The translations under genes were made by a program, and so were the position numbers. A stretch of 64,000 bases of DNA from NCBI GenBank assembly GCA_958296385.1, contig OY282494.1, positions 2,517,537 through 2,581,536 of the forward strand, written 5' to 3'. This DNA comes from an uncultured Dehalococcoidia bacterium. GTDB lineage: Bacteria; Chloroflexota; Dehalococcoidia; Lucifugimonadales; UBA3495. Within the stretch, counting starts at the first letter, position 1. Each line of letters starts with the position of its first letter. The notes beneath the pieces were generated by a model. That model had not been told where the DNA came from and searched no databases. It saw only the letters and a program-made list of their open reading frames with translations. Positions 1 to 64,000 of this stretch are shown in pieces.

Positions 1-1637
1 GCGTCCAGCACGTGCACCGGGTGGCCCATCGCCCGCAGACGCCGTACCGTCGTTGCGTCAAACCGGGATTCCATCAGCAGCCGGTTCTCCGCACGGTGTG
101 GAACCGTCGATTCCGTGCCGTCCTGAACATCCTTCCAGCGCGGCGCCTCCACCGCTTCCTGGAGCGTCATCCCGTGGTCAACCAGATTGGCAATCACCTG
201 CATATTGCTTTGCACCTGGCAGTCGGCGCCGGGTGTGCCCAGCGCGTACATCAGCTGCCGGCCGGCGCCGCTGCCCGCCTGGCCATTGCCGCCGGCCCGC
301 CCCTCGCGGAACACCATCACCGGATTCATCGTGTGCCGCACCCGCTTGCCCGGTTGCAGGCAATCCACGTGCGCCGGGTCCAGGTGCCAGTAGGTCATCC
401 GGTTGTTGAGCAGTATGCCAGTGTCGCCCGCTACCAGCGACGAACCCCAGCCGCTCTGGATGCTCTGCAACTGGCAAACCGCGTTGCCCTCCCCATCCGC
501 CACCACGAAACACGTAGTGTCTTCCTCTTCGGTGCGCGGGCCCCGCCGTCCGGCCCCGGACGCCACCGCCCGGCGCGGCGCCGTCTGGTGACGCCACGGA
601 TCGCCGGCGGCAACGTTCCAGCCCGCCCGCTCCGGGTCAATCGCGGCGGCCCGCTCGGCGGCGTACTCTGCGGACAGCATCCCGGCCAGCGGCACGTCGA
701 TATAATCCGGGTCGGCAACGTAGGCTTCCCGGTCCGCAAAGGCCATCTTTTTGGCCTCCACCATCAGATGGATTGACTCCGGCGCGCCAAACCCCAGCGC
801 CGCGATGTCGTGCCGGTCGATGATGTTCAGTTCCTGCAACAGGATGTGGCCGCTGGAATTGGGCGGCGCCTCGTACACGGTATAGCCGCGATACCGGGTG
901 GAGATGGGTTCCTGCCAGCGCGCCCGGCAGTCGTTCAAGTCGGCCATCGTCAGCAGCCCGTTCTGCTCGTCGCTGAACCGCACGATGGCCTCGCCGATGG
1001 CGCCCCGGTAAAAAGCATCCCGCCCCTGCTCGGCAATCGTCGAGAGCGTCCGGGCCAAGTCGGTTTGCACCAGAATGTCCCCCGGCTGGAGCGGCAGGCC
1101 GGTTCCCCCCCGCGTGAATATCGCCTTGCTGGTGCTGAACTCCCGCAGCAGCGCGTCGCCGGCGATTGCCCCCGCCAGGTAGTAGCTCACCGGAAACCCC
1201 GCGCTGGCCAGCGCGATGGCCGGGGCCAGCACGTCGGCCAGCGGCAGCCGCCCGCCGGCGTCGTGCACGTCCAGCCACGCGTTGAGCAGCCCCGGCACCG
1301 ACACGCTCATAATCCCTTTCATCGGTATGCCGTCGCGGTAGCGGTCCAGCGTAGCGGCGTAAGGCGCCGCGCCCGTCCCGTTGCAAACCCGCAGGCTGTC
1401 GCTCTCCGCCATATACGACATAATGAACCCGTCGCCGCCGATGCCCGACATCAAAGGCTCCACCACGTTCAGCGCCGCCGCCGTCCCAATGGCAGCGTCC
1501 ACGGCGTTGCCGCCCCGTTGCAAAATTGAGATGCCGGCCTGCGCCGCCAGCGGGTGGCCGGCGCAAACCATGCCGTTGCGCCCCATCACCACCGGGCGAT
1601 GCGCGGAGAACTGAATACCATGCGGCGTAGCAGACAT
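1..1637 (-). CDS. gamma-glutamyltransferase (3' end beyond window)
   Basis: Minus-strand reading frame from the ATG at 1637 stays open to the window edge, giving 545 codons, so the C-terminus is missing. The protein opens with PVVMGRNGMVCAGHPLAAQAG and has the AALNVVEPLMSGIGGDGF region typical of the Ntn-hydrolase gamma-glutamyltranspeptidase family. The autoprocessing threonine is visible in EEDTTCFVVADGEGNAV, about residue 370. Family members cleave gamma-glutamyl bonds (glutathione and related conjugates) or transfer the glutamyl group after cleaving themselves into two subunits. I see no obvious Sec signal, so a cytoplasmic enzyme is possible. GGGGAGGG lies about 9 nt before the start. 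The upstream neighbour on the same strand is the pentapeptide-repeat gene, 93 bp away. The family assignment is firm and the substrate is not. Confidence 0.93.
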   Translation of the reverse strand, partial: MSATPHGIQFSAHRPVVMGRNGMVCAGHPLAAQAGISILQRGGNAVDAAIGTAAALNVVEPLMSGIGGDGFIMSYMAESDSLRVCNGTGAAPYAATLDRYRDGIPMKGIMSVSVPGLLNAWLDVHDAGGRLPLADVLAPAIALASAGFPVSYYLAGAIAGDALLREFSTSKAIFTRGGTGLPLQPGDILVQTDLARTLSTIAEQGRDAFYRGAIGEAIVRFSDEQNGLLTMADLNDCRARWQEPISTRYRGYTVYEAPPNSSGHILLQELNIIDRHDIAALGFGAPESIHLMVEAKKMAFADREAYVADPDYIDVPLAGMLSAEYAAERAAAIDPERAGWNVAAGDPWRHQTAPRRAVASGAGRRGPRTEEEDTTCFVVADGEGNAVCQLQSIQSGWGSSLVAGDTGILLNNRMTYWHLDPAHVDCLQPGKRVRHTMNPVMVFREGRAGGNGQAGSGAGRQLMYALGTPGADCQVQSNMQVIANLVDHGMTLQEAVEAPRWKDVQDGTESTVPHRAENRLLMESRFDATTVRRLRAMGHPVHVLD

Positions 1638-1730
1638 AACGGAATACCCTCCCCAAGCGTGGCCGGCCAAACTGCGCCTATCTTACCACCAAACACCCCG
1701 CCCCATCGTACCCGTCCGGTCACTAATCCG

Positions 1731-2552
1731 CTAGCGCCCGTTGCCAACTCCCGGCGGCGTGCGGACGGTGCTCAGCAGCTCCCGGGCCACGCCGCCCCGG
1801 GCAAAAAAAGCCTCGTGTTCGGCGGTAAAGTACCCGCCGTTGTTCCGCAGCGTAATCAGCAGCGTGTCCGTGCCAATGCTCAGCGTGGAATCCGGCTCGT
1901 GTTGCAGCGTGTCCAGGTTGACCACCCCGCACAAGTCAACCGCCGCAAAAATGGTGTCGCAGACGGTAGCCTCCCGAAAGTCGGTGTTCTCCAGGATGGC
2001 CTGATTAAAGTTGACGTTGCTCAAGTTGGTGTAGGCCAGGGTTGCCTCCGAAAGCCGCGTCCTGTAGAAAGTCGAGTTGGACAGATTGGCGTCCTTGACG
2101 TCGGCCCAGGCGAGATTAGCCGCAGAGAAATCGGAGAAGTAGCAGTAGCTCCCCCGCAGCACCGCCTGCCCCAAATCGGCGTCGCGCAGATTGACCTGAT
2201 TCATGTCGGCCCGCGTCAGATTGGCGCCTTGCAGTTGCGCCCGCGCCATATTGCACTCCCGGATGGCCGCCCCTTGCAGATTGGCCCCCCGCAAGTCGGC
2301 GTTCTGGAAGTTCGCCCCGGTGAGGTCGCAAAGATGCAGGTCGGCCCCCCGCAGGTCGGCGTTGCTGAAATCCGAGCCGCTGAAGTCCAGATTGTCCAGG
2401 CTGCTCCAGGTCAGGTTTGCCCCGCTCAGCTGCGAGTTCCGAAAGGACAGCCCGGAGGAATCTTTCATCGCCCGCCATTCGTTCCAGCGAACCACGTCGG
2501 TACGCAGCTGTTTCAGCTGCCGTCTCGTCCGAACCCCCCGCCAAAATGCCAT
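1731..2552 (-). CDS. pentapeptide-repeat protein
   Basis: A 273-residue protein. Roughly residues 36-205 consist of consecutive A(D/N)Lxx pentapeptides such as ADLRG, ANLQG, ADMNQ and ANLSN, which fold into a right-handed quadrilateral beta-helix. The N-terminal 30 residues are basic, and the C-terminal 70 residues leave the repeat pattern and look globular. The start is chosen for GGAGAGG about 6 nt upstream. Pentapeptide proteins range from DNA-gyrase protectors to structural scaffolds, and nothing here fixes the role. It is on the same strand as, and between, the transpeptidase and the Fe-S carrier genes. No signal peptide or membrane segment is seen. Confidence 0.9.
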   Translation of the reverse strand: MAFWRGVRTRRQLKQLRTDVVRWNEWRAMKDSSGLSFRNSQLSGANLTWSSLDNLDFSGSDFSNADLRGADLHLCDLTGANFQNADLRGANLQGAAIRECNMARAQLQGANLTRADMNQVNLRDADLGQAVLRGSYCYFSDFSAANLAWADVKDANLSNSTFYRTRLSEATLAYTNLSNVNFNQAILENTDFREATVCDTIFAAVDLCGVVNLDTLQHEPDSTLSIGTDTLLITLRNNGGYFTAEHEAFFARGGVARELLSTVRTPPGVGNGR

Positions 2553-2712
2553 GTCCGTCCTCTCCGGTCACTGCCGCGTCGCCGCGCTGGGGACGGCATC
2601 ATCGTTTTCGCCCCGGCGCCGGCAAGTCGCATACCCGCCGCCGCCAGCGGGCATCGCAAGACGTTAAAGTTGGCCCGCGCCGTCGGGACGGACGGGCGGG
2701 CCGGTTCGTTTT

Positions 2713-3108
2713 CTAATGGCCGCCGCAGCCGCCGCCGCCACACCCGCAGCCCCCACCGCCGCCGCCGCAACCGCCGCCACCACCACCGCCGCATCCACAG
2801 CCCCCGCTGCCGCAACCGCCGCCGGAGTACATCGGGTTGTTGATGACAAACCCAACGCGGCCGCCAAACTCCTCAACGTAGTCAATGGTGGCCTCTTCCA
2901 GGAACGGCGCGCTGTCCGAGTCCATCAGAAACTCGACGCCGCTCATCCGCAGCACCGTATCGTCGGTCTGATGCTCCTTCTCCATAGTGAGCATATACTG
3001 CAAGCCTTGGCCGGCCGGCATCGCCACCACGCGCAGCGCAGAGCCGGTTTCATCCTCGCCTTCCATCACTTCCTTGAGTTTCTCGATAGCCAGAGACGTA
3101 ACGTTCAT
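2713..3108 (-). CDS. HesB/IscA-like Fe-S carrier with Cys/Gly-rich tail
   Basis: A 131-residue protein. Residues 1-94 follow the A-type carrier (HesB/IscA/ErpA) pattern, including ALRVVAMPAGQGLQY and the VGFVINNP segment that precedes the C-terminal CGCG motif of the family. Two oddities stand out. The first conserved cysteine of the family (GGCSGLxY) is replaced by Gln34. The usual short CGCGxSF end is expanded into a tail of 37 residues (95-131) made almost only of Gly, with seven Cys and a final His. A-type carriers hold and hand over Fe-S clusters through three cysteines, so here all candidate ligands lie in the tail. GAGGAG precedes the ATG by about 9 nt. It could bind a metal other than an Fe-S cluster. 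Confidence 0.88.
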   Translation of the reverse strand: MNVTSLAIEKLKEVMEGEDETGSALRVVAMPAGQGLQYMLTMEKEHQTDDTVLRMSGVEFLMDSDSAPFLEEATIDYVEEFGGRVGFVINNPMYSGGGCGSGGCGCGGGGGGGCGGGGGGCGCGGGGCGGH

Positions 3109-3471
3109 TTTGAGTGCTCCTCATGGCATTTGCACAGCGGAACCGCAAACCGCAGCCCCACAAAAGGCAACACCCCAAGCCTAACACGCCCCCCAACAAC
3201 CCGTCAATTGACCGCTGCCATACCGGGTGAACCTTGCGCTGTCATCTTGCCCTCCGCTGTCATTCTGAGCGCAGCGCCGCTGTTGCGAGAACTGCTGCCC
3301 ACTGGTTAGTAGGGGTGGTGGTCGGCGATAAGGCCGTGGCGCGGGTCGCTGGCCTCCAGCCCGGCCCGATGCCAGGCCGCCTCTGGTCAACCCCGGCTGC
3401 AATCTAAATTCAGCGCAAGGCGTACCGCAATCCGGAAAATTATCGCTTATACAATTCGTCAAATAATATGC
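3109..3471. other. intergenic region with a dispersed-repeat fragment
   Basis: No credible gene here. At 3258-3276 there is a 19-bp match (TGTCATTCTGAGCGCAGCG) to the long inverted repeat at 63073-63178, so it is a fragment of the same dispersed repeat family. The rest shows nothing recognisable. Confidence 0.6.
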
Positions 3472-3500
3472 TTGACAAGACGTAATGCACGTGCTATTTT
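3472..3500 (+). promoter_or_regulatory. sigma-70-type promoter of the DGQHR gene cluster
   Basis: TTGACA (3472-3477), a 17-nt spacer and TATTTT (3495-3500). Predicted transcription starts near 3507, 24 nt before the ATG of the first DndB-like gene. The spacer ends in an 8-bp palindrome, GCACGTGC (3487-3494), that could be an operator half. That last point is speculative. Confidence 0.8.
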
Positions 3501-3530
3501 TATGAGAACACCCATAGAGGAGGTTCTGAA

Positions 3531-4688
3531 ATGGTATTGTCCAACGCTGACAACAGCAAACAGCACGGTCTGTGCGTCCCGGCGCATCGGTTCCGCCAGG
3601 GCGGGCGAGATGTGTACGCTTTCGCCCTTGACCTGCGTACTCTCGATGCGCTACTCCCCGACCGGATCGATGACCGAGTGGTCCGAGATGCTAACCGGCA
3701 GCTAACGCCGAGCCACGCCCGTGGCATCCAGACCTACTTGCAAGACCGGGACAACTGGCTATTGGGAACGTTGATGCTGGGGATAGACCCCGGCGTGGTC
3801 GAATTCCAGCCTTACATCGCAGACGGCGATGCGCCTATGACCGTTGGCGAATTGCGCATCAGCGGTGATTACGTCAGCGCGATGAAAATGTTTGACGGTC
3901 AGCATCGGCGTCGCGCTATTAAGGACGCAATCCGGCAGCTTGAGTCGGACGAACGGCACTCCGACAAGTTGGCCTATTTGGGGAAAGCATCGGTGCCAAT
4001 TATGCTGTACGCCGAAGCGGATACCAGCGCGTTACGGCAGATGTTCGCCGATGCCGCACAGACCAAAACCATTGAGCGCAACACCGTAGCTCGTTTCGAT
4101 TTGCGAGACGCGTTCAACTTGGCGGCGCTTTGGCTGGAAGAGCATAGCGACCTGTTTGTAGGGCGCGTCGAAATGGAACGAGCGTCCGTACCCAGAACCA
4201 GCACGAACATTATCGCCATCAACCAACTGGCGGCAGCGTTGAAGACCCTGGTGGTCGGCTACAAAGGCCGCGTCAGCAAGGACCTCAATGAGAGTTATAT
4301 GCTCAACCTTGAGGAGTTGTACGAGCTTTGCTGGGTTTGGGCCGATGATTTTATGCCGGCGGCGCGCGAAGAATACGACGGGCTGATGGCCGGAGAAATC
4401 GACAATTCCGAGATCCCGGAGCACCGCAAATCTACGCTGGCTTACAACGCCAACGTCATCCGACTGTTCGCTGGTTGTTATCACGAGTGGGTCAAAGATT
4501 CCTCGGATTGGAATCCGCTGGCTGAGTTCATTCGTGAAGAATCCCTGCAACCAGGCAGCTTTGAGGGGGCCATCCTGGTAGATGCCGGGTTGATTGTCCC
4601 CGGCAGTATCACTCCGCTCGCTCGCTCACAAGCCATGACAACCGCAGTCGACTACATCGTCCGACAAGCCGGAAAATCTCGCAGTTAG
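3531..4688 (+). CDS. DGQHR-domain protein, DndB-like (copy 1)
   Basis: A 385-residue protein with the diagnostic motif MFDGQHRRRAI at about residues 119-129, followed by VPIMLYAEADTSALRQMFADAAQTKTI. This places it in the DGQHR/DndB family. DndB is the transcriptional regulator of DNA phosphorothioation (dnd) operons, and other DGQHR proteins occur in defence loci. No dndC, D or E homologue is in the window, so a phosphorothioation role is not supported. GAGGAGG sits 7 nt before the ATG, and a near-perfect promoter lies directly upstream. It is a clear paralogue of the next gene, 47 bp downstream, and the pair looks co-transcribed. No membrane segments or signal peptide. Confidence 0.87.
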   Translation: MVLSNADNSKQHGLCVPAHRFRQGGRDVYAFALDLRTLDALLPDRIDDRVVRDANRQLTPSHARGIQTYLQDRDNWLLGTLMLGIDPGVVEFQPYIADGDAPMTVGELRISGDYVSAMKMFDGQHRRRAIKDAIRQLESDERHSDKLAYLGKASVPIMLYAEADTSALRQMFADAAQTKTIERNTVARFDLRDAFNLAALWLEEHSDLFVGRVEMERASVPRTSTNIIAINQLAAALKTLVVGYKGRVSKDLNESYMLNLEELYELCWVWADDFMPAAREEYDGLMAGEIDNSEIPEHRKSTLAYNANVIRLFAGCYHEWVKDSSDWNPLAEFIREESLQPGSFEGAILVDAGLIVPGSITPLARSQAMTTAVDYIVRQAGKSRS

Positions 4689-4735
4689 CGCAATTGTGCG
4701 ACCAACCCGATTCCCCAACCGTGGAGGTACCAATA

Positions 4736-5890
4736 ATGGCACCAGCAATTTCCATCTCCCCCAACCGATACAGTGCTCAAGTACCAGCGCACCGTTTCCA
4801 GCAGGGCGGTCGCGATGTGTACTACTTCGCGCTTGACATGGCAACTCTGGACGGGCTTCTGCCGCAACGCATTGATGACACCGTAGTGCGTGAAGCCAAC
4901 CGTCGCCTGACACCCAGCCACGCCCGCAACATACAGGACTACCTGGAAACCAGCCCTAACTGGCTGCTGGGGGCGATGCTGCTGGGCATTGCCCCGGACG
5001 CCCTGGAGTTCGAGCCTTACGAAACCGAACTGTACGGCAAAGATTTTGGCGAGCTCCGCATTCGCACCAATCGCGCCAATACAATGCGGATATTTGATGG
5101 CCAGCACCGCCGCCGCGCTATACAGGATACCCTCGACCGTATGAGCAACGACGAACGGAACGCCGATAAACTATCGGAATTGCAGCAGTCCGCAGTTCCG
5201 ATAGTGCTGTACGCCGAAGAGGACATCAAGGCACTGCGGCAGATGTTCTCGGATGCGTCAAAGACCAAACGCATCGAGGGCAATGTAGTAACCCGTTTCG
5301 ACCAGCGCGATGCTTTCAACCGTGCAGCGATGCATCTGTACGATGCGAGCAGTCTGTTCAAGGGGAGGGTCGAAATCGAACGAACCACAGTAGCCCGGAG
5401 CGGCCGGTCTTTGCTGGCCATTAACCAGTTGGCGCAGACTTTGAAGACAATGGCGGTTGGGCACGACAGACGCGTTAGCAGGGAACGCAACTACGAGTAT
5501 ATGCAGGACATCGACAGCCTCTACCAGCATTGCCTGGTCTGGAGCGACAAGTTTATGCCGGCAACCCGCCAAGAATATGCCGGGTTGGTGTCGGGCGAGA
5601 TCGCTAACGAGGATATTCCTTACTGGCGCACCGTATCGCTGGCCTACAGCGCTACTTTTATCCAGATTCTGGCCGGGAGCTATCATGTCTGGTGCACGGA
5701 CAACGCCGACTGGGAGCCGTTAGCCGAGTTCATTCAAACCGCGGTACTCGAGCCGGGAGGTGGTCGCGGCACCCTGCTGGTGGACGCCGGCGCAATGGCC
5801 CCGGGCGATACATCTCTGATTTCCCGCCGTCAGGAAGTGGCCGGGGCAATCAGGTACATCGTCCAGAAAGCCAAAGAGGCAAATCTTTAG
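4736..5890 (+). CDS. DGQHR-domain protein, DndB-like (copy 2)
   Basis: A 384-residue paralogue of the preceding gene. Shared landmarks are PAHRFxQGGRDVYxFALD, the RxLTPSHARxIQxYL stretch, IFDGQHRRRAIQD at about residues 119-131, the (A/S)xTKxIExNxVxRFD segment and a matching C-terminal IVxxAGK/IVQKAKE end. The frame is open from 4694, but the ATG at 4736 has GGAGG 7 nt upstream and is the better start. Retention of two diverged copies suggests a hetero-oligomer or two specificities (inference). Likely transcribed from the promoter at 3472-3500. Confidence 0.87.
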   Translation: MAPAISISPNRYSAQVPAHRFQQGGRDVYYFALDMATLDGLLPQRIDDTVVREANRRLTPSHARNIQDYLETSPNWLLGAMLLGIAPDALEFEPYETELYGKDFGELRIRTNRANTMRIFDGQHRRRAIQDTLDRMSNDERNADKLSELQQSAVPIVLYAEEDIKALRQMFSDASKTKRIEGNVVTRFDQRDAFNRAAMHLYDASSLFKGRVEIERTTVARSGRSLLAINQLAQTLKTMAVGHDRRVSRERNYEYMQDIDSLYQHCLVWSDKFMPATRQEYAGLVSGEIANEDIPYWRTVSLAYSATFIQILAGSYHVWCTDNADWEPLAEFIQTAVLEPGGGRGTLLVDAGAMAPGDTSLISRRQEVAGAIRYIVQKAKEANL

Positions 5891-5976
5891 TCCGCATCCC
5901 GGTTGTTTCACCGCGCCGGATTACAGGGTGGCCGGTCATCCAACTGGCCACCCCGCTATCACGAATGGGGGGATTT

Positions 5977-6156
5977 ATGAACGGTTACAATCGCAACGAA
6001 TGGGAAGATCACATCCGTATGGAGGCGGCCAGCCGGGCTATCAATAAGACGATTCGGCTGGTCGGGCGAGGGGTGAATATCCCGTTTCCGTTGGCCGGTA
6101 CTCCGACTGAAAACCGGGAGGCGATGATAGAAATTCTGCGGTATCGTTTGCGCTAG
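5977..6156 (+). CDS. small protein of unknown function (59 aa)
   Basis: An ATG with GGGGGGA immediately upstream opens a 59-residue frame (MNGYNRNEWEDHIRMEAASR...). It is charged, with no Cys, no membrane segment and no family I recognise. It lies 86 bp after the second DGQHR gene on the same strand and could be the last member of that unit. Part of it reads through a longer upstream frame that is only a shadow of the DGQHR gene. The good ribosome site and position argue for a real gene, while its size argues for caution. Confidence 0.5.
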   Translation: MNGYNRNEWEDHIRMEAASRAINKTIRLVGRGVNIPFPLAGTPTENREAMIEILRYRLR

Positions 6157-6253
6157 GCACGTCGGTGGTTAGATGGCGGCCTATTTGCCGCTAATCCCCG
6201 CTTATCGCTTGTGCTAAACTACCCCCACATCGCATCTGCATGGAGCGCTCGTT

Positions 6254-7387
6254 ATGACTACTACCAGCAAAGACCCTATCCTCGTTGTTGTTCAGCTTAC
6301 GGGGGGGAATGATTATTTGAATACGGTTGTTCCTTTTGCCGACGGGCGGTATCACGACAGCCGGCCTACGGTGGGCGTGCCGGCTGCTGACGTGCTGCCG
6401 GTTGACGGGCGGCTGGGGCTGGGGTTTAATCCGGCGCTGGCTGAGGTTAAAGACCTTTACGATGCCGGCAAGGTGGCCGTTATCAATGGCATCGGCTATC
6501 CTGCGCCCAACCGCTCGCACTTCCGCAGTATGGACATCTGGCACACTTGCGAGCCGGAGAAAGTCGGCACCGAGGGCTGGCTGGGGCGGGTCATCCGCGA
6601 CCTGGACCCCCACGCCGACAACGTGCTGACCGGCGTCAACTTCGGGCGCGGCCTCCCCCGGGCCATGGCCCTCACCGGCGTGCCGGTGGCGTCGGTGGCC
6701 ATCCTGGAAACCTACGGCGTGCTGACCGGCATCCAGGGCGAGCCGGAACGCTCCAAAGCCCTGGACATTTTTGCCCGGATGTACTCGCCAACCGTCGGGC
6801 TGGGCGCCACGATGGACTACCTGGGGCAGACCGGCCGGGACGCCCTGAAAGGCGCCGACATCCTGAAAGCCGCCCCCGATATGTACACGTCCGGCGTGGA
6901 GTACGCCGATACGTCTATTGCCCAGAACTTGCAGGGCATTGCCAAAGTGCTGACGGCCAACCTGGGCGCCCGCGTTTTTTACACGCAGCAGGGCGGCTAC
7001 GATACCCACGCCAGCGAGGCGGCCGTGCATCCCAAACTGCTGGGCGATTTCAGCCGCGCCGTGAGCGATTTCTACGCCGACCTGCGGGAGCATGACGTCG
7101 CCGACCACGTGGTGATATTCGCCTTTACCGAGTTCGGCCGGCGGGTCAAGGACAACGGCAGCGGCACCGACCACGGCAGCGGCGGCGTGGCCTTTGCCAT
7201 CGGCGACCCGGTGCGCGGCGGGATGTACGGCGAATACCCGTCGCTGGCCGAGGGCGATTTGGTAGAGGGCGACCTGGCCTTCAACACCGACTTCCGCGGC
7301 ATCTACGGCACACTGGTGGAGCAGTGGCTGGGCCTGGACGCCAAACCCATCGTCGGCGGCAGCTTCGAGCAGGTAGAATTCGTGTAG
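6254..7387 (+). CDS. DUF1501 family protein (orphan copy)
   Basis: A 377-residue member of the DUF1501 family, which has the alkaline-phosphatase-like/sulfatase-type fold. Landmarks are LTGGNDYLNTVVPF near the N-terminus, SHFRSMDIWHTCEP at about residue 90, GVNFGRGLPRA, and the metal-site-like segments GGYDTHASEA, FTEFGRRVKDNGSGTDHGSGG and GGMYGEYPS. GGAGCG lies 8 nt before the ATG. Usually DUF1501 genes sit beside a DUF1800 partner, as at 60-63 kb in this window. This copy has no such partner. No Tat-type signal is visible, although many family members elsewhere carry one. The biochemical role of the family is not established. Confidence 0.92.
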   Translation: MTTTSKDPILVVVQLTGGNDYLNTVVPFADGRYHDSRPTVGVPAADVLPVDGRLGLGFNPALAEVKDLYDAGKVAVINGIGYPAPNRSHFRSMDIWHTCEPEKVGTEGWLGRVIRDLDPHADNVLTGVNFGRGLPRAMALTGVPVASVAILETYGVLTGIQGEPERSKALDIFARMYSPTVGLGATMDYLGQTGRDALKGADILKAAPDMYTSGVEYADTSIAQNLQGIAKVLTANLGARVFYTQQGGYDTHASEAAVHPKLLGDFSRAVSDFYADLREHDVADHVVIFAFTEFGRRVKDNGSGTDHGSGGVAFAIGDPVRGGMYGEYPSLAEGDLVEGDLAFNTDFRGIYGTLVEQWLGLDAKPIVGGSFEQVEFV

Positions 7388-7413
7388 CCCGGCGCCGCCC
7401 GGAGCGGAGTTGA

Positions 7414-7836
7414 ATGATGACACCGCAAACGCCTCCGATGGCGTACCCGTCGCTACTGCCCGGAACTACCATCGGAGACGCAGTGGGCATTTTCAACGCG
7501 CCGTTCACCGTCTATAGCCCTAACCTGGAACAGTCGCGCTCTCTAATCGGCTTGGTAGATACCGGGGCGCTGCACACCGTCGTGCCGGCGGCCATCCTGG
7601 AGGCGCTGGATGTTCCAATCTACGGAACCCGGCAGTACCGGCTGGCCGACGGCGCCACCATCGCAATGCCGCTGGGCTCCGCCCCCATCGAGCTGCAAGG
7701 CGAAACCTTCGCCGTGCCGATACTGTTTGGAACCGACGAACGTAATATCCTGATTGGAGCAACCACGCTGGAAATTTTCGGATGGGCCGCCGACCCCAAA
7801 AACCAGCGGTTTATCCCTGCCGACCTTACTTTGTGA
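7414..7836 (+). CDS. retropepsin-like aspartic protease domain protein
   Basis: A 140-residue protein with the aspartic protease signature LVDTGALHTVVP at about residues 47-58. The matching flap and hydrophobic strands (YRLADGATIAMPLGSAPIEL) and the ILIGATTLEIFGW segment, analogous to the second conserved hydrophobic-Gly element, follow. This is the stand-alone retroviral-type (clan AA) arrangement, which is active as a homodimer. It starts 26 bp after the DUF1501 stop and ends 10 bp before the SWIM gene, so the three may be co-transcribed. Substrate unknown. Confidence 0.8.
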   Translation: MMTPQTPPMAYPSLLPGTTIGDAVGIFNAPFTVYSPNLEQSRSLIGLVDTGALHTVVPAAILEALDVPIYGTRQYRLADGATIAMPLGSAPIELQGETFAVPILFGTDERNILIGATTLEIFGWAADPKNQRFIPADLTL

Positions 7837-7846
7837 GGTGACGCTG

Positions 7847-8332
7847 ATGACCGCATCGCCGCGCATCGCCGAATTGCCGCACATCACCGAGGACGCCATC
7901 CGGGCCAGGACGACGGCGCAGTCGTTTGAGCGCGGCGTGGATTACTATTGCCAGGGCATGGTGGAGTCGGTGACGCGGCGCGGCAATCAGCTGTTCGCAT
8001 CGGTGCAGGGCAGCGAGTGGAAACCCTACCGGACTGGCGCCACCATCGCCGACGGCGATTTCACCGCATCCTGCACCTGCCCCTACGATTGGGAGGGCTA
8101 CTGCAAGCACATCGTCGCCACAATGCTAACCCACATCAACCCCAACAACGGCCACTCCAACCCCATCGCCACCGCACCCCCCATCGCCGAACTGCTGGAC
8201 GGGCTGGACGCCGCCGCACTGCGAGAACTGGCCCATAGGCTGATTGAGGCCAACCCGGTGCTGGTGGATATAGTGGACGAGTTCTGCGGAGAGGGGCCGG
8301 GCCAAGACTACCCCGGAACGCGCAGCACGTAA
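7847..8332 (+). CDS. SWIM zinc-finger protein
   Basis: A 161-residue protein with a SWIM zinc finger (CxC...CxH) read as CTCPYDWEGYCKH at about residues 75-87, after the FERGVDYYCQGMVESV strand typical of SWIM proteins. These modules bind nucleic acid or protein partners. This one lacks the helicase or recombination partner domains often fused to it. The ATG at 7847 follows GTGAGGTGACGCTG, which supplies a GAGGTGA ribosome site. It may form a unit with the preceding protease gene. Confidence 0.85.
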   Translation: MTASPRIAELPHITEDAIRARTTAQSFERGVDYYCQGMVESVTRRGNQLFASVQGSEWKPYRTGATIADGDFTASCTCPYDWEGYCKHIVATMLTHINPNNGHSNPIATAPPIAELLDGLDAAALRELAHRLIEANPVLVDIVDEFCGEGPGQDYPGTRST

Positions 8333-8368
8333 AGCCTCATGCACAGCCCAGATAGAGGAGGAAACACG

Positions 8369-9514
8369 ATGCCCAGCGTAGCATTTTGGCGCCCCCGTCT
8401 GCGCGGGGCGCGTTTTGACGGCGGCGAGATTCCGTTGCAGGTTCTGCCCGACTTGGCCGCATTGCGGGAAATGGTAATCGACGTGGCCAAATGGCGGTAT
8501 CTGCAAGATAACCCGGAACGCCAAAGAGCGCCGCGCGGGTTTGCTGACAAAATTGACTTGAATCTGGCCGGTATCGACAGCGGCAGCGCAGAGCCAGTCA
8601 TAAATATGACTACGACTGAGCCAGCGCTGCCGGGCATAGGATTGCCATATCAAAAGTTCTTATCCCTGGCCAGGGATGACATCGCTGCCTTGATCGCAGC
8701 TGAGTCAGAAAACGGCAGCGCGCCAATCGCCGAACATCTCCCCAACAAATTTTTGGCGTATTTTAACCGCATTGGGCGCAGCCTGCGCGATGACGAGTCA
8801 ATGGAGTTTCCGATGTCCAACGGTTCGCCTCCGGCCAAGTTGACCAAAGAAACGCGCCAACGACTGCTGCAACGCTCAAATATCGTGGAATTCACGGAGG
8901 AAGTGACCCTGCGCGGGACTGTTCCTGAGGCTGACCAGATGCGGATGAGTTTTGAGCTGCAACAGGTTCACGGTGGAAAGGTAGCCGGGCCTATGCCCGA
9001 ACAGCATCGCGACACCATCATCTCGGCGTTTGACGGGTATAAGGACAATGCCCGGATACTGGTTCACGGCATTGGCCGCTATGACCGCCAGAACCGATTG
9101 TACGGCCTGGAATCGGTCGAGCAGGTCACCTTGCTTGACCCGCTGGACGTTCCGGCGCGCCTGGACGAGTTTCGCGCTATGCAGGACGGTTGGCTTGACG
9201 GCGCCGGGCTGGCCCCCTCACATTCCGGTCTGGATTGGCTGGCCGCCGGCTTTCAGCGTCATTTTCCCGATAACCTGCCGCTACCCCATCTTTACCCGAC
9301 GCCGGAGGGGGGTATTGAAGCGGAGTGGTCGCTGGGCGCACATTCTGTCATCTTTGAGTTTCATCTTGATACCCACGAGGGGGACTGGCTCCGGTTCGCA
9401 AAAGAGGATGATGACGACGAGGATTCGCAAACCTTGAATCTCGATGATGCTAACGATTGGCAGTGGTTTGCCGGAGAAATCCGCCGCCTGAGCGGGGCCG
9501 AGAGTCCGGAATGA
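8369..9514 (+). CDS. conserved protein of unknown function (381 aa), first of a coupled pair
   Basis: GAGGAGG 6 nt before the ATG at 8369 fixes the start. The protein has a mixed alpha/beta look and an acidic stretch, KEDDDDEDS, near the C-terminus. A segment reading TEEVTLRGTVPEADQMRMSF suggests repeated beta strands, as does the RILVHGIGRYDRQNRLYGLESVEQ part. I do not recognise a catalytic motif. Its TGA overlaps the ATG of the next gene (ATGA), so the two proteins are translated together and probably act together. No signal or membrane segments. Confidence 0.72.
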   Translation: MPSVAFWRPRLRGARFDGGEIPLQVLPDLAALREMVIDVAKWRYLQDNPERQRAPRGFADKIDLNLAGIDSGSAEPVINMTTTEPALPGIGLPYQKFLSLARDDIAALIAAESENGSAPIAEHLPNKFLAYFNRIGRSLRDDESMEFPMSNGSPPAKLTKETRQRLLQRSNIVEFTEEVTLRGTVPEADQMRMSFELQQVHGGKVAGPMPEQHRDTIISAFDGYKDNARILVHGIGRYDRQNRLYGLESVEQVTLLDPLDVPARLDEFRAMQDGWLDGAGLAPSHSGLDWLAAGFQRHFPDNLPLPHLYPTPEGGIEAEWSLGAHSVIFEFHLDTHEGDWLRFAKEDDDDEDSQTLNLDDANDWQWFAGEIRRLSGAESPE

Positions 9515-9885
9515 ACGCAGAAACATTGCTGCATCGGGTAATCAAGCCTGCTTGGTGGTTACAAAGCGGGGCAATTTCATCACAAGCCTTCCGGCCTGGA
9601 CCGGAAGACGAGAAGCAGATGTCGGTTTATGATGGCGATCAAATCACGGCGGCAGCCGCCTGGCGGCATTACATTAATGACCCGGCCAAACCGGCGCCAA
9701 GCGGTGTGCTGGCCATTACGCAGGAAGAATGCCGACGGCAGGATTTGCCAGTCCGTCCCGACCCGGATACTTTCCCGGCGCACGTCCTGATTGATTTTCG
9801 GGAGTTCGGTACGAACCGGACTAAAAGGAAATCGGAAAGATTGCGCGATGCCGCAGTAAATCGCGGCTGGCAGTTCCAGCCCTGA
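9511..9885 (+). CDS. conserved protein of unknown function (124 aa), second of a coupled pair
   Basis: Starts at the ATG overlapping the stop of the upstream gene. The 124 residues include SVYDGDQITAAAAWRHY and a basic C-terminus, TNRTKRKSERLRDAAVNRGW. The HVLIDFREF strand followed by a basic helix is reminiscent of small nucleic-acid-associated or toxin/antitoxin proteins, but this is only an impression. The coupling to the 381-residue partner is the strongest statement that can be made. Confidence 0.65.
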   Translation: MNAETLLHRVIKPAWWLQSGAISSQAFRPGPEDEKQMSVYDGDQITAAAAWRHYINDPAKPAPSGVLAITQEECRRQDLPVRPDPDTFPAHVLIDFREFGTNRTKRKSERLRDAAVNRGWQFQP

Positions 9886-10083
9886 ATCCCCGGCAGCGCC
9901 CCCTTATGCCCGGCCTAACCGCCCTCCGAGCCTTGCCATCGCTGGCGGCGATACGGTACTAATCGCATCACCTTTTAGCCCGCAGGAATAGCCGACGGGC
10001 AACGTCGCATCTCCAAGTTGCACGATATTCGCAGGCCGTAGTATCCTATACGGTAGCCGTCCCAAGTTGACGCTGCTGTATTT

Positions 10084-11334
10084 ATGATTCCCAGCTCTAA
10101 CGGCAATCATCCTACCCCCGCGCGCGCCGGTTCCGCTGTTTATGTGGATACGGAGAACTTGCGGGATAATGACCGGGCGCAGGATGTTATTGCGCAGGTG
10201 GTTGCGGGTTGGCCGGGGGGTTGCCCGCCGGTGGCCAGCCTGTCGCTGTACGTGCGTGCCGACAAGGTGGCGCTGTGGCGCATTTGGGCGGAGGCCACCT
10301 ACCCGACGCTGCGCGTGCGGGTGCGCGGCGTCCAGCATTTCAGCAACAGCAAGGCCAAAAACTCCGCAGATTTGGCCATCACCGCCGACGCCGTGGCCGA
10401 CCTGGTTACCGGCGATGCCGCCACCGTCGCCGTCATCAGCAACGACAGCGACTTTGGCGCGCTGTTCGTCAAGGTGCGCGAGCTGGCGGACGTCGCCGGC
10501 GGCGCACCGGCGCCTTTTCTATGGATAACCGCGCCCGACGCCGGCGGCCTGTCGCCCGAAATGGAGCGATTCGTACCGGCGCAATACCGCTGGGATTTGT
10601 CCGACGACGACACTGCGCCGGCCCCGGCCGCCGTGATTCCAACGACCAGCAAGCCGGCGATTGAAGCGCTGCCCGATGCGATTCATCCGGCCCGGCTGGC
10701 GGCGCTGGCGACGCCCGCTGCGCCCACCACCACCGCTGCGCCCACCACCCCCGCCGTCCGCGACGCCAACCCCGGCGGCGATGCCATCGCCGAGGAGCTG
10801 ATACGCCGTCTGCCCATCGGCAAGTTCAAGGTTGCCGACGCGCAAAGCGTTATCCGGGCGCGCTGGCCCAAAATGTCCATCGCCAGAGACACCGCCCAAC
10901 TTGGACAGCATCTGCTCAAAGAGGTTTGGCCCATGCTGGAAAAGCGCGGCGTTACGATGCCCCGCAAGAGTTCGCCCCGCACCTACGAAATCACGCAAGC
11001 CGCCAAAGATTCCATCGCGCCGCCGGCGCCAGTCCGGCCCGCTGGCAAGGGCAAAACCCCCGCCGAACCTACCCCGGCGCAGCTGGCCGCCGCCGTTGCC
11101 GCCGGCATCAGCGACGACATATTCAGCGCATCCGAGGCGCAAGCGGTCATCAAAGCGCGCTGGCCGGAGCATCCGGCGTCCAACGATATACCGCAGCGGT
11201 TCGGCGTCTGGTTCAAGAACGGCCTCTGGCCGGTGATGGAAAATCACAACGTGACCATCGCCAAAGAAAAGCCCCGCCGCTACGAGATGCCCCCCGACGC
11301 GCGCAACCGCCTCATCGCCCAGGCCGAGCAGTAG
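10084..11334 (+). CDS. NYN-domain (PIN-like) nuclease with two C-terminal winged-helix-like repeats
   Basis: A 416-residue protein. The NYN domain covers about residues 15-175, with acidic residues in the expected places: YVDTENL (Asp22), NSADLAITADAVADL (Asp96, Asp102) and ISNDSDFGALF (Asp121, Asp123). These are the metal-binding positions of PIN/NYN RNases. A Pro/Ala/Thr-rich linker leads to two related segments of about 70 residues (about 235-305 and 340-405). Both contain (S/Q)xVI(R/K)ARWP...WP(M/V)(L/M)E and end in (T/R)YE(I/M), like LOTUS or winged-helix RNA-binding modules. Likely an RNA-processing or RNA-degrading enzyme. The start lacks a clear ribosome site. Confidence 0.85.
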   Translation: MIPSSNGNHPTPARAGSAVYVDTENLRDNDRAQDVIAQVVAGWPGGCPPVASLSLYVRADKVALWRIWAEATYPTLRVRVRGVQHFSNSKAKNSADLAITADAVADLVTGDAATVAVISNDSDFGALFVKVRELADVAGGAPAPFLWITAPDAGGLSPEMERFVPAQYRWDLSDDDTAPAPAAVIPTTSKPAIEALPDAIHPARLAALATPAAPTTTAAPTTPAVRDANPGGDAIAEELIRRLPIGKFKVADAQSVIRARWPKMSIARDTAQLGQHLLKEVWPMLEKRGVTMPRKSSPRTYEITQAAKDSIAPPAPVRPAGKGKTPAEPTPAQLAAAVAAGISDDIFSASEAQAVIKARWPEHPASNDIPQRFGVWFKNGLWPVMENHNVTIAKEKPRRYEMPPDARNRLIAQAEQ

Positions 11335-11479
11335 CTGCCATCGGAATGACAGATCGGAGAAATGGCAGTGGCCTGGTGACCGGGCAGGGGTTGACATCCC
11401 GGCTCATCTGTAAGAACATAGGTTCGCCATCGCTGCCGGGCTACCGATTTTTACCCGGCGGCGGCAGGGAGTGTTCACT

Positions 11480-12913
11480 GTGCTTATCAAGCGTACCCCG
11501 GACCGTTACGACAAACTGCAAATCCTGGGCGGTATGGCGGCTGCCGACGACATCCTCACCGGCGGCAAGGCCGACGGACACGGCCATACCGTCAACGCCA
11601 AGTTCGCCGCCGGCACCGTGGGCCGCGGCCCCAACCGCATCGCCTACTCCGACCCCGGCAAAAACCCCGCCCCCGGCATCTACAAGGCCAGTATGCCCAA
11701 CGGCAAGAAAATCAACCTGATGCGGGTGATGTTCACCGACTTTTGCAAGATGGACTGCGCCTATTGCCCCAACAGCATTTACGTGCCGCGCAAGCGCTAC
11801 GCTTTCAAGCGGGATGAGCTGGCCGATACCTTTATGGAGCTGCACGGGCGCCTGGCCGTGGACGGCCTGTTCCTCAGCTCCGGCATCGCCGGGGATGGCA
11901 CCAAAACTACCCAGCATCTGGTTGAAACCGTGGAAATCATCCGCAAAAAGCACGGGTTCAAGGGCTACATCCATATGAAAGTGATGCCCGGCGCCAGCCG
12001 CGAGCTGGTCGAAAAGGCGCACCGCCTGGGCAGCCGTCTGTCGGTGAATATCGAAACCCCGGAACCCGATATGATGCGCCGCATCAGCCCGCACAAGGAC
12101 TTGCAGCAGGACATTCTCGACCCGATGGCCTGGATTAACGACCTGACCCGGGAGAGCAGCGGAGGCGCCGTGGGTCAGGCGACGCAGTTTGTGGTGGGCG
12201 CCGCCGACGAGTCCGACCGGCAGATTTACCGCCGGGTTGACCAGATGTACGCCGACTGGAACCTGAAACGGGTCTATTATCCGCCGTTCCGTCCGGCGCG
12301 GCACACGCCAATGGAGGAAAAGCCGCCGGTACACTCCGGCCGGGAGCATCGCCTTTACCAGATGGACTGGCTGCGGCGGGTCTATCAGTTTCCCACCACC
12401 GAGATTGACCTGGCCTTTGACCAAAGCGGCTTTCTGTCGCTGGAGCAGGACCCCAAGACGGTCATCGCGATGGAGAACCTGGACGCGTTCCCGATGGACT
12501 TGAACGCCGTCAGCAAAGACCAGCTGCTGCGCATCCCCGGCATCGGCCCGGTATCCGCCGGCCGCATCATCGAGAACCGCCGCCAGCACAGCATCGACAA
12601 CTGGCGGGACTTGCAGGCGATGGGCGTCGTCCGCAAGCGCGCCTGGCCCTACGTAGTATTCCCCGGCCAGCGCCCGCCGTCCGGCAAACAGCTGCGGCTG
12701 GATATGTTCGGCGAGGCGCAAGACCGGCGGGCTGCCGAATCCGCCGGCGCCGCCCTGCCACCGCCCATATCGTCCAAACTGGCCTCCATAATGGAACAAC
12801 CGGCCGCCTACACCACTACCCCAGACCACGCCTGCATCCCCGGCAGCAAAGGCGCAATGTGCGCCGGCTGCCCCATCAACCCGGCGTCTTTATCAGCAAA
12901 TTATAAAAATTGA
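11480..12913 (+). CDS. radical SAM DNA modification/repair-type protein with C-terminal HhH
   Basis: The [4Fe-4S]-binding CxxxCxxC motif reads CKMDCAYC at about residues 89-96. The surrounding sequence (TDFCKMDCAYCPNSIYVPRK, then LFLSSGIAGDGTKTTQ) matches the radical SAM family usually annotated as a putative DNA modification/repair protein and typically linked to a uracil-DNA glycosylase. A helix-hairpin-helix segment, LRIPGIGPVSAGRIIENR, lies near residue 345, and a second Cys group ends the protein. I prefer the GTG at 11480 (AGGGAG 8 nt upstream) to the in-frame GTG at 11471. No glycosylase gene is adjacent. Instead, PRTase-like and NADAR genes follow. A TTGACA box at 11391 lacks a good -10. 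Confidence 0.88.
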   Translation: MLIKRTPDRYDKLQILGGMAAADDILTGGKADGHGHTVNAKFAAGTVGRGPNRIAYSDPGKNPAPGIYKASMPNGKKINLMRVMFTDFCKMDCAYCPNSIYVPRKRYAFKRDELADTFMELHGRLAVDGLFLSSGIAGDGTKTTQHLVETVEIIRKKHGFKGYIHMKVMPGASRELVEKAHRLGSRLSVNIETPEPDMMRRISPHKDLQQDILDPMAWINDLTRESSGGAVGQATQFVVGAADESDRQIYRRVDQMYADWNLKRVYYPPFRPARHTPMEEKPPVHSGREHRLYQMDWLRRVYQFPTTEIDLAFDQSGFLSLEQDPKTVIAMENLDAFPMDLNAVSKDQLLRIPGIGPVSAGRIIENRRQHSIDNWRDLQAMGVVRKRAWPYVVFPGQRPPSGKQLRLDMFGEAQDRRAAESAGAALPPPISSKLASIMEQPAAYTTTPDHACIPGSKGAMCAGCPINPASLSANYKN

Positions 12914-12975
12914 ACAAATGTTGCAATCCGGGCATTGGCTATGCTACGGTAGCGCCGCTGGACGGAAAACCGCCA

Positions 12976-13953
12976 ATGACGACGGAACGTAACAACCTGC
13001 TGGCCTCTATAGCCGGCACAATCAAGGACTACCGCGCCGGCGAAATCGCCGAGCCTACGCCGGCGCACGTTGACCGCTGGATTAGCCAGTTCGACGATGT
13101 GGTGCAGATTCCTATGCTCCGTGAACTGGACTCCGTGTTCAAACGTACCTACGTATCAATGCCCAGGATGCAGCAATTTCTCGCCGGAGTAGCAGACAGT
13201 TTCCCTTGCGAGTTTTGGCAAGCGGCGCATATCCTCAGCATTCAGCAAAACGGCGGGAGCCAAGCCGAAATTCGCGAATTATTTGGTCACGTCTTGCGAG
13301 AGCGCTGTGGTGCCACTGTAGAATACACGGGCTCTGCCGATGGTGATTTTGTTTATCTTGATGATGCCATTTTCACTGGAGAGCGTGTGCTATATGATCT
13401 TCGGACTTGGTTCCAGTATCAAGCTCCGGCAAAAGCAAACCTTCATATAATGGTAATAGCAGTTCACACGCTAGGCTCATATTGGATTGAAAAGAATCTG
13501 GAATCCAGCAAATCTGGAAAGCAAATCGCCGTGACAACTTGGCGTGGTTCGACATTCGAGAATCGGTTGGTATATCGGAACCAATCAGATGTGCTTTGGC
13601 CTACGGATGGAATCTATCCTGATGGCGGTTTTCAACCTCGCCAGCCTGGATATAAGGGCCCAATTTTTGCTAGCGAGCAAGGGCGCCAGCTACTTGAGCG
13701 GGAATTCTTGACCGCTGGACTCAAGATACGGGGTTTCGCCAATAAGCCCAGCCCCGCACTCAAACCCTTGGGCTTTTCCCAATTCAGATTCAGCCCCGGC
13801 TTCGGTTCCCTGCTCGTAACCTACCGGAACTGTCCCAACAACTGCCCGTTAGCCCTCTGGTACGGTGACCCGTCATATCCAGACCATCACCCTTTGAGCA
13901 AATGGTATCCGTTGTTTCCACGCAAAACTTACGAAGTAGGGCGACTATTATGA
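12976..13953 (+). CDS. phosphoribosyltransferase-like protein
   Basis: The 325-residue product contains DGDFVYLDDAIFTGERVLYDL at about residues 123-143. This fits the PRPP-binding loop (two acidic residues, then TG) of type I phosphoribosyltransferase folds. The N-terminal part (TPAHVDRWISQFDD...IPMLRELDSVFKRTYVS) resembles the PRTase-like proteins found in phage and defence gene clusters rather than nucleotide-salvage enzymes. The ATG at 12976 is preferred over a TTG at 12910 that overlaps the radical SAM stop. Its TGA overlaps the NADAR start (ATGA), so the two are translationally coupled. The middle of the gene (13330-13560) is noticeably more AT-rich than its surroundings, hinting at transfer. 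The family call is moderately firm and the reaction is unknown. Confidence 0.72.
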   Translation: MTTERNNLLASIAGTIKDYRAGEIAEPTPAHVDRWISQFDDVVQIPMLRELDSVFKRTYVSMPRMQQFLAGVADSFPCEFWQAAHILSIQQNGGSQAEIRELFGHVLRERCGATVEYTGSADGDFVYLDDAIFTGERVLYDLRTWFQYQAPAKANLHIMVIAVHTLGSYWIEKNLESSKSGKQIAVTTWRGSTFENRLVYRNQSDVLWPTDGIYPDGGFQPRQPGYKGPIFASEQGRQLLEREFLTAGLKIRGFANKPSPALKPLGFSQFRFSPGFGSLLVTYRNCPNNCPLALWYGDPSYPDHHPLSKWYPLFPRKTYEVGRLL

Positions 13954-14948
13954 CTACCGCAAGCACCGCCGTCGCCAACTGCCAGATTCGGACATACTGC
14001 CGGTCCAGCGCAGCCGTCTTTCTGAAAACCAGAGAGCAGTACGGCGGTCTGTCCAACATGGCCGGCGGTTTTCCTTTGTGCGTGAACGGCGTCGCGATTC
14101 GTTCGTCCGAGGCGCTGTATCAAGCGTGCCGCTTTCCCTATCTGCCGGACGTGCAACGGCTGATAATCGAGCAAATAAGCCCGATGTCGGCAAAGATGAA
14201 AGGCAAGCCGTACCGCCGGGATTCCCGGCCGGATTGGGATAATGTCCGGATCAAAATTATGCGCTGGTGCCTGAGGGTGAAACTTGCCCAGAACTGGGAA
14301 ACGTTCAGCAAGGCCCTGCTGGAGACCGGCGACCTGCCTATAGTGGAGCATTCCCGCCGCGACGATTTCTGGGGGGCCAAGCCCGTAGATGGCCAAACCC
14401 TTACCGGCGTGAACGCCCTGGGGCGGTTGCTCATGCAACTGCGGGAGTGGGTAAAACAAGAGCCGAAGGAAACCTTGCTGCGTGTTGAACCCCTGCCTAT
14501 CGGAGATTTCCTACTCTACGACGACCCAATTGAAGCCATAAACCCGAACCTTGCAGGTAGATATTTGACTCCCGAAGAGCCAAACCAATACACCCAGATG
14601 AACGCCTTTCCATTTGTGGTAGCGGAGCGTTCCAGTGAGTACACAACGATTGATGCTACCGCAGAAGACCTAATCAATATCAACAAGGCCGCCGCCAACG
14701 ACCTGGAAACATTGCCGCACATCGGCCCGAAACTATCCCAGGCAATCATATCCCACCGGGAGGAGAACGGGCCGTTTCAGACTGAACACGACATCGCCCA
14801 AGTGCGCGGCATCAGCAAGAGAACCTATCAGAGAATTGCCGACAGGATAACCGCCGGCCACCTTGCTAAAGTGGATGTCTCGTCAAAAACGCCCGGTATC
14901 GTGGCGTCGCCGAATTCCCAGGCGCTCTTATCTAAAAGCTTTAAATAG
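13950..14948 (+). CDS. NADAR domain protein with C-terminal helix-hairpin-helix
   Basis: The 332-residue protein has a NADAR domain at about residues 20-165. Landmarks are YGGLSNMAGGFPLCVNGV, RSSEALYQACRFP, RPDWDNVRIKIMRWCLRVK, and VEHSRRDDFWGA followed by GVNALGRLLMQLRE. A ComEA-type helix-hairpin-helix module follows at about 241-300 (LININKAAANDLETLPHIGP, then QVRGISKRTYQRIADRI). NADAR enzymes act on ADP-ribose-type derivatives, and some remove ADP-ribose from guanine bases as antitoxins. The HhH part suggests that this one acts on or near DNA. The start overlaps the stop of the PRTase-like gene. Domain calls are firm and the combination is unusual. Confidence 0.88.
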   Translation: MTTASTAVANCQIRTYCRSSAAVFLKTREQYGGLSNMAGGFPLCVNGVAIRSSEALYQACRFPYLPDVQRLIIEQISPMSAKMKGKPYRRDSRPDWDNVRIKIMRWCLRVKLAQNWETFSKALLETGDLPIVEHSRRDDFWGAKPVDGQTLTGVNALGRLLMQLREWVKQEPKETLLRVEPLPIGDFLLYDDPIEAINPNLAGRYLTPEEPNQYTQMNAFPFVVAERSSEYTTIDATAEDLININKAAANDLETLPHIGPKLSQAIISHREENGPFQTEHDIAQVRGISKRTYQRIADRITAGHLAKVDVSSKTPGIVASPNSQALLSKSFK

Positions 14949-15090
14949 GGGCCATTGCTATTTCAATTTGGGTGACCGAATTTAAACAACCGCGCCTGGC
15001 GCAAGTTCGTATCCCCATTCCCGCCATCCCCGCTGTGGTATCATTGCCCCCGCTGATTACCCTCATTTGCCGATGGAGGCCCGCTTTCCC

Positions 15091-16224
15091 GTGAAGAGCT
15101 ATTATTTTTCTGAGTTTCCTTACCACGAGTACCCCGACGAAGAGGGCGACAAGTATCCCTCTTTGCGGCTCACGTTTCCCAACACGTGGTTCAACCCTGG
15201 TACGGCCAACGGGCTGTTCAAGCGGTATTTTGACGAGTGCGTTTATGCTGACGAGCTGGGGTTTGACGGCATTATGCTCAACGAGCATCACAACACGCCG
15301 TCTTGCATGAACGCGGCTACCAACCTGTCGGCGGCGGTGCTGGCGCGCATTACGCATCAGGCCAAGATTCTGCTGCTGGGCAACATCCTGCCTATCCACG
15401 ACAACCCGGTGCGGCTGGCCGAGGAACTGGCGATGATTGACGTCATCTCCGGCGGGCGGCTCATCTCCGGGTTCGTGCGCGGCACCGGCGTTGAAACCGT
15501 ATCGACCAACAACAATCCCGCCGCCAACCGGGAGCGGTTCGAGGAATGCCACGACCTGGTCATCAAGACTTGGACGACTCCCGGCCCGTTTCGCTGGGAG
15601 GGCAAGCACTACAACTTTCGCGTGGTGAATCCGTGGATGGTTCCCATCCAGCAGCCGCACCCGCCCATCTGGGTGCCCGGCACGTCGTCGCCGGAGACGG
15701 CGCAGTGGTCCGGCGAACACGGCTACACTTACGTGGCTTTCCTGACCGACCTGGACGTTACCGAGGAGCTGTTCGGGATGTACCGGGAGGCCGCCGAGGG
15801 CGCGGGGCGGGAGGCCGTTCCCGACAACTTCGGCTATCTGCTGTGCTGCTACGTGGGCGAAACGCAGGAGGCGGCGGACGAGCAGGCCAAGCATTTCATC
15901 TGGCGGATGGGGCCAACCCTGCGCGGCCCCCGCGAGTACATGGCGCCGGTGGGGTATCGCTCCTCCGCAGCATCCGCCATCGCCGTGCGGCGCACCGGCC
16001 TGAAACCGCTGGGGCAGCAGACTTTTGAGGAACTGAAAGACAACTACCACATCGTTTGCGGCACGCCGGACACGGTGCTGGAAAAGCTGGAGTTCCTGCA
16101 CCGGCGCCTGGGCATGGAGCATCTGGTTTTCTACGGACAGGAATCCCGGATGGGCCACGAGGCTACGATGAAAAACATCGAGCTGTACGGCAAAGAAGTG
16201 CTGCCAATCATCAAGGACTGGTAG
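15091..16224 (+). CDS. LLM-class flavin-dependent oxidoreductase
   Basis: Bacterial-luciferase-like protein of 377 residues. Landmarks are DELGFDGIMLNEHHNTP, KILLLGNILPIHDNPVRLAEE, MIDVISGGRLISGFVRGTG and WVPGTSSPETAQW, all typical of the F420/FMN-dependent luciferase-like monooxygenase superfamily. The frame is open from a TTG at 15067 and an ATG at 15073. The GTG at 15091 gives MKSYYFSEFPYH and lies 11 nt after GGAGG, so I take it as the start. A TTxx/Ala-rich N-terminal barrel and the GxxE(T/S) loops are intact. Substrate unknown. Monocistronic. Confidence 0.92.
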   Translation: MKSYYFSEFPYHEYPDEEGDKYPSLRLTFPNTWFNPGTANGLFKRYFDECVYADELGFDGIMLNEHHNTPSCMNAATNLSAAVLARITHQAKILLLGNILPIHDNPVRLAEELAMIDVISGGRLISGFVRGTGVETVSTNNNPAANRERFEECHDLVIKTWTTPGPFRWEGKHYNFRVVNPWMVPIQQPHPPIWVPGTSSPETAQWSGEHGYTYVAFLTDLDVTEELFGMYREAAEGAGREAVPDNFGYLLCCYVGETQEAADEQAKHFIWRMGPTLRGPREYMAPVGYRSSAASAIAVRRTGLKPLGQQTFEELKDNYHIVCGTPDTVLEKLEFLHRRLGMEHLVFYGQESRMGHEATMKNIELYGKEVLPIIKDW

Positions 16225-16281
16225 CCGGGACTGGCAGCCGGGAACGTCAATCGGGAACGACATCCGACGGCGGCCGTCCAT

Positions 16282-16313
16282 AAAAAAGCCCCCGCGCCCG
16301 GAGGCGGCGGGGG
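16282..16313 (-). terminator. Rho-independent terminator of the stress-protein gene
   Basis: On the minus strand the 7-bp stem GCGGGGG/CCCCCGC (16307-16313 with 16289-16295) is followed by C and then six T (16287-16282). It lies 25-57 bp after the stop of the universal stress protein gene and also sits behind the convergent flavin oxidoreductase gene. Confidence 0.8.
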
Positions 16314-16337
16314 TTGGGGTGAGGCCGGATTTACCGG

Positions 16338-17342
16338 CTATGCCCCGGCGCCAACCCGCTCTCCGGCGTGGATGGAATCGACGGCGCCTTTGGCTACCGG
16401 CCCGCGTACCAGCAGGGTTGGCGCCGGCGAGGTGAGAACCACCTGGTCGGCCACGCTGCCGAGTATCGCGCGTCCTACGCCCCGCCGTCCGTGCGTGGTC
16501 ATCACCACCAGCGCGTTGCCCAGCTCGCCGGCCAGGTTGACGATGGCCTCGGACGCCATGCCCCGGTAGTTCGCTATTCCCACGTCGCGCAGGCCAAAGG
16601 TGGCTTCCATATCGGCGGCCCGGCCTTGCAGGTAATCCACCGACAGGTCGGATACCTTGTCGGACAGTTCCGACGGGCCGCCAAGCCGGACGCCGGCCTC
16701 GCCGTCCATCCGGCCCCATTCGGTGTGGGTCTCAAAGTAGTCGGAACCCTGCGTGCTCTGGCACAGGGTGAGCTTCGCGCCCGTCAGCGCGGCCAGGCCG
16801 GCGGCGTGATGCAAAGCGTGCTGCGCGAAACGGGAGCCGTCCAGCGGCACGATGATGTTGTCGAAACGGTCACCCAGCAGCAGGCGCCCCTCGCTGTTGC
16901 ACCGCACCACCAGCGTGGGGTTTTTGACGGCGCGCACCACCCGCGCGGTAACGCTGCCCACCATCATCCGGGTCAGCCCGCTGCGCCCGTGCGTGGACAT
17001 GACGATAAGGCCGTCGGGATGGCTGGCCGCCGTCCTGGTGATGGCATCAACCGGAGCGCCCTCCGTAGGGGCGACGTGGATTTCGGAAGCGACGCCCATG
17101 TCCTGCAAGGCCCGCTTTTTGGTCGAGAGATAGGCGAAAACCCGGTCGTGTTCGGCGGCGGCCAGTGAGCCGCTGTGCCGCCCGTGGCTAACGTCCACCT
17201 GCCACTGGGGGGCAGACTGGAAACCGCGCACCAGCGTAACTTCCGCGCCGGTAGCCTGAGCAATCAGATGAGCGGCCGGCAGCGACTGCTCCGACAACTC
17301 CGAACCGTCGAGCGGGGCGATAATATGCTTGTACAGCGCCAT
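16338..17342 (-). CDS. tandem-domain universal stress protein
   Basis: Two Usp domains in 334 residues. Domain 1 (about 1-148) begins YKHIIAPLDGS and ends with STHGRSGLTRMMVGSVT...PTLVV. Domain 2 (about 160-315) begins FDNIIVPLDGS and has TTHGRRGVGRAILGSVAD. Both carry the G-x2-G-x9-G-S/T pattern of ATP-binding Usp proteins. These cytoplasmic proteins are induced by starvation and stress. AAGGAGGT sits 7 nt before the ATG. A near-consensus promoter and an intrinsic terminator define a single-gene unit. Confidence 0.95.
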   Translation of the reverse strand: MALYKHIIAPLDGSELSEQSLPAAHLIAQATGAEVTLVRGFQSAPQWQVDVSHGRHSGSLAAAEHDRVFAYLSTKKRALQDMGVASEIHVAPTEGAPVDAITRTAASHPDGLIVMSTHGRSGLTRMMVGSVTARVVRAVKNPTLVVRCNSEGRLLLGDRFDNIIVPLDGSRFAQHALHHAAGLAALTGAKLTLCQSTQGSDYFETHTEWGRMDGEAGVRLGGPSELSDKVSDLSVDYLQGRAADMEATFGLRDVGIANYRGMASEAIVNLAGELGNALVVMTTHGRRGVGRAILGSVADQVVLTSPAPTLLVRGPVAKGAVDSIHAGERVGAGA

Positions 17343-17444
17343 AGTATTACCTCCTTTGCCTCGTTCTCAATGTAGTCAACCGATGCACAACGGGCCGCCA
17401 AAGCGCCTCGCGTTGAAAAGCGGATAGTCTATATCATACTTAAT

Positions 17445-17473
17445 AATATACCACCAAAACGCCAAACGGTCAA
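17445..17473 (-). promoter_or_regulatory. promoter of the universal stress protein gene
   Basis: On the minus strand, TTGACC (17473-17468), a 17-nt spacer and TATATT (17450-17445). It is followed by an AT-rich stretch and a leader of about 95 nt before the ATG at 17342. Confidence 0.75.
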
Positions 17474-17825
17474 CCCTACCTAGTCCCGTGTAAAAATAGT
17501 GACGCCAACAGCAAGCGCAAGCAAAGATGACGGATTCCGTCGCTTTGATAAAAGCAGACCATTTTACGAAAACCGTCACAGCTGGAAGCGCAGGACGCGA
17601 CACCGGTATCCAAACCCCGGTATCAGGCAGCGAAACTCCGCCGTGGAACACCGCCCAGCCGCAGCATAGCAGCAACGACCAAGCCAATCGGCGGGACGCA
17701 AACCACGACGCCTACTGGTCTTCCCCAAGCGCGGCACGACCGTTCCGAATCGCCAAAACCCAGCTCCGGCCCGCCGGTAAATTAACGCGACGCCCACCGG
17801 CTCTGGCAATCACCCGCGCCACCGG
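17474..17825. other. intergenic region, nothing recognised
   Basis: Between the stress-protein promoter and the transposase remnant. No codon-like structure, repeat or RNA hairpin with a T-run stands out on either strand. The left end of the insertion sequence should lie here, but I could not find matching inverted ends. Confidence 0.5.
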
Positions 17826-19076
17826 CTACGCCGCCCGCAACATCCCGGCCAGCGACGCATCCGCGCCTTGCGTCATCAGCTGCGCCAGCGCCATCGCGCT
17901 GAACATCACCACCGACAGCAGGAAGTGCAACTCCATCCGCGCGGCGCCGCGGCAGGTATGGTCCTTTACCCAACCATTCTCAAATCACCAGGCAAAGAAA
18001 CGTTCTACCGCCCATCGCTTGGGGTACAGACACTGCCACTCCGGCGACGCCCGGCTAATTGACCCGCCCAGCGTGTACAGGTCGTCGTCAAAAGCTTCCC
18101 AAACCTCATCATCGCAAACAGTGTAGCCTTTGAAAGGCTCACTACGGCGATGACAGCCTCCGGCCGGACAACGGAACCCGTGGCACCGGGTTGCCAAGTC
18201 AGTGCCGATAAACCCCATTGCCTGGCCGCTCAGGCACCTAGGCTCGCCCTGGAGCGTGTACACGCTGGTTGGGTCCCGGCCCGCCCGGTCTATTCGTGGA
18301 ATCAGCGCCGCCGCGCCCAGCCGGTGGATGAGTTGTACGTTGGCTTTGGCGTCGTAGCCTTTATCGGCCAGGACCACATCGGGCTCAAACCAGTCATAGG
18401 ATTCCGCCGCCCACGGCAGCAACTCACGCAACAACGGACTGTCGTGGCGATTAGCCGGCGACTCGCCAAGCGCAACCGGAAACTGGGTCGGCACGTCCAC
18501 CAGCACGTGAGCCTTCCAGCCATAAATCATCGCCATGCCGTCAGGCGCGGTAGAACGCGGGTCGTGCACCTTGCCCCACGCGGCCTCGTTGTCCCGCGTT
18601 TCCTCGTTTAGCGGATTGCAGTAAGCCGGAACGCCGGTAGAGTCAATGGCGACGACTTTCCCGAAATCGGGGCGAATCTCCTGGACGCCGTTCAAAAGGC
18701 CAACGAGCATGGCGTGCAACACCCACGGGTTGGCCGCCAGTGCGCCAAACACGCGGGAAACAGTAGGACGGCTGGGTATCTCGAGGTCGCGGGGCCAACC
18801 GCAAGCCGCACGCAGAGCCGGGTCATTTCGCAACCGGTCCACAGCGCCTTGGCGACCTTTGACGCCGACGACATAGGCGGTAAGGAAGACCTTGACCAAG
18901 GGAATCCTGGGATAGCGCGGGCGGCCTTTGCCAAAGATGTCGCCCGACCCAAGGTCAGGGCCAAACAGCCGTGCGCAAGGCGTGTAGTCCACCAGCGTCA
19001 GTGCCTGGCCCAAATGGGCCAAGTCAGCATAGTGTTGCGGGAAGACCGCGTTGCGAGTATTATCGCAAACGACCAT
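17826..19076 (-). pseudogene. DDE transposase (IS4/IS5 superfamily) interrupted by an in-frame TGA
   Basis: Minus-strand frame from the ATG at 19076 (AGGAG 9 nt upstream). It holds a DDE triad: VVAIDSTGV, DVVLADKGYDA and KRWAVERFFAW. A TGA at 17985-17987 stops it after FFAW. The same frame then continues as FENGWVKDHTC...MELHFLLSVVMFSAMALAQL to a TAG at 17826, which looks like the genuine C-terminal helix region of such enzymes. So the gene is full length but carries one nonsense codon, most simply a Trp TGG changed to TGA. It marks the left side of the defence island. Exact IS family and terminal repeats not determined. Confidence 0.75.
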
Positions 19077-19189
19077 CAGGGACGCTCCTACAGCCAAGAA
19101 GGGATCCGAACGACCCGGCGCTGGCCCGCAAAGCCGCCCGACGGCCCGCAACCAAGCGCCACCGTGCAGCCGTACACTGGAGGACGCTA

Positions 19190-19657
19190 ATGCCCGGCTT
19201 CCTGCACGTTTTGGATAACGAAACCTTCACCGTAGCCGACCATCTGCGCCGCAACTTGCGCGCCGACGACGGGTTCAATTTCGTCTCCGCCTACTTCACC
19301 ATCTACGGCTACGAACTGCTGGCTGAGGAACCGGAAAGCGTCGGCGCAGTGCGTTGCCTGTTTGGGGACCCAACCTCCACAGAACAGGTGGACCCCGGAG
19401 TACAGGAACCCAAGTCCTTCGAGTTGACCGAGCAAGGCTTGATGCCCAACCTCACGCTGCAACAACGGCAACCGGCGCAGCGGTGCGCGGCTTGGGTTGC
19501 CCGCGACCGCGTGGCTATCCGCTCCGTCAGGCAGTCCAACTTCCTTCACGGCAAGCTGTACCTCACTGATGGGCCGGACGGCGGCGGCATAGTCAGCAGC
19601 TCCAGCTTCACCAGGCGCGGGCTGTGTAGAGGGCGATTGAAACGCCATACAGATTAG
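19190..19657 (+). pseudogene. truncated PLD/HKD-family protein
   Basis: GGAGG 6 nt before the ATG opens a 155-residue frame. It resembles the N-terminal PLD-type nuclease part of large helicase-nucleases: FNFVSAYFTIYGYELLAEE, an RCLFGDPTS strand, SNFLHGKLYL (the HxK of the active site) and SSSFTRRGL. After that the family should continue into an N-rich loop and a second domain. Here it ends abruptly with CRGRLKRHTD, 13 bp before the next gene. I read it as the remnant of a second PLD protein, lost by deletion. It is not a duplicate of the start of the next gene, because the two sequences differ. A functional short protein cannot be excluded. Confidence 0.6.
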
Positions 19658-19670
19658 GCAGGAGACCATA

Positions 19671-22600
19671 ATGCCCAGAATTTTCGACAATCTCAGTCCT
19701 GATACCAAGCTGGCCCCGGCGCTGCAAGAAACGCTGTCCGTCTCCAACCGGGCAGACTTCTGCGTTGGCTACTTCAACTTGCGGGGTTGGAGCGACCTTG
19801 CTCCTTACGTTGACCGCTGGAATCCGGAGGACGGGCCGTGCCGCATATTAATTGGAATGCAGCGTCTGCCGGATTCGGAACTAAGAGAGTCTCTGGCGTT
19901 GCGCAGTGGCCCGCCAGGTATGGACAACGCTACCGCACACCGATTGCGGGTACAGTTGGCGGAGCAATTGCGCCAGCAGTTGACCTACGGGTTCCCTACT
20001 AACGCTGATGAAGCAACGCTGCATCGCCTGATTGAACAGCTCACAGCCAGGCGAGTCATCGTCAAGCTTTTCCTGCGCCACCCGTTGCACGCCAAGCTCT
20101 ACCTGCTGTTCCGGGATGACCCCAACAACCCCATCACAGGCTATCTGGGCAGCAGCAACCTGACCCTGGCCGGCCTGTCACAGCAGGGCGAACTCAACGT
20201 TGACGTACTGGACCACGACGCCACCGGCAAACTGCAGCAGTGGTTTGAAGATCGCTGGAACGACCGCTTTTGCATTGACATCACCGACGAGCTGCTGCAA
20301 ATCATCCAGGAGAGCTGGGCGCGTCAGGACCTGGTGCCGCCCTACCACGTCTATCTCAAAATGGCGTACCATCTTTCCAACGAGGCCCGCGCTGGCATCG
20401 AGGAGTTCAAAATCCCCGGTATTTTCGGCAACCGCCTGTTTGAATTCCAAACCGCCGCCGTCAAAATTGCGGCGCATCATCTGAACCGGCGCAACGGCGT
20501 GCTGATTGGCGACGTGGTTGGATTGGGCAAAACACTGATTGCAACCGCGGTAGCCCGTATCTTTGAGGACGACCTGGGCACCCAAACGCTCATCATCTGC
20601 CCCAGGAACCTCGTTAGTATGTGGGAAGAGTACCGCGACGAATACGGACTGCGCGCCCGGGTTCTGTCAATCAGCCGGGTACTCGGCGAGCTGCCCAACC
20701 TGCGCCGCTACCACCAGGTCATCATTGACGAGAGCCACAACTTGCGCAACCGCGACGGCAAGCGGTACCGGGCAATTCGCGAGTACATCAGCGAGAACGA
20801 AAGCAAGTGCATCCTGCTGTCGGCCACGCCCTACAACAAAACCTACCACGACCTGTCCAACCAACTCCGGCTGTTCATCAGCGAGGAGCAGGACTTGGGA
20901 ATCCGGCCCGAACAAATGCTGCGCAACACGGGCGCAGCGGAGTTCCGGCGTCAGCACCAGGTCAACCCGCGCAGCCTGGCCGCATTTGAGCAGAGTGGAT
21001 ACCCCGACGACTGGCGCGACCTGATGCGCCTGTACATGGTTCGCCGCACCCGCAGCTTTGTCCAGGAGCATTACGCTGCGACTGACCCCGATACGGGCCG
21101 CAAGTTCCTCACTTTCGAGGACGGCAACCGCTCGTATTTCCCAGCGCGGGTTCCCAAAACCGTCGGTTTTCCGGTCAACGATGCTGACCCTGACGACCAG
21201 TACGCCCGGATGTATGCGCCGGCAACCGTGGACGTGATTGAGAACCTGCACCTGCCGCGCTACGGCCTCGGCAACTACGTGCTGGACAATCCAGCCACGC
21301 CGCCGACGGCTGCCGAAGACCGCCAAATCCAGAACCTGGCCCGGGCCGGCAAGCGGCTGATGGGCTTCTGCCGCACCAATCTGTTCAAAAGGCTGGAAAG
21401 CAGCGGCGCCGCTTTCGTCCAGTCCGTAGAACGCCACGCCCTCCGCAACTACATATTCCTCCACGCTCTACATAACGAACTGCCGCTCCCGGTCGGCACC
21501 CAGGACGCCGAGATGCTCGACTCCCGTTTTACCGACGAGGACGTTGACGAAGCGCAAGGCGCGTCCGCCGACCCGGATGACGATGCTGAACGAGATACGG
21601 GCGATGCTACTCGCAACGCCGACAACGCATCCCATTGGACACCGGAGGCGTTTGAGCAGCGCGCGGCGCATATTTATGCGCAATACGATACCCGGTTCCG
21701 GAGCCGGTTCACCTGGATGCGGCATAACTTGTTCCACCCCGACTTGGAAACCGAACTGCAAAACGACGCCGCTGCGCTGCTTGCCCTGTTGCAGCGCAAC
21801 GGGCCGTGGCAACCGGCCCAAGACGCTAAGCTGGACGCACTGCAAACCCTCATCACTGAATCCTACCCCGACCGGAAAATCATCGTGTTTTCCCAATTCG
21901 CCGACACCGTGCGGTATTTGGAAAACGAACTGAAAGGCCGGGGCGTAAGCGCCCTGGCCGGCGTCACCGGCGATTCTCTCGACCCAACGGCAATCGCCTG
22001 GCGTTTCAGCCCGGCCAGCAACGATAAACGGGAATACACTGCGCCGGATGCGGAACTGCGGGTGCTGGTCGCAACCGACGTGCTGAGCGAAGGCCAAAAC
22101 CTGCAAGACTGCGCCATTGTGGTTAATTATGACCTGCCCTGGGCCATCATCCGTCTAATCCAGCGCGCCGGCCGCGTGGACCGAATCGGCCAGACCGCCG
22201 CGGAAATCCTCTGCCACTCTTTCATACCGTCCGACGGCGTGGAGCGCATCATCAATCTGCGGGGCCGGGTGCGGAACCGGCTGCGCGAGAACGCTGAGGT
22301 CATCGGCACCGACGAGGCATTCTTTGAGGACGACCAGGATGACCAGCCCATCATCAACCTTTACAACGAGCAGGCCGGCATACTGGACGGCGAGGCGGAT
22401 GCTGAAATTGACCTCACTTCCCACGCTTACCAGATTTGGAAAAACGCCATTGCCAACGACGCAAGTCTGGAACGCGCCGTTACTACTCTCCCCGACGTGG
22501 TATTCTCGTCGCGCCAGCACCACGGCGACTTGCGCCAGCCGGAGGGTACGCTGGTTTATCTGCGGAACACCGACGACAACGACGCGCTGGCCTACGTTGG

Positions 22601-23096
22601 GCGCGATGGGCAAAGCATCACCGAATCGCCCATCGCAATCCTGACCGCCGCACAGTGCCACCCGGACACGCCGGCGCACCCCCGGCATGAGGAACATCAC
22701 GAACTGGTAGCCGCCGGCGTCAGGCTCATCGCGCAGCGGGAGCGCAGTATCGGCGGGCAGTTGGGCCGGCCCAGCAGCGCGCGCCACCGGGCCTACAACC
22801 GCCTCAATGAATACGCCGCACGCATCAAAGGCCAGCTGTTTGACACCGACGACCTGCGACAAGCCATCAACGACATCTACCGCTACCCCTTGCGCCAGGC
22901 CGCTGTGGACACCCTCAACCGCCAAATGCGCAGCGGCATTGACGACCCCGGCCTGGCCGACTTGGTAATCCGGATGCGAAACGACGACCGGCTCTGCATA
23001 ATGGACGGGGACAGCGACGAAACCCCGGAACCCCGCATCATCTGCTCAATGGGCCTTTTCGACCACGACAACGAGGAAACGCCGGATGGCTGCTGA
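19671..23096 (+). CDS. PLD nuclease-SNF2 helicase fusion (DISARM-like defence protein)
   Basis: A 1141-residue protein. The N-terminal PLD-like domain (about 1-215) has HAKLYLLF at about 139 and GYLGSSNLTLAGL. The SNF2-type helicase follows: Walker A GDVVGLGKT at about 280-288, DESHN at about 353, LSATPYNK, then the C-terminal lobe KIIVFSQFADTVRYLENEL, VATDVLSEGQNLQDC and motif VI QRAGRVDRIGQ near 830. About 220 further residues complete it. PLD and SNF2 are separate proteins (DrmC, DrmD) in DISARM class 1, and here they are one chain. AGGAG precedes the ATG. Its end overlaps the methyltransferase start by 11 bp, so the two are an operon. Confidence 0.88.
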   Translation: MPRIFDNLSPDTKLAPALQETLSVSNRADFCVGYFNLRGWSDLAPYVDRWNPEDGPCRILIGMQRLPDSELRESLALRSGPPGMDNATAHRLRVQLAEQLRQQLTYGFPTNADEATLHRLIEQLTARRVIVKLFLRHPLHAKLYLLFRDDPNNPITGYLGSSNLTLAGLSQQGELNVDVLDHDATGKLQQWFEDRWNDRFCIDITDELLQIIQESWARQDLVPPYHVYLKMAYHLSNEARAGIEEFKIPGIFGNRLFEFQTAAVKIAAHHLNRRNGVLIGDVVGLGKTLIATAVARIFEDDLGTQTLIICPRNLVSMWEEYRDEYGLRARVLSISRVLGELPNLRRYHQVIIDESHNLRNRDGKRYRAIREYISENESKCILLSATPYNKTYHDLSNQLRLFISEEQDLGIRPEQMLRNTGAAEFRRQHQVNPRSLAAFEQSGYPDDWRDLMRLYMVRRTRSFVQEHYAATDPDTGRKFLTFEDGNRSYFPARVPKTVGFPVNDADPDDQYARMYAPATVDVIENLHLPRYGLGNYVLDNPATPPTAAEDRQIQNLARAGKRLMGFCRTNLFKRLESSGAAFVQSVERHALRNYIFLHALHNELPLPVGTQDAEMLDSRFTDEDVDEAQGASADPDDDAERDTGDATRNADNASHWTPEAFEQRAAHIYAQYDTRFRSRFTWMRHNLFHPDLETELQNDAAALLALLQRNGPWQPAQDAKLDALQTLITESYPDRKIIVFSQFADTVRYLENELKGRGVSALAGVTGDSLDPTAIAWRFSPASNDKREYTAPDAELRVLVATDVLSEGQNLQDCAIVVNYDLPWAIIRLIQRAGRVDRIGQTAAEILCHSFIPSDGVERIINLRGRVRNRLRENAEVIGTDEAFFEDDQDDQPIINLYNEQAGILDGEADAEIDLTSHAYQIWKNAIANDASLERAVTTLPDVVFSSRQHHGDLRQPEGTLVYLRNTDDNDALAYVGRDGQSITESPIAILTAAQCHPDTPAHPRHEEHHELVAAGVRLIAQRERSIGGQLGRPSSARHRAYNRLNEYAARIKGQLFDTDDLRQAINDIYRYPLRQAAVDTLNRQMRSGIDDPGLADLVIRMRNDDRLCIMDGDSDETPEPRIICSMGLFDHDNEETPDGC

Positions 23097-26000
23097 CATT
23101 CTAACTCTCCGCCCGTACCTACAGGACTTTGACCTCACCGGGCTGATGGTCGAGGGGCTGGGCTGGAACCACCATCAAGGCGCCCCGGTTGCCGTTGCCG
23201 CCGACGGGGAGACCTATGACTTGCACCCCGTCGCGGAGAAAGCCGGCTTTGCCGTCTATCGTTGCAGCCCCCAGGCGGACGGCGCCATTCCGCTCCAGAA
23301 CGTACGGCGCCAGATTGAAAATCGGGTAGCCCAGGCCAATTACGAGCATCTGATTATCTTTGTGGATGCCGCCGAAACCCGGCAAATCTGGCAGTGGGTC
23401 AAGCGCGAATCCGGCAAACCGCCCGCCATCCGCGAATTGTCTTACGACCAGGGCAAAACCGGAACCGCTCTGCTGCAACACTTGCGCGGCATTGAGTTCA
23501 CCCTGGCCGAGGAAGCCAGCCTCGGAATCACCGACGTCACTGCAAAGTTCCGGCAATCGCTGGACGTTGAGCGCGTCACCAGGCGTTTCTACGACGGGTT
23601 CCGCAAAGAGCTGACCGCTTTCCAGAAGTTCATCGCCGGATTCACCGAGCAGGGCGACCGGGACTGGTACGCCTCGCTGATGCTGAACCGGATGATGTTC
23701 GTCTATTTCATCCAGAAGCAGGGTTTCCTCGACGGCGATGAGCACTACCTACGCAATCGCTTGCAGCAGGTTCAGCAACAGGACGGCCCCGACCGTTTCC
23801 AGCGGTTCTATCGCGGTTTCCTGCTGCGCCTGTTTCACGAAGGGCTGGGCCGGCCCGCCGCCAACCGGCCCGCCGAACTCGTCGACCTGCTGGGCAAGGT
23901 GCCTTATCTCAACGGGGGCATCTTTGACCCCCACACGCTGGAAAAGGAAAACCCGGACGTCAACATCCCGGATGCCGCGTTCCAGCAGATTTTCAAGTTC
24001 TTTGACCAGTACCAGTGGCACCTGGACGACCGTCCTCGGGGCAACGACAACGAAATCAACCCCGACGTACTCGGCTACATCTTTGAGAAGTACGTCAATC
24101 AAAAGCAAATGGGCGCCTATTACACCAAGGAGGACATCACCGGCTACATCGCCCGCAACACCGTGCTGCCCCGCCTGCTGGAAATGGCGCAAACCGAATG
24201 TCCCATCGCTTTCGGCCCCGATGGCGGCGTGTGGCGTCTGCTCCAGGATGACCCCGACAACTACATATACCCATCGGTTGGCCACGGCGTGGCCTGGGAC
24301 TATACTCCCGAAAGTGTCGCCGGCCGGGAGGAACCCCTGGCCCTGCCGGAGCATATCGACGCCGGCTTGGACGACACCGCCCAACGCGCCGACTGGAACC
24401 AGCCCGCGCCGGCCGAGTACGGCCTGCCTACCGAAACCTGGCGCGAGCTAATCGCCCGACGCCAGCGCTACGCGGATGTCCGCGCGCAACTGGCCGCCGG
24501 CGACGTGCAGAGCGTCAACGACCTCATCACCCTCAACCTGGACAGTGAACGGTTCGTCCGGGATGTCATCGTCAACAGCGAAGGCCCGGAACTGCTGCGC
24601 GCCATCTGGAACGCCCTGACCCGAATCTCCGTCCTCGACCCGGCCTGCGGCTCCGGCGCCTTTCTATTCGCCGCCCTCAACATCCTGGAACCGCTGTACT
24701 CCGCCACCTTGCAGGCAATGCGCGGCTTCCTGGCCGACTTGGAAACTGCGCAGCGCCCGCGTCTGCCCAACGCGCTCCAGGACTTCCGGAACATCCTCAA
24801 CACTGCCGGCCAGCACCACAGCGAGCGGTACTACATCCTCAAGTCCATCATCGTCAACAATCTCTACGGCGTGGACATTATGGAGGAAGCCGTCGAAATC
24901 TGCCGCCTGCGTCTGTTCCTCAAACTGGCCGCCCAACTCGAAACCTACGACCAGATTGAACCCCTCCCCGACATCGACTTCAACATCCAGGCCGGCAACA
25001 GCCTGGTCGGTTTCACCTCCGCCGCCTCCGTCCGCAAGGCTATGGAAATGGACGTCAAAGGCCAGCGCCGGATGATGAGCGCTAGCGACGAAGCTGCCTT
25101 GACTAGCATTGAGGCCAAAGCAGCGGAAATTGCCCGCGAGTACCACTACTTCCAGCAAATTCAGACCGAATACGGGATGGGCTACGCCGAGCTTGCCGAA
25201 TCCAAGCAGAGCCTGCAATCCAAACTGAACAACCTGCGCGACGAACTGGACGCCCTGCTCGCCAGAGAATACGGGGTGGACGCAGACCAGGCCACAGCAT
25301 TTCAACAATGGCAAGCCAGCCACCAACCCTTTCACTGGTTCGTTGAGTTCCACAGCATTATCCACTATGGCGGGTTCGACGTGGTGACTGGCAATCCGCC
25401 CTACGTGCAACGCAGAAACATAAGCCAGCAATATACCCCCAGGGGATTGCTCACCGCTGCCACTCCGGACATTTACGCGATGGTCATGGAACGGGGTATC
25501 AGCATACTCCGCAATAACGGATGGACGGGAATGATTGTTCCGTTGAGCATAACGTTCAACGACCAATTCGCCGCATTGCGCCAGCATTTGTACGGACAGT
25601 GCAGCAACAACTGGTTTGCATCTTTCGGCAGGATTCCGTCCGCCCTATTCAGCTACGACACGCGGGTACGGAACACGATACACCTGGGGCAAAAGTCACC
25701 CGCCAGTGCCAAGCAGAACTTCACCACCCGCCTGCACCGATGGTTCGATAAACGTCGGCCGACCTTACTCGGCGAAGTCCAGTATGCCGAGTTCCACCCG
25801 GCCGCGTTCAACGGAAAGATTCCCAAAATTGGAAGTGCCCGATTGCTGCAAGCACTGGAAAATCTTGCATCAGACCACATCGGATCCTTCGGACAAGATC
25901 TCCTGAATATAGGTGAACCCCTTTACTTCAGGACCAACGCCTACAACTACCTTGCCTTTGCTCAACAACCGCCGCCGACTTACGACGAAAACGGAAATCG

Positions 26001-26415
26001 CTTGCCGGCTACCAACTGCCATACTATACACTTCGCCAATCAGCAGGAACGGGACATAGCTATGACTCTGGCCAACGGGAAATTGATGTTCCTATGGTGG
26101 GCTGGACTCGGTAGCGATTTCAATCTGCCGCAGAAGCTGGTTGCAGACGCACCCTTCAGGAGCGCGTACCTCAGCGACGAACAGCGCCAAAACATCATCG
26201 ACGCGTTACCAGAGCTTGAGCAGGCTATGAAAACCAACTTGGTCTTTAAGTTGAACGCCGGCAAAAAGGTAGGCAACTACAACCTAGCGAAATGCCGCCA
26301 GGTCACGGACAAGACCGACAGGATATGGCTTGAAGCACTAGGCATGGGCAACGTTTGGAACGATATTGAGACGGAACATTCGCTTGTTGTCAGAACCTCG
26401 TTTGCTGATGAATAG
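23086..26415 (+). CDS. Eco57I/PglX-type adenine-N6 DNA methyltransferase (DrmMI-like)
   Basis: A 1109-residue protein. SAM-binding motif I, LDPACGSGAFLFAALNIL, is at about residues 516-533. Catalytic motif IV, TGNPPYVQRRN, is near 769. The long N-terminal part (LNRMMFVYFIQKQGFLDGD, GYIFEKYVNQKQMGAYYTKED) matches class I restriction-modification methylases of the Eco57I/PglX/DrmMI type. The C-terminal third would be the target-recognition part. It probably methylates host DNA so that the helicase-nuclease proteins of the cluster spare it (inference). Overlaps the PLD-SNF2 gene. A 107-bp gap separates it from the DUF4338 gene. Confidence 0.9.
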   Translation: MAADILTLRPYLQDFDLTGLMVEGLGWNHHQGAPVAVAADGETYDLHPVAEKAGFAVYRCSPQADGAIPLQNVRRQIENRVAQANYEHLIIFVDAAETRQIWQWVKRESGKPPAIRELSYDQGKTGTALLQHLRGIEFTLAEEASLGITDVTAKFRQSLDVERVTRRFYDGFRKELTAFQKFIAGFTEQGDRDWYASLMLNRMMFVYFIQKQGFLDGDEHYLRNRLQQVQQQDGPDRFQRFYRGFLLRLFHEGLGRPAANRPAELVDLLGKVPYLNGGIFDPHTLEKENPDVNIPDAAFQQIFKFFDQYQWHLDDRPRGNDNEINPDVLGYIFEKYVNQKQMGAYYTKEDITGYIARNTVLPRLLEMAQTECPIAFGPDGGVWRLLQDDPDNYIYPSVGHGVAWDYTPESVAGREEPLALPEHIDAGLDDTAQRADWNQPAPAEYGLPTETWRELIARRQRYADVRAQLAAGDVQSVNDLITLNLDSERFVRDVIVNSEGPELLRAIWNALTRISVLDPACGSGAFLFAALNILEPLYSATLQAMRGFLADLETAQRPRLPNALQDFRNILNTAGQHHSERYYILKSIIVNNLYGVDIMEEAVEICRLRLFLKLAAQLETYDQIEPLPDIDFNIQAGNSLVGFTSAASVRKAMEMDVKGQRRMMSASDEAALTSIEAKAAEIAREYHYFQQIQTEYGMGYAELAESKQSLQSKLNNLRDELDALLAREYGVDADQATAFQQWQASHQPFHWFVEFHSIIHYGGFDVVTGNPPYVQRRNISQQYTPRGLLTAATPDIYAMVMERGISILRNNGWTGMIVPLSITFNDQFAALRQHLYGQCSNNWFASFGRIPSALFSYDTRVRNTIHLGQKSPASAKQNFTTRLHRWFDKRRPTLLGEVQYAEFHPAAFNGKIPKIGSARLLQALENLASDHIGSFGQDLLNIGEPLYFRTNAYNYLAFAQQPPPTYDENGNRLPATNCHTIHFANQQERDIAMTLANGKLMFLWWAGLGSDFNLPQKLVADAPFRSAYLSDEQRQNIIDALPELEQAMKTNLVFKLNAGKKVGNYNLAKCRQVTDKTDRIWLEALGMGNVWNDIETEHSLVVRTSFADE

Positions 26416-26522
26416 CCCTGAGAATCGTGGGCGCCCACATTGTGCTCGCGAGGGCCGGAGCAGCCTGGATACCACTGGTGCAACTGATTGGCAAGTCATA
26501 ACTAGCAAAGGACAAAATCAAA

Positions 26523-27707
26523 ATGACCTTGCTCGCCGAAATCGTCAAAACCGAGGTTACGCCTGGCGATAATGCCGCTGACATCGCCCGCGGCGTCAAG
26601 GCCCCGCTGGCCGACCGCATCCGGGCCGCCAACGCCGCGATGGCCCGGCTGCAAGCGCAAGGCGAGTTCCACGCGATGCACCACGCCGCGCGCAACGCCG
26701 CCTTGTCGGCCGCGCAGTCCTGGATTCAAAAAGCCTGGCCCAAACGTTCCCACTGGTTCGCGGATGGCCGCGACATCACGCCGGAAAACATCGTCCCCAA
26801 GCTGGTGGAGGTGGCCACGGCAGAGCAGCGCGACCTGTTCCGCCTCGCCCGTTACACCTGGTCACTGCCCTACTCCAAAGGCTACGGCCGGCGATTGCGA
26901 TTCCTGATAATTGACGCCGGCCATGATAAGCTCATGGGCGTGCTGGGCTTACAGTCGGCCCCCATCAACTTCCCGCCCCGGGACCGCAAAGTCACTTACC
27001 CGGAGGGCCGGAAAGTCGCCCTGGTCAACCAGACGATGGATGCCTATACGCTGGGCGCGGTGCCGCCCTACAACCGTCTGCTGGGCGGCAAGCTGGTAGT
27101 CTGCGCCGCCGCCAGCCGGGAAATCGTGGACGCCTACGGTAAAAAGTATTCCGGTGCAACCACCTGGATGGAGCAGGGGGTAATACCGGCGCACCTGGTA
27201 ATGCTAACCACCACCAGCGCCTTCGGACGCAGCAGCATTTACAACCGGGTGACGTACCGGGATGCCGGCGCCGGCCGGACGCGGCAGCTGGCGGCGCCGT
27301 TAGGCTACACCAAAGGCTACGGCAACTTCCACCTGCACGAGGTCTATCCCGACATCAAAAAGTTCCTCATCCAGGCCGGCTACAACGCCAACCAGGGCTA
27401 CGGCCGCGGTCCCAAACCCGTGTGGCAAAACATCAGCAAAACGCTCACCATGCTGGGCATGGAGCACCAGGGACTAAAGCACGGCATCCCCCGCCAGGCC
27501 TGGGCCATCCCCCTGGCCCACAACGCCTGGGATTACCTCAGCGGCCAGGACAAAGAACCCGAATACTACGACGTCCCCTTCGAGCAGCTGGCCGCCTGGT
27601 GGATGGAACGGTGGCTACTGCCGCGCGCCCAACGCATCACGGATTGGCGTGATTGGAGCAGAGAATCAGTGCTACAATCAGTTACAGTGGACACGATGAC
27701 GCCCTGA
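26523..27707 (+). CDS. druA: DUF4338 / Druantia DruA-like protein
   Basis: A 394-residue protein. The core, residues about 118-280, carries the DUF4338 pattern: RLRFLIIDAGHDKLMGVLGL, RDRKVTYPEGRKVALVNQTM, DAYTLGAVPPYNRLLGGKLV and TTSAFGRSSIYNRV, then a GYTKGYGNFHL strand. DruA is the marker protein of Druantia type I phage defence, where it works with the large DEAD helicase DruE. Its own activity is not firmly known. AAAGGA lies about 10 nt before the ATG. A DruE-like gene follows 27 bp downstream, which strongly supports the assignment. The rest of type I Druantia (DruB, C, D) is absent. Confidence 0.82.
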   Translation: MTLLAEIVKTEVTPGDNAADIARGVKAPLADRIRAANAAMARLQAQGEFHAMHHAARNAALSAAQSWIQKAWPKRSHWFADGRDITPENIVPKLVEVATAEQRDLFRLARYTWSLPYSKGYGRRLRFLIIDAGHDKLMGVLGLQSAPINFPPRDRKVTYPEGRKVALVNQTMDAYTLGAVPPYNRLLGGKLVVCAAASREIVDAYGKKYSGATTWMEQGVIPAHLVMLTTTSAFGRSSIYNRVTYRDAGAGRTRQLAAPLGYTKGYGNFHLHEVYPDIKKFLIQAGYNANQGYGRGPKPVWQNISKTLTMLGMEHQGLKHGIPRQAWAIPLAHNAWDYLSGQDKEPEYYDVPFEQLAAWWMERWLLPRAQRITDWRDWSRESVLQSVTVDTMTP

Positions 27708-27734
27708 ACCGGGACGGATACCGGGGTGAAGAAA

Positions 27735-30700
27735 ATGCAATTCACGCCTAACGAAGCCATCGATCACCTCAAAGAATCCCTCGCGTCTTACCTGGAATCG
27801 CAATACCGCATCTCGCACCCGCTCGTTTTCGAGGAACGGGCCGCGCTGCTCAGGCAACGTGGCGTGATAGCGCAAGATCCTTTTATAGAGGCGACGCCGG
27901 CCTTTGCGACCGCACAATACTTGCGGGAGCTGGAGCAGCAGTACCCTGATGTCGTGCCCTATCGGTTGTCCGAATTGGTGGAACACGGACTCCCGTTGGA
28001 CCGCTTCCCGCTGTACACTCACCAAGAGGAAGCCATCCTAGCCAGCTTTGGCGAATCCGGCAATTTACTGGTTGCCACCGGCACGGGCTCCGGCAAGACA
28101 GAGGCGTTCGTCCTGCCTATTCTGGCCAGGATTCTCAAAGAAGCTCGCACCTGGCAAGCGCCTGCAAGCGCACCCAGCGCGGGGCGATACGATCCCGATG
28201 AGGGAACTTGGCAGCATTCCCGCCGGCACGAAACACGCCCGGCCGGGCTCAGAGCAATCATCCTCTACCCAATGAACGCGCTGGTCCATGACCAAATGTC
28301 GCGGCTGCGACGCATCCTGGCATTGGGCGGTTCCCCGGATTGGCAACGGCAGCATCTCAACGGCAACCTAATCCATTTCGGTATGTACACCAGCATGACC
28401 CAGCCTACCCGAGGGCCGGGAGACCCCTCAAAACGTCAACAGTTTGAAGAGCATCTATTGCATCTGAACGAAGAATGGGAAAGTCTGAACGCTCAATTGC
28501 AGGAAACCGGCAACTGGCCGGCCGTGGGTGGCCCGGAAATGCTGTGCCGGTGGGACATACAAGCCGCGCCGCCGGACATCCTGGTAACAAATTACGCCAT
28601 GCTGGAGTATATGCTCATCCGGCCAATAGAAAACCCCATCTTTGAAGCCACGAAGCAGTGGCTGGAAGGCGGCGACGACCGCGTCATTACGCTAGTCCTG
28701 GACGAAGCGCACACCTACACGGGCGCAAAGGGAACGGAAGTGGCCCACCTGGTTCGTCGTCTCAAGGAAAGGCTAGGGATAGCGCCTGATTCCGGGAAGT
28801 TCCGGGCAATCGCAACCAGCGCGTCAATACCCGCAGCGCCAGGCGCTGAAAAACAGCTAACTCGGTTCACATCAGACCTGTTCGGAGAGCCGGCAGACAG
28901 TTTCACAGTAATCAGCGCAAGCACGTCCGACAGTTCCCCCGGAACCCGTAATCCAGGCCCCCGCTCGTTGGAAGCGTTCCGGGAATTCCACGACGCTTTT
29001 AGTCAGAGCGCCCCATGGCCCGGTATAGCCGGACTTGCACAATCCCTAGACTTGAGCGCTCCAAACAGTGACGAAGACCCGCAGGTAGCCCTTTACCAAC
29101 TGCTGGAGGACAACGAAGACATTAAATGGGTACGGGCCAGAACGGCCCGAAACGCCACCAGACTCTCGGAACTTGCGAGTGAGTGCTGGCCACACCATAG
29201 CGACGCGGCAGAACGAGAACGCGCCACCGCCGGTCTGTTGGCTGCCGGAAGTTTCGCGCGTCCTACGGCGTTGCCGGACACCCCATCCATCTTGTCGATG
29301 AGAATCCACGCTTTTTTCCGCGGCGTGCCGGGGTTCTGGGCGTGCTTAAACCCCAACTGCCCGGAAATACCTGCGGCCCACCAGGGAGACCGGCCGGCTG
29401 GAAAAATATACACTGACCCACGACCTTGGTGCTCCGAACAATGCGGCTCACGGGTTCTCGAACTATTCTCGTGCCGTAAGTGCGGACTGCTTTTTGCCGG
29501 CGGTATCCCGGACAACGGGACCGGGAGCCTTTGGCCGTGGAGCGACGATTTTAGCGGTGATTTTTCGGACCACCATACGCGCGACCTCAGAAACTTCCGA
29601 ATTCTCGGCCTGGAACAACCATACGACGACTATCCCGTCGAGTGTCGCTCAATCAAAACTACGCTGGTTACAAACGAACAGGATGCTTACGCTCGTCCCA
29701 CCTTCGCCGTACCACCGTCCACCGACAATGCTGGAAACGAGGTCAGTCCATTCCCAAACCAATGCCCAAGATGTCAGAATTATCGTACTCCAAACGGCGA
29801 ACGCGAGGTGGTTGAACCGCTGAGGACCAGAGGGCCACGGTCCATCTCCGTAGTCGTCGAGGATACGCTGCGCGTACAGCCGGCCACTGTCGGGGCTGAT
29901 AACAATTGGCGACGCAAGGCCCTGGTATTTTCCGACTCGCGACAAGACGCAGCTCTGCTCGCCGCGGACCTGCGAAATGACCATAGACACGATCTGTTTC
30001 GGCAAGCCCTCTATCGTGTTCTGCATACGTGCCCGGCTTGCAACGGGGCCGGCCGTATTACGAAAGAAGCGCCCTACCGAATCGGCCGCGAACTCTCGGC
30101 CACCGAGGCCGTGTGCCAAGCGTGCAATGAAACAGGGTACACAACCCATCCATCCCCTATCGGATACCCAGAGTTGCGTAACAAGGTAATAGAACTCCTG
30201 ATAGACAGAGCAATCAACCCCACCGACGGCCAGTTACGTGACCCGTTCAAGCGACTGAGCGATGAGCAGGGCGCGGTATATCAAGAGGCAAGCCTGGCCT
30301 TCGATCTCGCAGCGCGCCGCGAAATCGCACAAGAGGATTTTGGATTGGAACCCTTGGGCCTGGCCATGTGGTCAATACCCCTACCGGAAAATACCGGCCA
30401 GTTCGAGCCGCTCACACAGGATGAGACAAGCTCCTTCCTACGCATTGTTGCCCGAATCTTGGCAACAGAGAACATTCTGCTTCCGCCGGAACCGGCGAAG
30501 CCTTGGGAATGGCCGTTTGACGACGACCGTATCCAGCCCTACGAAAAGCAAAGGATGATTCCCGGTTACAGACGCATCAGCGAGACCGTCATACCGTACA
30601 ATCTACGACCCCACCGGAAACTGGGTCGCTACGTCGGGGCAGTTGCCCAAACACTTTCAGACCAGGGCCGTATCGCTGACGTCGAACAGTGGCTGAAAGA

Positions 30701-33179
30701 ACTGCATTGGCTATTGTGGAAGGCCTTGAAAGGGTTAAAAGTCCTAACCAACGCAGGACGACGCATCGGCAAAGAGGTGCCACAAGGCATCCGCATTGAT
30801 GGATTCGAGTTACACCCGGTTGGCGATACCGTGTTTCGGTGTCGCTCGTGCCGACACGTGATGGGCGAGGTCCTGCTTGGAGTGTGCTACCGATGCGGTC
30901 AACAGGCTGAACAAGTTCCGCCGTCATCAATTCAGAACTTCTTCCGTCGCTCAGCAGCGTTCGCCACTCCCGGCTCCGACTACCCGGACCCGTATCAAGT
31001 ACAGGCGATTGAACACACGGCCGCCGTCGACCGCGTAGAAGCCCGCAACATTGAGCGATGGTTCCAAGATTTGTTCCGTGAGTCGGAACAGCCGGAAGAC
31101 CACCGAATCAACGTTCTCTCAGTCACTACCACCATGGAGATGGGAATCGATATTGGGAGCTTGTTGAGCGTCGGAATGCGCAACGTCGCGCCCACCGTCG
31201 CCAACTACCAGCAACGGGCTGGTCGCGCCGGTCGTCGTGGCAGTGCCGTGGCTACCGTAGTAACGTATGCGTTAGATCGCAATCATGATCAGTACTACTT
31301 CCACAGGCCCAAGGAAATTGCGTCAGAACCGCCGCGTGTTCCTACCTTGTACCTTTCGAATGAGGTGATTGCCAGACGGCACGTGCGCTCCCTTGTTTTG
31401 GGAGAATTCTTTCTGCAACGGATTTCGAACGAGGCAAACAGCAGCCTTTTCAATGCCTGGGGAACTGCGGAAGTGTTCCGGGAAGGTGCCGGACGAACAG
31501 CATTGACGGACCACATTCGGACAAACCAGGATGCATTGCTAAACCGGGCCCGGGAGATCGTGGCTCAAGACTTGGCAACAGACCTGCGGAAGTGGCTGGA
31601 GGAATTACCGCAGGAAGTCGACGCCGTAGCCCACAATGTTAACGCCAACGACGACCTACTGGTATCGTTGATTCAGGCGGGCCTTATTCCCAAGTACGCT
31701 TTCCCTGTGGACGTAGTCAAGCTGTCCATACCTGCTGATGACGATCAGGAGGACACCTACGAATCCCAGGATTTCTACTCTGGCATCGCCAGGGACTTGC
31801 GTATAGCCCTCACGGAATACGCACCCGGCGCTGAAATCATACGAGGGAAATTCCCGGAGACCTACATCTACCGAGTGGCCGGGGTTTATGACCCGTCGGA
31901 CAGTCAGCCCAATTACAGGCCCGCCGGCCAACTACACGAGTGTCGTCGCTGCCGGGCCACAACACTGACGACGTCCAATGATGTCGGCTCCCTTGACAGT
32001 TGCCCGGAGTGCGGTACCGACGATGTCCTGACCGTGCCGTACCTCAGACCGCCAGGGTTCACAGTAGACGCGGCCATTCCCGACTCTGGAAAAGTAAAGT
32101 ACCAATCAGGTGGGCGTGAGCGTGTCGGCTTCACACCATCCGCTCAACTCTTGGTCGGCACCAGCGCAATCACCAGTGGATTACCCAACTCGCAATTCGC
32201 TCCCGAACTTTACTCATTCGTGCATACAGGGGACCTGTTCTTGCGCAACATGGGACGAAATCGTGAGCGCCCCGGGTTCCTACTGTGCCCTGACTGCGGC
32301 CGCCTTCTCGACCCGGATCAACCTGGTAGGCATACCTACCCTGCCCACGTTCCACCACATCGGGGACGCCGGATGGGCCACAGAGCCGGCGATGATTGTC
32401 CCAACACAAACGACTTTGGCAATCAGGTAGTACTGGGTCACCGGTTTGCTTCAGAGGTGGTTCTTCTTGCCATCGCTATGCCCGCTTTCCTTGACGCTCC
32501 CATAATGGATCCCTCTGGCAAAGCTTTGTGGTATTCGTTCGGAACGCTGATGAAGGAATCAGCCACGAAAGTGCTGCAAATCAGTCCCGATGAAATTCGG
32601 GTCGGAGTTCGACCAATACGGGATGCGCTGGGCCGGATTCAGGGAGAGGTTTTCATCTATGACGATGTACCTGGCGGCGCTGGCTACGCTCGCGCGATAT
32701 ATGACAACCTCCAAGAGGTGGCTGAACTGGCGCTGGAGATGGGACACAATTGCAACAACGATGATTGCAGTGGCGCTTGCTACCACTGCTTGCTGGGTTA
32801 TTCGAACCAGTACGTTCACAACCTTCTGGATCGGAACCTAGGCGTCACTATCCTGGATTACCTGTTGAATGGACGACGACCAGCGCTGCCTAGCGGACTC
32901 ACCAAGTCCGCGATTAATGGGCTGACTGAATATACGCAATCCGACTGGATCGTGGCAGACCCTAGTCAGACCCCGCAACCGTTCGACGTTGTTCTCTCAT
33001 CAGCACATAACTCACGTGTCGGCGTACAAGTAGTTCATCCACTATCAGCCAGGCCAACACGCGCGGAACGCCAGCAACTGCAACACAGCACCGGGGTCAC
33101 AGCACTAACCTACACAAGTTTTGACCTACTGCGAAGGCCCTTCTGGGTAGCTAATGACTTGCTCAGCACCCAAGCGTAG
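27735..33179 (+). CDS. druE: giant DEAD-box helicase with DUF1998 (DruE/DrmA-DrmB-like)
   Basis: An 1814-residue protein. N-terminal helicase lobe: Walker A ATGTGSGKTEAF near residue 115, DEAH box LVLDEAHTYTGAKG near 322. Second lobe: TTTMEMGIDIGSL followed by YQQRAGRAGRRGS near 1150-1165. Several zinc-knuckle-like Cys pairs lie between the lobes (CRKCGLLF, CPACNGAG, CQACNETG, CRSCRHVMG). The C-terminal DUF1998 zinc cluster, CNNDDCSGACYHCLLGY, is near 1672-1688. Length and architecture fit DruE, while DISARM splits the same functions between DrmA and DrmB. I chose ATG 27735 (GGGGTGA 5-6 nt upstream) over GTG 27726. Codon use is less GC-biased than in the flanks, suggesting transfer. Confidence 0.85.
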   Translation: MQFTPNEAIDHLKESLASYLESQYRISHPLVFEERAALLRQRGVIAQDPFIEATPAFATAQYLRELEQQYPDVVPYRLSELVEHGLPLDRFPLYTHQEEAILASFGESGNLLVATGTGSGKTEAFVLPILARILKEARTWQAPASAPSAGRYDPDEGTWQHSRRHETRPAGLRAIILYPMNALVHDQMSRLRRILALGGSPDWQRQHLNGNLIHFGMYTSMTQPTRGPGDPSKRQQFEEHLLHLNEEWESLNAQLQETGNWPAVGGPEMLCRWDIQAAPPDILVTNYAMLEYMLIRPIENPIFEATKQWLEGGDDRVITLVLDEAHTYTGAKGTEVAHLVRRLKERLGIAPDSGKFRAIATSASIPAAPGAEKQLTRFTSDLFGEPADSFTVISASTSDSSPGTRNPGPRSLEAFREFHDAFSQSAPWPGIAGLAQSLDLSAPNSDEDPQVALYQLLEDNEDIKWVRARTARNATRLSELASECWPHHSDAAERERATAGLLAAGSFARPTALPDTPSILSMRIHAFFRGVPGFWACLNPNCPEIPAAHQGDRPAGKIYTDPRPWCSEQCGSRVLELFSCRKCGLLFAGGIPDNGTGSLWPWSDDFSGDFSDHHTRDLRNFRILGLEQPYDDYPVECRSIKTTLVTNEQDAYARPTFAVPPSTDNAGNEVSPFPNQCPRCQNYRTPNGEREVVEPLRTRGPRSISVVVEDTLRVQPATVGADNNWRRKALVFSDSRQDAALLAADLRNDHRHDLFRQALYRVLHTCPACNGAGRITKEAPYRIGRELSATEAVCQACNETGYTTHPSPIGYPELRNKVIELLIDRAINPTDGQLRDPFKRLSDEQGAVYQEASLAFDLAARREIAQEDFGLEPLGLAMWSIPLPENTGQFEPLTQDETSSFLRIVARILATENILLPPEPAKPWEWPFDDDRIQPYEKQRMIPGYRRISETVIPYNLRPHRKLGRYVGAVAQTLSDQGRIADVEQWLKELHWLLWKALKGLKVLTNAGRRIGKEVPQGIRIDGFELHPVGDTVFRCRSCRHVMGEVLLGVCYRCGQQAEQVPPSSIQNFFRRSAAFATPGSDYPDPYQVQAIEHTAAVDRVEARNIERWFQDLFRESEQPEDHRINVLSVTTTMEMGIDIGSLLSVGMRNVAPTVANYQQRAGRAGRRGSAVATVVTYALDRNHDQYYFHRPKEIASEPPRVPTLYLSNEVIARRHVRSLVLGEFFLQRISNEANSSLFNAWGTAEVFREGAGRTALTDHIRTNQDALLNRAREIVAQDLATDLRKWLEELPQEVDAVAHNVNANDDLLVSLIQAGLIPKYAFPVDVVKLSIPADDDQEDTYESQDFYSGIARDLRIALTEYAPGAEIIRGKFPETYIYRVAGVYDPSDSQPNYRPAGQLHECRRCRATTLTTSNDVGSLDSCPECGTDDVLTVPYLRPPGFTVDAAIPDSGKVKYQSGGRERVGFTPSAQLLVGTSAITSGLPNSQFAPELYSFVHTGDLFLRNMGRNRERPGFLLCPDCGRLLDPDQPGRHTYPAHVPPHRGRRMGHRAGDDCPNTNDFGNQVVLGHRFASEVVLLAIAMPAFLDAPIMDPSGKALWYSFGTLMKESATKVLQISPDEIRVGVRPIRDALGRIQGEVFIYDDVPGGAGYARAIYDNLQEVAELALEMGHNCNNDDCSGACYHCLLGYSNQYVHNLLDRNLGVTILDYLLNGRRPALPSGLTKSAINGLTEYTQSDWIVADPSQTPQPFDVVLSSAHNSRVGVQVVHPLSARPTRAERQQLQHSTGVTALTYTSFDLLRRPFWVANDLLSTQA

Positions 33180-33354
33180 TTCATCCCATATCCAAGTGTC
33201 ACCAAGTCGACCCGCGATGCCTTCGAACAACTTGCCGACGGGCGGGAACGCGCCCGCACGGTGTCAAGGCCGCTGGAGAAAACAGTTGGACCAACTCGGC
33301 ACTAGATGCTTGGCGTGCAATAGCAATTAGGGTATGTCGTCAAATCACTTTGGC

Positions 33355-33573
33355 CTACAGTGCCAGGGCCCGTATCTGGCAGATTGCCAGGTATGACGCC
33401 GCATTCTTGGCATACCGCGTCGCCACTCCCCGCCATTCCTTGAACTTGCAAAACCCGTTCTCCACCAAATGACGCGCCTGGTACAAATCCGCGTCATAGT
33501 CCAGAGGCTCCCGCCGATTCCGCTTTGGCGGTAGCACCGGCGTCATCCCCGCCGCACGCGCCGCCCCTATTCT
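33355..33573 (-). pseudogene. IS5-family (IS427-like) transposase C-terminal fragment
   Basis: The minus-strand frame reads RIGAARAAGMTPVLPPKRNR, then YDADLYQARHLVENGFCKFKEWRGVATRYAKNA. This is the conserved C-terminus of IS5-family ORF B proteins, with the DDE glutamate in HLVENGF. An in-frame TAA at 33574-33576 and unrelated sequence upstream show that the front is gone. The outer end of the element may be near 33331 (GGGTATGTCGTC), but no partner end exists to confirm it. Confidence 0.8.
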
Positions 33574-33891
33574 TTACGACCCGGCCTCGGCAAATCGTAT
33601 GGCCGCCAGCATCCGCGCCAATGGCGACCGGCAGGCTACCCGCGCCGCCGTCCAGAACATTGCCAGCGAAGTTCGGCTCAATCTGCCAGCATAGCAGACA
33701 TCCGACGCGCGCTAACCGAGCCCGGCCTGCTGACCAACGGCCGGAACGCGGGACACCGCGGCGGCACGCACTGGCTGATAACTCGTCCCGACGGCAACAG
33801 CCGATTAGTCACTACCGACCGGAAAGCCTACGCATACTACGGCGCCAACGTCGCATGGTTCGGGCCAAGCAACCGGTGGTGGCCGGGCTAA
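33569..33891 (+). pseudogene. frameshifted gene of unknown function
   Basis: Two consecutive pieces read like protein. One frame gives LYDPASANRMAASIRANGDR...IASEVRLNLPA, stopping at 33692-33694. The overlapping next frame continues SIADIRRALTEPGLLTNGRN, then GTHWLITRPDGNSRLV and ends at a TAA at 33889. Joined, they would be a helical protein with a winged-helix-like end. No family recognised. It lies back-to-back with the IS5 fragment, within the decayed zone. Confidence 0.35.
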
Positions 33892-34010
33892 AACGAGCAT
33901 AGCGTCAAGGCCGCCAGGGACACTTCTCCATAGCGCATACCCAGTGCAAGTCGGCACAATGGTTCTACCAGAGGTCGCCGATACCAAAACCGCTGGCAAC
34001 AGAGCGAGTC

Positions 34011-34238
34011 ATGCCCAAACGCCAAACGCAGCCGCTCAGCTCATCCCGGCAACGCATCCTGGAGTACCTGCGGGCTACCGCGCCCAGCACTCTTACCCAC
34101 CGACTATCCGTGAAATTCAACTCAATTGCAGCCTGAGCAGCACATCAGTGGCGCACTATCACATCAAGCAGCTGGAACGCGGGGGGCTACATTACCCGGC
34201 GACGCGGCATCGCCCGTGGTATCACCCTCAACGACTAA
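34011..34238 (+). pseudogene. LexA-type N-terminal DNA-binding domain, two frameshifts
   Basis: Three successive reading frames spell out a LexA winged-helix domain. Frame one gives MPKRQTQPLSSSRQRILEYL. After a shift near 34080 comes QHSYPPTIREIQLNCSLSST and then SVAHYHIKQLERGG. After a second shift in the G-run at 34181-34186 comes GYITRRRGIARGITLND and a TAA at 34236. This corresponds to the RQxxILxFI...YPPSxREI...S..TVHxHLKxLExKGYI pattern of LexA. No autoproteolytic Ala-Gly/Ser-Lys domain follows. It is either the remnant of a LexA paralogue or of a phage or island repressor. Broken as it stands. Confidence 0.7.
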
Positions 34239-34714
34239 ATACCAGCAACCCTGACTGTTGGCAACAATCGACTGCGGAAACGCCGGGTCTTACTGCCACT
34301 CATCTAGCAGGCTCGCCATGTGCGAAACCAGGCCGGCAGTTCGGCTCGTGACAATCAATTTCGCACACCGCCACGCACGTGAGCAAAGCAAGCCCACAAT
34401 CCCTACCGAAAAACCAGGACTTGGTCGAAAAACTCCAGAAATGCTGGCCATCTACCGGGCGCAACGGCTGGCTGGCTAATCAGTGCCACACTGGGTTGCC
34501 ACGCCAAAGCGACGAATTACGTCACCAAATAGACCGCCGTGATCCAGCAGATTCCTACGGATTTTGTAAAACAATCAGCCGGCTGCCTAGGTGCCGCCTA
34601 TTTTTGCACGGGCCTAAACCCTACCACCCACCAATCGTAGCGTTGCGTTGTAGGTGGTTTGGTTGCAGGATGGGTGCGAATACTTGGCCCGAAGTCGGCG
34701 GTAGGGGAGTTGCT
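34239..34714. other. gene-free stretch in the decayed zone
   Basis: Frames on both strands are short and compositionally unlike the genes nearby. Nothing I can recognise. The left end of the following transposase element should be in the last 100 bp. Confidence 0.45.
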
Positions 34715-35601
34715 ATGGGATTGCTTTATGATTTGGAAACCCGGCTGGAGCAGCAGATGCCTGTCCAGTTGCAGCGGTCGTTGCAGCAGGCTTTGGACGA
34801 CTACCAGCCCCTCTGCCCGGACTGCGGCCGGGCGATGCACCGGCAGCATTGGTACGCCCGCACTATCACCACCGGCTACGGCGCAATCCGGCTGCGGATG
34901 CCGGTGCTTCGCTGCGGCGTGTGCCACCGGATGGCCAGCGGCGCCGACCTGCTGGGCGCGGAGGAACGTCATCAAAGGTACTCAAAAAAACCCGCGATTT
35001 AGGCATCAAACTGGCGGCGCAGGGGCTGAGCTACGTCCAGAGCGGCCAGTGGACCAGAACGCAGTACGGGGCCACGGAATTGCAGGTAATCCGAGATGAA
35101 AGCGGCGTGGCTCTGGGGTCGTTTGGCAGCTGGGAAAATGTGATTGACCGGGCCTGGCAGCAGGGAGTAATCCAGCCGGCGCACCTGGTGAGCGACAGCG
35201 ACGGCGCCATCGCCGCAGGCATCCAGATGGTCTATGGCCGGCAAGCGCCGCATCAGCTTTGCCACTTCCACCTGCTGCGGGAGTACCGGCGGAACATTGA
35301 GGAGGACGGCTGGTGGGCGGTGCGGCGGCGGCGGGAGTCGTCCAGCCTGATGTAGGCCGAGTTTCACGCGGCGCGGGTGATAGCGTTGACCGGAGGCTAG
35401 GGGACGTACTGGTGTCGGAGAGCTCTGCGTGAGGGGCTGCGTCATTTGGACACGGGGCAAACCGATTCAATACAACTTCCCGGCTGGAACGGCACAACCG
35501 GGAGCTGCGGCACCGGGAAAGAAAGAATGGGCACGGTCTGGACAGCCCACAACCTGCTGGCACTGCTCCAAAATCGCGGCCTCCTAAACCAAACTGCCTG
35601 A
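34715..35601 (+). pseudogene. frameshifted transposase
   Basis: It starts at the ATG at 34715 behind GGGGAG. The first frame has a zinc-ribbon-like region, LCPDCGRAMHRQHWYARTIT followed by LRCGVCHRM, and stops at 35002 because of a slip in a run of seven A at about 34986. The next frame carries the DDE-like core (LGIKLAAQGLSYVQSG, AHLVSDSDGAIAAGI, HQLCHFHLLREYRRNIEEDG) and stops at 35355. Tail pieces with TTSRLERHNRELRHRER and MGTVWTAHNLLALLQNRG appear in further frames up to about 35600. This is an inactive transposase of a zinc-ribbon DDE family. The IS family name and terminal repeats were not determined. Confidence 0.75.
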
Positions 35602-35631
35602 AACGGAACGCGGGCAATCGGCGGTACTGTG

Positions 35632-35660
35632 CTGACAGGTTGGGCAATCGTTGTTATAAT
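35632..35660 (+). promoter_or_regulatory. promoter of the molybdenum hydroxylase genes
   Basis: CTGACA (35632-35637), a 17-nt spacer, and a perfect TATAAT (35655-35660). The ATG of the FAD subunit gene is 20 nt further on, behind GGAGGAGG, so the leader is very short. Confidence 0.78.
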
Positions 35661-35680
35661 CTCCGCCGGAGGAGGTGCCC

Positions 35681-36556
35681 ATGCGAGCTATTGATTACAC
35701 TGCCCCTACATCCCTTAGCGAAGCCGTTTCCATTATGGCGGCGCACGGTGACCGCGCCCGGCCCCTGGCCGGCGGCACTGACGTACTGGTTCAACTGCGC
35801 GGCGGACGGCGTGAAGCCGACGTCCTGTTGGACACCAAAAAGATTCCCGAACTGAACGGCATCAAGCTGGACGACAACGGCCTGCAACTTGGCGCGGCCG
35901 TGGCCTGTTATCAGGTGTACCAGAATGAAGCGGTTGCCGCTGCGTATCCCGGCCTAATCGACGCTGCCAGTCTCATCGGCAGCATACAAATCCAGGGCCG
36001 GGCATCCATCGGAGGCAACCTCTGCAACGCCGCTCCGTCCGGGGACAGCATCCCGCCGGTGATTACGCTGGGCGGCGAGGCGCATATTAACGGCCCCAAC
36101 GGCTGGCGCACGGTCGCTGCCGAGGATTTCTGCACCGGCCCCGGGCGCAACGTGTTGCAGGACGGCGAGCTGCTGGTTGCTATCCAGCTGCCCGCACCGG
36201 CGGCAAACTCGGGCACGGCGTATCTGCGGTTTATTCCGCGCAACGAAATGGACATCGCAGTTGCGGGTGTGTCCTCCACGGTAACGCTGGATGCCTCCGG
36301 GCAGACCATCCAGTCGGCGCGCATCGCGCTGGCGTCGGTGGGGCCAACGCCCATACTGGCGACGGCGGCGGGCGACAGTCTGGCCGGCCAGGCGGTGTCG
36401 GACGAGGCCATTGCGGAAGCGGGCCGTCTGGCCAGCGAAGCGGCCACGCCCATCACCGATATGCGCGGCACCATCCGGCAGCGTCACCATCTGGTTGACG
36501 TGCTGACCCGCCGCACGCTGAACATCGCCATCCGGCGCGCCCGAGGGGAGGAATAA
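35681..36556 (+). CDS. xanthine dehydrogenase-family FAD-binding subunit (CoxM-like)
   Basis: A 291-residue FAD subunit of a molybdenum hydroxylase. The FAD pyrophosphate-binding motifs are RPLAGGTDVLVQLRGG at about 28-43 and QGRASIGGNLCNAAPSGD near 107-124. The protein passes electrons from the 2Fe-2S subunit to its acceptor. GGAGG is 5 nt before the ATG at 35681, and an in-frame GTG at 35675 lies inside that ribosome site and is unlikely. The 2Fe-2S subunit follows after 1 bp. The catalytic subunit lies 4.7 kb away, beyond unrelated genes. Confidence 0.93.
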   Translation: MRAIDYTAPTSLSEAVSIMAAHGDRARPLAGGTDVLVQLRGGRREADVLLDTKKIPELNGIKLDDNGLQLGAAVACYQVYQNEAVAAAYPGLIDAASLIGSIQIQGRASIGGNLCNAAPSGDSIPPVITLGGEAHINGPNGWRTVAAEDFCTGPGRNVLQDGELLVAIQLPAPAANSGTAYLRFIPRNEMDIAVAGVSSTVTLDASGQTIQSARIALASVGPTPILATAAGDSLAGQAVSDEAIAEAGRLASEAATPITDMRGTIRQRHHLVDVLTRRTLNIAIRRARGEE

Positions 36557-36557
36557 A

Positions 36558-37034
36558 ATGCCCGGACTCGTCCACGTTACTACAACCATCAACGGCAACC
36601 AGGCCGATTTCCTGTGTGAGCCGCGCCAAAGTTTGCTGGAATGTCTGCGCGACGTCGTGGGTATGACCGGCACCAAAGAAGGCTGCAACGACGGCAACTG
36701 CGGCGCCTGCACGGTGAAACTGGACGGACGCATTGTGACGTCCTGCCTGGTGCTGGGCGTTGAAGCCCAGGGCGGCGAGGTGGATACCATTGAAGGCGTT
36801 GCCTCGGCCGAGGGGCTGCACCCGGTGCAGCAGGCGTTCCTGGAGAACGCCGCCTTGCAGTGCGGCATCTGCACGCCCGGATTCATCGTAGCGGCCAAAG
36901 ACCTGCTGGAAACCGAACCGGACGCCGACGAAGCGCGCATCCGGCACTGGCTGGCCGGCAACCTGTGTCGCTGCACCGGCTACGACAAAATCGTCCGCGC
37001 CGTAATCGACGCCGGAGAACGGATGCAGGCGTAG
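36558..37034 (+). CDS. xanthine dehydrogenase-family 2Fe-2S subunit (CoxS-like)
   Basis: A 158-residue protein with both iron-sulfur sites of the family. The plant-ferredoxin-type site reads GCNDGNCGACTV with a further Cys in TSCLV (about 42-63), and the helical site reads LQCGICTPGF and LCRCTGYDKI (about 101-145). It accepts electrons from the Mo cofactor of the large subunit. GGGGAGGAATAAA before the ATG gives a strong ribosome site. An intrinsic terminator follows 35 bp after its stop, which closes this two-gene unit. Confidence 0.95.
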   Translation: MPGLVHVTTTINGNQADFLCEPRQSLLECLRDVVGMTGTKEGCNDGNCGACTVKLDGRIVTSCLVLGVEAQGGEVDTIEGVASAEGLHPVQQAFLENAALQCGICTPGFIVAAKDLLETEPDADEARIRHWLAGNLCRCTGYDKIVRAVIDAGERMQA

Positions 37035-37068
37035 CCGCAGCTATCGCAAAAACGCAACATCGCATTGG

Positions 37069-37100
37069 CAGGGGCAACCGTAAAAGTTGCCCCTGTTTTT
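37069..37100 (+). terminator. Rho-independent terminator
   Basis: Perfect 10-bp stem CAGGGGCAAC/GTTGCCCCTG with a 7-nt loop, followed by TTTTT (37096-37100). It ends the FAD/2Fe-2S subunit unit, so the large subunit at 41.2 kb must be transcribed separately. Confidence 0.9.
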
Positions 37101-37109
37101 AATTAAGAT

Positions 37110-38264
37110 ATGGATGACGACCGCCGCCGGCGCGATGCCGGCCCGGTAACGGATGCCGGGCGCATCAGCAGCCTGGACCTGATACGGGGCGTGGCCGTGC
37201 TGGGCATACTGCTGATGAACGCGGTTGCTTTCAAGTATGGACTGGCCCCTTACTTGAACCTCAGCGCCGGCGGCTCGGATACCGCGCCGGACTGGGCCAT
37301 CGGCATCGCCGGCGAGATATTCGTTGACCAGAAGTTTATGGGGCTGTTCTCGCTGCTTTTCGGCGCGGGGATATTGCTGTTCATCGAGCGGGCGGAAACG
37401 CGGGCCGGGCGGCCGGCGCTGCTGAACCTCTGGCGCAACGCCCTGCTGCTGGGCATCGGCATCCTGCACGCGCTGCTGTGGGACGGCGACGTGCTGATGA
37501 TATACGCCGTTGCCGCCCTGTTTCTCATTGCCCTGCGCCGGCTATCCACCCGCTGGCTAATCGCCACCGGCACAGTTGTTTTCCTGCTTTCCGTACCCCT
37601 TGCTTTCCTGACGCAGTACGTTTCGGATGCTACCGATGCGCCCCTGTACGGCATCTGGGAGTCGGCGGACGGCGCGGCGCCGGACATTGGCAACCCGCTG
37701 CAAGGGCTTACGCTGGCCGGGTACTTTATGCGCGGGCTGGGGATGATTTTGATTGGCGCCGGCCTCTACCGGCTGGGCTTTACGCAGGGCAATATGCCAG
37801 CCCGAACCTACCGGATGGTGGCCGTCATTGGCCTGAGCATCGGGCTGCCTTTGGCGATTGCCGGCGTCATCGTGACCGCGCTGGGAGACTACGCCAGGAC
37901 GGTGGCTTTCGTGGGGCAGATTCCCAACACCCTGGGCACGATACCCGCCGCCCTGGGGTATATGAGCCTGATAATCCTGTGGCAGCAGCGGGGCGGCGGC
38001 TGGCTGAAACGACGGCTGACCGCCGCCGGCCGGATGGCGTTGACTAATTATCTATCCCAAACGGTCATGGGCATCTTGATACTTGCCGTGCTGCTGGAGG
38101 ATGTTAGCGTCAGCCGGACGGGGATTCTGGCGTTCTGTTTGGCGGTGTGGGCGCTGCAACTGTGGTGGTCGGAGGCGTGGATGAATCGCTGCCGGTTTGG
38201 GCCGGCAGAATGGCTGTGGCGGGTGGCAACCTACCGGCGGGGGCAGAGGCTGCGGCGGGGGTGA
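37110..38264 (+). CDS. DUF418 family integral membrane protein
   Basis: A 384-residue protein with about eight to ten membrane helices. The N-terminal ISSLDLIRGVAVLGILLMNA and the later GRMALTNYLSQTVMGILIL are signatures of the DUF418/YeiB family, related to acyltransferase-3-like membrane proteins. The MGLFSLLFGAG segment is also conserved in the family. Function of the family is unclear; transport or modification of small molecules has been suggested. The ATG is only 10 bp after the terminator and lacks a clear ribosome site. Confidence 0.92.
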   Translation: MDDDRRRRDAGPVTDAGRISSLDLIRGVAVLGILLMNAVAFKYGLAPYLNLSAGGSDTAPDWAIGIAGEIFVDQKFMGLFSLLFGAGILLFIERAETRAGRPALLNLWRNALLLGIGILHALLWDGDVLMIYAVAALFLIALRRLSTRWLIATGTVVFLLSVPLAFLTQYVSDATDAPLYGIWESADGAAPDIGNPLQGLTLAGYFMRGLGMILIGAGLYRLGFTQGNMPARTYRMVAVIGLSIGLPLAIAGVIVTALGDYARTVAFVGQIPNTLGTIPAALGYMSLIILWQQRGGGWLKRRLTAAGRMALTNYLSQTVMGILILAVLLEDVSVSRTGILAFCLAVWALQLWWSEAWMNRCRFGPAEWLWRVATYRRGQRLRRG

Positions 38265-38299
38265 TGGGCGGGTGTTGGGTTAGGCCGTAGGGCAGAAAC

Positions 38300-38776
38300 T
38301 CAGCGGGAGCGGAACAGGACGTGGGCTGCGAAAGATTTGCGCTGCGTTGGCTCCGAGGCTTCGAATCCGATAATTACGACTTCGGCGCGGTCGATCAAAC
38401 GTATCGTGTCAAAGCGGGTAAATTCAGCGTCGGGGTCGTAGTCGGCGCGATGCCGCTCGTCCTGTAGGATTATGAAAGCGCTGCCAAAACTTCGTATTGC
38501 CGGGGCAAACTCGTTTAACCTGCCTTGGATGCGATTTTTGGCGGGGCCGTGGTCCAGCGCACGGTAGGTTTGCGTCCATGCCGGCAAGCTGCGGAACTGC
38601 GCCGACACGCCAATCAGGGTATCGGCATTACTCTTGGCCAAGGCATGGAATACAGCATAGTAGGCGGCGCTGACGGCTTTGCGTAATTGCATCTGCTGCG
38701 GCCGGCCGCGCCGCTCGCCGTATTCGGGGGCCGTCGCCAGCAGCCGGGCAATGGCAATTACTTGCGCCCAATTCAT
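38300..38776 (-). CDS. HEPN/UPF0332-like protein, module copy 1
   Basis: A 158-residue helical protein. LRKAVSAAYYAVFHALAKS at about 31-49 is the helix typical of HEPN (UPF0332-type) domains, and ERHRADYDPDAEFTR near 110 matches the second conserved element (RxxADYD). HEPN proteins are commonly RNase toxins or toxin-like partners of small nucleotidyltransferases. It starts 9 bp after the stop of the 107-residue partner, as in all three tandem copies. The stretch from RALDHGPAKNRIQ to the C-terminus closely resembles copy 3 and differs from copy 2. Confidence 0.78.
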   Translation of the reverse strand: MNWAQVIAIARLLATAPEYGERRGRPQQMQLRKAVSAAYYAVFHALAKSNADTLIGVSAQFRSLPAWTQTYRALDHGPAKNRIQGRLNEFAPAIRSFGSAFIILQDERHRADYDPDAEFTRFDTIRLIDRAEVVIIGFEASEPTQRKSFAAHVLFRSR

Positions 38777-38785
38777 AGCGCAGTT

Positions 38786-39109
38786 CTACCGGAAAATCCG
38801 GGCTCTTTCCTCGTCAGTCCACGGGGCAATTTCCGCCTTGTCGATGTACGAGTCGGTGGGAATGCTGATTACGCCCAGCGCGAGCAACTCCGGGCGCAGC
38901 TCCCAATAGAAGCCGTTCATCCAGTGCGGGTCGAGCAAGTCCCCATCGCCATCAAATACCATGTAAATTTGCAGGTACTCATCGCCCCAATGGTCTAATC
39001 GGGGCACCACACGTATCTCATCGAACGCGATCTGGTCGCCGAACTTTTCATCGAGGTGCCTGCGATAGATGGCGGCTACCTGTTCCTTGACGGAATCGTA
39101 CTTGGCCAT
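38786..39109 (-). CDS. HEPN partner protein, module copy 1 (107 aa)
   Basis: Starts MAKYDSVKEQVAAIYRRHL and continues IRVVPRLDHWGDEYLQIY, then VFDGDGDLLDPHW and RPELLALGV...YIDKAEI. It sits first in the two-gene unit. Being next to a HEPN gene it takes the place of a minimal nucleotidyltransferase, but the GS-x9-DxD signature of those enzymes is absent. It may be a degenerate or different antitoxin-like fold. GGAGA precedes the ATG, and a TTGACA-N17-TAGCAT promoter lies upstream at 39182-39210. Confidence 0.72.
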   Translation of the reverse strand: MAKYDSVKEQVAAIYRRHLDEKFGDQIAFDEIRVVPRLDHWGDEYLQIYMVFDGDGDLLDPHWMNGFYWELRPELLALGVISIPTDSYIDKAEIAPWTDEERARIFR

Positions 39110-39344
39110 GATGCGGTCTCCGGCGTTGCGCGCGGCGATGCGGGTTGTATTGTGCTTGCCCGGTGGGGTTGTGCTGTAATGATGCTAGCCGGCGGCATCG
39201 GTGATGTCAAATTGCGCTATGTCCCCTCAACGAAACCGCCATTGGGCTGTTTAGCCGGGCCGCAATGCAGCGTGCGGGTTTAGCGGGGGCGGAACAGGAC
39301 GTGGGCGGCGAGGGCTTTGCGCTGTGTTGGTTCTGCGGCTTCGA
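39051..39344. repeat. direct repeat, left copy (HEPN module boundary)
   Basis: About 290 bp nearly identical to 40031-40313. It covers the start of the partner gene, the promoter and the last 20 or so codons of the next HEPN gene. The offset of about 980 bp equals the module length, so the modules arose by tandem duplication. Confidence 0.85.
39182..39210 (-). promoter_or_regulatory. promoter of HEPN module copy 1
   Basis: Minus strand: TTGACA (39210-39205), a 17-nt spacer and TAGCAT (39187-39182). The same promoter occurs before copies 2 and 3. Confidence 0.72.
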
Positions 39345-39756
39345 ACCCGATGATTGCAGATTCGGCTTGGCTAATCAGGCTGATTGTTTCGGAACGGGTA
39401 AATTGAGCAGTCGGATTGTAGTCGGCTTGGTATCGTTGGTTTTGCGAGTCAACGAAAGCATTGCCGAAGTCTTGGATATTTGTGACGAAGATGGTCAATC
39501 CACGATTGATTTGTCCTCTGGCAAAACCATGTTCCAACGCCCGGTAGGTCTGTGTCCACGCTGGCAGAGTGTGGAAGTGCGGCGAAGCGCCGATGAGCGT
39601 ATCTGCGTTGCTGCCGGCCAAGGCGTGGAACATGGCGTAATAGGCGGCGCTGATGGCTTTGCGCAGTTGCGCCTGCTGCGGCCGGCCGCGCCGCTCGCCG
39701 TAGTCGGGCGCGGCGGCCAGCATCCGGGCAATCGCAATCAGTTGTTCCCAGTTCAT
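39280..39756 (-). CDS. HEPN/UPF0332-like protein, module copy 2
   Basis: 158 residues, aligned without gaps with copies 1 and 3. N-terminal (MNWEQLIAIARMLAAAPDYG...AYYAMFHALAGSNADTLIG) and C-terminal (ALAAHVLFRPR) thirds are nearly the same. The middle, about 68-115 (EHGFARGQINRGLTIF, VTNIQDFGNAF, NQRYQADYNPTAQF), is clearly different. This patchwork suggests recombination or selection on a recognition surface. Translated after its partner gene, with a 9-bp gap. Confidence 0.78.
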   Translation of the reverse strand: MNWEQLIAIARMLAAAPDYGERRGRPQQAQLRKAISAAYYAMFHALAGSNADTLIGASPHFHTLPAWTQTYRALEHGFARGQINRGLTIFVTNIQDFGNAFVDSQNQRYQADYNPTAQFTRSETISLISQAESAIIGFEAAEPTQRKALAAHVLFRPR

Positions 39757-39765
39757 TGTGCGGTT

Positions 39766-40089
39766 TCAGCGGAACAGCGCGGCTCTTTCCCGGTCAGTCC
39801 ACGGGTCAATTTCGGCCTTGTCGATGAACGACTGCGACGGAATGCTGGTCACCCCCAGCTCAATCAGCTGCGGTCTTACCTTTCGGTAGAGGCTGTTGAG
39901 CCAGCTCGGGTCCAGCAGGCCGCCATCGCCGTCAACGACGGAGTAGATGTGCAGATATTCCTCGCCCCATTCATCCAGTCGGGGCACCACAACTATCGGG
40001 TCAAACGCCAGCCGGTCGCCGAACTTGTCCTCGAGGTGCCTGCGATAGATGGCGGCTACCTGTTCCTTGACGGAATCGTATTTGGCCAT
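39766..40089 (-). CDS. HEPN partner protein, module copy 2 (107 aa)
   Basis: The frame is open to 40179, but the ATG at 40089 matches the start of copy 1 exactly (MAKYDSVKEQVAAIYRRHL). The body has VVVPRLDEWGEEYLHIY, VVDGDGGLLDPSW and a divergent NSLYRKVRPQLIELGV part. No nucleotidyltransferase signature. Transcribed with the copy 2 HEPN gene from the promoter at 40151-40179. Confidence 0.72.
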   Translation of the reverse strand: MAKYDSVKEQVAAIYRRHLEDKFGDRLAFDPIVVVPRLDEWGEEYLHIYSVVDGDGGLLDPSWLNSLYRKVRPQLIELGVTSIPSQSFIDKAEIDPWTDRERAALFR

Positions 40090-40313
40090 GATGCGGTCTC
40101 CGGCGTTGCGCGCGGCGATATGGGGTGTGCCGTTGGGCCGTGCTGTAATGATGCTAGCCGGCGGTATTGGGGATGTCAAATTGCGCTATGCCCCCTCAAC
40201 GAAACCGCCATTGGGTTGTTTAGCCGGGCCGCAATGCAGCGCGCGGCTTTAGCGGGGGCGGAATAGGACGTGGGCGGCGAAAGCTTTGCGCTGTGTTGGT
40301 TCTGTGGCTTCGA
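40031..40313. repeat. direct repeat, right copy (HEPN module boundary)
   Basis: Nearly identical to 39051-39344. The short differences, such as the stretch at about 40121-40140, are small indels and substitutions. Confidence 0.85.
40151..40179 (-). promoter_or_regulatory. promoter of HEPN module copy 2
   Basis: Minus strand: TTGACA (40179-40174), a 17-nt spacer and TAGCAT (40156-40151), as for copy 1. Confidence 0.72.
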
Positions 40314-40725
40314 ATCCTCTGATTGAGACCTCGGCACGGTCGATCAAAAACACCGCGTCGGAGCGGGTAAATTCGGCGTCGGGGTCGTAGTCGGCACGAT
40401 GCCGCTCTTCTTGCAGGAATATGAAAGCGCTGCCAAAACTCCGAACAGCCGGGGCAAATTCGTTCAATCCGCTTTGGATGCGATTTTTGGCGGGGCCGTG
40501 GTCCAGCGCACGGTAGGTTTGCGTCCATGCCGGCAGACCGCGAAACGGCGGCGATACGCCAATCAGGGTGTCGGCGTTGCTTTTGGCTAGGGCGTGGAAC
40601 AGCGCATAGTAGGTGGCGCTGACGGCTTTGCGTAATTGAATCTGCTGCGGCCGGCCGCGCCGCTCGCCGTAGTCGGGGGCCGTCGCCAGCAGCCGGGCAA
40701 TGGCAATCAGTTGTGCCCAATTCAT
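40249..40725 (-). CDS. HEPN/UPF0332-like protein, module copy 3
   Basis: 158 residues, close to copy 1 in the central region (RALDHGPAKNRIQSGLNEFA, SFGSAFIFLQEERHRADYD) and to copy 2 at the C-terminus. The AYY/TYYALFHALAKS helix and the RHRADYD element of the HEPN fold are intact. Second gene of its unit, 9 bp after its partner. Confidence 0.78.
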   Translation of the reverse strand: MNWAQLIAIARLLATAPDYGERRGRPQQIQLRKAVSATYYALFHALAKSNADTLIGVSPPFRGLPAWTQTYRALDHGPAKNRIQSGLNEFAPAVRSFGSAFIFLQEERHRADYDPDAEFTRSDAVFLIDRAEVSIRGFEATEPTQRKAFAAHVLFRPR

Positions 40726-40734
40726 CGCGTGGTT

Positions 40735-41070
40735 CTACCGGAAAAGCCGGGCTCTTTCCTCGTCAGTCCACGGGGCAATTTCAGCTTTGTCGATGTACGA
40801 GTCGACGGGAATGCTGGTTACGCCCAGCACGAGTAGCTCCGGGCGTAGTTCCCAATAGAGGCTGTTGATCCAGCTTGGGTCGAGTACGTCGTAGTTGCCA
40901 GCCGCGGTGCCAGCGACGATGACGTAGATGTGCAGGTACTCATCGCCCCACTGATCCAGTCTGGGGATGACGCGTATGTCGTCAAATACGAGCCGGTCGC
41001 CGTATTCGGCCTCGAGGTGCTTGCGATATAGCGACGCAACCTTCTTTTTGACCAATTCCGATGCAGCCAT
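40735..41070 (-). CDS. HEPN partner protein, module copy 3 (111 aa)
   Basis: The ATG at 41070 aligns with the starts of copies 1 and 2. The N-terminus is diverged (MAASELVKKKVASLYRKHL), and a four-residue insertion, TAAG, lengthens the VIVAG...NYDVLDPSW loop. The RVIPRLDQWGDEYLHIYV core and the VDSYIDKAEIAPWTDEERAR end are conserved. It is the first module of the array from its own promoter at 41138-41166. Confidence 0.72.
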   Translation of the reverse strand: MAASELVKKKVASLYRKHLEAEYGDRLVFDDIRVIPRLDQWGDEYLHIYVIVAGTAAGNYDVLDPSWINSLYWELRPELLVLGVTSIPVDSYIDKAEIAPWTDEERARLFR

Positions 41071-41137
41071 GCGGCAGTCTCCAAGATGCGCCTTTGGGTA
41101 AATGACGGGGTTGAAGTGGCGCGGTGAGATTGGATTA

Positions 41138-41166
41138 ATGCTAACAGCCGATGCTTGCCGCGTCAA
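41138..41166 (-). promoter_or_regulatory. promoter of HEPN module copy 3
   Basis: Minus strand: TTGACG (41166-41161), a 17-nt spacer and TAGCAT (41143-41138). The spacer differs from copies 1 and 2, but the boxes are kept. It diverges from the large-subunit gene, whose likely -10 is TATACT at 41202-41207. Confidence 0.68.
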
Positions 41167-41240
41167 AATTGCGGTGCGTCCGTCACCGCAGGATTATGCG
41201 TTATACTCTCTGCAACGAAAATCGCCTTGAGGTGAATGAA

Positions 41241-43517
41241 TTGACGACAGCGAATCAAGTGCTTTCCGAGGTTGAGTACGATGTGGTTGGCAAGCGGCCG
41301 GTGCGCCCTGATGGGGTGGACAAGGTTACCGGGCGTGCGCAGTATGGCGCTGACCTGAACCTGGCCGGTCTGCTGCACGGGCGGGTTTTGCGCAGTCCTC
41401 ACGGGCACGCGCGCATCAGATCTGTTGACGCCAGCCGGGCTGTTGCCCTGCCGGGGGTGCGCGCGGTGGTTACTGCCGATGACTTGCCTTTTGCATCAAT
41501 GAGCAAGGCCGACCTGGGCAACGATTACAACCGTTTCAAGTTTCTGAGCGACAACTTCCTGGCCAGCGACAAGGTTCTGTATCGGGGCCACGCGGTGGCC
41601 GCCGTTGCCGCCGACAACGCTCACATCGCCGAGGCCGCTCTGTCCCTCATTGACGTTGATTATGAGGCGCTGCCGCCCGTCATTGACGTGCGGGCCGCGA
41701 TGCAGGATGATGCGCCGCTGCTGCACGACGACCTGGTCCATACCTCTGCGATGGGCGAGCTTTCCGCCCGGCCCAGCAACGTTGCTTCGTATATGAAGTT
41801 TGAGAAGGGCGACGCCGCAGCCGGGTTTGCCCGGGCGGACGCCGTGGTGGAGCGCGAGTTCACCACCGCATCGGTTCACCAGGGCTACATTGAGCCGCAC
41901 AACGCTACCGCTCACTGGCGAGCCGACGGGCAAATCAACATCTGGTGCAGCACGCAGGGGGCGTTTGTGGTGCGCGCCAACACTGCCGACGTGCTGCGCG
42001 TGGACGTGTCTAACGTCAGGGTGACGCCGATGGAGATTGGCGGCGGGTTTGGCGGCAAGGTGTCGTTCTACATCGAGCCGGTGGCCGCTTTGCTGTCGCG
42101 CAAAGCCGGCTTGCCGGTCAAGATCCTGATGAGCCGCACCGAGGTGTTTGAGGGCAGCGGCCCGGCGCCCGGCACCTGGATGCGCGTCAAAATGGGCGCT
42201 ACCCGCGACGGCAAAATAACCGCCGCCGCGCTGGAGCTGGCCTTTGAGGCCGGCGCTTACCCCGGCTCGCCGGTGATGCAGGGCGCCACCTGCGGGCTGG
42301 CCTGCTACAACCTGGAAAACGCTACCGTTGAAGGCTACGACGTGATGGTCAACAAGCCCAAGACGTCCGCCTACCGCGCGCCCGGCTCGCCGCAGGCCGC
42401 TTTTGGCGTGGAGCAGGTGGTGGACGAACTGTGCCTCAATCTGGGGCTTGACCCCATCGCGTTCCGGCTCAACAACGCATCGGTGGAAGGCACCCGCAAG
42501 GTGGAGGGGCCGGTATTCCAGCGCATCGGACTGGTGGAATGTCTGGAGGCGGCGCGCAATCACGACCACTATCGCACGCCGCTGGAGGGCCCCAACCGGG
42601 GCCGGGGGATGGCGGCCGGTTTCTGGATGAACCGGGGGTTCCATTCCAGCGTCAATATGACGGTGAACCCGGACGGCACCGTGAACCTGATTGAAGGTTC
42701 GGTGGACATCGGCGGCTCCCGCGCGTCCATCGCGCAGCAGGCCGCCGAAACGCTGGGCATCGCCTACGAGGACATCAAGCCGCAGGTGGTGGACACCGAT
42801 TCCATCGGCTACACGATGGTCACCGGCGGCAGCCGCACCACCTTTGCCACCGGCTGGGCCGCTATCCTGGCCGCCGAGGACGTCAAGCAGCAGATGGTGG
42901 AGCGCGCAGCGTCCATCTGGGACGTGCCGGCCGACGAAGTGGAGTACGATGGCGGCGTAATCGGGCATAAGTCGGAGGAGCTGAGTTTCACTTTCCGGGA
43001 ACTGGCCCGGCAGCTTTACACGACCGGCGGCGGCATCACCGGCACCGCCAGCCTGGACCCCACCGGCGAGGGCAACTCCTTTGGCGTCCATCTGGTGGAC
43101 GTGGAGGTTGACCCGGACACCGGCAAGACCACCGTCCTGCGCTACACCGCCATCCAGGACGCCGGCAAGGCGGTGCATCCCAGCTACGTGGAAGGGCAAA
43201 TCCAGGGCGGCGCCGTGCAGGGCATCGGCTGGGCGCTCAACGAGGAATACTACTTCAACGACAGCGCGCAGATGGTGAACGCCAGTTTCCTGGACTACCG
43301 GATGCCCACCGCGCTGGACTTGCCGATGATCGACACGGTAATCGTGGAGGTTGCCAACCCCGGCCACCCCTACGGCGTGCGCGGCGTGGGCGAAGTGCCA
43401 ATAGTGCCCCCACTGCCCGCCGTAGCCAACGCCATAACCGCCGCAACAGGCAACCGCATGACCAACCTGCCCATAACGCCGGGCAGCATACTCGAAGCCG
43501 AGTGGAACGGGGGGTAG
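41241..43517 (+). CDS. xanthine dehydrogenase-family molybdopterin-binding large subunit
   Basis: About 758 residues from the TTG at 41241, chosen because GAGGTGA lies 5 nt before it. A GTG at 41232 is the alternative. It begins with KRPVRPDGVDKVTGRAQYGAD, the usual N-terminal fold. The Mo-cofactor contacts are visible as MEIGGGFGGKVSFY near 265 and the substrate-pocket loop as SAYRAPGSPQAAFGVEQV. The catalytic glutamate is in GVRGVGEVPIVPPLP near 715. The AYxCSFR loop of true (form I) CO dehydrogenase is absent, so it is another aldehyde, purine or N-heterocycle hydroxylase. Its FAD and 2Fe-2S partners lie 4.2-5.6 kb upstream. Confidence 0.92.
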   Translation: MTTANQVLSEVEYDVVGKRPVRPDGVDKVTGRAQYGADLNLAGLLHGRVLRSPHGHARIRSVDASRAVALPGVRAVVTADDLPFASMSKADLGNDYNRFKFLSDNFLASDKVLYRGHAVAAVAADNAHIAEAALSLIDVDYEALPPVIDVRAAMQDDAPLLHDDLVHTSAMGELSARPSNVASYMKFEKGDAAAGFARADAVVEREFTTASVHQGYIEPHNATAHWRADGQINIWCSTQGAFVVRANTADVLRVDVSNVRVTPMEIGGGFGGKVSFYIEPVAALLSRKAGLPVKILMSRTEVFEGSGPAPGTWMRVKMGATRDGKITAAALELAFEAGAYPGSPVMQGATCGLACYNLENATVEGYDVMVNKPKTSAYRAPGSPQAAFGVEQVVDELCLNLGLDPIAFRLNNASVEGTRKVEGPVFQRIGLVECLEAARNHDHYRTPLEGPNRGRGMAAGFWMNRGFHSSVNMTVNPDGTVNLIEGSVDIGGSRASIAQQAAETLGIAYEDIKPQVVDTDSIGYTMVTGGSRTTFATGWAAILAAEDVKQQMVERAASIWDVPADEVEYDGGVIGHKSEELSFTFRELARQLYTTGGGITGTASLDPTGEGNSFGVHLVDVEVDPDTGKTTVLRYTAIQDAGKAVHPSYVEGQIQGGAVQGIGWALNEEYYFNDSAQMVNASFLDYRMPTALDLPMIDTVIVEVANPGHPYGVRGVGEVPIVPPLPAVANAITAATGNRMTNLPITPGSILEAEWNGG

Positions 43518-43540
43518 AGGTTTCTATAATTCGGCAAAAC

Positions 43541-43579
43541 GGATGCCAGGTTGGACATTGCGCTTTCGACCTGGCATCC
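43541..43579. terminator. 11-bp perfect hairpin after the large-subunit gene
   Basis: GGATGCCAGGT (43541-43551) pairs with ACCTGGCATCC (43569-43579) around a 17-nt loop. There is no T-run on the plus strand. On the minus strand a short TTTT follows. It may be a terminator or an RNA-stabilising hairpin. Confidence 0.4.
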
Positions 43580-43655
43580 TCAAACAATGTGCGACAATGG
43601 TGTCGGATAGCTAGCGCACCGGCGTTGCGCTGCCACATTTATGGAGGTTGCTCAA

Positions 43656-43982
43656 ATGACTACCGGATACGTTGAGAGATCGGTTGAACTGCAAATCGCT
43701 GCCATTGTGCAGCGTGCGTTGGAGGAGCGCTTTGGGGAGTTTATGACCTTTGGCCCCATCAGGGTCAAGGAGAAAGATGACCTGGATGGCGAACTGTACC
43801 TCCACATCTACATCGTCTGCGACGGGGACTACGACCGGCTGGACTACTATTGGACCGGGATACTTGACGGTCACATCGAGCCGGAGCTCCGGGCAATCGG
43901 AGTAACGCAGCGTTCCGTCCATTCGTTCGTGGACATCAGCGAATGGCCGTGGCTCGGTAAGGCGCAGGGCTTTGATTGCTGA
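43656..43982 (+). CDS. HEPN partner protein, diverged module copy 4 (108 aa)
   Basis: ATG 8 nt after GGAGG. The sequence shares the partner-protein pattern with the three copies at 38.8-41.1 kb, namely AAIVQRALEERFGEF, a GELYLHIYIVCDGD strand, IEPELRAIGV and HSFVDISE, but overall identity is low. It comes first in the unit, overlaps the HEPN gene by 11 bp, and lies on the opposite strand from the array. No nucleotidyltransferase signature. Confidence 0.7.
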   Translation: MTTGYVERSVELQIAAIVQRALEERFGEFMTFGPIRVKEKDDLDGELYLHIYIVCDGDYDRLDYYWTGILDGHIEPELRAIGVTQRSVHSFVDISEWPWLGKAQGFDC

Positions 43983-44448
43983 CGACCTACTGGACATCGC
44001 CCGCCGCCTGGGACAAGGCGATGCCGGCCAACCGCCCAACCAGACCGACCTGCGTCGGGCTATCAGCAGTGTCTATTACGCTCTGTTTCACGCCATCGCG
44101 CAAAGCAACGCTGACACCCTGGTCGGGGATGAGCCACGGCTCCGTGACCAAGTGGCCTGGCGTCAAGCCTACCGCGCTCTGGAACACAGCTATGCCAAAC
44201 GGCGCTGTCAGCAGGCACAGCTCAGTCCGCGGTTCTCCCCACCCGTTCAAGGCTTGGCTAGACATTTCGTCCATATCCAAAACCGTCGCCATCAAGCCGA
44301 TTACGACCCTATTGAAACTTTCGGCCGACATGATGTCTTATCCTCTATCACCGAGGCTGATGGCCATATCCGTGCTTTCCGGGCCGTACCGGCTTGGGAA
44401 CGCCGTGCCTTTGCGGTGTACATACTGATGCGTGAACGCCAGGACTGA
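43972..44448 (+). CDS. HEPN/UPF0332-like protein, diverged module copy 4
   Basis: 158 residues, the same length as copies 1-3, starting at a TTG (43972) inside the partner gene. The HEPN helix is LRRAISSVYYALFHAIAQS, followed by NADTLVG, AWRQAYRALEHSYAKRR and NRRHQADYDPIETFGR. The conserved NADTL and RALEH positions show common descent with the tandem array despite wide divergence. Function as for the others: probably an RNase-type toxin or its relative. Confidence 0.76.
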   Translation: MIADDLLDIARRLGQGDAGQPPNQTDLRRAISSVYYALFHAIAQSNADTLVGDEPRLRDQVAWRQAYRALEHSYAKRRCQQAQLSPRFSPPVQGLARHFVHIQNRRHQADYDPIETFGRHDVLSSITEADGHIRAFRAVPAWERRAFAVYILMRERQD

Positions 44449-44461
44449 ATCGCCAGCAGCT

Positions 44462-44929
44462 ATGTTTGCCCAACGTTTGCATCGGGCGGCTGTTTTTGCC
44501 GCTGTTTTAGCCCTGCTCATCCTGGCCGGATGTTCCGGTGGCGGCGCGTCGCAGTATGGGGGTGTTGCTGGTGGAGGTTCTGCCGGCGGCGATGTTTCCA
44601 TGCCGGCCGTAACCGTGCCGGCTTTGTCCGCGGCCGGGCAGGCTGGGGAGCGGGCGTTTAATGCCAACTGCGTGCTGTGCCATGGGGTCAACGCTGCTGG
44701 CACTAATCAGGGGCCGCCTTTGGTGCATCGGATTTACGAACCGGGGCACCATCAGGATTTTGCCTTTCGCAACGCGGTGCGGAATGGGGTGCCGGCGCAT
44801 CATTGGCAGTTTGGCGATATGCCGGCGCTGCCCAATGTGTCGGCGGATGACTTGGAGCGGATAATTTGTTACGTGCGGGAGTTGCAGCAGGCCAACGGCA
44901 TTTTTGAGGGGGAGCCGTGTCCGGGGTAG
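44462..44929 (+). CDS. c-type cytochrome lipoprotein
   Basis: 155 residues from the ATG at 44462. A GTG at 44432 would extend it inside the upstream gene. The signal peptide has a basic start and the hydrophobic run AAVFAAVLALLILAGC, in which LAGC is the lipobox, so the mature protein is lipid-anchored at Cys24. A Gly/Ser-rich linker leads to the single haem site CVLCH near 68, with Met in FGDMPALP as the likely sixth ligand. It is a small electron carrier and could serve the nearby molybdenum hydroxylase, although no direct evidence links them. Confidence 0.9.
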   Translation: MFAQRLHRAAVFAAVLALLILAGCSGGGASQYGGVAGGGSAGGDVSMPAVTVPALSAAGQAGERAFNANCVLCHGVNAAGTNQGPPLVHRIYEPGHHQDFAFRNAVRNGVPAHHWQFGDMPALPNVSADDLERIICYVRELQQANGIFEGEPCPG

Positions 44930-45032
44930 AGCCGCGCTCCGGTAGGGCTGATTGGGTAAAAGCGGCCGCTTTGCGCTATCATAGGGCTATTCGTTTCCAG
45001 GGCTACTCATTCCTAACAGCAGGAGGACTATC

Positions 45033-45296
45033 GTGGCCAGGGTTTTTGTGCCGACGATGCTGCAATCCGCTACCGGCGGCGTTAAAGAGGTGGAGGTTGA
45101 CGCGGGCAACGTGCGCCAGGTGATTGAACGTCTCGAGGAGCGGTTCCCTGGTATTGCCGACCGTCTGCTCGAGGATGACGATATTCGCCCCAACCTGGCG
45201 GTGGCCGTCAACGGCGAAGTGGCGCGGATGGGGCTGCTGGAGCGTGTCCGTGCGGATACTGAAATCCATTTTGTTCCCGCCATTGGCGGCGGCTAG
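45033..45296 (+). CDS. MoaD/ThiS-like ubiquitin-fold sulfur carrier
   Basis: 87 residues, GTG start 6-7 nt after AGGAGGA. Beta-grasp pattern ARVFVPTMLQSATGG...VRQVIERLEERFPG...NLAVAVNGE, ending in FVPAIGGG. The exposed C-terminal Gly-Gly is the site that is adenylated and turned into a thiocarboxylate. MoaD-type proteins give sulfur for molybdopterin and ThiS-type proteins for thiamine. The closeness to a molybdenum hydroxylase favours the former, but sequence alone does not decide. Confidence 0.88.
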   Translation: MARVFVPTMLQSATGGVKEVEVDAGNVRQVIERLEERFPGIADRLLEDDDIRPNLAVAVNGEVARMGLLERVRADTEIHFVPAIGGG

Positions 45297-45337
45297 GAAT
45301 GGCCTTTTGGTTCTCTGCTGAGAGTGACCGCGCGGAT

Positions 45338-45367
45338 GGGACAACACCGGGGGTTAGCGTTTATAAT
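45338..45367 (+). promoter_or_regulatory. promoter of the Uma2-like gene
   Basis: GGGACA (45338-45343), an 18-nt spacer and a perfect TATAAT (45362-45367), 37 nt before the ATG. Confidence 0.55.
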
Positions 45368-45404
45368 CGCCCCCGCCAGCCCGACGCCGAAACGGAGCCT
45401 CTAA

Positions 45405-46202
45405 ATGGTTGCTAAACTGAAGCCCCTTGCGCCGGTCCACCATCCGGATGACGACTGGTCGATATTCTATCCGGAAACGGACGGTATGCCCTTGCCTGAC
45501 GGAGAACATCAAGCCCCGCTGTATCGCGAGGTCGTTTATACCCTGGAGAACTACCTCAAACGCCATCCGCACATCGCGGTCAACGGCAATACGTTCATCT
45601 ATTACGAGATGAACAACCCCCGCCGTTCCGTGTCGCCCGACTGCTACGTTGCGCTTGGCGTGGACGTGGACGCCATTATGGAGCAGAACTCCTACGTCAT
45701 CTGGCGGGTGGGCAAGCAGCCGGATTTTGTGCTGGAAATCGCCTCGGAGTCCACTGCTCGCTACGACGAAAGGGGCAAGCGCCGGCTGTACGCGGGTATA
45801 GGCATCGGCGAGTACTGGCGCTACGACGCCACCGGCGGCCGGTTCTATCGCCGCCCGCTGGTGGGTGAGCGGCTGGTGAACGGCGAGTATCAGGAATTTC
45901 CGCTGCACGAGGAACCCGACGGGATGATTTGGGCGCACAGCCCTACGCTGGAGCTGGACTTGTGCTGGGAAAACGGACGGCTGCGCTTTTACGACCCGGT
46001 GGCCCAAGTCTGGCTGCGCAGCTATCCGGAGGAGCAAGAGCGGGCTGATTTTGCCGAGGCGCGGGCCGATTCTGCCGAGGGACTTGCCGCATCTGAACAG
46101 GCCGGGCGGCTGGTGGCTGAGGCGCGGGCCAGTTCCGCTGAGGCGCGCATCCGGGAACTGGAGGCGCAGCTGCGGCGGCAGGGTATTGACCCCGCCGGTT
46201 AG
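45405..46202 (+). CDS. Uma2-family (DUF820) PD-(D/E)XK nuclease-like protein
   Basis: A 265-residue protein. The core, about 35-200, has VNGNTFIYYEMNNPRRSVSPDCYVA and QPDFVLEIASESTARYDERGK, which supply the Asp and the ExxS(x)nK residues of the PD-(D/E)XK fold in Uma2 proteins. IGIGEYWRYDATGGRFY also matches the family. The last 60 residues form a coiled coil of repeats (ADFAEARADSAEGLAASEQ, then VAEARASSAEARIRELEAQL). Uma2 proteins are widespread, often in multiple copies, and their substrate is not settled. Confidence 0.9.
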   Translation: MVAKLKPLAPVHHPDDDWSIFYPETDGMPLPDGEHQAPLYREVVYTLENYLKRHPHIAVNGNTFIYYEMNNPRRSVSPDCYVALGVDVDAIMEQNSYVIWRVGKQPDFVLEIASESTARYDERGKRRLYAGIGIGEYWRYDATGGRFYRRPLVGERLVNGEYQEFPLHEEPDGMIWAHSPTLELDLCWENGRLRFYDPVAQVWLRSYPEEQERADFAEARADSAEGLAASEQAGRLVAEARASSAEARIRELEAQLRRQGIDPAG

Positions 46203-46211
46203 CCGCGCCAA

Positions 46212-46240
46212 TTGACCCGGCGTTGCCGTCGGGCTAGAAT
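46212..46240 (+). promoter_or_regulatory. promoter of the Nudix-GNAT pair
   Basis: TTGACC (46212-46217), a 17-nt spacer and TAGAAT (46235-46240), 33 nt before the Nudix start. Confidence 0.68.
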
Positions 46241-46272
46241 GGTGGCACTTTCAAGTTGGCGTATCTGTACTT

Positions 46273-46845
46273 ATGACCAATTCCACAACCCGGCCCGGCG
46301 ACGAACCTGACGCAACCGCGCGAAACATTGCGTACAATCGGTCGGCAACGCCGGCTGCCGCAATGCAGCAACCTCCGGCCGGCGAACGGGTGATTTCGGC
46401 CGGCGGGCTGGTGTTCCGGGAGATTGGCAATCACGTTGAGACGCTGTTGTGCGCGCGGACGCGGCCCGGTTTCCAGGGGGATGATGCGCCGCTGAGCTGG
46501 CGGCTGCCCAAGGGGACACCGGAGCCGGGGGAAAGCGTGGAGCAAACTGCTCAGCGCGAAGTACAGGAGGAGACCGGCGTGCAGGTCAACGTGCTGGCGC
46601 CGATTACCAGCATCCGGTACTTTTTTGTTGGGCATAACGATGGCGTGCGTTATGACAAGACCGTTTATTTTTACCTGATGGAGCCGCTGGGGGGCAGCAC
46701 CGCTGACCACGACGCCGAGTTTGACGTGGTGGAGTGGTGGGAGTACGGCCAGGCGCTGGAACTGCTGGAATACGACAACGAGCGCAGCGTGCTGCAAGAG
46801 GCGGCGGCGCTGATTGAATCCTACCGGGCGAGCCCGCAGCCATGA
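46273..46845 (+). CDS. Nudix hydrolase
   Basis: 190 residues. The Nudix box reads GTPEPGESVEQTAQREVQEE followed by TGV, matching GX5EX7REUXEEXGU at about residues 79-101. The N-terminal 38 residues are extra and low-complexity. The remainder (VISAGGLVFREIGNHVETLLCAR) fits small Nudix enzymes that hydrolyse nucleoside diphosphates linked to another group. Its stop overlaps the GNAT start (ATGA). The substrate is unknown. Confidence 0.93.
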   Translation: MTNSTTRPGDEPDATARNIAYNRSATPAAAMQQPPAGERVISAGGLVFREIGNHVETLLCARTRPGFQGDDAPLSWRLPKGTPEPGESVEQTAQREVQEETGVQVNVLAPITSIRYFFVGHNDGVRYDKTVYFYLMEPLGGSTADHDAEFDVVEWWEYGQALELLEYDNERSVLQEAAALIESYRASPQP

Positions 46846-47465
46846 CCACCGCTACCGTCCTCAAGGGGGTGCGCATCCTGCTGCGGGGCAAGCGGATGCA
46901 GGATGCTGAGCTGGATTACATCTGGCGCAGCGACCCGGAGATTGCGCGGCTGGACGCCTCTTATCCGCTCACGATGAAGTACGAACGGTACTTGAAGCTG
47001 TTTGAGGACCAGATTCGCTGGCCGACCCCCGGCTCGCATCATTTTGCAATTGAGGCGGCCGGCGGCAAGTTCATCGGCAACTGTATGTATTACGATTTGG
47101 ACAGCCTGTCCAAAGAGGCGGAGCTGGGCATTGTCATCGGCGATCGGGATTACTGGAGCGGCGGCTACGGGTACGACGCGGTGGTTACGCTGCTGCACCA
47201 TATGTTTGACGACCTGCGGTTGCAGCGGGTGTACCTGCATACCCTGGACTGGAATCACCGGGCGCGGAAGTGCTTTGAGCGTTCCGGGTTCAATGCGGTG
47301 CGCGAAGTGCGGCGGATGTCCCACACTTTCATCCTGATGGAAGTGCTGCGGGAGGATTGGGACAGCGCCGCGGCGGAACGCCTGGCGCAGCGGCAGCGGT
47401 ATCTGGACGAGCGGGGCGGCGTCCCCGTATGCGGCGATGACGCAGTTGGCGCGGGCGCAGTCTGA
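46842..47465 (+). CDS. GNAT-family N-acetyltransferase
   Basis: 207 residues. The fold is recognisable from RMQDAELDYIWRSDPEIARL, AELGIVIGDRDYWSGGYGYDA (acetyl-CoA-binding region with the xxGxGYG loop), and VYLHTLDWNHRARKCFERSGF, typical of RimJ/RimL-like enzymes. Translationally coupled to the Nudix gene. Acceptor unknown. Confidence 0.92.
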   Translation: MTTATVLKGVRILLRGKRMQDAELDYIWRSDPEIARLDASYPLTMKYERYLKLFEDQIRWPTPGSHHFAIEAAGGKFIGNCMYYDLDSLSKEAELGIVIGDRDYWSGGYGYDAVVTLLHHMFDDLRLQRVYLHTLDWNHRARKCFERSGFNAVREVRRMSHTFILMEVLREDWDSAAAERLAQRQRYLDERGGVPVCGDDAVGAGAV

Positions 47466-47514
47466 GCGGCGGCGCGTTATCAGCCGCCGGGCCGGTGGAG
47501 ACGCTGGAGTCAGT

Positions 47515-48234
47515 TTATAATGCGGCGGCGGCCCGGGCTGCTGCGATGGTGACGTCCCCGGTGTACAGCGCGCGCCCGATGATGGCCGCCTCAGCCCCGG
47601 TTGCGACCAATCGGGCCACGTGTTCCGCAGCTCCCACGCCGCCGGCCGACAGGACTTGCAAGCCGCTGGCCCGCACCAGCGCGGCGGTGGCATCGTAGTT
47701 GGGTTCCTCCAGCGTGCCGTCGCGGGAGATGTCGGTGTAGAGCAGACGCGCCACGCCTAATTGGGCCATGCGGCCGGCCAACTCGGTGGCGGTTATTGCG
47801 GATGTTTCAGTCCAACCCCGGATGGCTACCAGACCGTCGCGGGCGTCCAGGGCTACGATGACGCGTTCGCTGCCAAAGCGCCGGCACAAATCCTCTACCA
47901 GCTCCGGGTTGGAAACGGCGGCGGTGCCGATTACCACGCGGGCGGCGCCGGCGTCGAGCAGGGTTGCTGCGGTGTCGGCGGTGCGGATGCCGCCGCCTAC
48001 TTGCACGGGGATGCTCAACCGGCCGGCGATGGCGGCGATGGCGGCCAGGTTGGCCGGGTTGCCGGTGTGTGCGCCGTCCAGGTCAACGATGTGCAGGCGC
48101 TGGCCGCCCTCCGCCTGCCACCGCTCGGCGATGGCCAGCGGGTCGTCGGAGAAAACCGTTTCCCGTTCGTAGTCGCCCTGATAAAGGCGCACTACGTTGC
48201 CGCCGCGCAGGTCAATTGCCGGTATGACTTCCAT
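47515..48234 (-). CDS. hisA: phosphoribosylformimino-5-aminoimidazole carboxamide ribotide isomerase
   Basis: 239 residues with the (beta-alpha)8 barrel of HisA: MEVIPAIDLRGGNVVRLYQG (catalytic Asp8), VDLDGAHTG, QVGGGIRT, and LLYTDISRDGTLEEPNYD with the second catalytic Asp, then LSAGGVG. It performs the Amadori rearrangement of ProFAR in histidine synthesis. Third gene of the run PduO-hisH-hisA. The 71-bp gap from hisH suggests co-transcription. Confidence 0.97.
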   Translation of the reverse strand: MEVIPAIDLRGGNVVRLYQGDYERETVFSDDPLAIAERWQAEGGQRLHIVDLDGAHTGNPANLAAIAAIAGRLSIPVQVGGGIRTADTAATLLDAGAARVVIGTAAVSNPELVEDLCRRFGSERVIVALDARDGLVAIRGWTETSAITATELAGRMAQLGVARLLYTDISRDGTLEEPNYDATAALVRASGLQVLSAGGVGAAEHVARLVATGAEAAIIGRALYTGDVTIAAARAAAAL

Positions 48235-48305
48235 AATCCGAGGGATTGCCCCTATCTGAAATTGCCGCTACCCGAAATTGCCTCTATCCGAACCGGAGCG
48301 CCGGG

Positions 48306-48947
48306 CTAAACCGGAACGCCGGCGGCTTGCTGGACGAAGTTGGCGTAGATGCGCAGGCCGTTGGCGCCGCTTTTCTCCGGGTGGAATTGGGTTGCCACCA
48401 CGTTGGCGCGGGCGTAAATGCTGCAAAACGCAACGCCGTAGTCGGTTACGCCGGCCACGTGTTCCCGCTGCGCCGGGTCAGCGTAGTAGCTGTGGACGAA
48501 GTAGAAGTGGCTGTCTTGCGGGATGCCGGCCCAGAGGGGGTTGTCGGTTTGGAAGCTTACGGTGTTCCAGCCCATGTGCGGCACTTTCAGGCCGGCGGGC
48601 AGGCGGCGCACTCGTCCCGGCACCAGGCCGATGCAGTCGGCGTCGCCCTCGTCGGTGGCCTCCAGCAGGAGCTGCAAGCCGAGGCACACGCCCAGGAAGG
48701 GCCGGCCGCTGGCGATGTAGTCCAGCAGGGGATCGACCAGGCCCCGGGCTTGCAGGGCTGCCATCGCCGCCGGGCCGGAGCCGACGCCGGGGAGGATTAC
48801 CGCGTCCGCCGAGGCGAGGCGGGATGGGTCGGCGGTTACGCTGGGGGTTACGCCGGCTTTCTCTACCGCGCGGGCCACGCTGCGGAGGTTGCCGGATTCG
48901 TAGTCGATGACGACGATGTTTATGTCGGATGGCGGCGGGTTGGGCAT
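48306..48947 (-). CDS. hisH: imidazole glycerol phosphate synthase, glutamine amidotransferase subunit
   Basis: 213 residues from ATG 48947. A TTG at 48983 would overlap the upstream gene and is unlikely. Type I amidotransferase triad: Cys in GRPFLGVCLGLQLLLEA, then His and Glu in VVATQFHPEKSG. It opens IVVIDYESGNLRSVARAVEK. With HisF, not in the window, it makes the imidazole ring of histidine from PRFAR and glutamine. It starts 7 bp after the PduO stop and therefore belongs to its transcript. Confidence 0.97.
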   Translation of the reverse strand: MPNPPPSDINIVVIDYESGNLRSVARAVEKAGVTPSVTADPSRLASADAVILPGVGSGPAAMAALQARGLVDPLLDYIASGRPFLGVCLGLQLLLEATDEGDADCIGLVPGRVRRLPAGLKVPHMGWNTVSFQTDNPLWAGIPQDSHFYFVHSYYADPAQREHVAGVTDYGVAFCSIYARANVVATQFHPEKSGANGLRIYANFVQQAAGVPV

Positions 48948-48954
48948 GGCGGGT

Positions 48955-49548
48955 TCAGGCCCGCTCGCCGGTGGCGCGCTCAATGGGAATCTCCCGGTCG
49001 TGATAGCGGGCCAGCACGAACAGCAAATCGCCCAGCCGGTTCAGGTAGGCCAGGATGAGATTGTTGGTCAGGCCGCCGACCTCGGCCAGCGCAACTACGC
49101 GGCGCTCGGCGGTTCGGATGACGGTGCGCGCCGAATCCATTGCCGACGATGACGCCGTGCCGCCGGGCAGGATAAACACGTTGGGCATCTGGAAATGGGT
49201 TTCCAGCTCGTCGATTATCTCCTCGAGGCGGTCAACCATCGCCTCGGTAACCGGGGTGAAATGCTGGTGAAAGAGGTCGTACTTGTCGGGGTCGGTGGCC
49301 AGCTCAGCGGCAACGGTGAACAACTCGCGCTGCAAGTCGCGCAGGATGTCCTTAACCTTGTCGTCATCGGTCAGGGCGCGGGCCAGCCCCATCAGGCTGA
49401 CGGCCTCATCGGTAATGCCGTAAGCCTCGGTGTGGGGGTTGGCCTTGGAAACGCGGCCGCCGTAAAGCAGGCTGGTTTCGCCCTGGTCGCCATACTTGGT
49501 ATAAACCCGCTTGCGGCGCGGCGAGGATGATGCTGATGATGTGCTCAT
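48955..49548 (-). CDS. corrinoid adenosyltransferase, PduO type
   Basis: 197 residues, all-helical ATP:cob(I)alamin adenosyltransferase. Motifs are VYTKYGDQGETSLLYGGRVSK (nucleotide-binding N-terminus) and SSAMDSARTVIRTAERRVV with LNRLGDLLFVLAR. It attaches the 5'-deoxyadenosyl group to cobalamin. The first 13 residues are Ser-rich and probably disordered. Its grouping with two histidine genes is probably a lineage-specific gene order and not a shared pathway. Confidence 0.95.
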   Translation of the reverse strand: MSTSSASSSPRRKRVYTKYGDQGETSLLYGGRVSKANPHTEAYGITDEAVSLMGLARALTDDDKVKDILRDLQRELFTVAAELATDPDKYDLFHQHFTPVTEAMVDRLEEIIDELETHFQMPNVFILPGGTASSSAMDSARTVIRTAERRVVALAEVGGLTNNLILAYLNRLGDLLFVLARYHDREIPIERATGERA

Positions 49549-49641
49549 AATGCGGTACTCCCGTCGCCGGGTTGCGGCGCCGGACTATTTTAGCACCGCA
49601 ACGGCGGCGGCGCTATGCCGGGGGGGATCATGACTGCCCGG

Positions 49642-50811
49642 TTACAAGTTGACTTCCTCAAAGCGCAAATCGCCGCCAGCGAGGTAAAACTCAACGTACT
49701 TCAAGGGGTAGGCAAGGTTTTGGTTAGTTTGGTCAAAGCGTTGTTTTGCCCTGGCAAATTCCCGGAGGGCTCTTGATGCTGCTCTGGTAGCGGGCCGTTT
49801 GGCGATTAGCACGGGCTGGATGTCGCAGGGGCGGTTGGGGATGTAGTATTGGGCAATCCAGTCAATGTAGCGCTGGATTTGGGCTGTGTTATCGGATGTG
49901 GCCGTTACTGCTTTGAGTTCTATCGGGATCAGTATTCGTTGGCCGCTGGCGATAATGGATGCCATGACGTCAATCCTTTGCATACCAACGCCGCAGGATA
50001 CTTCATTGCCCAGCCACTCAACTTCGCCGGCGCCAATGAGACTATCGTCCAGGCTGGCGTTGCTGCCGCGACCGATGTTTTGCATAATATACGCTTGCAG
50101 ATGGGCCTCAAATGATTGCCCGGCCCGGTATTTTGCAATCAACCGGGGCAAAAGATTTATCTCTACTTGGCGTCCCCGGTAATCCGGCGGGTTTGCGTTC
50201 TCGGTGGTTATCCTCTGATTTGCCAGGTCAAAAGCAAAAGATTTTCCGTTAAAGTCCAGCGAGTTCCTGTTGTTTTTGTTCCGGATAAGTTGGGTAAGGC
50301 GTTCGGCCTCGTATGACGTTATCATCGTGTTGCCGCGATTGCCCTTGAGCTTGCGGTAAATCAAACTCCACAGCATCTGGCTAGGGGATGCGATGTTTTG
50401 GATTTCGTCCAGGGCCTCCCACTCGGTTACGCCCTCGGCATAGACCGTATCCGGCTCAATCAGGATACGAAAAGTTAGCGACTTTCCCAGACGGGATTTA
50501 AGGTATTGCTGGTCGTCGTTATCGTCGAGGAAAATTAAGTCGTGGGCGGCTTTGAATATGCCGAAAAACTTGCCCTCGGCTATGGAGAATCGCTGGCTCT
50601 GTTGCAAGTAAAAGATGATGCCGTCCCCTTGCCGGATTCGGCAGCCGTCGGCAATCATCGATACTAGATTGTTCTCCGTAGTGTGCCAAAGGCCGGTAGT
50701 GGCGGAATCATTGAAATCAACCCGATTACCCCCGGCGCCGGTGCCGGCGAAAAGGTATTGCAAGTGCAGGGGGAAAGTCGTTGCATCAACGATAAAGACG
50801 TGGGTAGTCAT
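49642..50811 (-). CDS. type II restriction endonuclease-like protein (PD-(D/E)XK)
   Basis: 389 residues. The C-terminal third carries a PD-(D/E)XK-type site: QRIDVMASIIAS followed by RILIPIELKAVTA, with Asp in the first and Glu-x-Lys in the second strand, then QIQRYIDWIAQYY. The N-terminal half has FIVDATTFPLHLQYLFAGTG and looks like a target-recognition region. The frame is open further upstream to 51018, but ATG 50811 with GGAGACGG before it overlaps the methyltransferase stop (ATGA). The companion methyltransferase makes a restriction role likely. No close family recognised. Confidence 0.78.
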   Translation of the reverse strand: MTTHVFIVDATTFPLHLQYLFAGTGAGGNRVDFNDSATTGLWHTTENNLVSMIADGCRIRQGDGIIFYLQQSQRFSIAEGKFFGIFKAAHDLIFLDDNDDQQYLKSRLGKSLTFRILIEPDTVYAEGVTEWEALDEIQNIASPSQMLWSLIYRKLKGNRGNTMITSYEAERLTQLIRNKNNRNSLDFNGKSFAFDLANQRITTENANPPDYRGRQVEINLLPRLIAKYRAGQSFEAHLQAYIMQNIGRGSNASLDDSLIGAGEVEWLGNEVSCGVGMQRIDVMASIIASGQRILIPIELKAVTATSDNTAQIQRYIDWIAQYYIPNRPCDIQPVLIAKRPATRAASRALREFARAKQRFDQTNQNLAYPLKYVEFYLAGGDLRFEEVNL

Positions 50812-51692
50812 GACCGTCTCCGGCCAAGTTTCTGGAATAGCACGATGTATTCGTGCTTGAAAATGTAGAAGCCGTTGGCCAGTGCGCGGTAGCGCCAGAG
50901 GTGTTCCTGGTTTCGTTTGGCCCGGTTGTTGACCATGTTTTTGACGATGATGCTTTTCAGGCGCAGCTTTTTTGATTCCAGCATCCGGGCGGTGAGCAGG
51001 CTTTGCAGGGGCACCCACTCGCTGTTCTGGTAGATGTCGCCGATGACTACGGCCAGATGTCTGCCCGGTTCCAGAAATTCGGACAGCGAGCGGTACACTT
51101 CGAGGAATCGTTCCAGAAAATGTTCTACGTCCGGGCAGTTGCTTAAGTCGGCCGGGTCGCTGCTGAAGTTGATGATGTTGTGGTAGGGCGGGTGCATTAT
51201 CAGAAACTGGACGCCGGATTTGCCCATACCGTCCAGTCGCTTTTGCACCTCCCGCGCCACGGCGTCGGACGAGCTGTCGCCGACGATAATCGGTTGTTCA
51301 TCAAAAGGACTGGCGTCCAGATTGGGGCCGGGCGCAGCGCCGTTGTCAAACAAAACCATCCGGTCTTGCCGGATGTGCTGCTCGGCCTGGACGGCTACGG
51401 TCGGCGAGAGTTCTACTCCGATGTAGCGGCGGCCCAGGCGGTTGGCTTCAATTGCGGTGGTGCCGCTGCCGGCGAAAGGGTCAAGCACGACGTCGCCGGC
51501 TTTGGTGAAACGGCGCAGCAGCTGGTTGGGTATCTGCGGGATAAAGTTGCCGTGATAGCCGGCCTGATGCGCCCCGCTGGAATCGCGGGCGTCCAGCAGC
51601 CACAGGCTGTCGGTAAGCAGGTCGTCGTACTGCTGCCAGTTGGACAGGTCGAGGTCGTTCACCCGGTTGGAGCGGCGGTTTGATGCGGTCAT
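50808..51692 (-). CDS. DNA methyltransferase (N4-cytosine/N6-adenine, type II)
   Basis: 294 residues from ATG 51692. SAM-binding motif GDVVLDPFAGSGTTAIEANR at about 66-85, which precedes the catalytic motif FLIMHPPYHNIINFSSDP near 165, so the motif order is that of the permuted beta-type amino-methyltransferases. ALANGFYIFKHEYIVLFQK ends the domain. It protects the site cut by the coupled endonuclease. The pair is transcribed on the minus strand. Confidence 0.92.
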   Translation of the reverse strand: MTASNRRSNRVNDLDLSNWQQYDDLLTDSLWLLDARDSSGAHQAGYHGNFIPQIPNQLLRRFTKAGDVVLDPFAGSGTTAIEANRLGRRYIGVELSPTVAVQAEQHIRQDRMVLFDNGAAPGPNLDASPFDEQPIIVGDSSSDAVAREVQKRLDGMGKSGVQFLIMHPPYHNIINFSSDPADLSNCPDVEHFLERFLEVYRSLSEFLEPGRHLAVVIGDIYQNSEWVPLQSLLTARMLESKKLRLKSIIVKNMVNNRAKRNQEHLWRYRALANGFYIFKHEYIVLFQKLGRRRS

Positions 51693-51896
51693 CTTGCAAC
51701 GAATCCGGCGCGGCGTAATTTGTCGGTCGGGCTGCCGCACTGCGCCCGCCATGTAGCCATGCAATCTTTACGCCTGTCAACACGGCGGCGGCCGGTCATC
51801 CGGCAAGCCGTCATCCCGGCCCGGCGGCGGTCCTGTCCTTGCGCCGGTTGGCTGGCGCCGTTAGGATAGGCGCATTGGGATTGGGCGGTTATTGCT

Positions 51897-52283
51897 ATGC
51901 ACCATTGGGCTGTTGGCGGCGATATTTACATTGGCTGGCCTGACCACGGGGTCGCGGAACGCCGCTATACTATCGTGGAGCTGGACTTGTTTGGCAAGGT
52001 GCTGCGGGGGCGGGTTACCGACGGCGAACGGCAAGGCGGGTTTATGGTCATCTTTGACTGCCCCGACGTCATTCTGGAGCAACTGGCGGAGCAGGCAACC
52101 GGCGCCGTCGGTTTCCGCGTCATCGTATCCAACCTGCGAACCAGCATTGACGGCGCCGTCGTGCGCAGCTTTGACTACGAGTGGTATCCGACGCCGGAAT
52201 ACGCGGAGCGCCCGCACGCGCTGGCAACCGCTCTGGCCGGCCTGTACGAAAGCATCGCCCCCGGCCAGACCGAATCGGATTGA
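51897..52283 (+). CDS. hypothetical protein (128 aa)
   Basis: Frame with balanced amino-acid composition (VELDLFGKVLRGRVTDGER, VGFRVIVSNLRTSIDGAVVR) suggesting a small beta-rich cytoplasmic protein. No ribosome site is evident before the ATG, and no motif is recognised. Its last codons run into the first of the 14-bp tandem repeats before alaS, and the TGA is inside the repeat. Confidence 0.5.
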   Translation: MHHWAVGGDIYIGWPDHGVAERRYTIVELDLFGKVLRGRVTDGERQGGFMVIFDCPDVILEQLAEQATGAVGFRVIVSNLRTSIDGAVVRSFDYEWYPTPEYAERPHALATALAGLYESIAPGQTESD

Positions 52284-52346
52284 CGCTATCGGATTGATGC
52301 TATTAGATTGACGTTATCTGATTGACGTCGTTGGATTGACGCTGTA
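52277..52346. repeat. five tandem 14-bp repeats, consensus GGATTGACGCTATC
   Basis: Units start at 52277, 52291, 52305, 52319 and 52333. Each keeps GATTGA followed by (C/T)G, i.e. a -35-like TTGAYG hexamer every 14 bp. The fifth unit supplies the TTGACG of the alaS promoter. Confidence 0.9.
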
Positions 52347-52364
52347 TGGGCGTTGCCTTAAAAT
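52336..52364 (+). promoter_or_regulatory. alaS promoter
   Basis: TTGACG (52336-52341), a 17-nt spacer and TAAAAT (52359-52364). The leader is about 70 nt and includes two GGAGTC copies, at 52408 and 52423, the latter 12 nt before the ATG. Confidence 0.78.
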
Positions 52365-52438
52365 CGGCAAACGGCTTTATCGCCCCAATTCGTAACTGTA
52401 TCTACGGGAGTCGTAACTTACAGGAGTCATAGCCCACA

Positions 52439-55258
52439 ATGGAAGGCGACAGCATACGCAATTCGTTCATCAACTTCTTTGAGGAATCGGGCCATCTCCA
52501 TATGCCCTCGGCCTCCCTCATCCCCGCCGGCGACCCTACGCTGCTCTTTACGTCGGCGGGAATGGTGCCGTTCAAGCCCTTTTTTATGGGCGAGCAGACG
52601 CCGCCGCAGCGCCGTTTGACCAGCTGCCAGAAGTCGTTTCGCACCACCGACATTGACGAGGTGGGCGACCACAAGCACCTGACTTTTTTTGAGATGCTGG
52701 GCAATTTCAGCATCGGCGATTACTTTAAAAAGGACGCGGTGGCCTTTGCCTGGGATTTGTGCACCGGCCTGTTCGGGCTGGAGCCGGAGCGCCTTTACGT
52801 GACCATCCACCTGGACGACGATGAGGCGTATGAGCTGTGGCGCAGCGATATTGGCGTGCCGCCGGAGCGGATTTACCGCTACGGCAACAGCGATAATTGG
52901 TGGGGGCCGGCCGGCCTGGAGGGGCCAACCGGCCCCTGCTCCGAGCTGCATTACGACGGCGGCGCCGAGAAAGGCATCGGCCAGCATCCCGAAACCGACA
53001 GCCTGATGCCGCCGGACGAGCTTACCGTGCTGCTCCGGCGGGAGGCGGACGGCGGGCCGGCTGCCGCGCCCGGCGGCTGCCATCCCAACTGCGACTGCGA
53101 GCGGTTCGTGGAGCTGTGGAATCTGGTCTTTATGCAGTTCTACCAGGATTTGGAGGGGGCGCGCACGCCTTTGCCGGCGCCCAGCGTGGATACCGGGATG
53201 GGGCTGGAGCGGGCCGCCGCCGTACTGCAACGCAAGCCCAACGTGTACGAAACCGACCTGTTTCGCCCCATCGTGGACGCCGTGTGCGACTTGGCCGGCG
53301 TCCAGTACGGCGCGGAATCCGGGGCGGATTACGCCATCCGCGTGGTGGCGGAACACGCGCGGGCCGCTGCCTTTCTCATCAGCGATGGCGTGGTGCCGTC
53401 CAACAGCGAGCGGGGCTACGTGCTGCGCCGCATCATCCGCCGGGCCATCCGCTACGGGCGCCAGCTGGGGCTGGACCGGCCGTTTATGACCGACGTCAGC
53501 AGCGCCGTGCTGGCCCGTTTTGCGGCGGCGTACCCGGCGCTGGCCGAGAACCGGGAGTTCATCCAGCGGGTCATCAGCCTGGAGGAGACGCAATTTCTGG
53601 ACAACATCCGGCACGGTATGCCCCTGCTGGAGGGCATCCTGGATTACCTGAATAATCCTGACGCCAGCAATCCGGACGCCGGCGCGCCGGCCCTGCTGGA
53701 AACCGCCGCCGTTGCCGCCGACGACCTGGCCGCCGCCCGCGCCGCCAGCATCATCCCCGGCGCCATCGCTTTTACGCTTTACGACACCTACGGCTTTCCG
53801 CCGGAGCTGGTGGACGAAATCGGGCGGCGCGAGTACGGGCTGGCGGTGGATATGGACGGTTTCAACAGCGAGATGGAGGCCAAGCGCCAGCGGGACCGGG
53901 CCGGCCATCAGATAACCGGCAGCATGGAAATCGTAACCGCCTACGAGAACCTGGGCGCCGGCAATACGCCTTTCACCGGCTACGACCTGACCAGCATTGA
54001 ATCCCGCATCGTCGGCATCCTGCTGGACGGCGCGGCGGTGGGACACGCGGCCAGCGGCCAGCAGGTTGAAATCATCCTGTCCGAAACCTGCTTTTACGCG
54101 GAGGGCGGCGGGCAGGTTGGCGATCGGGGCGTCATCACCGGGCCCAACGGCCGGCTGATTGTAGAGGACACGCAAAGCCCGGTTGCCGGCCTGATTGTGC
54201 ATCGCGGCGCCGTTGCCGATGGCCACTTTACGCTGGGCGATGCCGTAACCGCCGCGGTGGAATCGGAACGCCGTCTGGACGCGTCTCGCAACCACAGCGG
54301 AACGCACCTGCTCCACGCCGCGCTGCGCTCCGTCCTGGGCCCCCACGTCCGGCAGGCCGGCTCCCTGTGCGCTCCCGGACGGCTGCGCTTTGACTTCAAC
54401 CACGTTGGCCCGCTGGCCGCCGACGAGCAGCTGGCCGTGCAGTCGCTGGCGAACCGGCAGATTCGCGCCAACCTGAGCGTGGCCGCCGAGGAAACCACCT
54501 ACACCGACGCGGTGCGCGACGGCGCGCTGGCCTTTTTCGGCGACCGCTACGGCGACGTCGTCCGCGTGGTGCGGATGGCCGGCCACGACGACCCGGAACC
54601 GTTCAGCTTTGAGGTGTGCGGCGGCACGCACGTCCACGCCACCGGCGAAGTTGGCACGCTGGTGGTGCTGGGCGAATCCAGCATCGGCGGCGGTATGCGG
54701 CGCATTGAGGCGATGACCGGACGGGCCGCCGAGGAGCTGTTCGTGCAGCAGTCGGCTACCCTCCAGGCCATATCCCAAAGATTGCAAGCGCCGGTGCCCG
54801 AGCTGGAGGCCCGGCTGGACGCGTACATGGCCGACGCCGACGCGCTGCGCCGCCGGCTGGCGGAGGCGGAACGCGCCGGCCTGCGTTACGAAGCGGAAAC
54901 GCTGCTCAGCCGGGTGCGCGACGTTGACGGCGTGCGGCTGATCGCCAGCGTAACGTCGGCGCACAACCCGGAGGCGATGCGGGAGATGGGCGATTATCTC
55001 AAGGACAAGCTGGAAAGCGTGGTCGTAGCCCTGGGCGCAGTGGTCAACGATGCGCCGGTGATTATCACGATGGTAACGCCGGACTTGGTGCGCCGGGGGC
55101 TGAACGCCGGCACCATCGCGCGGGAGGCGGCCCAGCTGATGGGCGGCGGCGGCGGCGGCCGGCCGGAGATGGCCCAGGCCGGCGGCAAGCAGTCCGACCG
55201 CCTCGGCGCCGCTTTGGACAGCGTGGCCGGCCTGGTGCGCCAGGGGTTGAACGGCTGA
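52439..55258 (+). CDS. alaS: alanine--tRNA ligase
   Basis: 939 residues, somewhat longer than the usual 870-890. Class II catalytic core: RNSFINFFEESGHLHMPSAS, TLLFTSAGMVPFKPFF, SCQKSFRTTDIDEVGDHKHL and TFFEMLGNFSIGDYFKK. The editing domain has HSGTHLLH near 618 and CGGTHVHATGEVG near 725, the zinc-binding His/Cys residues. The C-terminal DHHA1 part ends with GGGGGGRPEMAQAGGK. It charges tRNA-Ala and clears Ser or Gly mischarges. A long open frame runs antisense and is a shadow. Confidence 0.98.
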   Translation: MEGDSIRNSFINFFEESGHLHMPSASLIPAGDPTLLFTSAGMVPFKPFFMGEQTPPQRRLTSCQKSFRTTDIDEVGDHKHLTFFEMLGNFSIGDYFKKDAVAFAWDLCTGLFGLEPERLYVTIHLDDDEAYELWRSDIGVPPERIYRYGNSDNWWGPAGLEGPTGPCSELHYDGGAEKGIGQHPETDSLMPPDELTVLLRREADGGPAAAPGGCHPNCDCERFVELWNLVFMQFYQDLEGARTPLPAPSVDTGMGLERAAAVLQRKPNVYETDLFRPIVDAVCDLAGVQYGAESGADYAIRVVAEHARAAAFLISDGVVPSNSERGYVLRRIIRRAIRYGRQLGLDRPFMTDVSSAVLARFAAAYPALAENREFIQRVISLEETQFLDNIRHGMPLLEGILDYLNNPDASNPDAGAPALLETAAVAADDLAAARAASIIPGAIAFTLYDTYGFPPELVDEIGRREYGLAVDMDGFNSEMEAKRQRDRAGHQITGSMEIVTAYENLGAGNTPFTGYDLTSIESRIVGILLDGAAVGHAASGQQVEIILSETCFYAEGGGQVGDRGVITGPNGRLIVEDTQSPVAGLIVHRGAVADGHFTLGDAVTAAVESERRLDASRNHSGTHLLHAALRSVLGPHVRQAGSLCAPGRLRFDFNHVGPLAADEQLAVQSLANRQIRANLSVAAEETTYTDAVRDGALAFFGDRYGDVVRVVRMAGHDDPEPFSFEVCGGTHVHATGEVGTLVVLGESSIGGGMRRIEAMTGRAAEELFVQQSATLQAISQRLQAPVPELEARLDAYMADADALRRRLAEAERAGLRYEAETLLSRVRDVDGVRLIASVTSAHNPEAMREMGDYLKDKLESVVVALGAVVNDAPVIITMVTPDLVRRGLNAGTIAREAAQLMGGGGGGRPEMAQAGGKQSDRLGAALDSVAGLVRQGLNG

Positions 55259-55305
55259 CTGCGCCATCGGATGACGACCGCGCGCGCCTCGCCGAATCGG
55301 GCCGC

Positions 55306-55707
55306 TTGCTGGGCCTGGACGTCGGCGACGTTCGCATTGGGCTGGCGGTAAGCATCCCGCCGGGGACGCTGATACTGCCGGCCGGCCATCTGCAACGACA
55401 CAGCCGGCGCCGCGATGCGGCTGCCATCTTGCAAGCCGCCGTCCAGCGTGATGCGGTTGCCATCGTAGTCGGTATGCCTTACGACACGCGGGGGCAAGCC
55501 GGCGAGCAGGCCCGCAAAACTGCGTCCTTTGTGCGGGCTTTGGAGCGCATCGTCAACATCCCGGTCTGGACGGTTGACGAGTCCTTTACGTCATCGGCGG
55601 CCGCCGCTGAGCTGTCGGATGCGGGCCGCAGCCCCGGACGAGAGCGGGGCGCGGTGGACTCCGGGGCGGCCGTTGCCATCTTGCGCCGCTTTCTGGCTGG
55701 AGGGTGA
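55306..55707 (+). CDS. ruvX: Holliday junction resolvase-like protein YqgF/RuvX
   Basis: 133 residues from the TTG at 55306, the only standard start near the expected N-terminus. Related proteins begin with two or three more residues before LLGLDVGDVRIGLAVS, so the true start may be a rarer codon just upstream. RNase H-like fold: LGLDVGDVRIG with the first Asp, VGMPYD, VDESFTS, and GAVDSGAAVAILRRFL with the last Asp. Acts in 16S rRNA 5'-end processing and possibly recombination. Follows alaS, as in many bacteria. Confidence 0.92.
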   Translation: MLGLDVGDVRIGLAVSIPPGTLILPAGHLQRHSRRRDAAAILQAAVQRDAVAIVVGMPYDTRGQAGEQARKTASFVRALERIVNIPVWTVDESFTSSAAAAELSDAGRSPGRERGAVDSGAAVAILRRFLAGG

Positions 55708-55772
55708 ATCCGGCCAGAAAAGCCGTCCGAAAAAATCCGTCAAAAATGGCGAAAACTTGTTCTAACCGTTGA

Positions 55773-55802
55773 TTGACGTTTTGCGAACCGTCGTTCTATA
55801 AT
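55773..55802 (+). promoter_or_regulatory. promoter of the small Cys-cluster HTH gene
   Basis: TTGACG (55773-55778), an 18-nt spacer and a perfect TATAAT (55797-55802), 37 nt before the ATG. Confidence 0.75.
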
Positions 55803-55839
55803 TTGCCCAAGTTTAGAACTCAGGTTTTGGAGAGCGACT

Positions 55840-56181
55840 ATGAATGGGATAAACTCCGTTGCCCCCAGCCCGTTTTTGCCTGCGGAAACCGGCTTTGACC
55901 ACTACGAGGATACCGGCTGCGAGGTGGCCGAAACGTGCCTGGGCTGCCCGCTGCCGCGCTGCAAGTTTGACGACATGGCCTGGTACGCCAAGTACCGCCG
56001 GATGGCCCGCGACTTGCAGATGATAGCCGTTATTCAGGATGAGCAGCTTACCGTTGCCGAGGCCGCCGCCCGGTTCTCGGTGACCAAGCGGACGGTGTTT
56101 CGCGTTCTGAAACGCTGCCGGGATGCGATGCGGGAACTGTCCGCAACCGAAATGGCGGCGTTCTCCCGGCTGGCCGTCTGA
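55840..56181 (+). CDS. small helix-turn-helix protein with a Cys cluster
   Basis: 113 residues. An N-terminal Cys cluster, GCEVAETCLGCPLPRCKFDD (about 27-46), resembles a small metal-binding site. A helix-turn-helix follows near 71-95 (LTVAEAAARFSVTKRTVFRV). A transcription or DNA-binding regulator, possibly metal- or redox-sensing (inference). GGAGAGCGACT precedes the ATG, and the promoter is strong. Its convergent neighbour is the acyl-CoA dehydrogenase gene. Confidence 0.78.
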   Translation: MNGINSVAPSPFLPAETGFDHYEDTGCEVAETCLGCPLPRCKFDDMAWYAKYRRMARDLQMIAVIQDEQLTVAEAAARFSVTKRTVFRVLKRCRDAMRELSATEMAAFSRLAV

Positions 56182-56203
56182 TGATGCCCGTATTCAGGGG
56201 CGC

Positions 56204-57379
56204 TTATCCCCGGGGCAGGCCCAAGCCCCGGCCGGCCACGATGCCCCGCTGCACTTCCGACGTGCCGCCGGCAATCTTGTGGGAGAAGCTAATCATCCAG
56301 TTCTCCGGCAAGCGGCCTTTCAGCGGGGCGCGCTTTTCGCCCCGGCCCAGGGCGCCGGGCAGGCCCGCCAGTTCCAGCGCGCTGTTGGCCGAGCGGTGCA
56401 GGGTTTCGCTGCCAAAGGCTTTGCTCATGGACGCCTCTTTGTTCGGCACCAGCCCCTCGCTCTGCATCCACGCCACCTTGTAGGCCATCAGCCGCGCCAC
56501 CTCGCACTCCACGTAGCGGTCGGCCAGCAGGTGGCGCGCCCAGGGCTGGGCGGTAACCGCCGCGCCGTTGCGGAATACGCCGCCGGCGTACTCGCGGGTA
56601 TCGTCCAGCAGCCGCCGGGCGATGGCCGAGTAGTCAATGCCGGAGCGCTCAAAGTCCAGCAGCGTCACCGCAACGTACCAGCCCCGGTTCTCCTCGCCCA
56701 CCAGATTGCTGCTGGGAACCCGCACGTTGTCGAATATGACCTGGTTGAACTCGTGGCCGCCGGTCATATTGATGACGGGCCGGACTTCAACGCCGGGCGA
56801 TTTCATGTCCACCAGGATGAAACTGATGCCCCGGTGCCGGGGCGCGTCCGGGTCGGTGCGGGCCAGGCACATAATCCAGTCGGAGCGATGGGCCAGCGTG
56901 GTCCAGATTTTGGCGCCGTTGATGACGTACTCATCGCCGTCGCGCACCGCCCGCGTGCTCAGCGACGCCAGGTCGGAGCCGGACTCCGGTTCGCTGTACC
57001 CCTGGCACCACTGCACTTCGCCCCGCGCGATGGCCGGCAGATGCGTTTGCTTTTGCTCCTCGCTGCCGTGAATCATCAGCGTAGGCCCCAGCATCCGCAC
57101 GCCGAAAATATCCCGGCCCGGCGCGCGCAGATAGGCCAGTTCCTCGTTGTAGATAGCGGAGCGCACCGGCGAGGCGTCCTGGCCGCCGTATTCCTGCGGC
57201 CAGTGCATGGTCAGCCAGCCCCGCTCGGCCAGCCGGCCGCGCATCTGCATCGTAAAGTCCCAATCGTACTCCTCCGGCCAGCGGCCGCCGCCCTCCCAAT
57301 CGGACGGCAGCTCATCCACAATGAATTGACGCAAATCGCGGCGAAACGCATCATCGCCCGGAGTGAATCGGTACTCCAC
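56204..57379 (-). CDS. acyl-CoA dehydrogenase
   Basis: 391 residues, GTG start. The ACAD fold is clear: WPQEYGGQDASPVRSAIYNE, CQGYSEPESGSDLASLSTRA (FAD and substrate region), VINGAKIWTTLAHRSDW, GHEFNQVIFDNVRVPSSNLVG, and a C-terminal IAGGTSEVQRGIVAGRGL. These flavoenzymes make trans-2-enoyl-CoA from acyl-CoA, and the exact chain type is not evident. A palindrome CAGGAGGCTCCTG lies over the ribosome site immediately upstream (57380-57392) and could limit translation. Confidence 0.93.
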   Translation of the reverse strand: MEYRFTPGDDAFRRDLRQFIVDELPSDWEGGGRWPEEYDWDFTMQMRGRLAERGWLTMHWPQEYGGQDASPVRSAIYNEELAYLRAPGRDIFGVRMLGPTLMIHGSEEQKQTHLPAIARGEVQWCQGYSEPESGSDLASLSTRAVRDGDEYVINGAKIWTTLAHRSDWIMCLARTDPDAPRHRGISFILVDMKSPGVEVRPVINMTGGHEFNQVIFDNVRVPSSNLVGEENRGWYVAVTLLDFERSGIDYSAIARRLLDDTREYAGGVFRNGAAVTAQPWARHLLADRYVECEVARLMAYKVAWMQSEGLVPNKEASMSKAFGSETLHRSANSALELAGLPGALGRGEKRAPLKGRLPENWMISFSHKIAGGTSEVQRGIVAGRGLGLPRG

Positions 57380-57444
57380 AGGAGCCTCCTGTCAGCCGGA
57401 AATCGCAGGACTTGGGATACGAGCAGAGCGCGGAGCAGACGCGT

Positions 57445-57681
57445 TCAGGCGCCCACGGCCACGCAAGTGACGGTACGCACCACGCCGACCACGGTGTGAA
57501 TCTTCTCGGTAACCAGCCCGCCAACCACCGACATATCCTCGCCGGAGATGACGGCGATGATGTCGTAAGGCCCGGTAACCACGTCCACCGACTCGATGCC
57601 ATCCAGGTCGCGCAGCGTGTTAGCCACGTCCCGCGTGCGACCCACGGCGGTTTCAACCAGCAAAAAAGCCTTCGTTGCCAT
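57445..57681 (-). CDS. stand-alone Lrp/AsnC effector-binding (RAM) domain protein
   Basis: 78 residues, the complete AsnC ligand-binding domain without a DNA-binding part: KAFLLVETAVGRTRDVANTL, VTGPYDIIAVISGEDM and VGGLVTEKIHTVVGV. It may tune an Lrp-type regulator elsewhere or sense amino acids. GAGGAGG is 8 nt upstream of the ATG. Lies 65 bp before the acyl-CoA dehydrogenase start and may be co-transcribed with it. Confidence 0.92.
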   Translation of the reverse strand: MATKAFLLVETAVGRTRDVANTLRDLDGIESVDVVTGPYDIIAVISGEDMSVVGGLVTEKIHTVVGVVRTVTCVAVGA

Positions 57682-57982
57682 AACGTTGCGCCTCCTCTGT
57701 ACGGAGCATTGCGTGTAAAAAAATCCAAAGCCAGCGCCGCAGCCGCCATCAACAAACCGGGCAACGCAGCGCAGGCAATTCTAAAACTACCCTGCCCGCC
57801 GTGTCAATTAAACCGCCCGGCATCGGGACTAGATGGGGTTCGCAATCTTGCCGGCTAAATGGTTGCCCGGCAAAATCCGCTGTCGCAAAGTTAGCGCCAT
57901 AGGCGGGGGTGGCGCGTTGCAAGGATGCTGGCTTGGCCTGCGTAGCAACCGCCAAGAGGGGTATATTAGGGGCCTCGTTTGC
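57682..57982. other. intergenic region, nothing recognised
   Basis: Separates the RAM-domain gene and the nuclease-domain gene. A run of seven A at 57717-57723 is the only noticeable feature. Confidence 0.5.
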
Positions 57983-58909
57983 TCACTGAGCCATTCGTAG
58001 ATACAAGTCAGCAGGACTTTGACCGCATCCTTCGAGCAGGGGTTGAACGTCGTCCGCATTGCCTTTTACGCCTGTCTGCACAAACAGGCCGGGGGTGCCG
58101 ATCTTTTTCCATTTCGGCATTTCCTCCGCAGGAGGTCTGTCTATACTCACCAACTGCTTCTGCCTATTTTTGACAGCAAAGATGGGACACCGAGAAGTTG
58201 TGAGTGAACCGCTGTCCACAAGCCAGTGAGCAACGACCTCCATGTGATCTCGAATGTGATTTACTTCACGCTCGTCTCCGTCAGGGAACCGAATCGCGTT
58301 AATGGATGGTCTTTTCTTTTTGTCAGTAATATCCAGATAGGTCTTCATTGAGACCCAGCCGGAGGAGAGGTTATAGTGGGTTGAATCTTCAAGAACTTTC
58401 TCGAACAGTGCCGTTAGGGTCTTGGCACAATCGCAAGGCGATCTGTTCTGATAGTAAATGTCAACTCGAAATGCCTCGTAATGGTCAGTTAGAACAGGAC
58501 TGCGAAAAACATGGTGCTGCCATATTTTTCCGTTGGTCAGTATTACGTTCGGAACGCCAGCCTCAAAAGCATAATCCCGTATGCTGATGACGTCGTTGCC
58601 TTCCTCTATCCTCCTATTAACGCCTTTGGCTTCGAGGAGAGTAAAGGGTTTATCTTCTTGAGCTTGGCGGGGGCGAGTACAAGGCCACAAGGCATAATCT
58701 ACCATGCGTGCGCCTTTACCTCTGTTGACCGGGTATTCTACGTCCACCATTGCAAAATCAGCAACGTCCCAACCCATGGCACGTAGCACCGGCGCAACTA
58801 AGGCTTCGCGGGTACGGGCTTCGTTGAACCTGTCGTAATCAGGTTGCTTGTTAATATTTTCCCGCACCGTTTCAATGATTTTGGCTAGCTGTCCCGTATC
58901 AACGTTCAT
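57983..58909 (-). CDS. HsdR N-terminal-like (PD-(D/E)XK) nuclease domain protein
   Basis: 308 residues from ATG 58909, with GAGGTGAG 5-6 nt upstream, preferred over a GTG at 58918. The N-terminal 150 residues read NEARTREALVAPVLRAMGWD, then ARMVDYALW and PFTLLEAKGVNRR, i.e. the Asp and Glu-x-Lys of type I HsdR/DUF4357-type nuclease domains. The remaining half (TYLDITDKKKRPSINAIRFP, MPKWKKIGTPGLFVQ) is not recognised. It has no helicase part, so it is a compact nuclease-like protein and not a type I restriction subunit. The gene is less GC-rich than its flanks. Possibly a horizontally acquired defence gene. Confidence 0.78.
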   Translation of the reverse strand: MNVDTGQLAKIIETVRENINKQPDYDRFNEARTREALVAPVLRAMGWDVADFAMVDVEYPVNRGKGARMVDYALWPCTRPRQAQEDKPFTLLEAKGVNRRIEEGNDVISIRDYAFEAGVPNVILTNGKIWQHHVFRSPVLTDHYEAFRVDIYYQNRSPCDCAKTLTALFEKVLEDSTHYNLSSGWVSMKTYLDITDKKKRPSINAIRFPDGDEREVNHIRDHMEVVAHWLVDSGSLTTSRCPIFAVKNRQKQLVSIDRPPAEEMPKWKKIGTPGLFVQTGVKGNADDVQPLLEGCGQSPADLYLRMAQ

Positions 58910-58932
58910 CGTGCTCACCTCTCTAAAATCAC

Positions 58933-58964
58933 AACCGGCCGACGAGTTTCCTCGCCGGCCGGTT
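58933..58964 (-). terminator. terminator-like hairpin after the NHL gene
   Basis: A nearly perfect stem of CCGGCCG-ACGAG with CTCG-C-CGGCCGG (one mismatch), a TTTC loop, flanked by AA and TT. On the minus strand it is followed by TTGTGATTTT, a weak T-rich tail. It separates the NHL and nuclease-domain genes. Confidence 0.6.
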
Positions 58965-58996
58965 TGGTTTCCGCTGTGGTCAAGCAGCCGTCCGCT

Positions 58997-60001
58997 TTAC
59001 AGCAGTACGGGCTCCTTTTCCTTTACATAGACTTGGATTCGGCCCCGGGTGTGGTCGAGGACGGCTATTTGGCCGTTTTCGGTTACTCGGACGGAGCAGG
59101 GGTTGGCGAAGGCTTTTTCGTAGGCTCCGCCGTCGTGGGTTATGGCCATGGTGCGCTGGCGTATCATGTCCGGGTTGGAGTTGAGTTTGCTCTTGCCCCA
59201 TCCCGAAATCTGGTGGTCGCCTTTGAGCTGGGCGCGGAACCGGCCGTCGGGGGCCAGGATTTGCACCCGGTCGTTCTCGCGGTCGCAGACGTAGATGTCG
59301 CCATCGTCGTCAACGCAGACGGCGTTGGGGCGCTTGAACTGGCCGGGGCCGCTGCCGCTCATGCCGAAGGTGGCCTGCCACTCGCCGGCCTGGTTGAACT
59401 GCTGGATGCGGTCGTTGCGCCAGTCGGCTACGTAGATGAGGCCGTTCTTGTCCAGGCAGATGCCCCAGGGCAGGTTGAGCTGGCCGTTGCCGGAGCCGAA
59501 TTCGCCGAACTGGCTCTTGAAGGAACCGTCCAGGCCGTAGTTCTGCACCCGGTGGTTTTTGCTGTCCACCAGCCACATGGTATCGCCGACGATGGCGATG
59601 CCGGAGGGGGCGTTGAACTGGCCGGGGCCGTCGCCGGATTCGCCCCAGTGGCGCAGGTATTCGCCGTCGCCGTCGTAGATGGTGATGCGGTTCAGCCATT
59701 CGTCGGCGACGTACAGGTTGCCCGCGCTGTCCAGGGCGCAGGAAGTGGGCCAGTACATATCGCCCGGCGCTTCGCCGAACTTGCTGAACTCGCCTACGAA
59801 CTGCTCGTCCAGCGTGGCGATGGTCGCGTGTACGCCGTCGGGCCGGTTTTCGTAGGAACGGTTGAGGACATAGACCTTGCCTTCATCGTCGATAGCCATG
59901 TCAACCGGATTGCGGAACCCGGTGCCGTTGAACTCGTTGCGGCCAACGGAATGGCTATAGTTGAAGGCGACGTCAACGAGTCCGAACAAATGGGTACTCA
60001 T
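58997..60001 (-). CDS. NHL-repeat beta-propeller protein
   Basis: 334 residues of six NHL-like blades. Repeated elements include FRNPVDMAIDDEGKVYVLNR, WPTSCALDSAGNLYVADEW, NLPWGICLDKNGLIYVADWR, KRPNAVCVDDDGDIYVCDRE and FANPCSVRVTENGQIAVLD. Each ends with NDRIQ-type strands. No signal peptide is seen, so it may be cytoplasmic, binding proteins or ligands. It could form a unit with the adjacent DUF1501/DUF1800 genes, which are on the same strand. Confidence 0.92.
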   Translation of the reverse strand: MSTHLFGLVDVAFNYSHSVGRNEFNGTGFRNPVDMAIDDEGKVYVLNRSYENRPDGVHATIATLDEQFVGEFSKFGEAPGDMYWPTSCALDSAGNLYVADEWLNRITIYDGDGEYLRHWGESGDGPGQFNAPSGIAIVGDTMWLVDSKNHRVQNYGLDGSFKSQFGEFGSGNGQLNLPWGICLDKNGLIYVADWRNDRIQQFNQAGEWQATFGMSGSGPGQFKRPNAVCVDDDGDIYVCDRENDRVQILAPDGRFRAQLKGDHQISGWGKSKLNSNPDMIRQRTMAITHDGGAYEKAFANPCSVRVTENGQIAVLDHTRGRIQVYVKEKEPVLL

Positions 60002-60114
60002 AGACTTCCCTCACGGATTGCGTGTCAGATGTGCGTTTTCAGGCGTTAAATGCCACGGCGGGCCGGCGAACCGGGGTTGTCCCGCCGTGGCTATTGCGGT
60101 CGGGTTGGGGCGGC

Positions 60115-61254
60115 CTAGAGGAAGGGAACCTTCTCAAAGACGCCGCGATTGATGGGGTTGGAGTCGAGGCCCATCCAGTCTTCCAGGATGGTGGCGTACA
60201 CCTGTCGGAAGTCCATGCTGGACTTGAGGTTGCCGCCCTCTTCCTGCTGGCTGGGTTCCAGGGAGGGATAGACGCCGTAGATGCCGCCCTTGACGTTCTC
60301 GCCCAGGGCAAAGGCTACGGAGCCGGCGCCGTGGTCGGTGCCGGAGCCGTTGTCGCCGACGCGCCGGCCGAACTCGGAGAACATGAACAGCACCACGTTG
60401 TCGCTGGCGTTGTGCTCTCGCAGGTCGGTTACGAAGGTGTCAACGTTGGCGGACACGTCCGTCCACAGGCCGCTGTGCAGCTGGGCCTGGTTGGCGTGGG
60501 TGTCAAAGCCGTTGTAGGGGCTGGTGGTGAACAGCACGCGGGTGCCCAGGTCGGCCAGGTGCGTCTGCGCGATGTTCTTCATGTACTGGCCGACGGCGCT
60601 GCTGGAGTACTCCACGTTGGAGGTGTACTTGGGCGTGGCAGTGGCCAGGATGTCGGCGCCGATGCGGGCGTAGGTGCCGGTGGAGCGCAGGTAGTCGCTC
60701 ACAAAGCCGCCGCCAACGGTGGGCGCGTAAATCTTGCTGAACAGGTCCAGGGCCTCGGCGCGCTGGTCTTCGCCCTCAATGCCGGTGAGCAGGCCGTAGG
60801 TTTCCAGGTTGCCGACGGAGGCAACGGGGACGCCTTCCTTGGCCAGGGCGCGGGGGAGGCCGCGACCGAAGTTGACGCCGGTAACGCCCTGTCCCTCGTT
60901 GTTGGGGTCAAGTTCCTTGATGACCTGGCCCAGCCAACCCTCGGTGCCGATGGAATCGGGCTCGCAGGTGTGCCAGATGTCCATGCTGCGGAAGTGGCTG
61001 TAAGAGGGGTTGGCGTAGCCGATGCCGAGGAATACGGCGAGCTTGCCCTCGTCCCAATACTTCTTCAGGGGCAGCATGGTGGGGTGCATCCCGATTTCGC
61101 CGTTCAGGTCGATGACGGAATCGGCGGGGACGCCCAGGTTGGGGCGAAAGTCGCGGTAATGACCGTCGTTGTAAGGGATAACGGTGTTCAGGCCGTCGTT
61201 CCCGCCGGAGAGGGAAAGAACTACCAGAACGTTGTCCTTGTTGGTAGAGACCAT
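60115..61254 (-). CDS. DUF1501 family protein (paired copy)
   Basis: 379 residues, a paralogue of the protein at 6.3 kb. Both share SHFRSMDIWHTCEP, GTEGWLG, GVNFGRGLPRA, the LETYG(V/L)LTGI segment and a FxEFGRRVxDNGSGTDHG metal-site-like motif. This copy follows a DUF1800 gene with a 129-bp gap, the usual family arrangement. The two probably act together. GGAGGAGCAACAA lies before the ATG. Confidence 0.93.
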   Translation of the reverse strand: MVSTNKDNVLVVLSLSGGNDGLNTVIPYNDGHYRDFRPNLGVPADSVIDLNGEIGMHPTMLPLKKYWDEGKLAVFLGIGYANPSYSHFRSMDIWHTCEPDSIGTEGWLGQVIKELDPNNEGQGVTGVNFGRGLPRALAKEGVPVASVGNLETYGLLTGIEGEDQRAEALDLFSKIYAPTVGGGFVSDYLRSTGTYARIGADILATATPKYTSNVEYSSSAVGQYMKNIAQTHLADLGTRVLFTTSPYNGFDTHANQAQLHSGLWTDVSANVDTFVTDLREHNASDNVVLFMFSEFGRRVGDNGSGTDHGAGSVAFALGENVKGGIYGVYPSLEPSQQEEGGNLKSSMDFRQVYATILEDWMGLDSNPINRGVFEKVPFL

Positions 61255-61383
61255 TTGTTGCTCCTCCAGTGGTGTCGGTGGGCGGTTGCCCGTAGTGGTG
61301 GCCGGGCCGGCGCGGCGCGGGGCAGTGGTCTGTTGCCGCCGGCGCAGCGCGGCCCGTGGTGTTGCCGGGTTTGATGCCGTTGG

Positions 61384-62808
61384 TTACTCGAACTGGAACT
61401 CGGACGTGGAGGCGATAATCTGGAACATCTCGCCGGAACGACGGGTGAACTCGGCCCGCTCGGCGTCGCTGCCGTGGGTGAGCGCTCCGCCGCGACCGGC
61501 GTGGGAAACCAGCTGCTCGCGGGTGTCTGCGGTGAGGTTGAGGCAGCCCACCAGGTCGGCGCAGGAATCGACAAACTGCTCCGGGGAGAGGCTGTCGCCC
61601 TGGGACATGAGCCGGGAAATCATGCTCCGGACGCCGGGCAGGTCAGTGCGGCCCAGGTAGTCGGCGGCGAAGTTGATGCGCTCCACCAGGGTGCCGGAGT
61701 CAATCCACTCGTGGCCGGTGTGCCAGCCCTCAACGGTGGGCGGGTTCATCAAGTCCATGCCCATGTACTTGGGCTCCTGGCTGAGCTCAAACATACCGGG
61801 CTTGATTTCTTCCCGGTGGTCGCCAACCATGCGCAGGGTGCCGGCCACCATCTCGGCGGGGTTCTTCACCTTGGCGTAGCGGGCGTTCTTGAACCCGTCG
61901 GAGTTAAAGAGGACGCGCAGCATGGCGGTGATGTTGTAGCCGCTGTCAAAGTACGCCTGCTCCAGGGCCACGAGGGTGTCCTCATCCTTGGGGGGAGTCT
62001 GCCGCCAGCTGGGAACGGGAACTTCGTCGGCGACGAAGTAGTTGTAGAGATGGCGGGAGATAAAGCGGGCGGTGGCCTGCTGGTCGGCAATCATGTCAAG
62101 GATGTCGTCGCCGTTCCAGTTGCCACTCTGGCCCAGGAAAGTCTTCTCGGAGTCGTCGTGGTCGGCCGGGTCGAACCGGAACTCCCAGGGGCTGCGGCCA
62201 TAGGGGAATGGGGGGTACGGCGGGGCGATGTTCCAGCCGGTAAAGGCGCGGGCGGTGGCTTTCACGTCGTCTTCGGAGTAGTTGAACGCATCGTTCATGC
62301 CGACGCCCATGGAGAACAGCTCGAGCAGTTCTCGGCCGTAGTTCTCGTTGATGGCGGTCTTGTGGCTCTCGCAGTTGTCCAGGTAATAGACCATGGCGGG
62401 GCTGGTGGAGAGTTCCATCAGCAGTTCCCGGAAGTTGCCCATGCCCTGGTCCCGGAACATCTGGATCATCCGGCCCATTTCTTCCCCGGAGTCAATCTTG
62501 GAGTGGCCGGCGCAGAAAATCATGTGCCAGAAAAGGGCCATTTTTTCCTTGAGCTGGTACTCGGTGTTGACCATGCGATACACCCAGTTCTGGATGTTGA
62601 TTTCGATGGCGCCGGGGTGGTTGTAGGTGGGATGGTAGCGGAGCATGAGGTCGTCGGCGACGCCGGATTCGGGCGCCGGATTGAGCAGCTCCTCCACCAC
62701 TGTGTCGTAACCCCTCGCAGCGGCGGCTTCGACTTCGTCGCGGCTGGCGTTGAAACCGGCCCGGCGCAGCAGATGAGCCATCAGTGCGATGTCGTTGCTT
62801 CCTGCCAT
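61384..62808 (-). CDS. DUF1800 family protein
   Basis: 474 residues. Family landmarks are LMAHLLRRAGFNASRDEVEA near the start, WVYRMVNTEYQLKEKMALFW and FCAGHSKIDS, GRELLELFSMGV, ARAFTGWN, FDPADHDDSEKTFLGQSGNW and NGDDILDMIADQQATARFIS, then FVADEVPVP. AAGGAGG is 5 nt before the ATG. First gene of a unit with DUF1501 and perhaps the NHL gene, from the promoter at 62874-62903. The function of the pair is unknown. Confidence 0.93.
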   Translation of the reverse strand: MAGSNDIALMAHLLRRAGFNASRDEVEAAAARGYDTVVEELLNPAPESGVADDLMLRYHPTYNHPGAIEINIQNWVYRMVNTEYQLKEKMALFWHMIFCAGHSKIDSGEEMGRMIQMFRDQGMGNFRELLMELSTSPAMVYYLDNCESHKTAINENYGRELLELFSMGVGMNDAFNYSEDDVKATARAFTGWNIAPPYPPFPYGRSPWEFRFDPADHDDSEKTFLGQSGNWNGDDILDMIADQQATARFISRHLYNYFVADEVPVPSWRQTPPKDEDTLVALEQAYFDSGYNITAMLRVLFNSDGFKNARYAKVKNPAEMVAGTLRMVGDHREEIKPGMFELSQEPKYMGMDLMNPPTVEGWHTGHEWIDSGTLVERINFAADYLGRTDLPGVRSMISRLMSQGDSLSPEQFVDSCADLVGCLNLTADTREQLVSHAGRGGALTHGSDAERAEFTRRSGEMFQIIASTSEFQFE

Positions 62809-62873
62809 TGTTTCCTCCTTGGTGTACTGTTGGGATTCCGCTTACCGTCAGGCAGTAAGTATTTGATGCCTGA

Positions 62874-62903
62874 ACTATACCCCAAACGGGGCGATTTCCG
62901 CAA
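62874..62903 (-). promoter_or_regulatory. promoter of the DUF1800-DUF1501 unit
   Basis: Minus strand: TTGCGG (62903-62898), an 18-nt spacer and TATAGT (62879-62874), 65 nt before the ATG at 62808. Confidence 0.55.
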
Positions 62904-63072
62904 TACGGACGCGGCGTGACGGCAGTGCGCGGGCCGCCGAACTGCGGAACTGTTATCAGTTTATAATCGTATTGCCACAAGCCAACATTGTCAACCAGGC
63001 CGCCGTCATTGGCAGCGTTGCGTTTTGGGTGGATTTAATCAGCCCACCGCCGGCCATTCTGCCATTCCCCCT

Positions 63073-63178
63073 AATGTCATTCTGAGCGCAGCGAAGAATC
63101 TCGATGACGTAGGGCACACTTTGGGGGCAACGCCGTCGCTACGCTGTCGAGATTCTTCGCTGCGCTCAGAATGACATT
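63073..63178. repeat. perfect 32-bp inverted repeat in a gene-free 500-bp stretch
   Basis: The arms are 63073-63104 and 63147-63178, perfect complements through 32 bp, with a 42-bp centre. They are extended on the outside by CCCCC and GGGGG with a one-base bulge. The arm core contains TCATTCTGAGCGCAGCGAAG. A further partial arm, AATGACATTGGGGG, lies at 63195-63208, and a 19-bp fragment lies at 3258-3276. A short dispersed-repeat or MITE-like element. The rest of 62904-63400 has no gene that I can see. Confidence 0.9.
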
Positions 63179-63400
63179 GGGGGGAGAGGGTCGGAATGAC
63201 ATTGGGGGAAACTAAACCACCTACAACGGAACGCTGCCGCCGTCATTTTTCGCTGCACTCACGATGGCAGGCCGGGCCGTTGGCGGTGTGCGGGGGTATG
63301 TTATCATCAGTGCAAATGCAGTTGCTATCGGGCTTGCCCTGTCCTCCGGCTGGAACCCGGTTGGAATCCTTTGGAACCCGGAGGCGGGGAAGGTGAGTGT

Positions 63401-64000
63401 ATGCCAGTAATTACGATTAACGGGCCGATTGGCGCCGGTTCCATTGAGGTGGGGCAGAAGGTGGCCGGCGATTTGCGGCTCAACTACGTTGACCGGATGG
63501 TGTTTGCGGAGGCCGCCCGGATTATCGGTTCGCCGGTGTCTAACCTGATTGCCAAAGAGCAGCGGGTGGAGCGGTTTGGCGATCGGGTGGCCGCGCTGTT
63601 CGGGCGCGTTCTGGAGCGGGCGGCGGTTTCCGGCGATTACGACTTGGGCGTCGGGATTGAGTCGCTGCCGGAGACTTACCACGAGTTGGCCGGCGAATCC
63701 ACGTCGCGGGTGCAGCGGGTGAACGACCAGGTGTTCATTGACACCACGCAGGAAGTGGTGCGGACTCTGGCGCAGGCCGGCCACGTGGTTATCATCGGAC
63801 GGGGGGCCAACATCATTCTGGGCGATACGCCGGGCGCGCTGCACGTGGCTATCCTGGCGCCGATGGAAAAGCGGATTGCCACCATAATGGAGCGGGAGCA
63901 TCTGGGGGCGGACGAGGCCAGGACGTACCTGGAGGGGCTGGAGGAGGCGCGGGTGCGATTTTTCCGCAAGTTCTTTAAGGTATCGCCCCACGATGCCACG
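63401..64000 (+). CDS. cytidylate kinase-like family protein (3' end beyond window)
   Basis: 200 codons are open to the window edge. The P-loop-like start is MPVITINGPIGAGSIEVGQKV, then LRLNYVDRMVFAEAAR and HVVIIGRGANIILGD, and LHVAILAPMEKRIATIMERE. This is the pattern of the Cytidylate_kin2 family, a P-loop kinase group related to CMP kinase. AAGGTGAG is 5 nt before the ATG. The C-terminus is missing, and the substrate of this subfamily is not firmly known. Confidence 0.88.
   Translation, partial: MPVITINGPIGAGSIEVGQKVAGDLRLNYVDRMVFAEAARIIGSPVSNLIAKEQRVERFGDRVAALFGRVLERAAVSGDYDLGVGIESLPETYHELAGESTSRVQRVNDQVFIDTTQEVVRTLAQAGHVVIIGRGANIILGDTPGALHVAILAPMEKRIATIMEREHLGADEARTYLEGLEEARVRFFRKFFKVSPHDAT

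Follow-up and report, generated by a model that had tools for sequence, protein, structure and literature searches.

The window analysed here, a stretch of 64,000 nucleotides from a 3.3 Mb genome assembled as a single contig, contains four intact genes, all located on the plus strand and all with their catalytic motifs present, together with two features that precede them:

17985-19151, minus strand: IS transposase (DDE_Tnp_1, domain call) that borders the cluster
18971-19657, plus strand: N-terminal remnant of a different HKD/PLD protein, outside the four-gene set (translation; weak blastp match to a haloarchaeal HKD-helicase, E 1e-6)
19671-23096, plus strand: PLD-SNF2, a fusion of an HKD/PLD nuclease with an SNF2 (RapA-like) helicase, 1141 aa (Pfam PLDc_2, SNF2-rel_dom and Helicase_C; PADLOC C3a139 'HKD+Snf2'; motifs)
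23086-26415, plus strand: MTase, an Eco57I/PglX-like adenine-N6 DNA methyltransferase with a C-terminal target-recognition domain, 1109 aa (Pfam Eco57I; PADLOC REase_MTase_IIG PDLC03628, 884 bits over residues 9-1067; fold match of residues 924-1087 to CamA/PglX/MmeI)
26523-27707, plus strand: DruA (DUF4338), a GNAT-fold protein of the DruA-NurA-HerA operon lineage, 394 aa (PF14236, E 6e-77; PADLOC DruA1, 308 bits; fold; tree)
27726-33179, plus strand: DruE, a YprA/MrfA-type SF2 helicase with an MZB (DUF1998-type) Zn domain, 1817 aa (PADLOC DruE1, 948 bits; Pfam DEAD, Helicase_C and MZB; tree)

The first two genes, PLD-SNF2 and MTase, share 11 nt, while gaps of 107 nt and 18 nt separate the MTase gene from druA and druA from druE, respectively. 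HAKLYLLFRD (at 140), GDVVGLGKT (at 280), DESH (at 353) and RAGRVDRIGQ (at 832) were found in PLD-SNF2, DPACGSGAF (at 518) and NPPY (at 770) in the MTase, and GTGSGKT (at 119), DEAH (at 326) and RAGRAGRR (at 1164) in DruE. Judged by sequence matches, the PADLOC scores for DruE, DruA and the IIG-type MTase place these assignments far above chance, and motifs, Pfam and PADLOC together bear out a preliminary description of this DNA, which had recognized the four gene families on one strand with overlapping or close ends. The beginning of the first gene, which had been set at 19190, lies at 19671, and the preceding stretch belongs to the remnant of the different HKD protein, which adjoins the IS transposase on the opposite strand. 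A scan for promoters and terminators gave a site count that was not above that of shuffled sequences. Flanking genes in the window are defence-like too and include those for PRTase-CE and PDC-M32A; at 8339-14948 the gene for the PDC-M32A candidate defence protein is followed by NYN, radical-SAM/HHH and PRTase-CE genes and one more gene, forming an upstream defence-like cassette.

PLD-SNF2 and the MTase constitute a strict two-gene unit that occurs nearly always without DruA and DruE. In each of the 20 Chloroflexota loci retrieved for PLD-SNF2 relatives, the MTase gene was adjacent to the PLD-SNF2 gene, with the same order in 19 and the reversed order in one, and the pair was also present on five of five plasmids (Anabaena, Pelobacter, Synechocystis, Rhodococcus and Pseudarthrobacter) and in four of four viral contigs with a nearly full-length MTase match. 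In these 20, five and four loci the two genes adjoined or were separated by no more than about 0.7 kb, and DruA/DruE lay near the pair only in the locus L175; L030 represents one further joined case. In the tree, the 26 rows of PLD-SNF2 proteins fall into a single family (SH-aLRT 99) with the fusion present throughout, which is far from ArmA and BrxHI and joined to them only by very long branches.

The MTase contains an Eco57I domain and was matched by PglX models with E values of 1e-11 to 1e-23, below their cut-offs. Its residues from about 924 to 1087 resemble the target-recognition regions of CamA, PglX/BrxX and MmeI (VIA Z 8-11), the model as a whole being poor with a full-length pLDDT of 49. 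This C-terminal region appears mosaic among relatives, since in an alignment (A5) of the window's 23086-26415 with L208, L209, L210 and L212 the window resembles L210 and is unlike L208 and L209, with the N-terminal half being conserved, a pattern that suggests an exchange of sequence specificity. The N-terminal domain (residues 1-138) was modelled with a pLDDT of about 80 and an alpha-beta-beta-beta-alpha-beta order, and neither a clear PD-(D/E)XK motif nor a convincing fold match was found for it in sequence and model. A stand-alone protein similar to this N-terminal domain only (28%, residues 11-211) is encoded just downstream of the PLD-SNF2/MTase pair at L210:13145-14335. Synechocystis slr6095 was considered and rejected as the homologue of the window MTase, being the type I M subunit; the MTase homologue on Synechocystis pSYSX could presumably be M.Ssp6803IV (GAm6AGGC).

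The window DruE is one of 12 members of a compact clade with full support, which lies in the Druantia branch beside type I (SH-aLRT 98-100% on the branches that hold it) and away from the ARMADA I and II references, which were taken from plasmids (L198, L206, L203 and L204). Its nearest relatives come from uncultured Dehalococcoidia and a Caldilineaceae genome, which makes Chloroflexota the most likely origin of the window; among 294 sampled genomes of the class no close homologue was found beyond the window's own. Solved structures that match DruE by sequence are large DEAD/DEAH helicases and YprA. In most members of the clade, and in the partial locus L048, DruA is encoded within about 1.5 kb on either side of DruE. 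It precedes DruE in the window, L029, L030 and L050, and in the four closest DruE relatives it is located downstream and represents another DruA lineage than that of the window. A DruK-like PD-(D/E)XK nuclease was found in four DruE loci (L029, L030, L045 and L048); in the window there was no relative of DruK, and PADLOC detected no DruB, DruC or DruD on either side of druA/druE. Moreover, DruE and DruA occur without this PLD-SNF2 family in the fetched flanks of L028, L029, L042, L043, L045, L046, L048 and L050, and the modules beside DruE relatives differ, being BREX-like in L045, BrxC/D in L050, another IIG MTase in L047, and in L042 a PglXI/HmaB-like MTase, which is located immediately 3' of DruE-DruA (L042:16807-19065).

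The window DruA groups (100/100) with DruA proteins that adjoin NurA- and HerA-like genes, and the other DruE-linked DruA proteins of the DruE clade form one group with those of Druantia type I (97/96). From the DruA and DruE trees it follows that the two proteins of the window differ in lineage; the DruA native to this group of DruE proteins has apparently given way to one of the DruA-NurA-HerA lineage. No NurA or HerA remnant was found in the window, and a search with the window DruA as the query returned no viral relatives. An operon of DruA, NurA and HerA without DruE was observed in eight of ten Chloroflexota DruA loci tested (L031, L032, L034, L035, L036, L037, L038 and L039), and represents a candidate defence system that has DruA in common with Druantia.

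No solved structure matched DruA by sequence. Its AlphaFold model (pLDDT 74, pTM 0.74) has a GNAT fold, as the top 50 VIA matches were all GNAT-fold proteins (Z 8.5-9.9), which is consistent with a published analysis that called DUF4338 a GNAT domain (PMC10853773). Foldseek alone gave nothing below E 0.001 for this model, with acetyltransferases leading the list. The conserved LLGGKL (186-191) follows the fourth core strand of the model and may thus correspond to the position where GNATs bind the CoA pyrophosphate. Mom of phage Mu (8bv8), a DNA adenine modifier, was among the best structural matches, with a Z of 9.7 and the longest alignment (178 residues, rmsd 5.1); no homology between DruA and Mom was found by sequence (hhalign probability 0.2%), leaving a likeness at the level of the fold alone.

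Both pairs were found in five genomes, and in three of these they are less than 10 kb apart. In the window they stand in tandem on the same strand; in G265/G309 (L030/L051) they are divergent and 2.35 kb apart; and in G305 (L047/L175) they are separated by 5 kb with other genes between them, and the 5' end of druE is overlapped by 4 nt by the gene of a second, unrelated IIG-type MTase (L047:6825-10001). In the other two genomes, G302 and G304 (DruE loci L043 and L046), the PLD-SNF2 gene is more than 1 Mb from DruE. Relative to uniform placement, three of five within 10 kb has a P of about 2e-6, the proper null being the clustering of defence genes, which could explain the proximity. In the three joined loci, the PLD-SNF2 proteins do not belong to one clade. 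That of L030 does not group with that of the window, and G302 and G305 possess close PLD-SNF2 copies away from DruE. The preliminary description had proposed one hybrid system and a search for its four-gene order in other genomes. No locus other than the window was found to have the same-strand order, each pair exists without the other in most genomes, and the joined cases show three layouts, none of which favours that proposal. It had also named, as the contrary outcome, pairs that occur independently and are joined only here by chance; the independent occurrence was confirmed, but the pairs are not joined only here, because L030/L051 and L047/L175 also hold both within 10 kb.

Among named systems, ARMADA (Bell et al., 2025, preprint; PMC12458937) is the nearest relative of the window locus and the closest published plan. 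It combines an SNF2 helicase, a PglX-like MTase and a YprA helicase, and its type II protects E. coli. Like ARMADA I/II, the window encodes a YprA-family giant helicase, together with possible counterparts of the SNF2/BrxHII-like helicase and the PglX-like MTase, and archaeal type I has the same order; however, the description of ARMADA is without DruA and names no HKD domain on ArmA, while the window DruE is situated in the Druantia branch and the window PLD-SNF2 in a distant, separate family. Membership in ARMADA was rejected on the position of the YprA helicase outside the ARMADA clade in the DruE tree. The locus differs in the lineage of its DruE and in its additional DruA and HKD parts, and may therefore function in an ARMADA-like manner although it is not a member. 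Druantia type I shares DruA and a DruE of the neighbouring clade with the window, which in contrast is without DruB, DruC and DruD and has a DruA of another lineage; type IV of PADLOC was rejected, as it consists of DruE, DruF and DruL without DruM/DruG (PMC8565338). DISARM class 1 likewise possesses an SNF2 helicase, an adenine MTase, a YprA-type helicase and an HKD nuclease, but in the window the DrmA/DrmB split is replaced by a single 1817-aa protein with DEAD, Helicase_C and MZB that groups with Druantia, and the HKD domain is fused rather than forming a separate DrmC. The curated NCBIfam cut-offs were not reached (DrmD NF038317, 151.5 of 610 bits; 'phospholipase D-like anti-phage', 131 of 1100; PglX, 83 of 500), and descent from DISARM, from which PLD, SNF2 and MTase had initially been derived, was rejected on these unmet cut-offs; PLD-SNF2 belongs to a family of its own in which the fusion was already in place. 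Type-2 BREX-related (BR) systems (Rakesh and Krishnan, 2026; PMC12839542), in which an HKD-endonuclease on the SNF2 N-terminus and an N6-MTase are proposed to restrict unmethylated DNA, share the HKD-SNF2 fusion and N6-MTase with the window, whereas their DUF499 ATPase and DUF3780 were not seen among the flanking window proteins scanned. Finally, the MTase matches the PADLOC model of type IIG R-M enzymes over its whole length, but unlike these enzymes it always has a separate motor-nuclease gene beside it.

The layouts, the trees and the island context of both pairs therefore lead us to favour two autonomous defence modules, which adjoin in tandem within a defence island and have undergone an exchange of DruA, as the probable explanation of the locus over one integrated four-gene system, which we consider unlikely. 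In such a system, convergent like ARMADA, methylation would mark self, DruA and DruE would open or load foreign DNA, and PLD-SNF2 would cut it. The location of all four genes on one strand with an overlap and short gaps is operon-like, may reflect co-transcription and counts against two separate modules; the kinds of genes and their order SNF2-MTase-YprA equal those of the archaeal type I of ARMADA, exemplified by Natrinema (L198; PMC12458937), and the pairs are near each other in three of the five genomes with both. In addition, some relatives possess a DruK nuclease that is missing from the window, where DruE might make use of the PLD nuclease instead, which would also speak for cooperation. 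However, the layout is different in each of the three joined loci, the trees give no sign of co-inheritance, and the window DruA is not of the DruE lineage. Rather improbable, too, is a specific form of integration in which the GNAT-fold DruA couples the MTase/HKD-SNF2 pair to the Druantia helicase. This would be a single four-protein restriction system that arose independently along the lines of ARMADA, and DruA would serve as an adaptor that can be exchanged among motors, either DruE or, in related operons, HerA-NurA.

The lineage mismatch with DruE, and the absence from the window of the native DruA that is normally located downstream of DruE in the closest kin, would also agree with DruA being a stray insertion, a remnant of a DruA-NurA-HerA operon without a function with DruE, in which case only PLD-SNF2 and the MTase would be active and DruE would be orphaned. 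Yet this is very unlikely, given that DruA and DruE are both full length with intact motifs and only 18 nt apart, that DruA also precedes DruE in L029, L030 and L050, and that neither NurA nor HerA has left a trace in the window.

If the locus comprises two autonomous modules, the first would represent an ATP-dependent restriction-modification-like pair, by likeness to the HKD-SNF2 and N6-MTase systems mentioned above (PMC12839542). Via its C-terminal target-recognition domain the MTase would place N6-methyladenine as a mark within a short sequence; DNA without this mark would be cut by the HKD-SNF2 motor-nuclease as it tracks along. The restriction-like logic of the preliminary description is supported for this pair. 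The second module would be a Druantia from the type I branch reduced to two genes: its GNAT-fold DruA may recognize or acylate a feature of the target DNA, and DruE, its giant YprA helicase, may unwind phage DNA during replication. By analogy only, such a two-gene system is backed by the findings that DruE of Druantia type III acts on ssDNA-containing replication intermediates (PMC13192584) and that a two-component Druantia is sufficient (PMC13316683), and both modules would presumably confer antiphage activity.

Overall, the window locus has the appearance of a defence island in which parts have been mixed, and not of an established new four-gene machine, and serves as a warning that four co-directional defence genes may still not form one system. 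A minimal Druantia that consists of DruA and DruE alone forms a coherent clade, and DruA apparently changes its helicase partner, which is either DruE or NurA-HerA. Should recognition or modification be the task of DruA, this would hint at what Druantia type I senses, for which the papers that we found gave no explanation. A composite of another kind was observed at L045:1621-17881, where a BrxHI-like helicase, PglZ, BrxA, DruE, DruK and DruA are encoded co-directionally in a BREX-like/Druantia arrangement.
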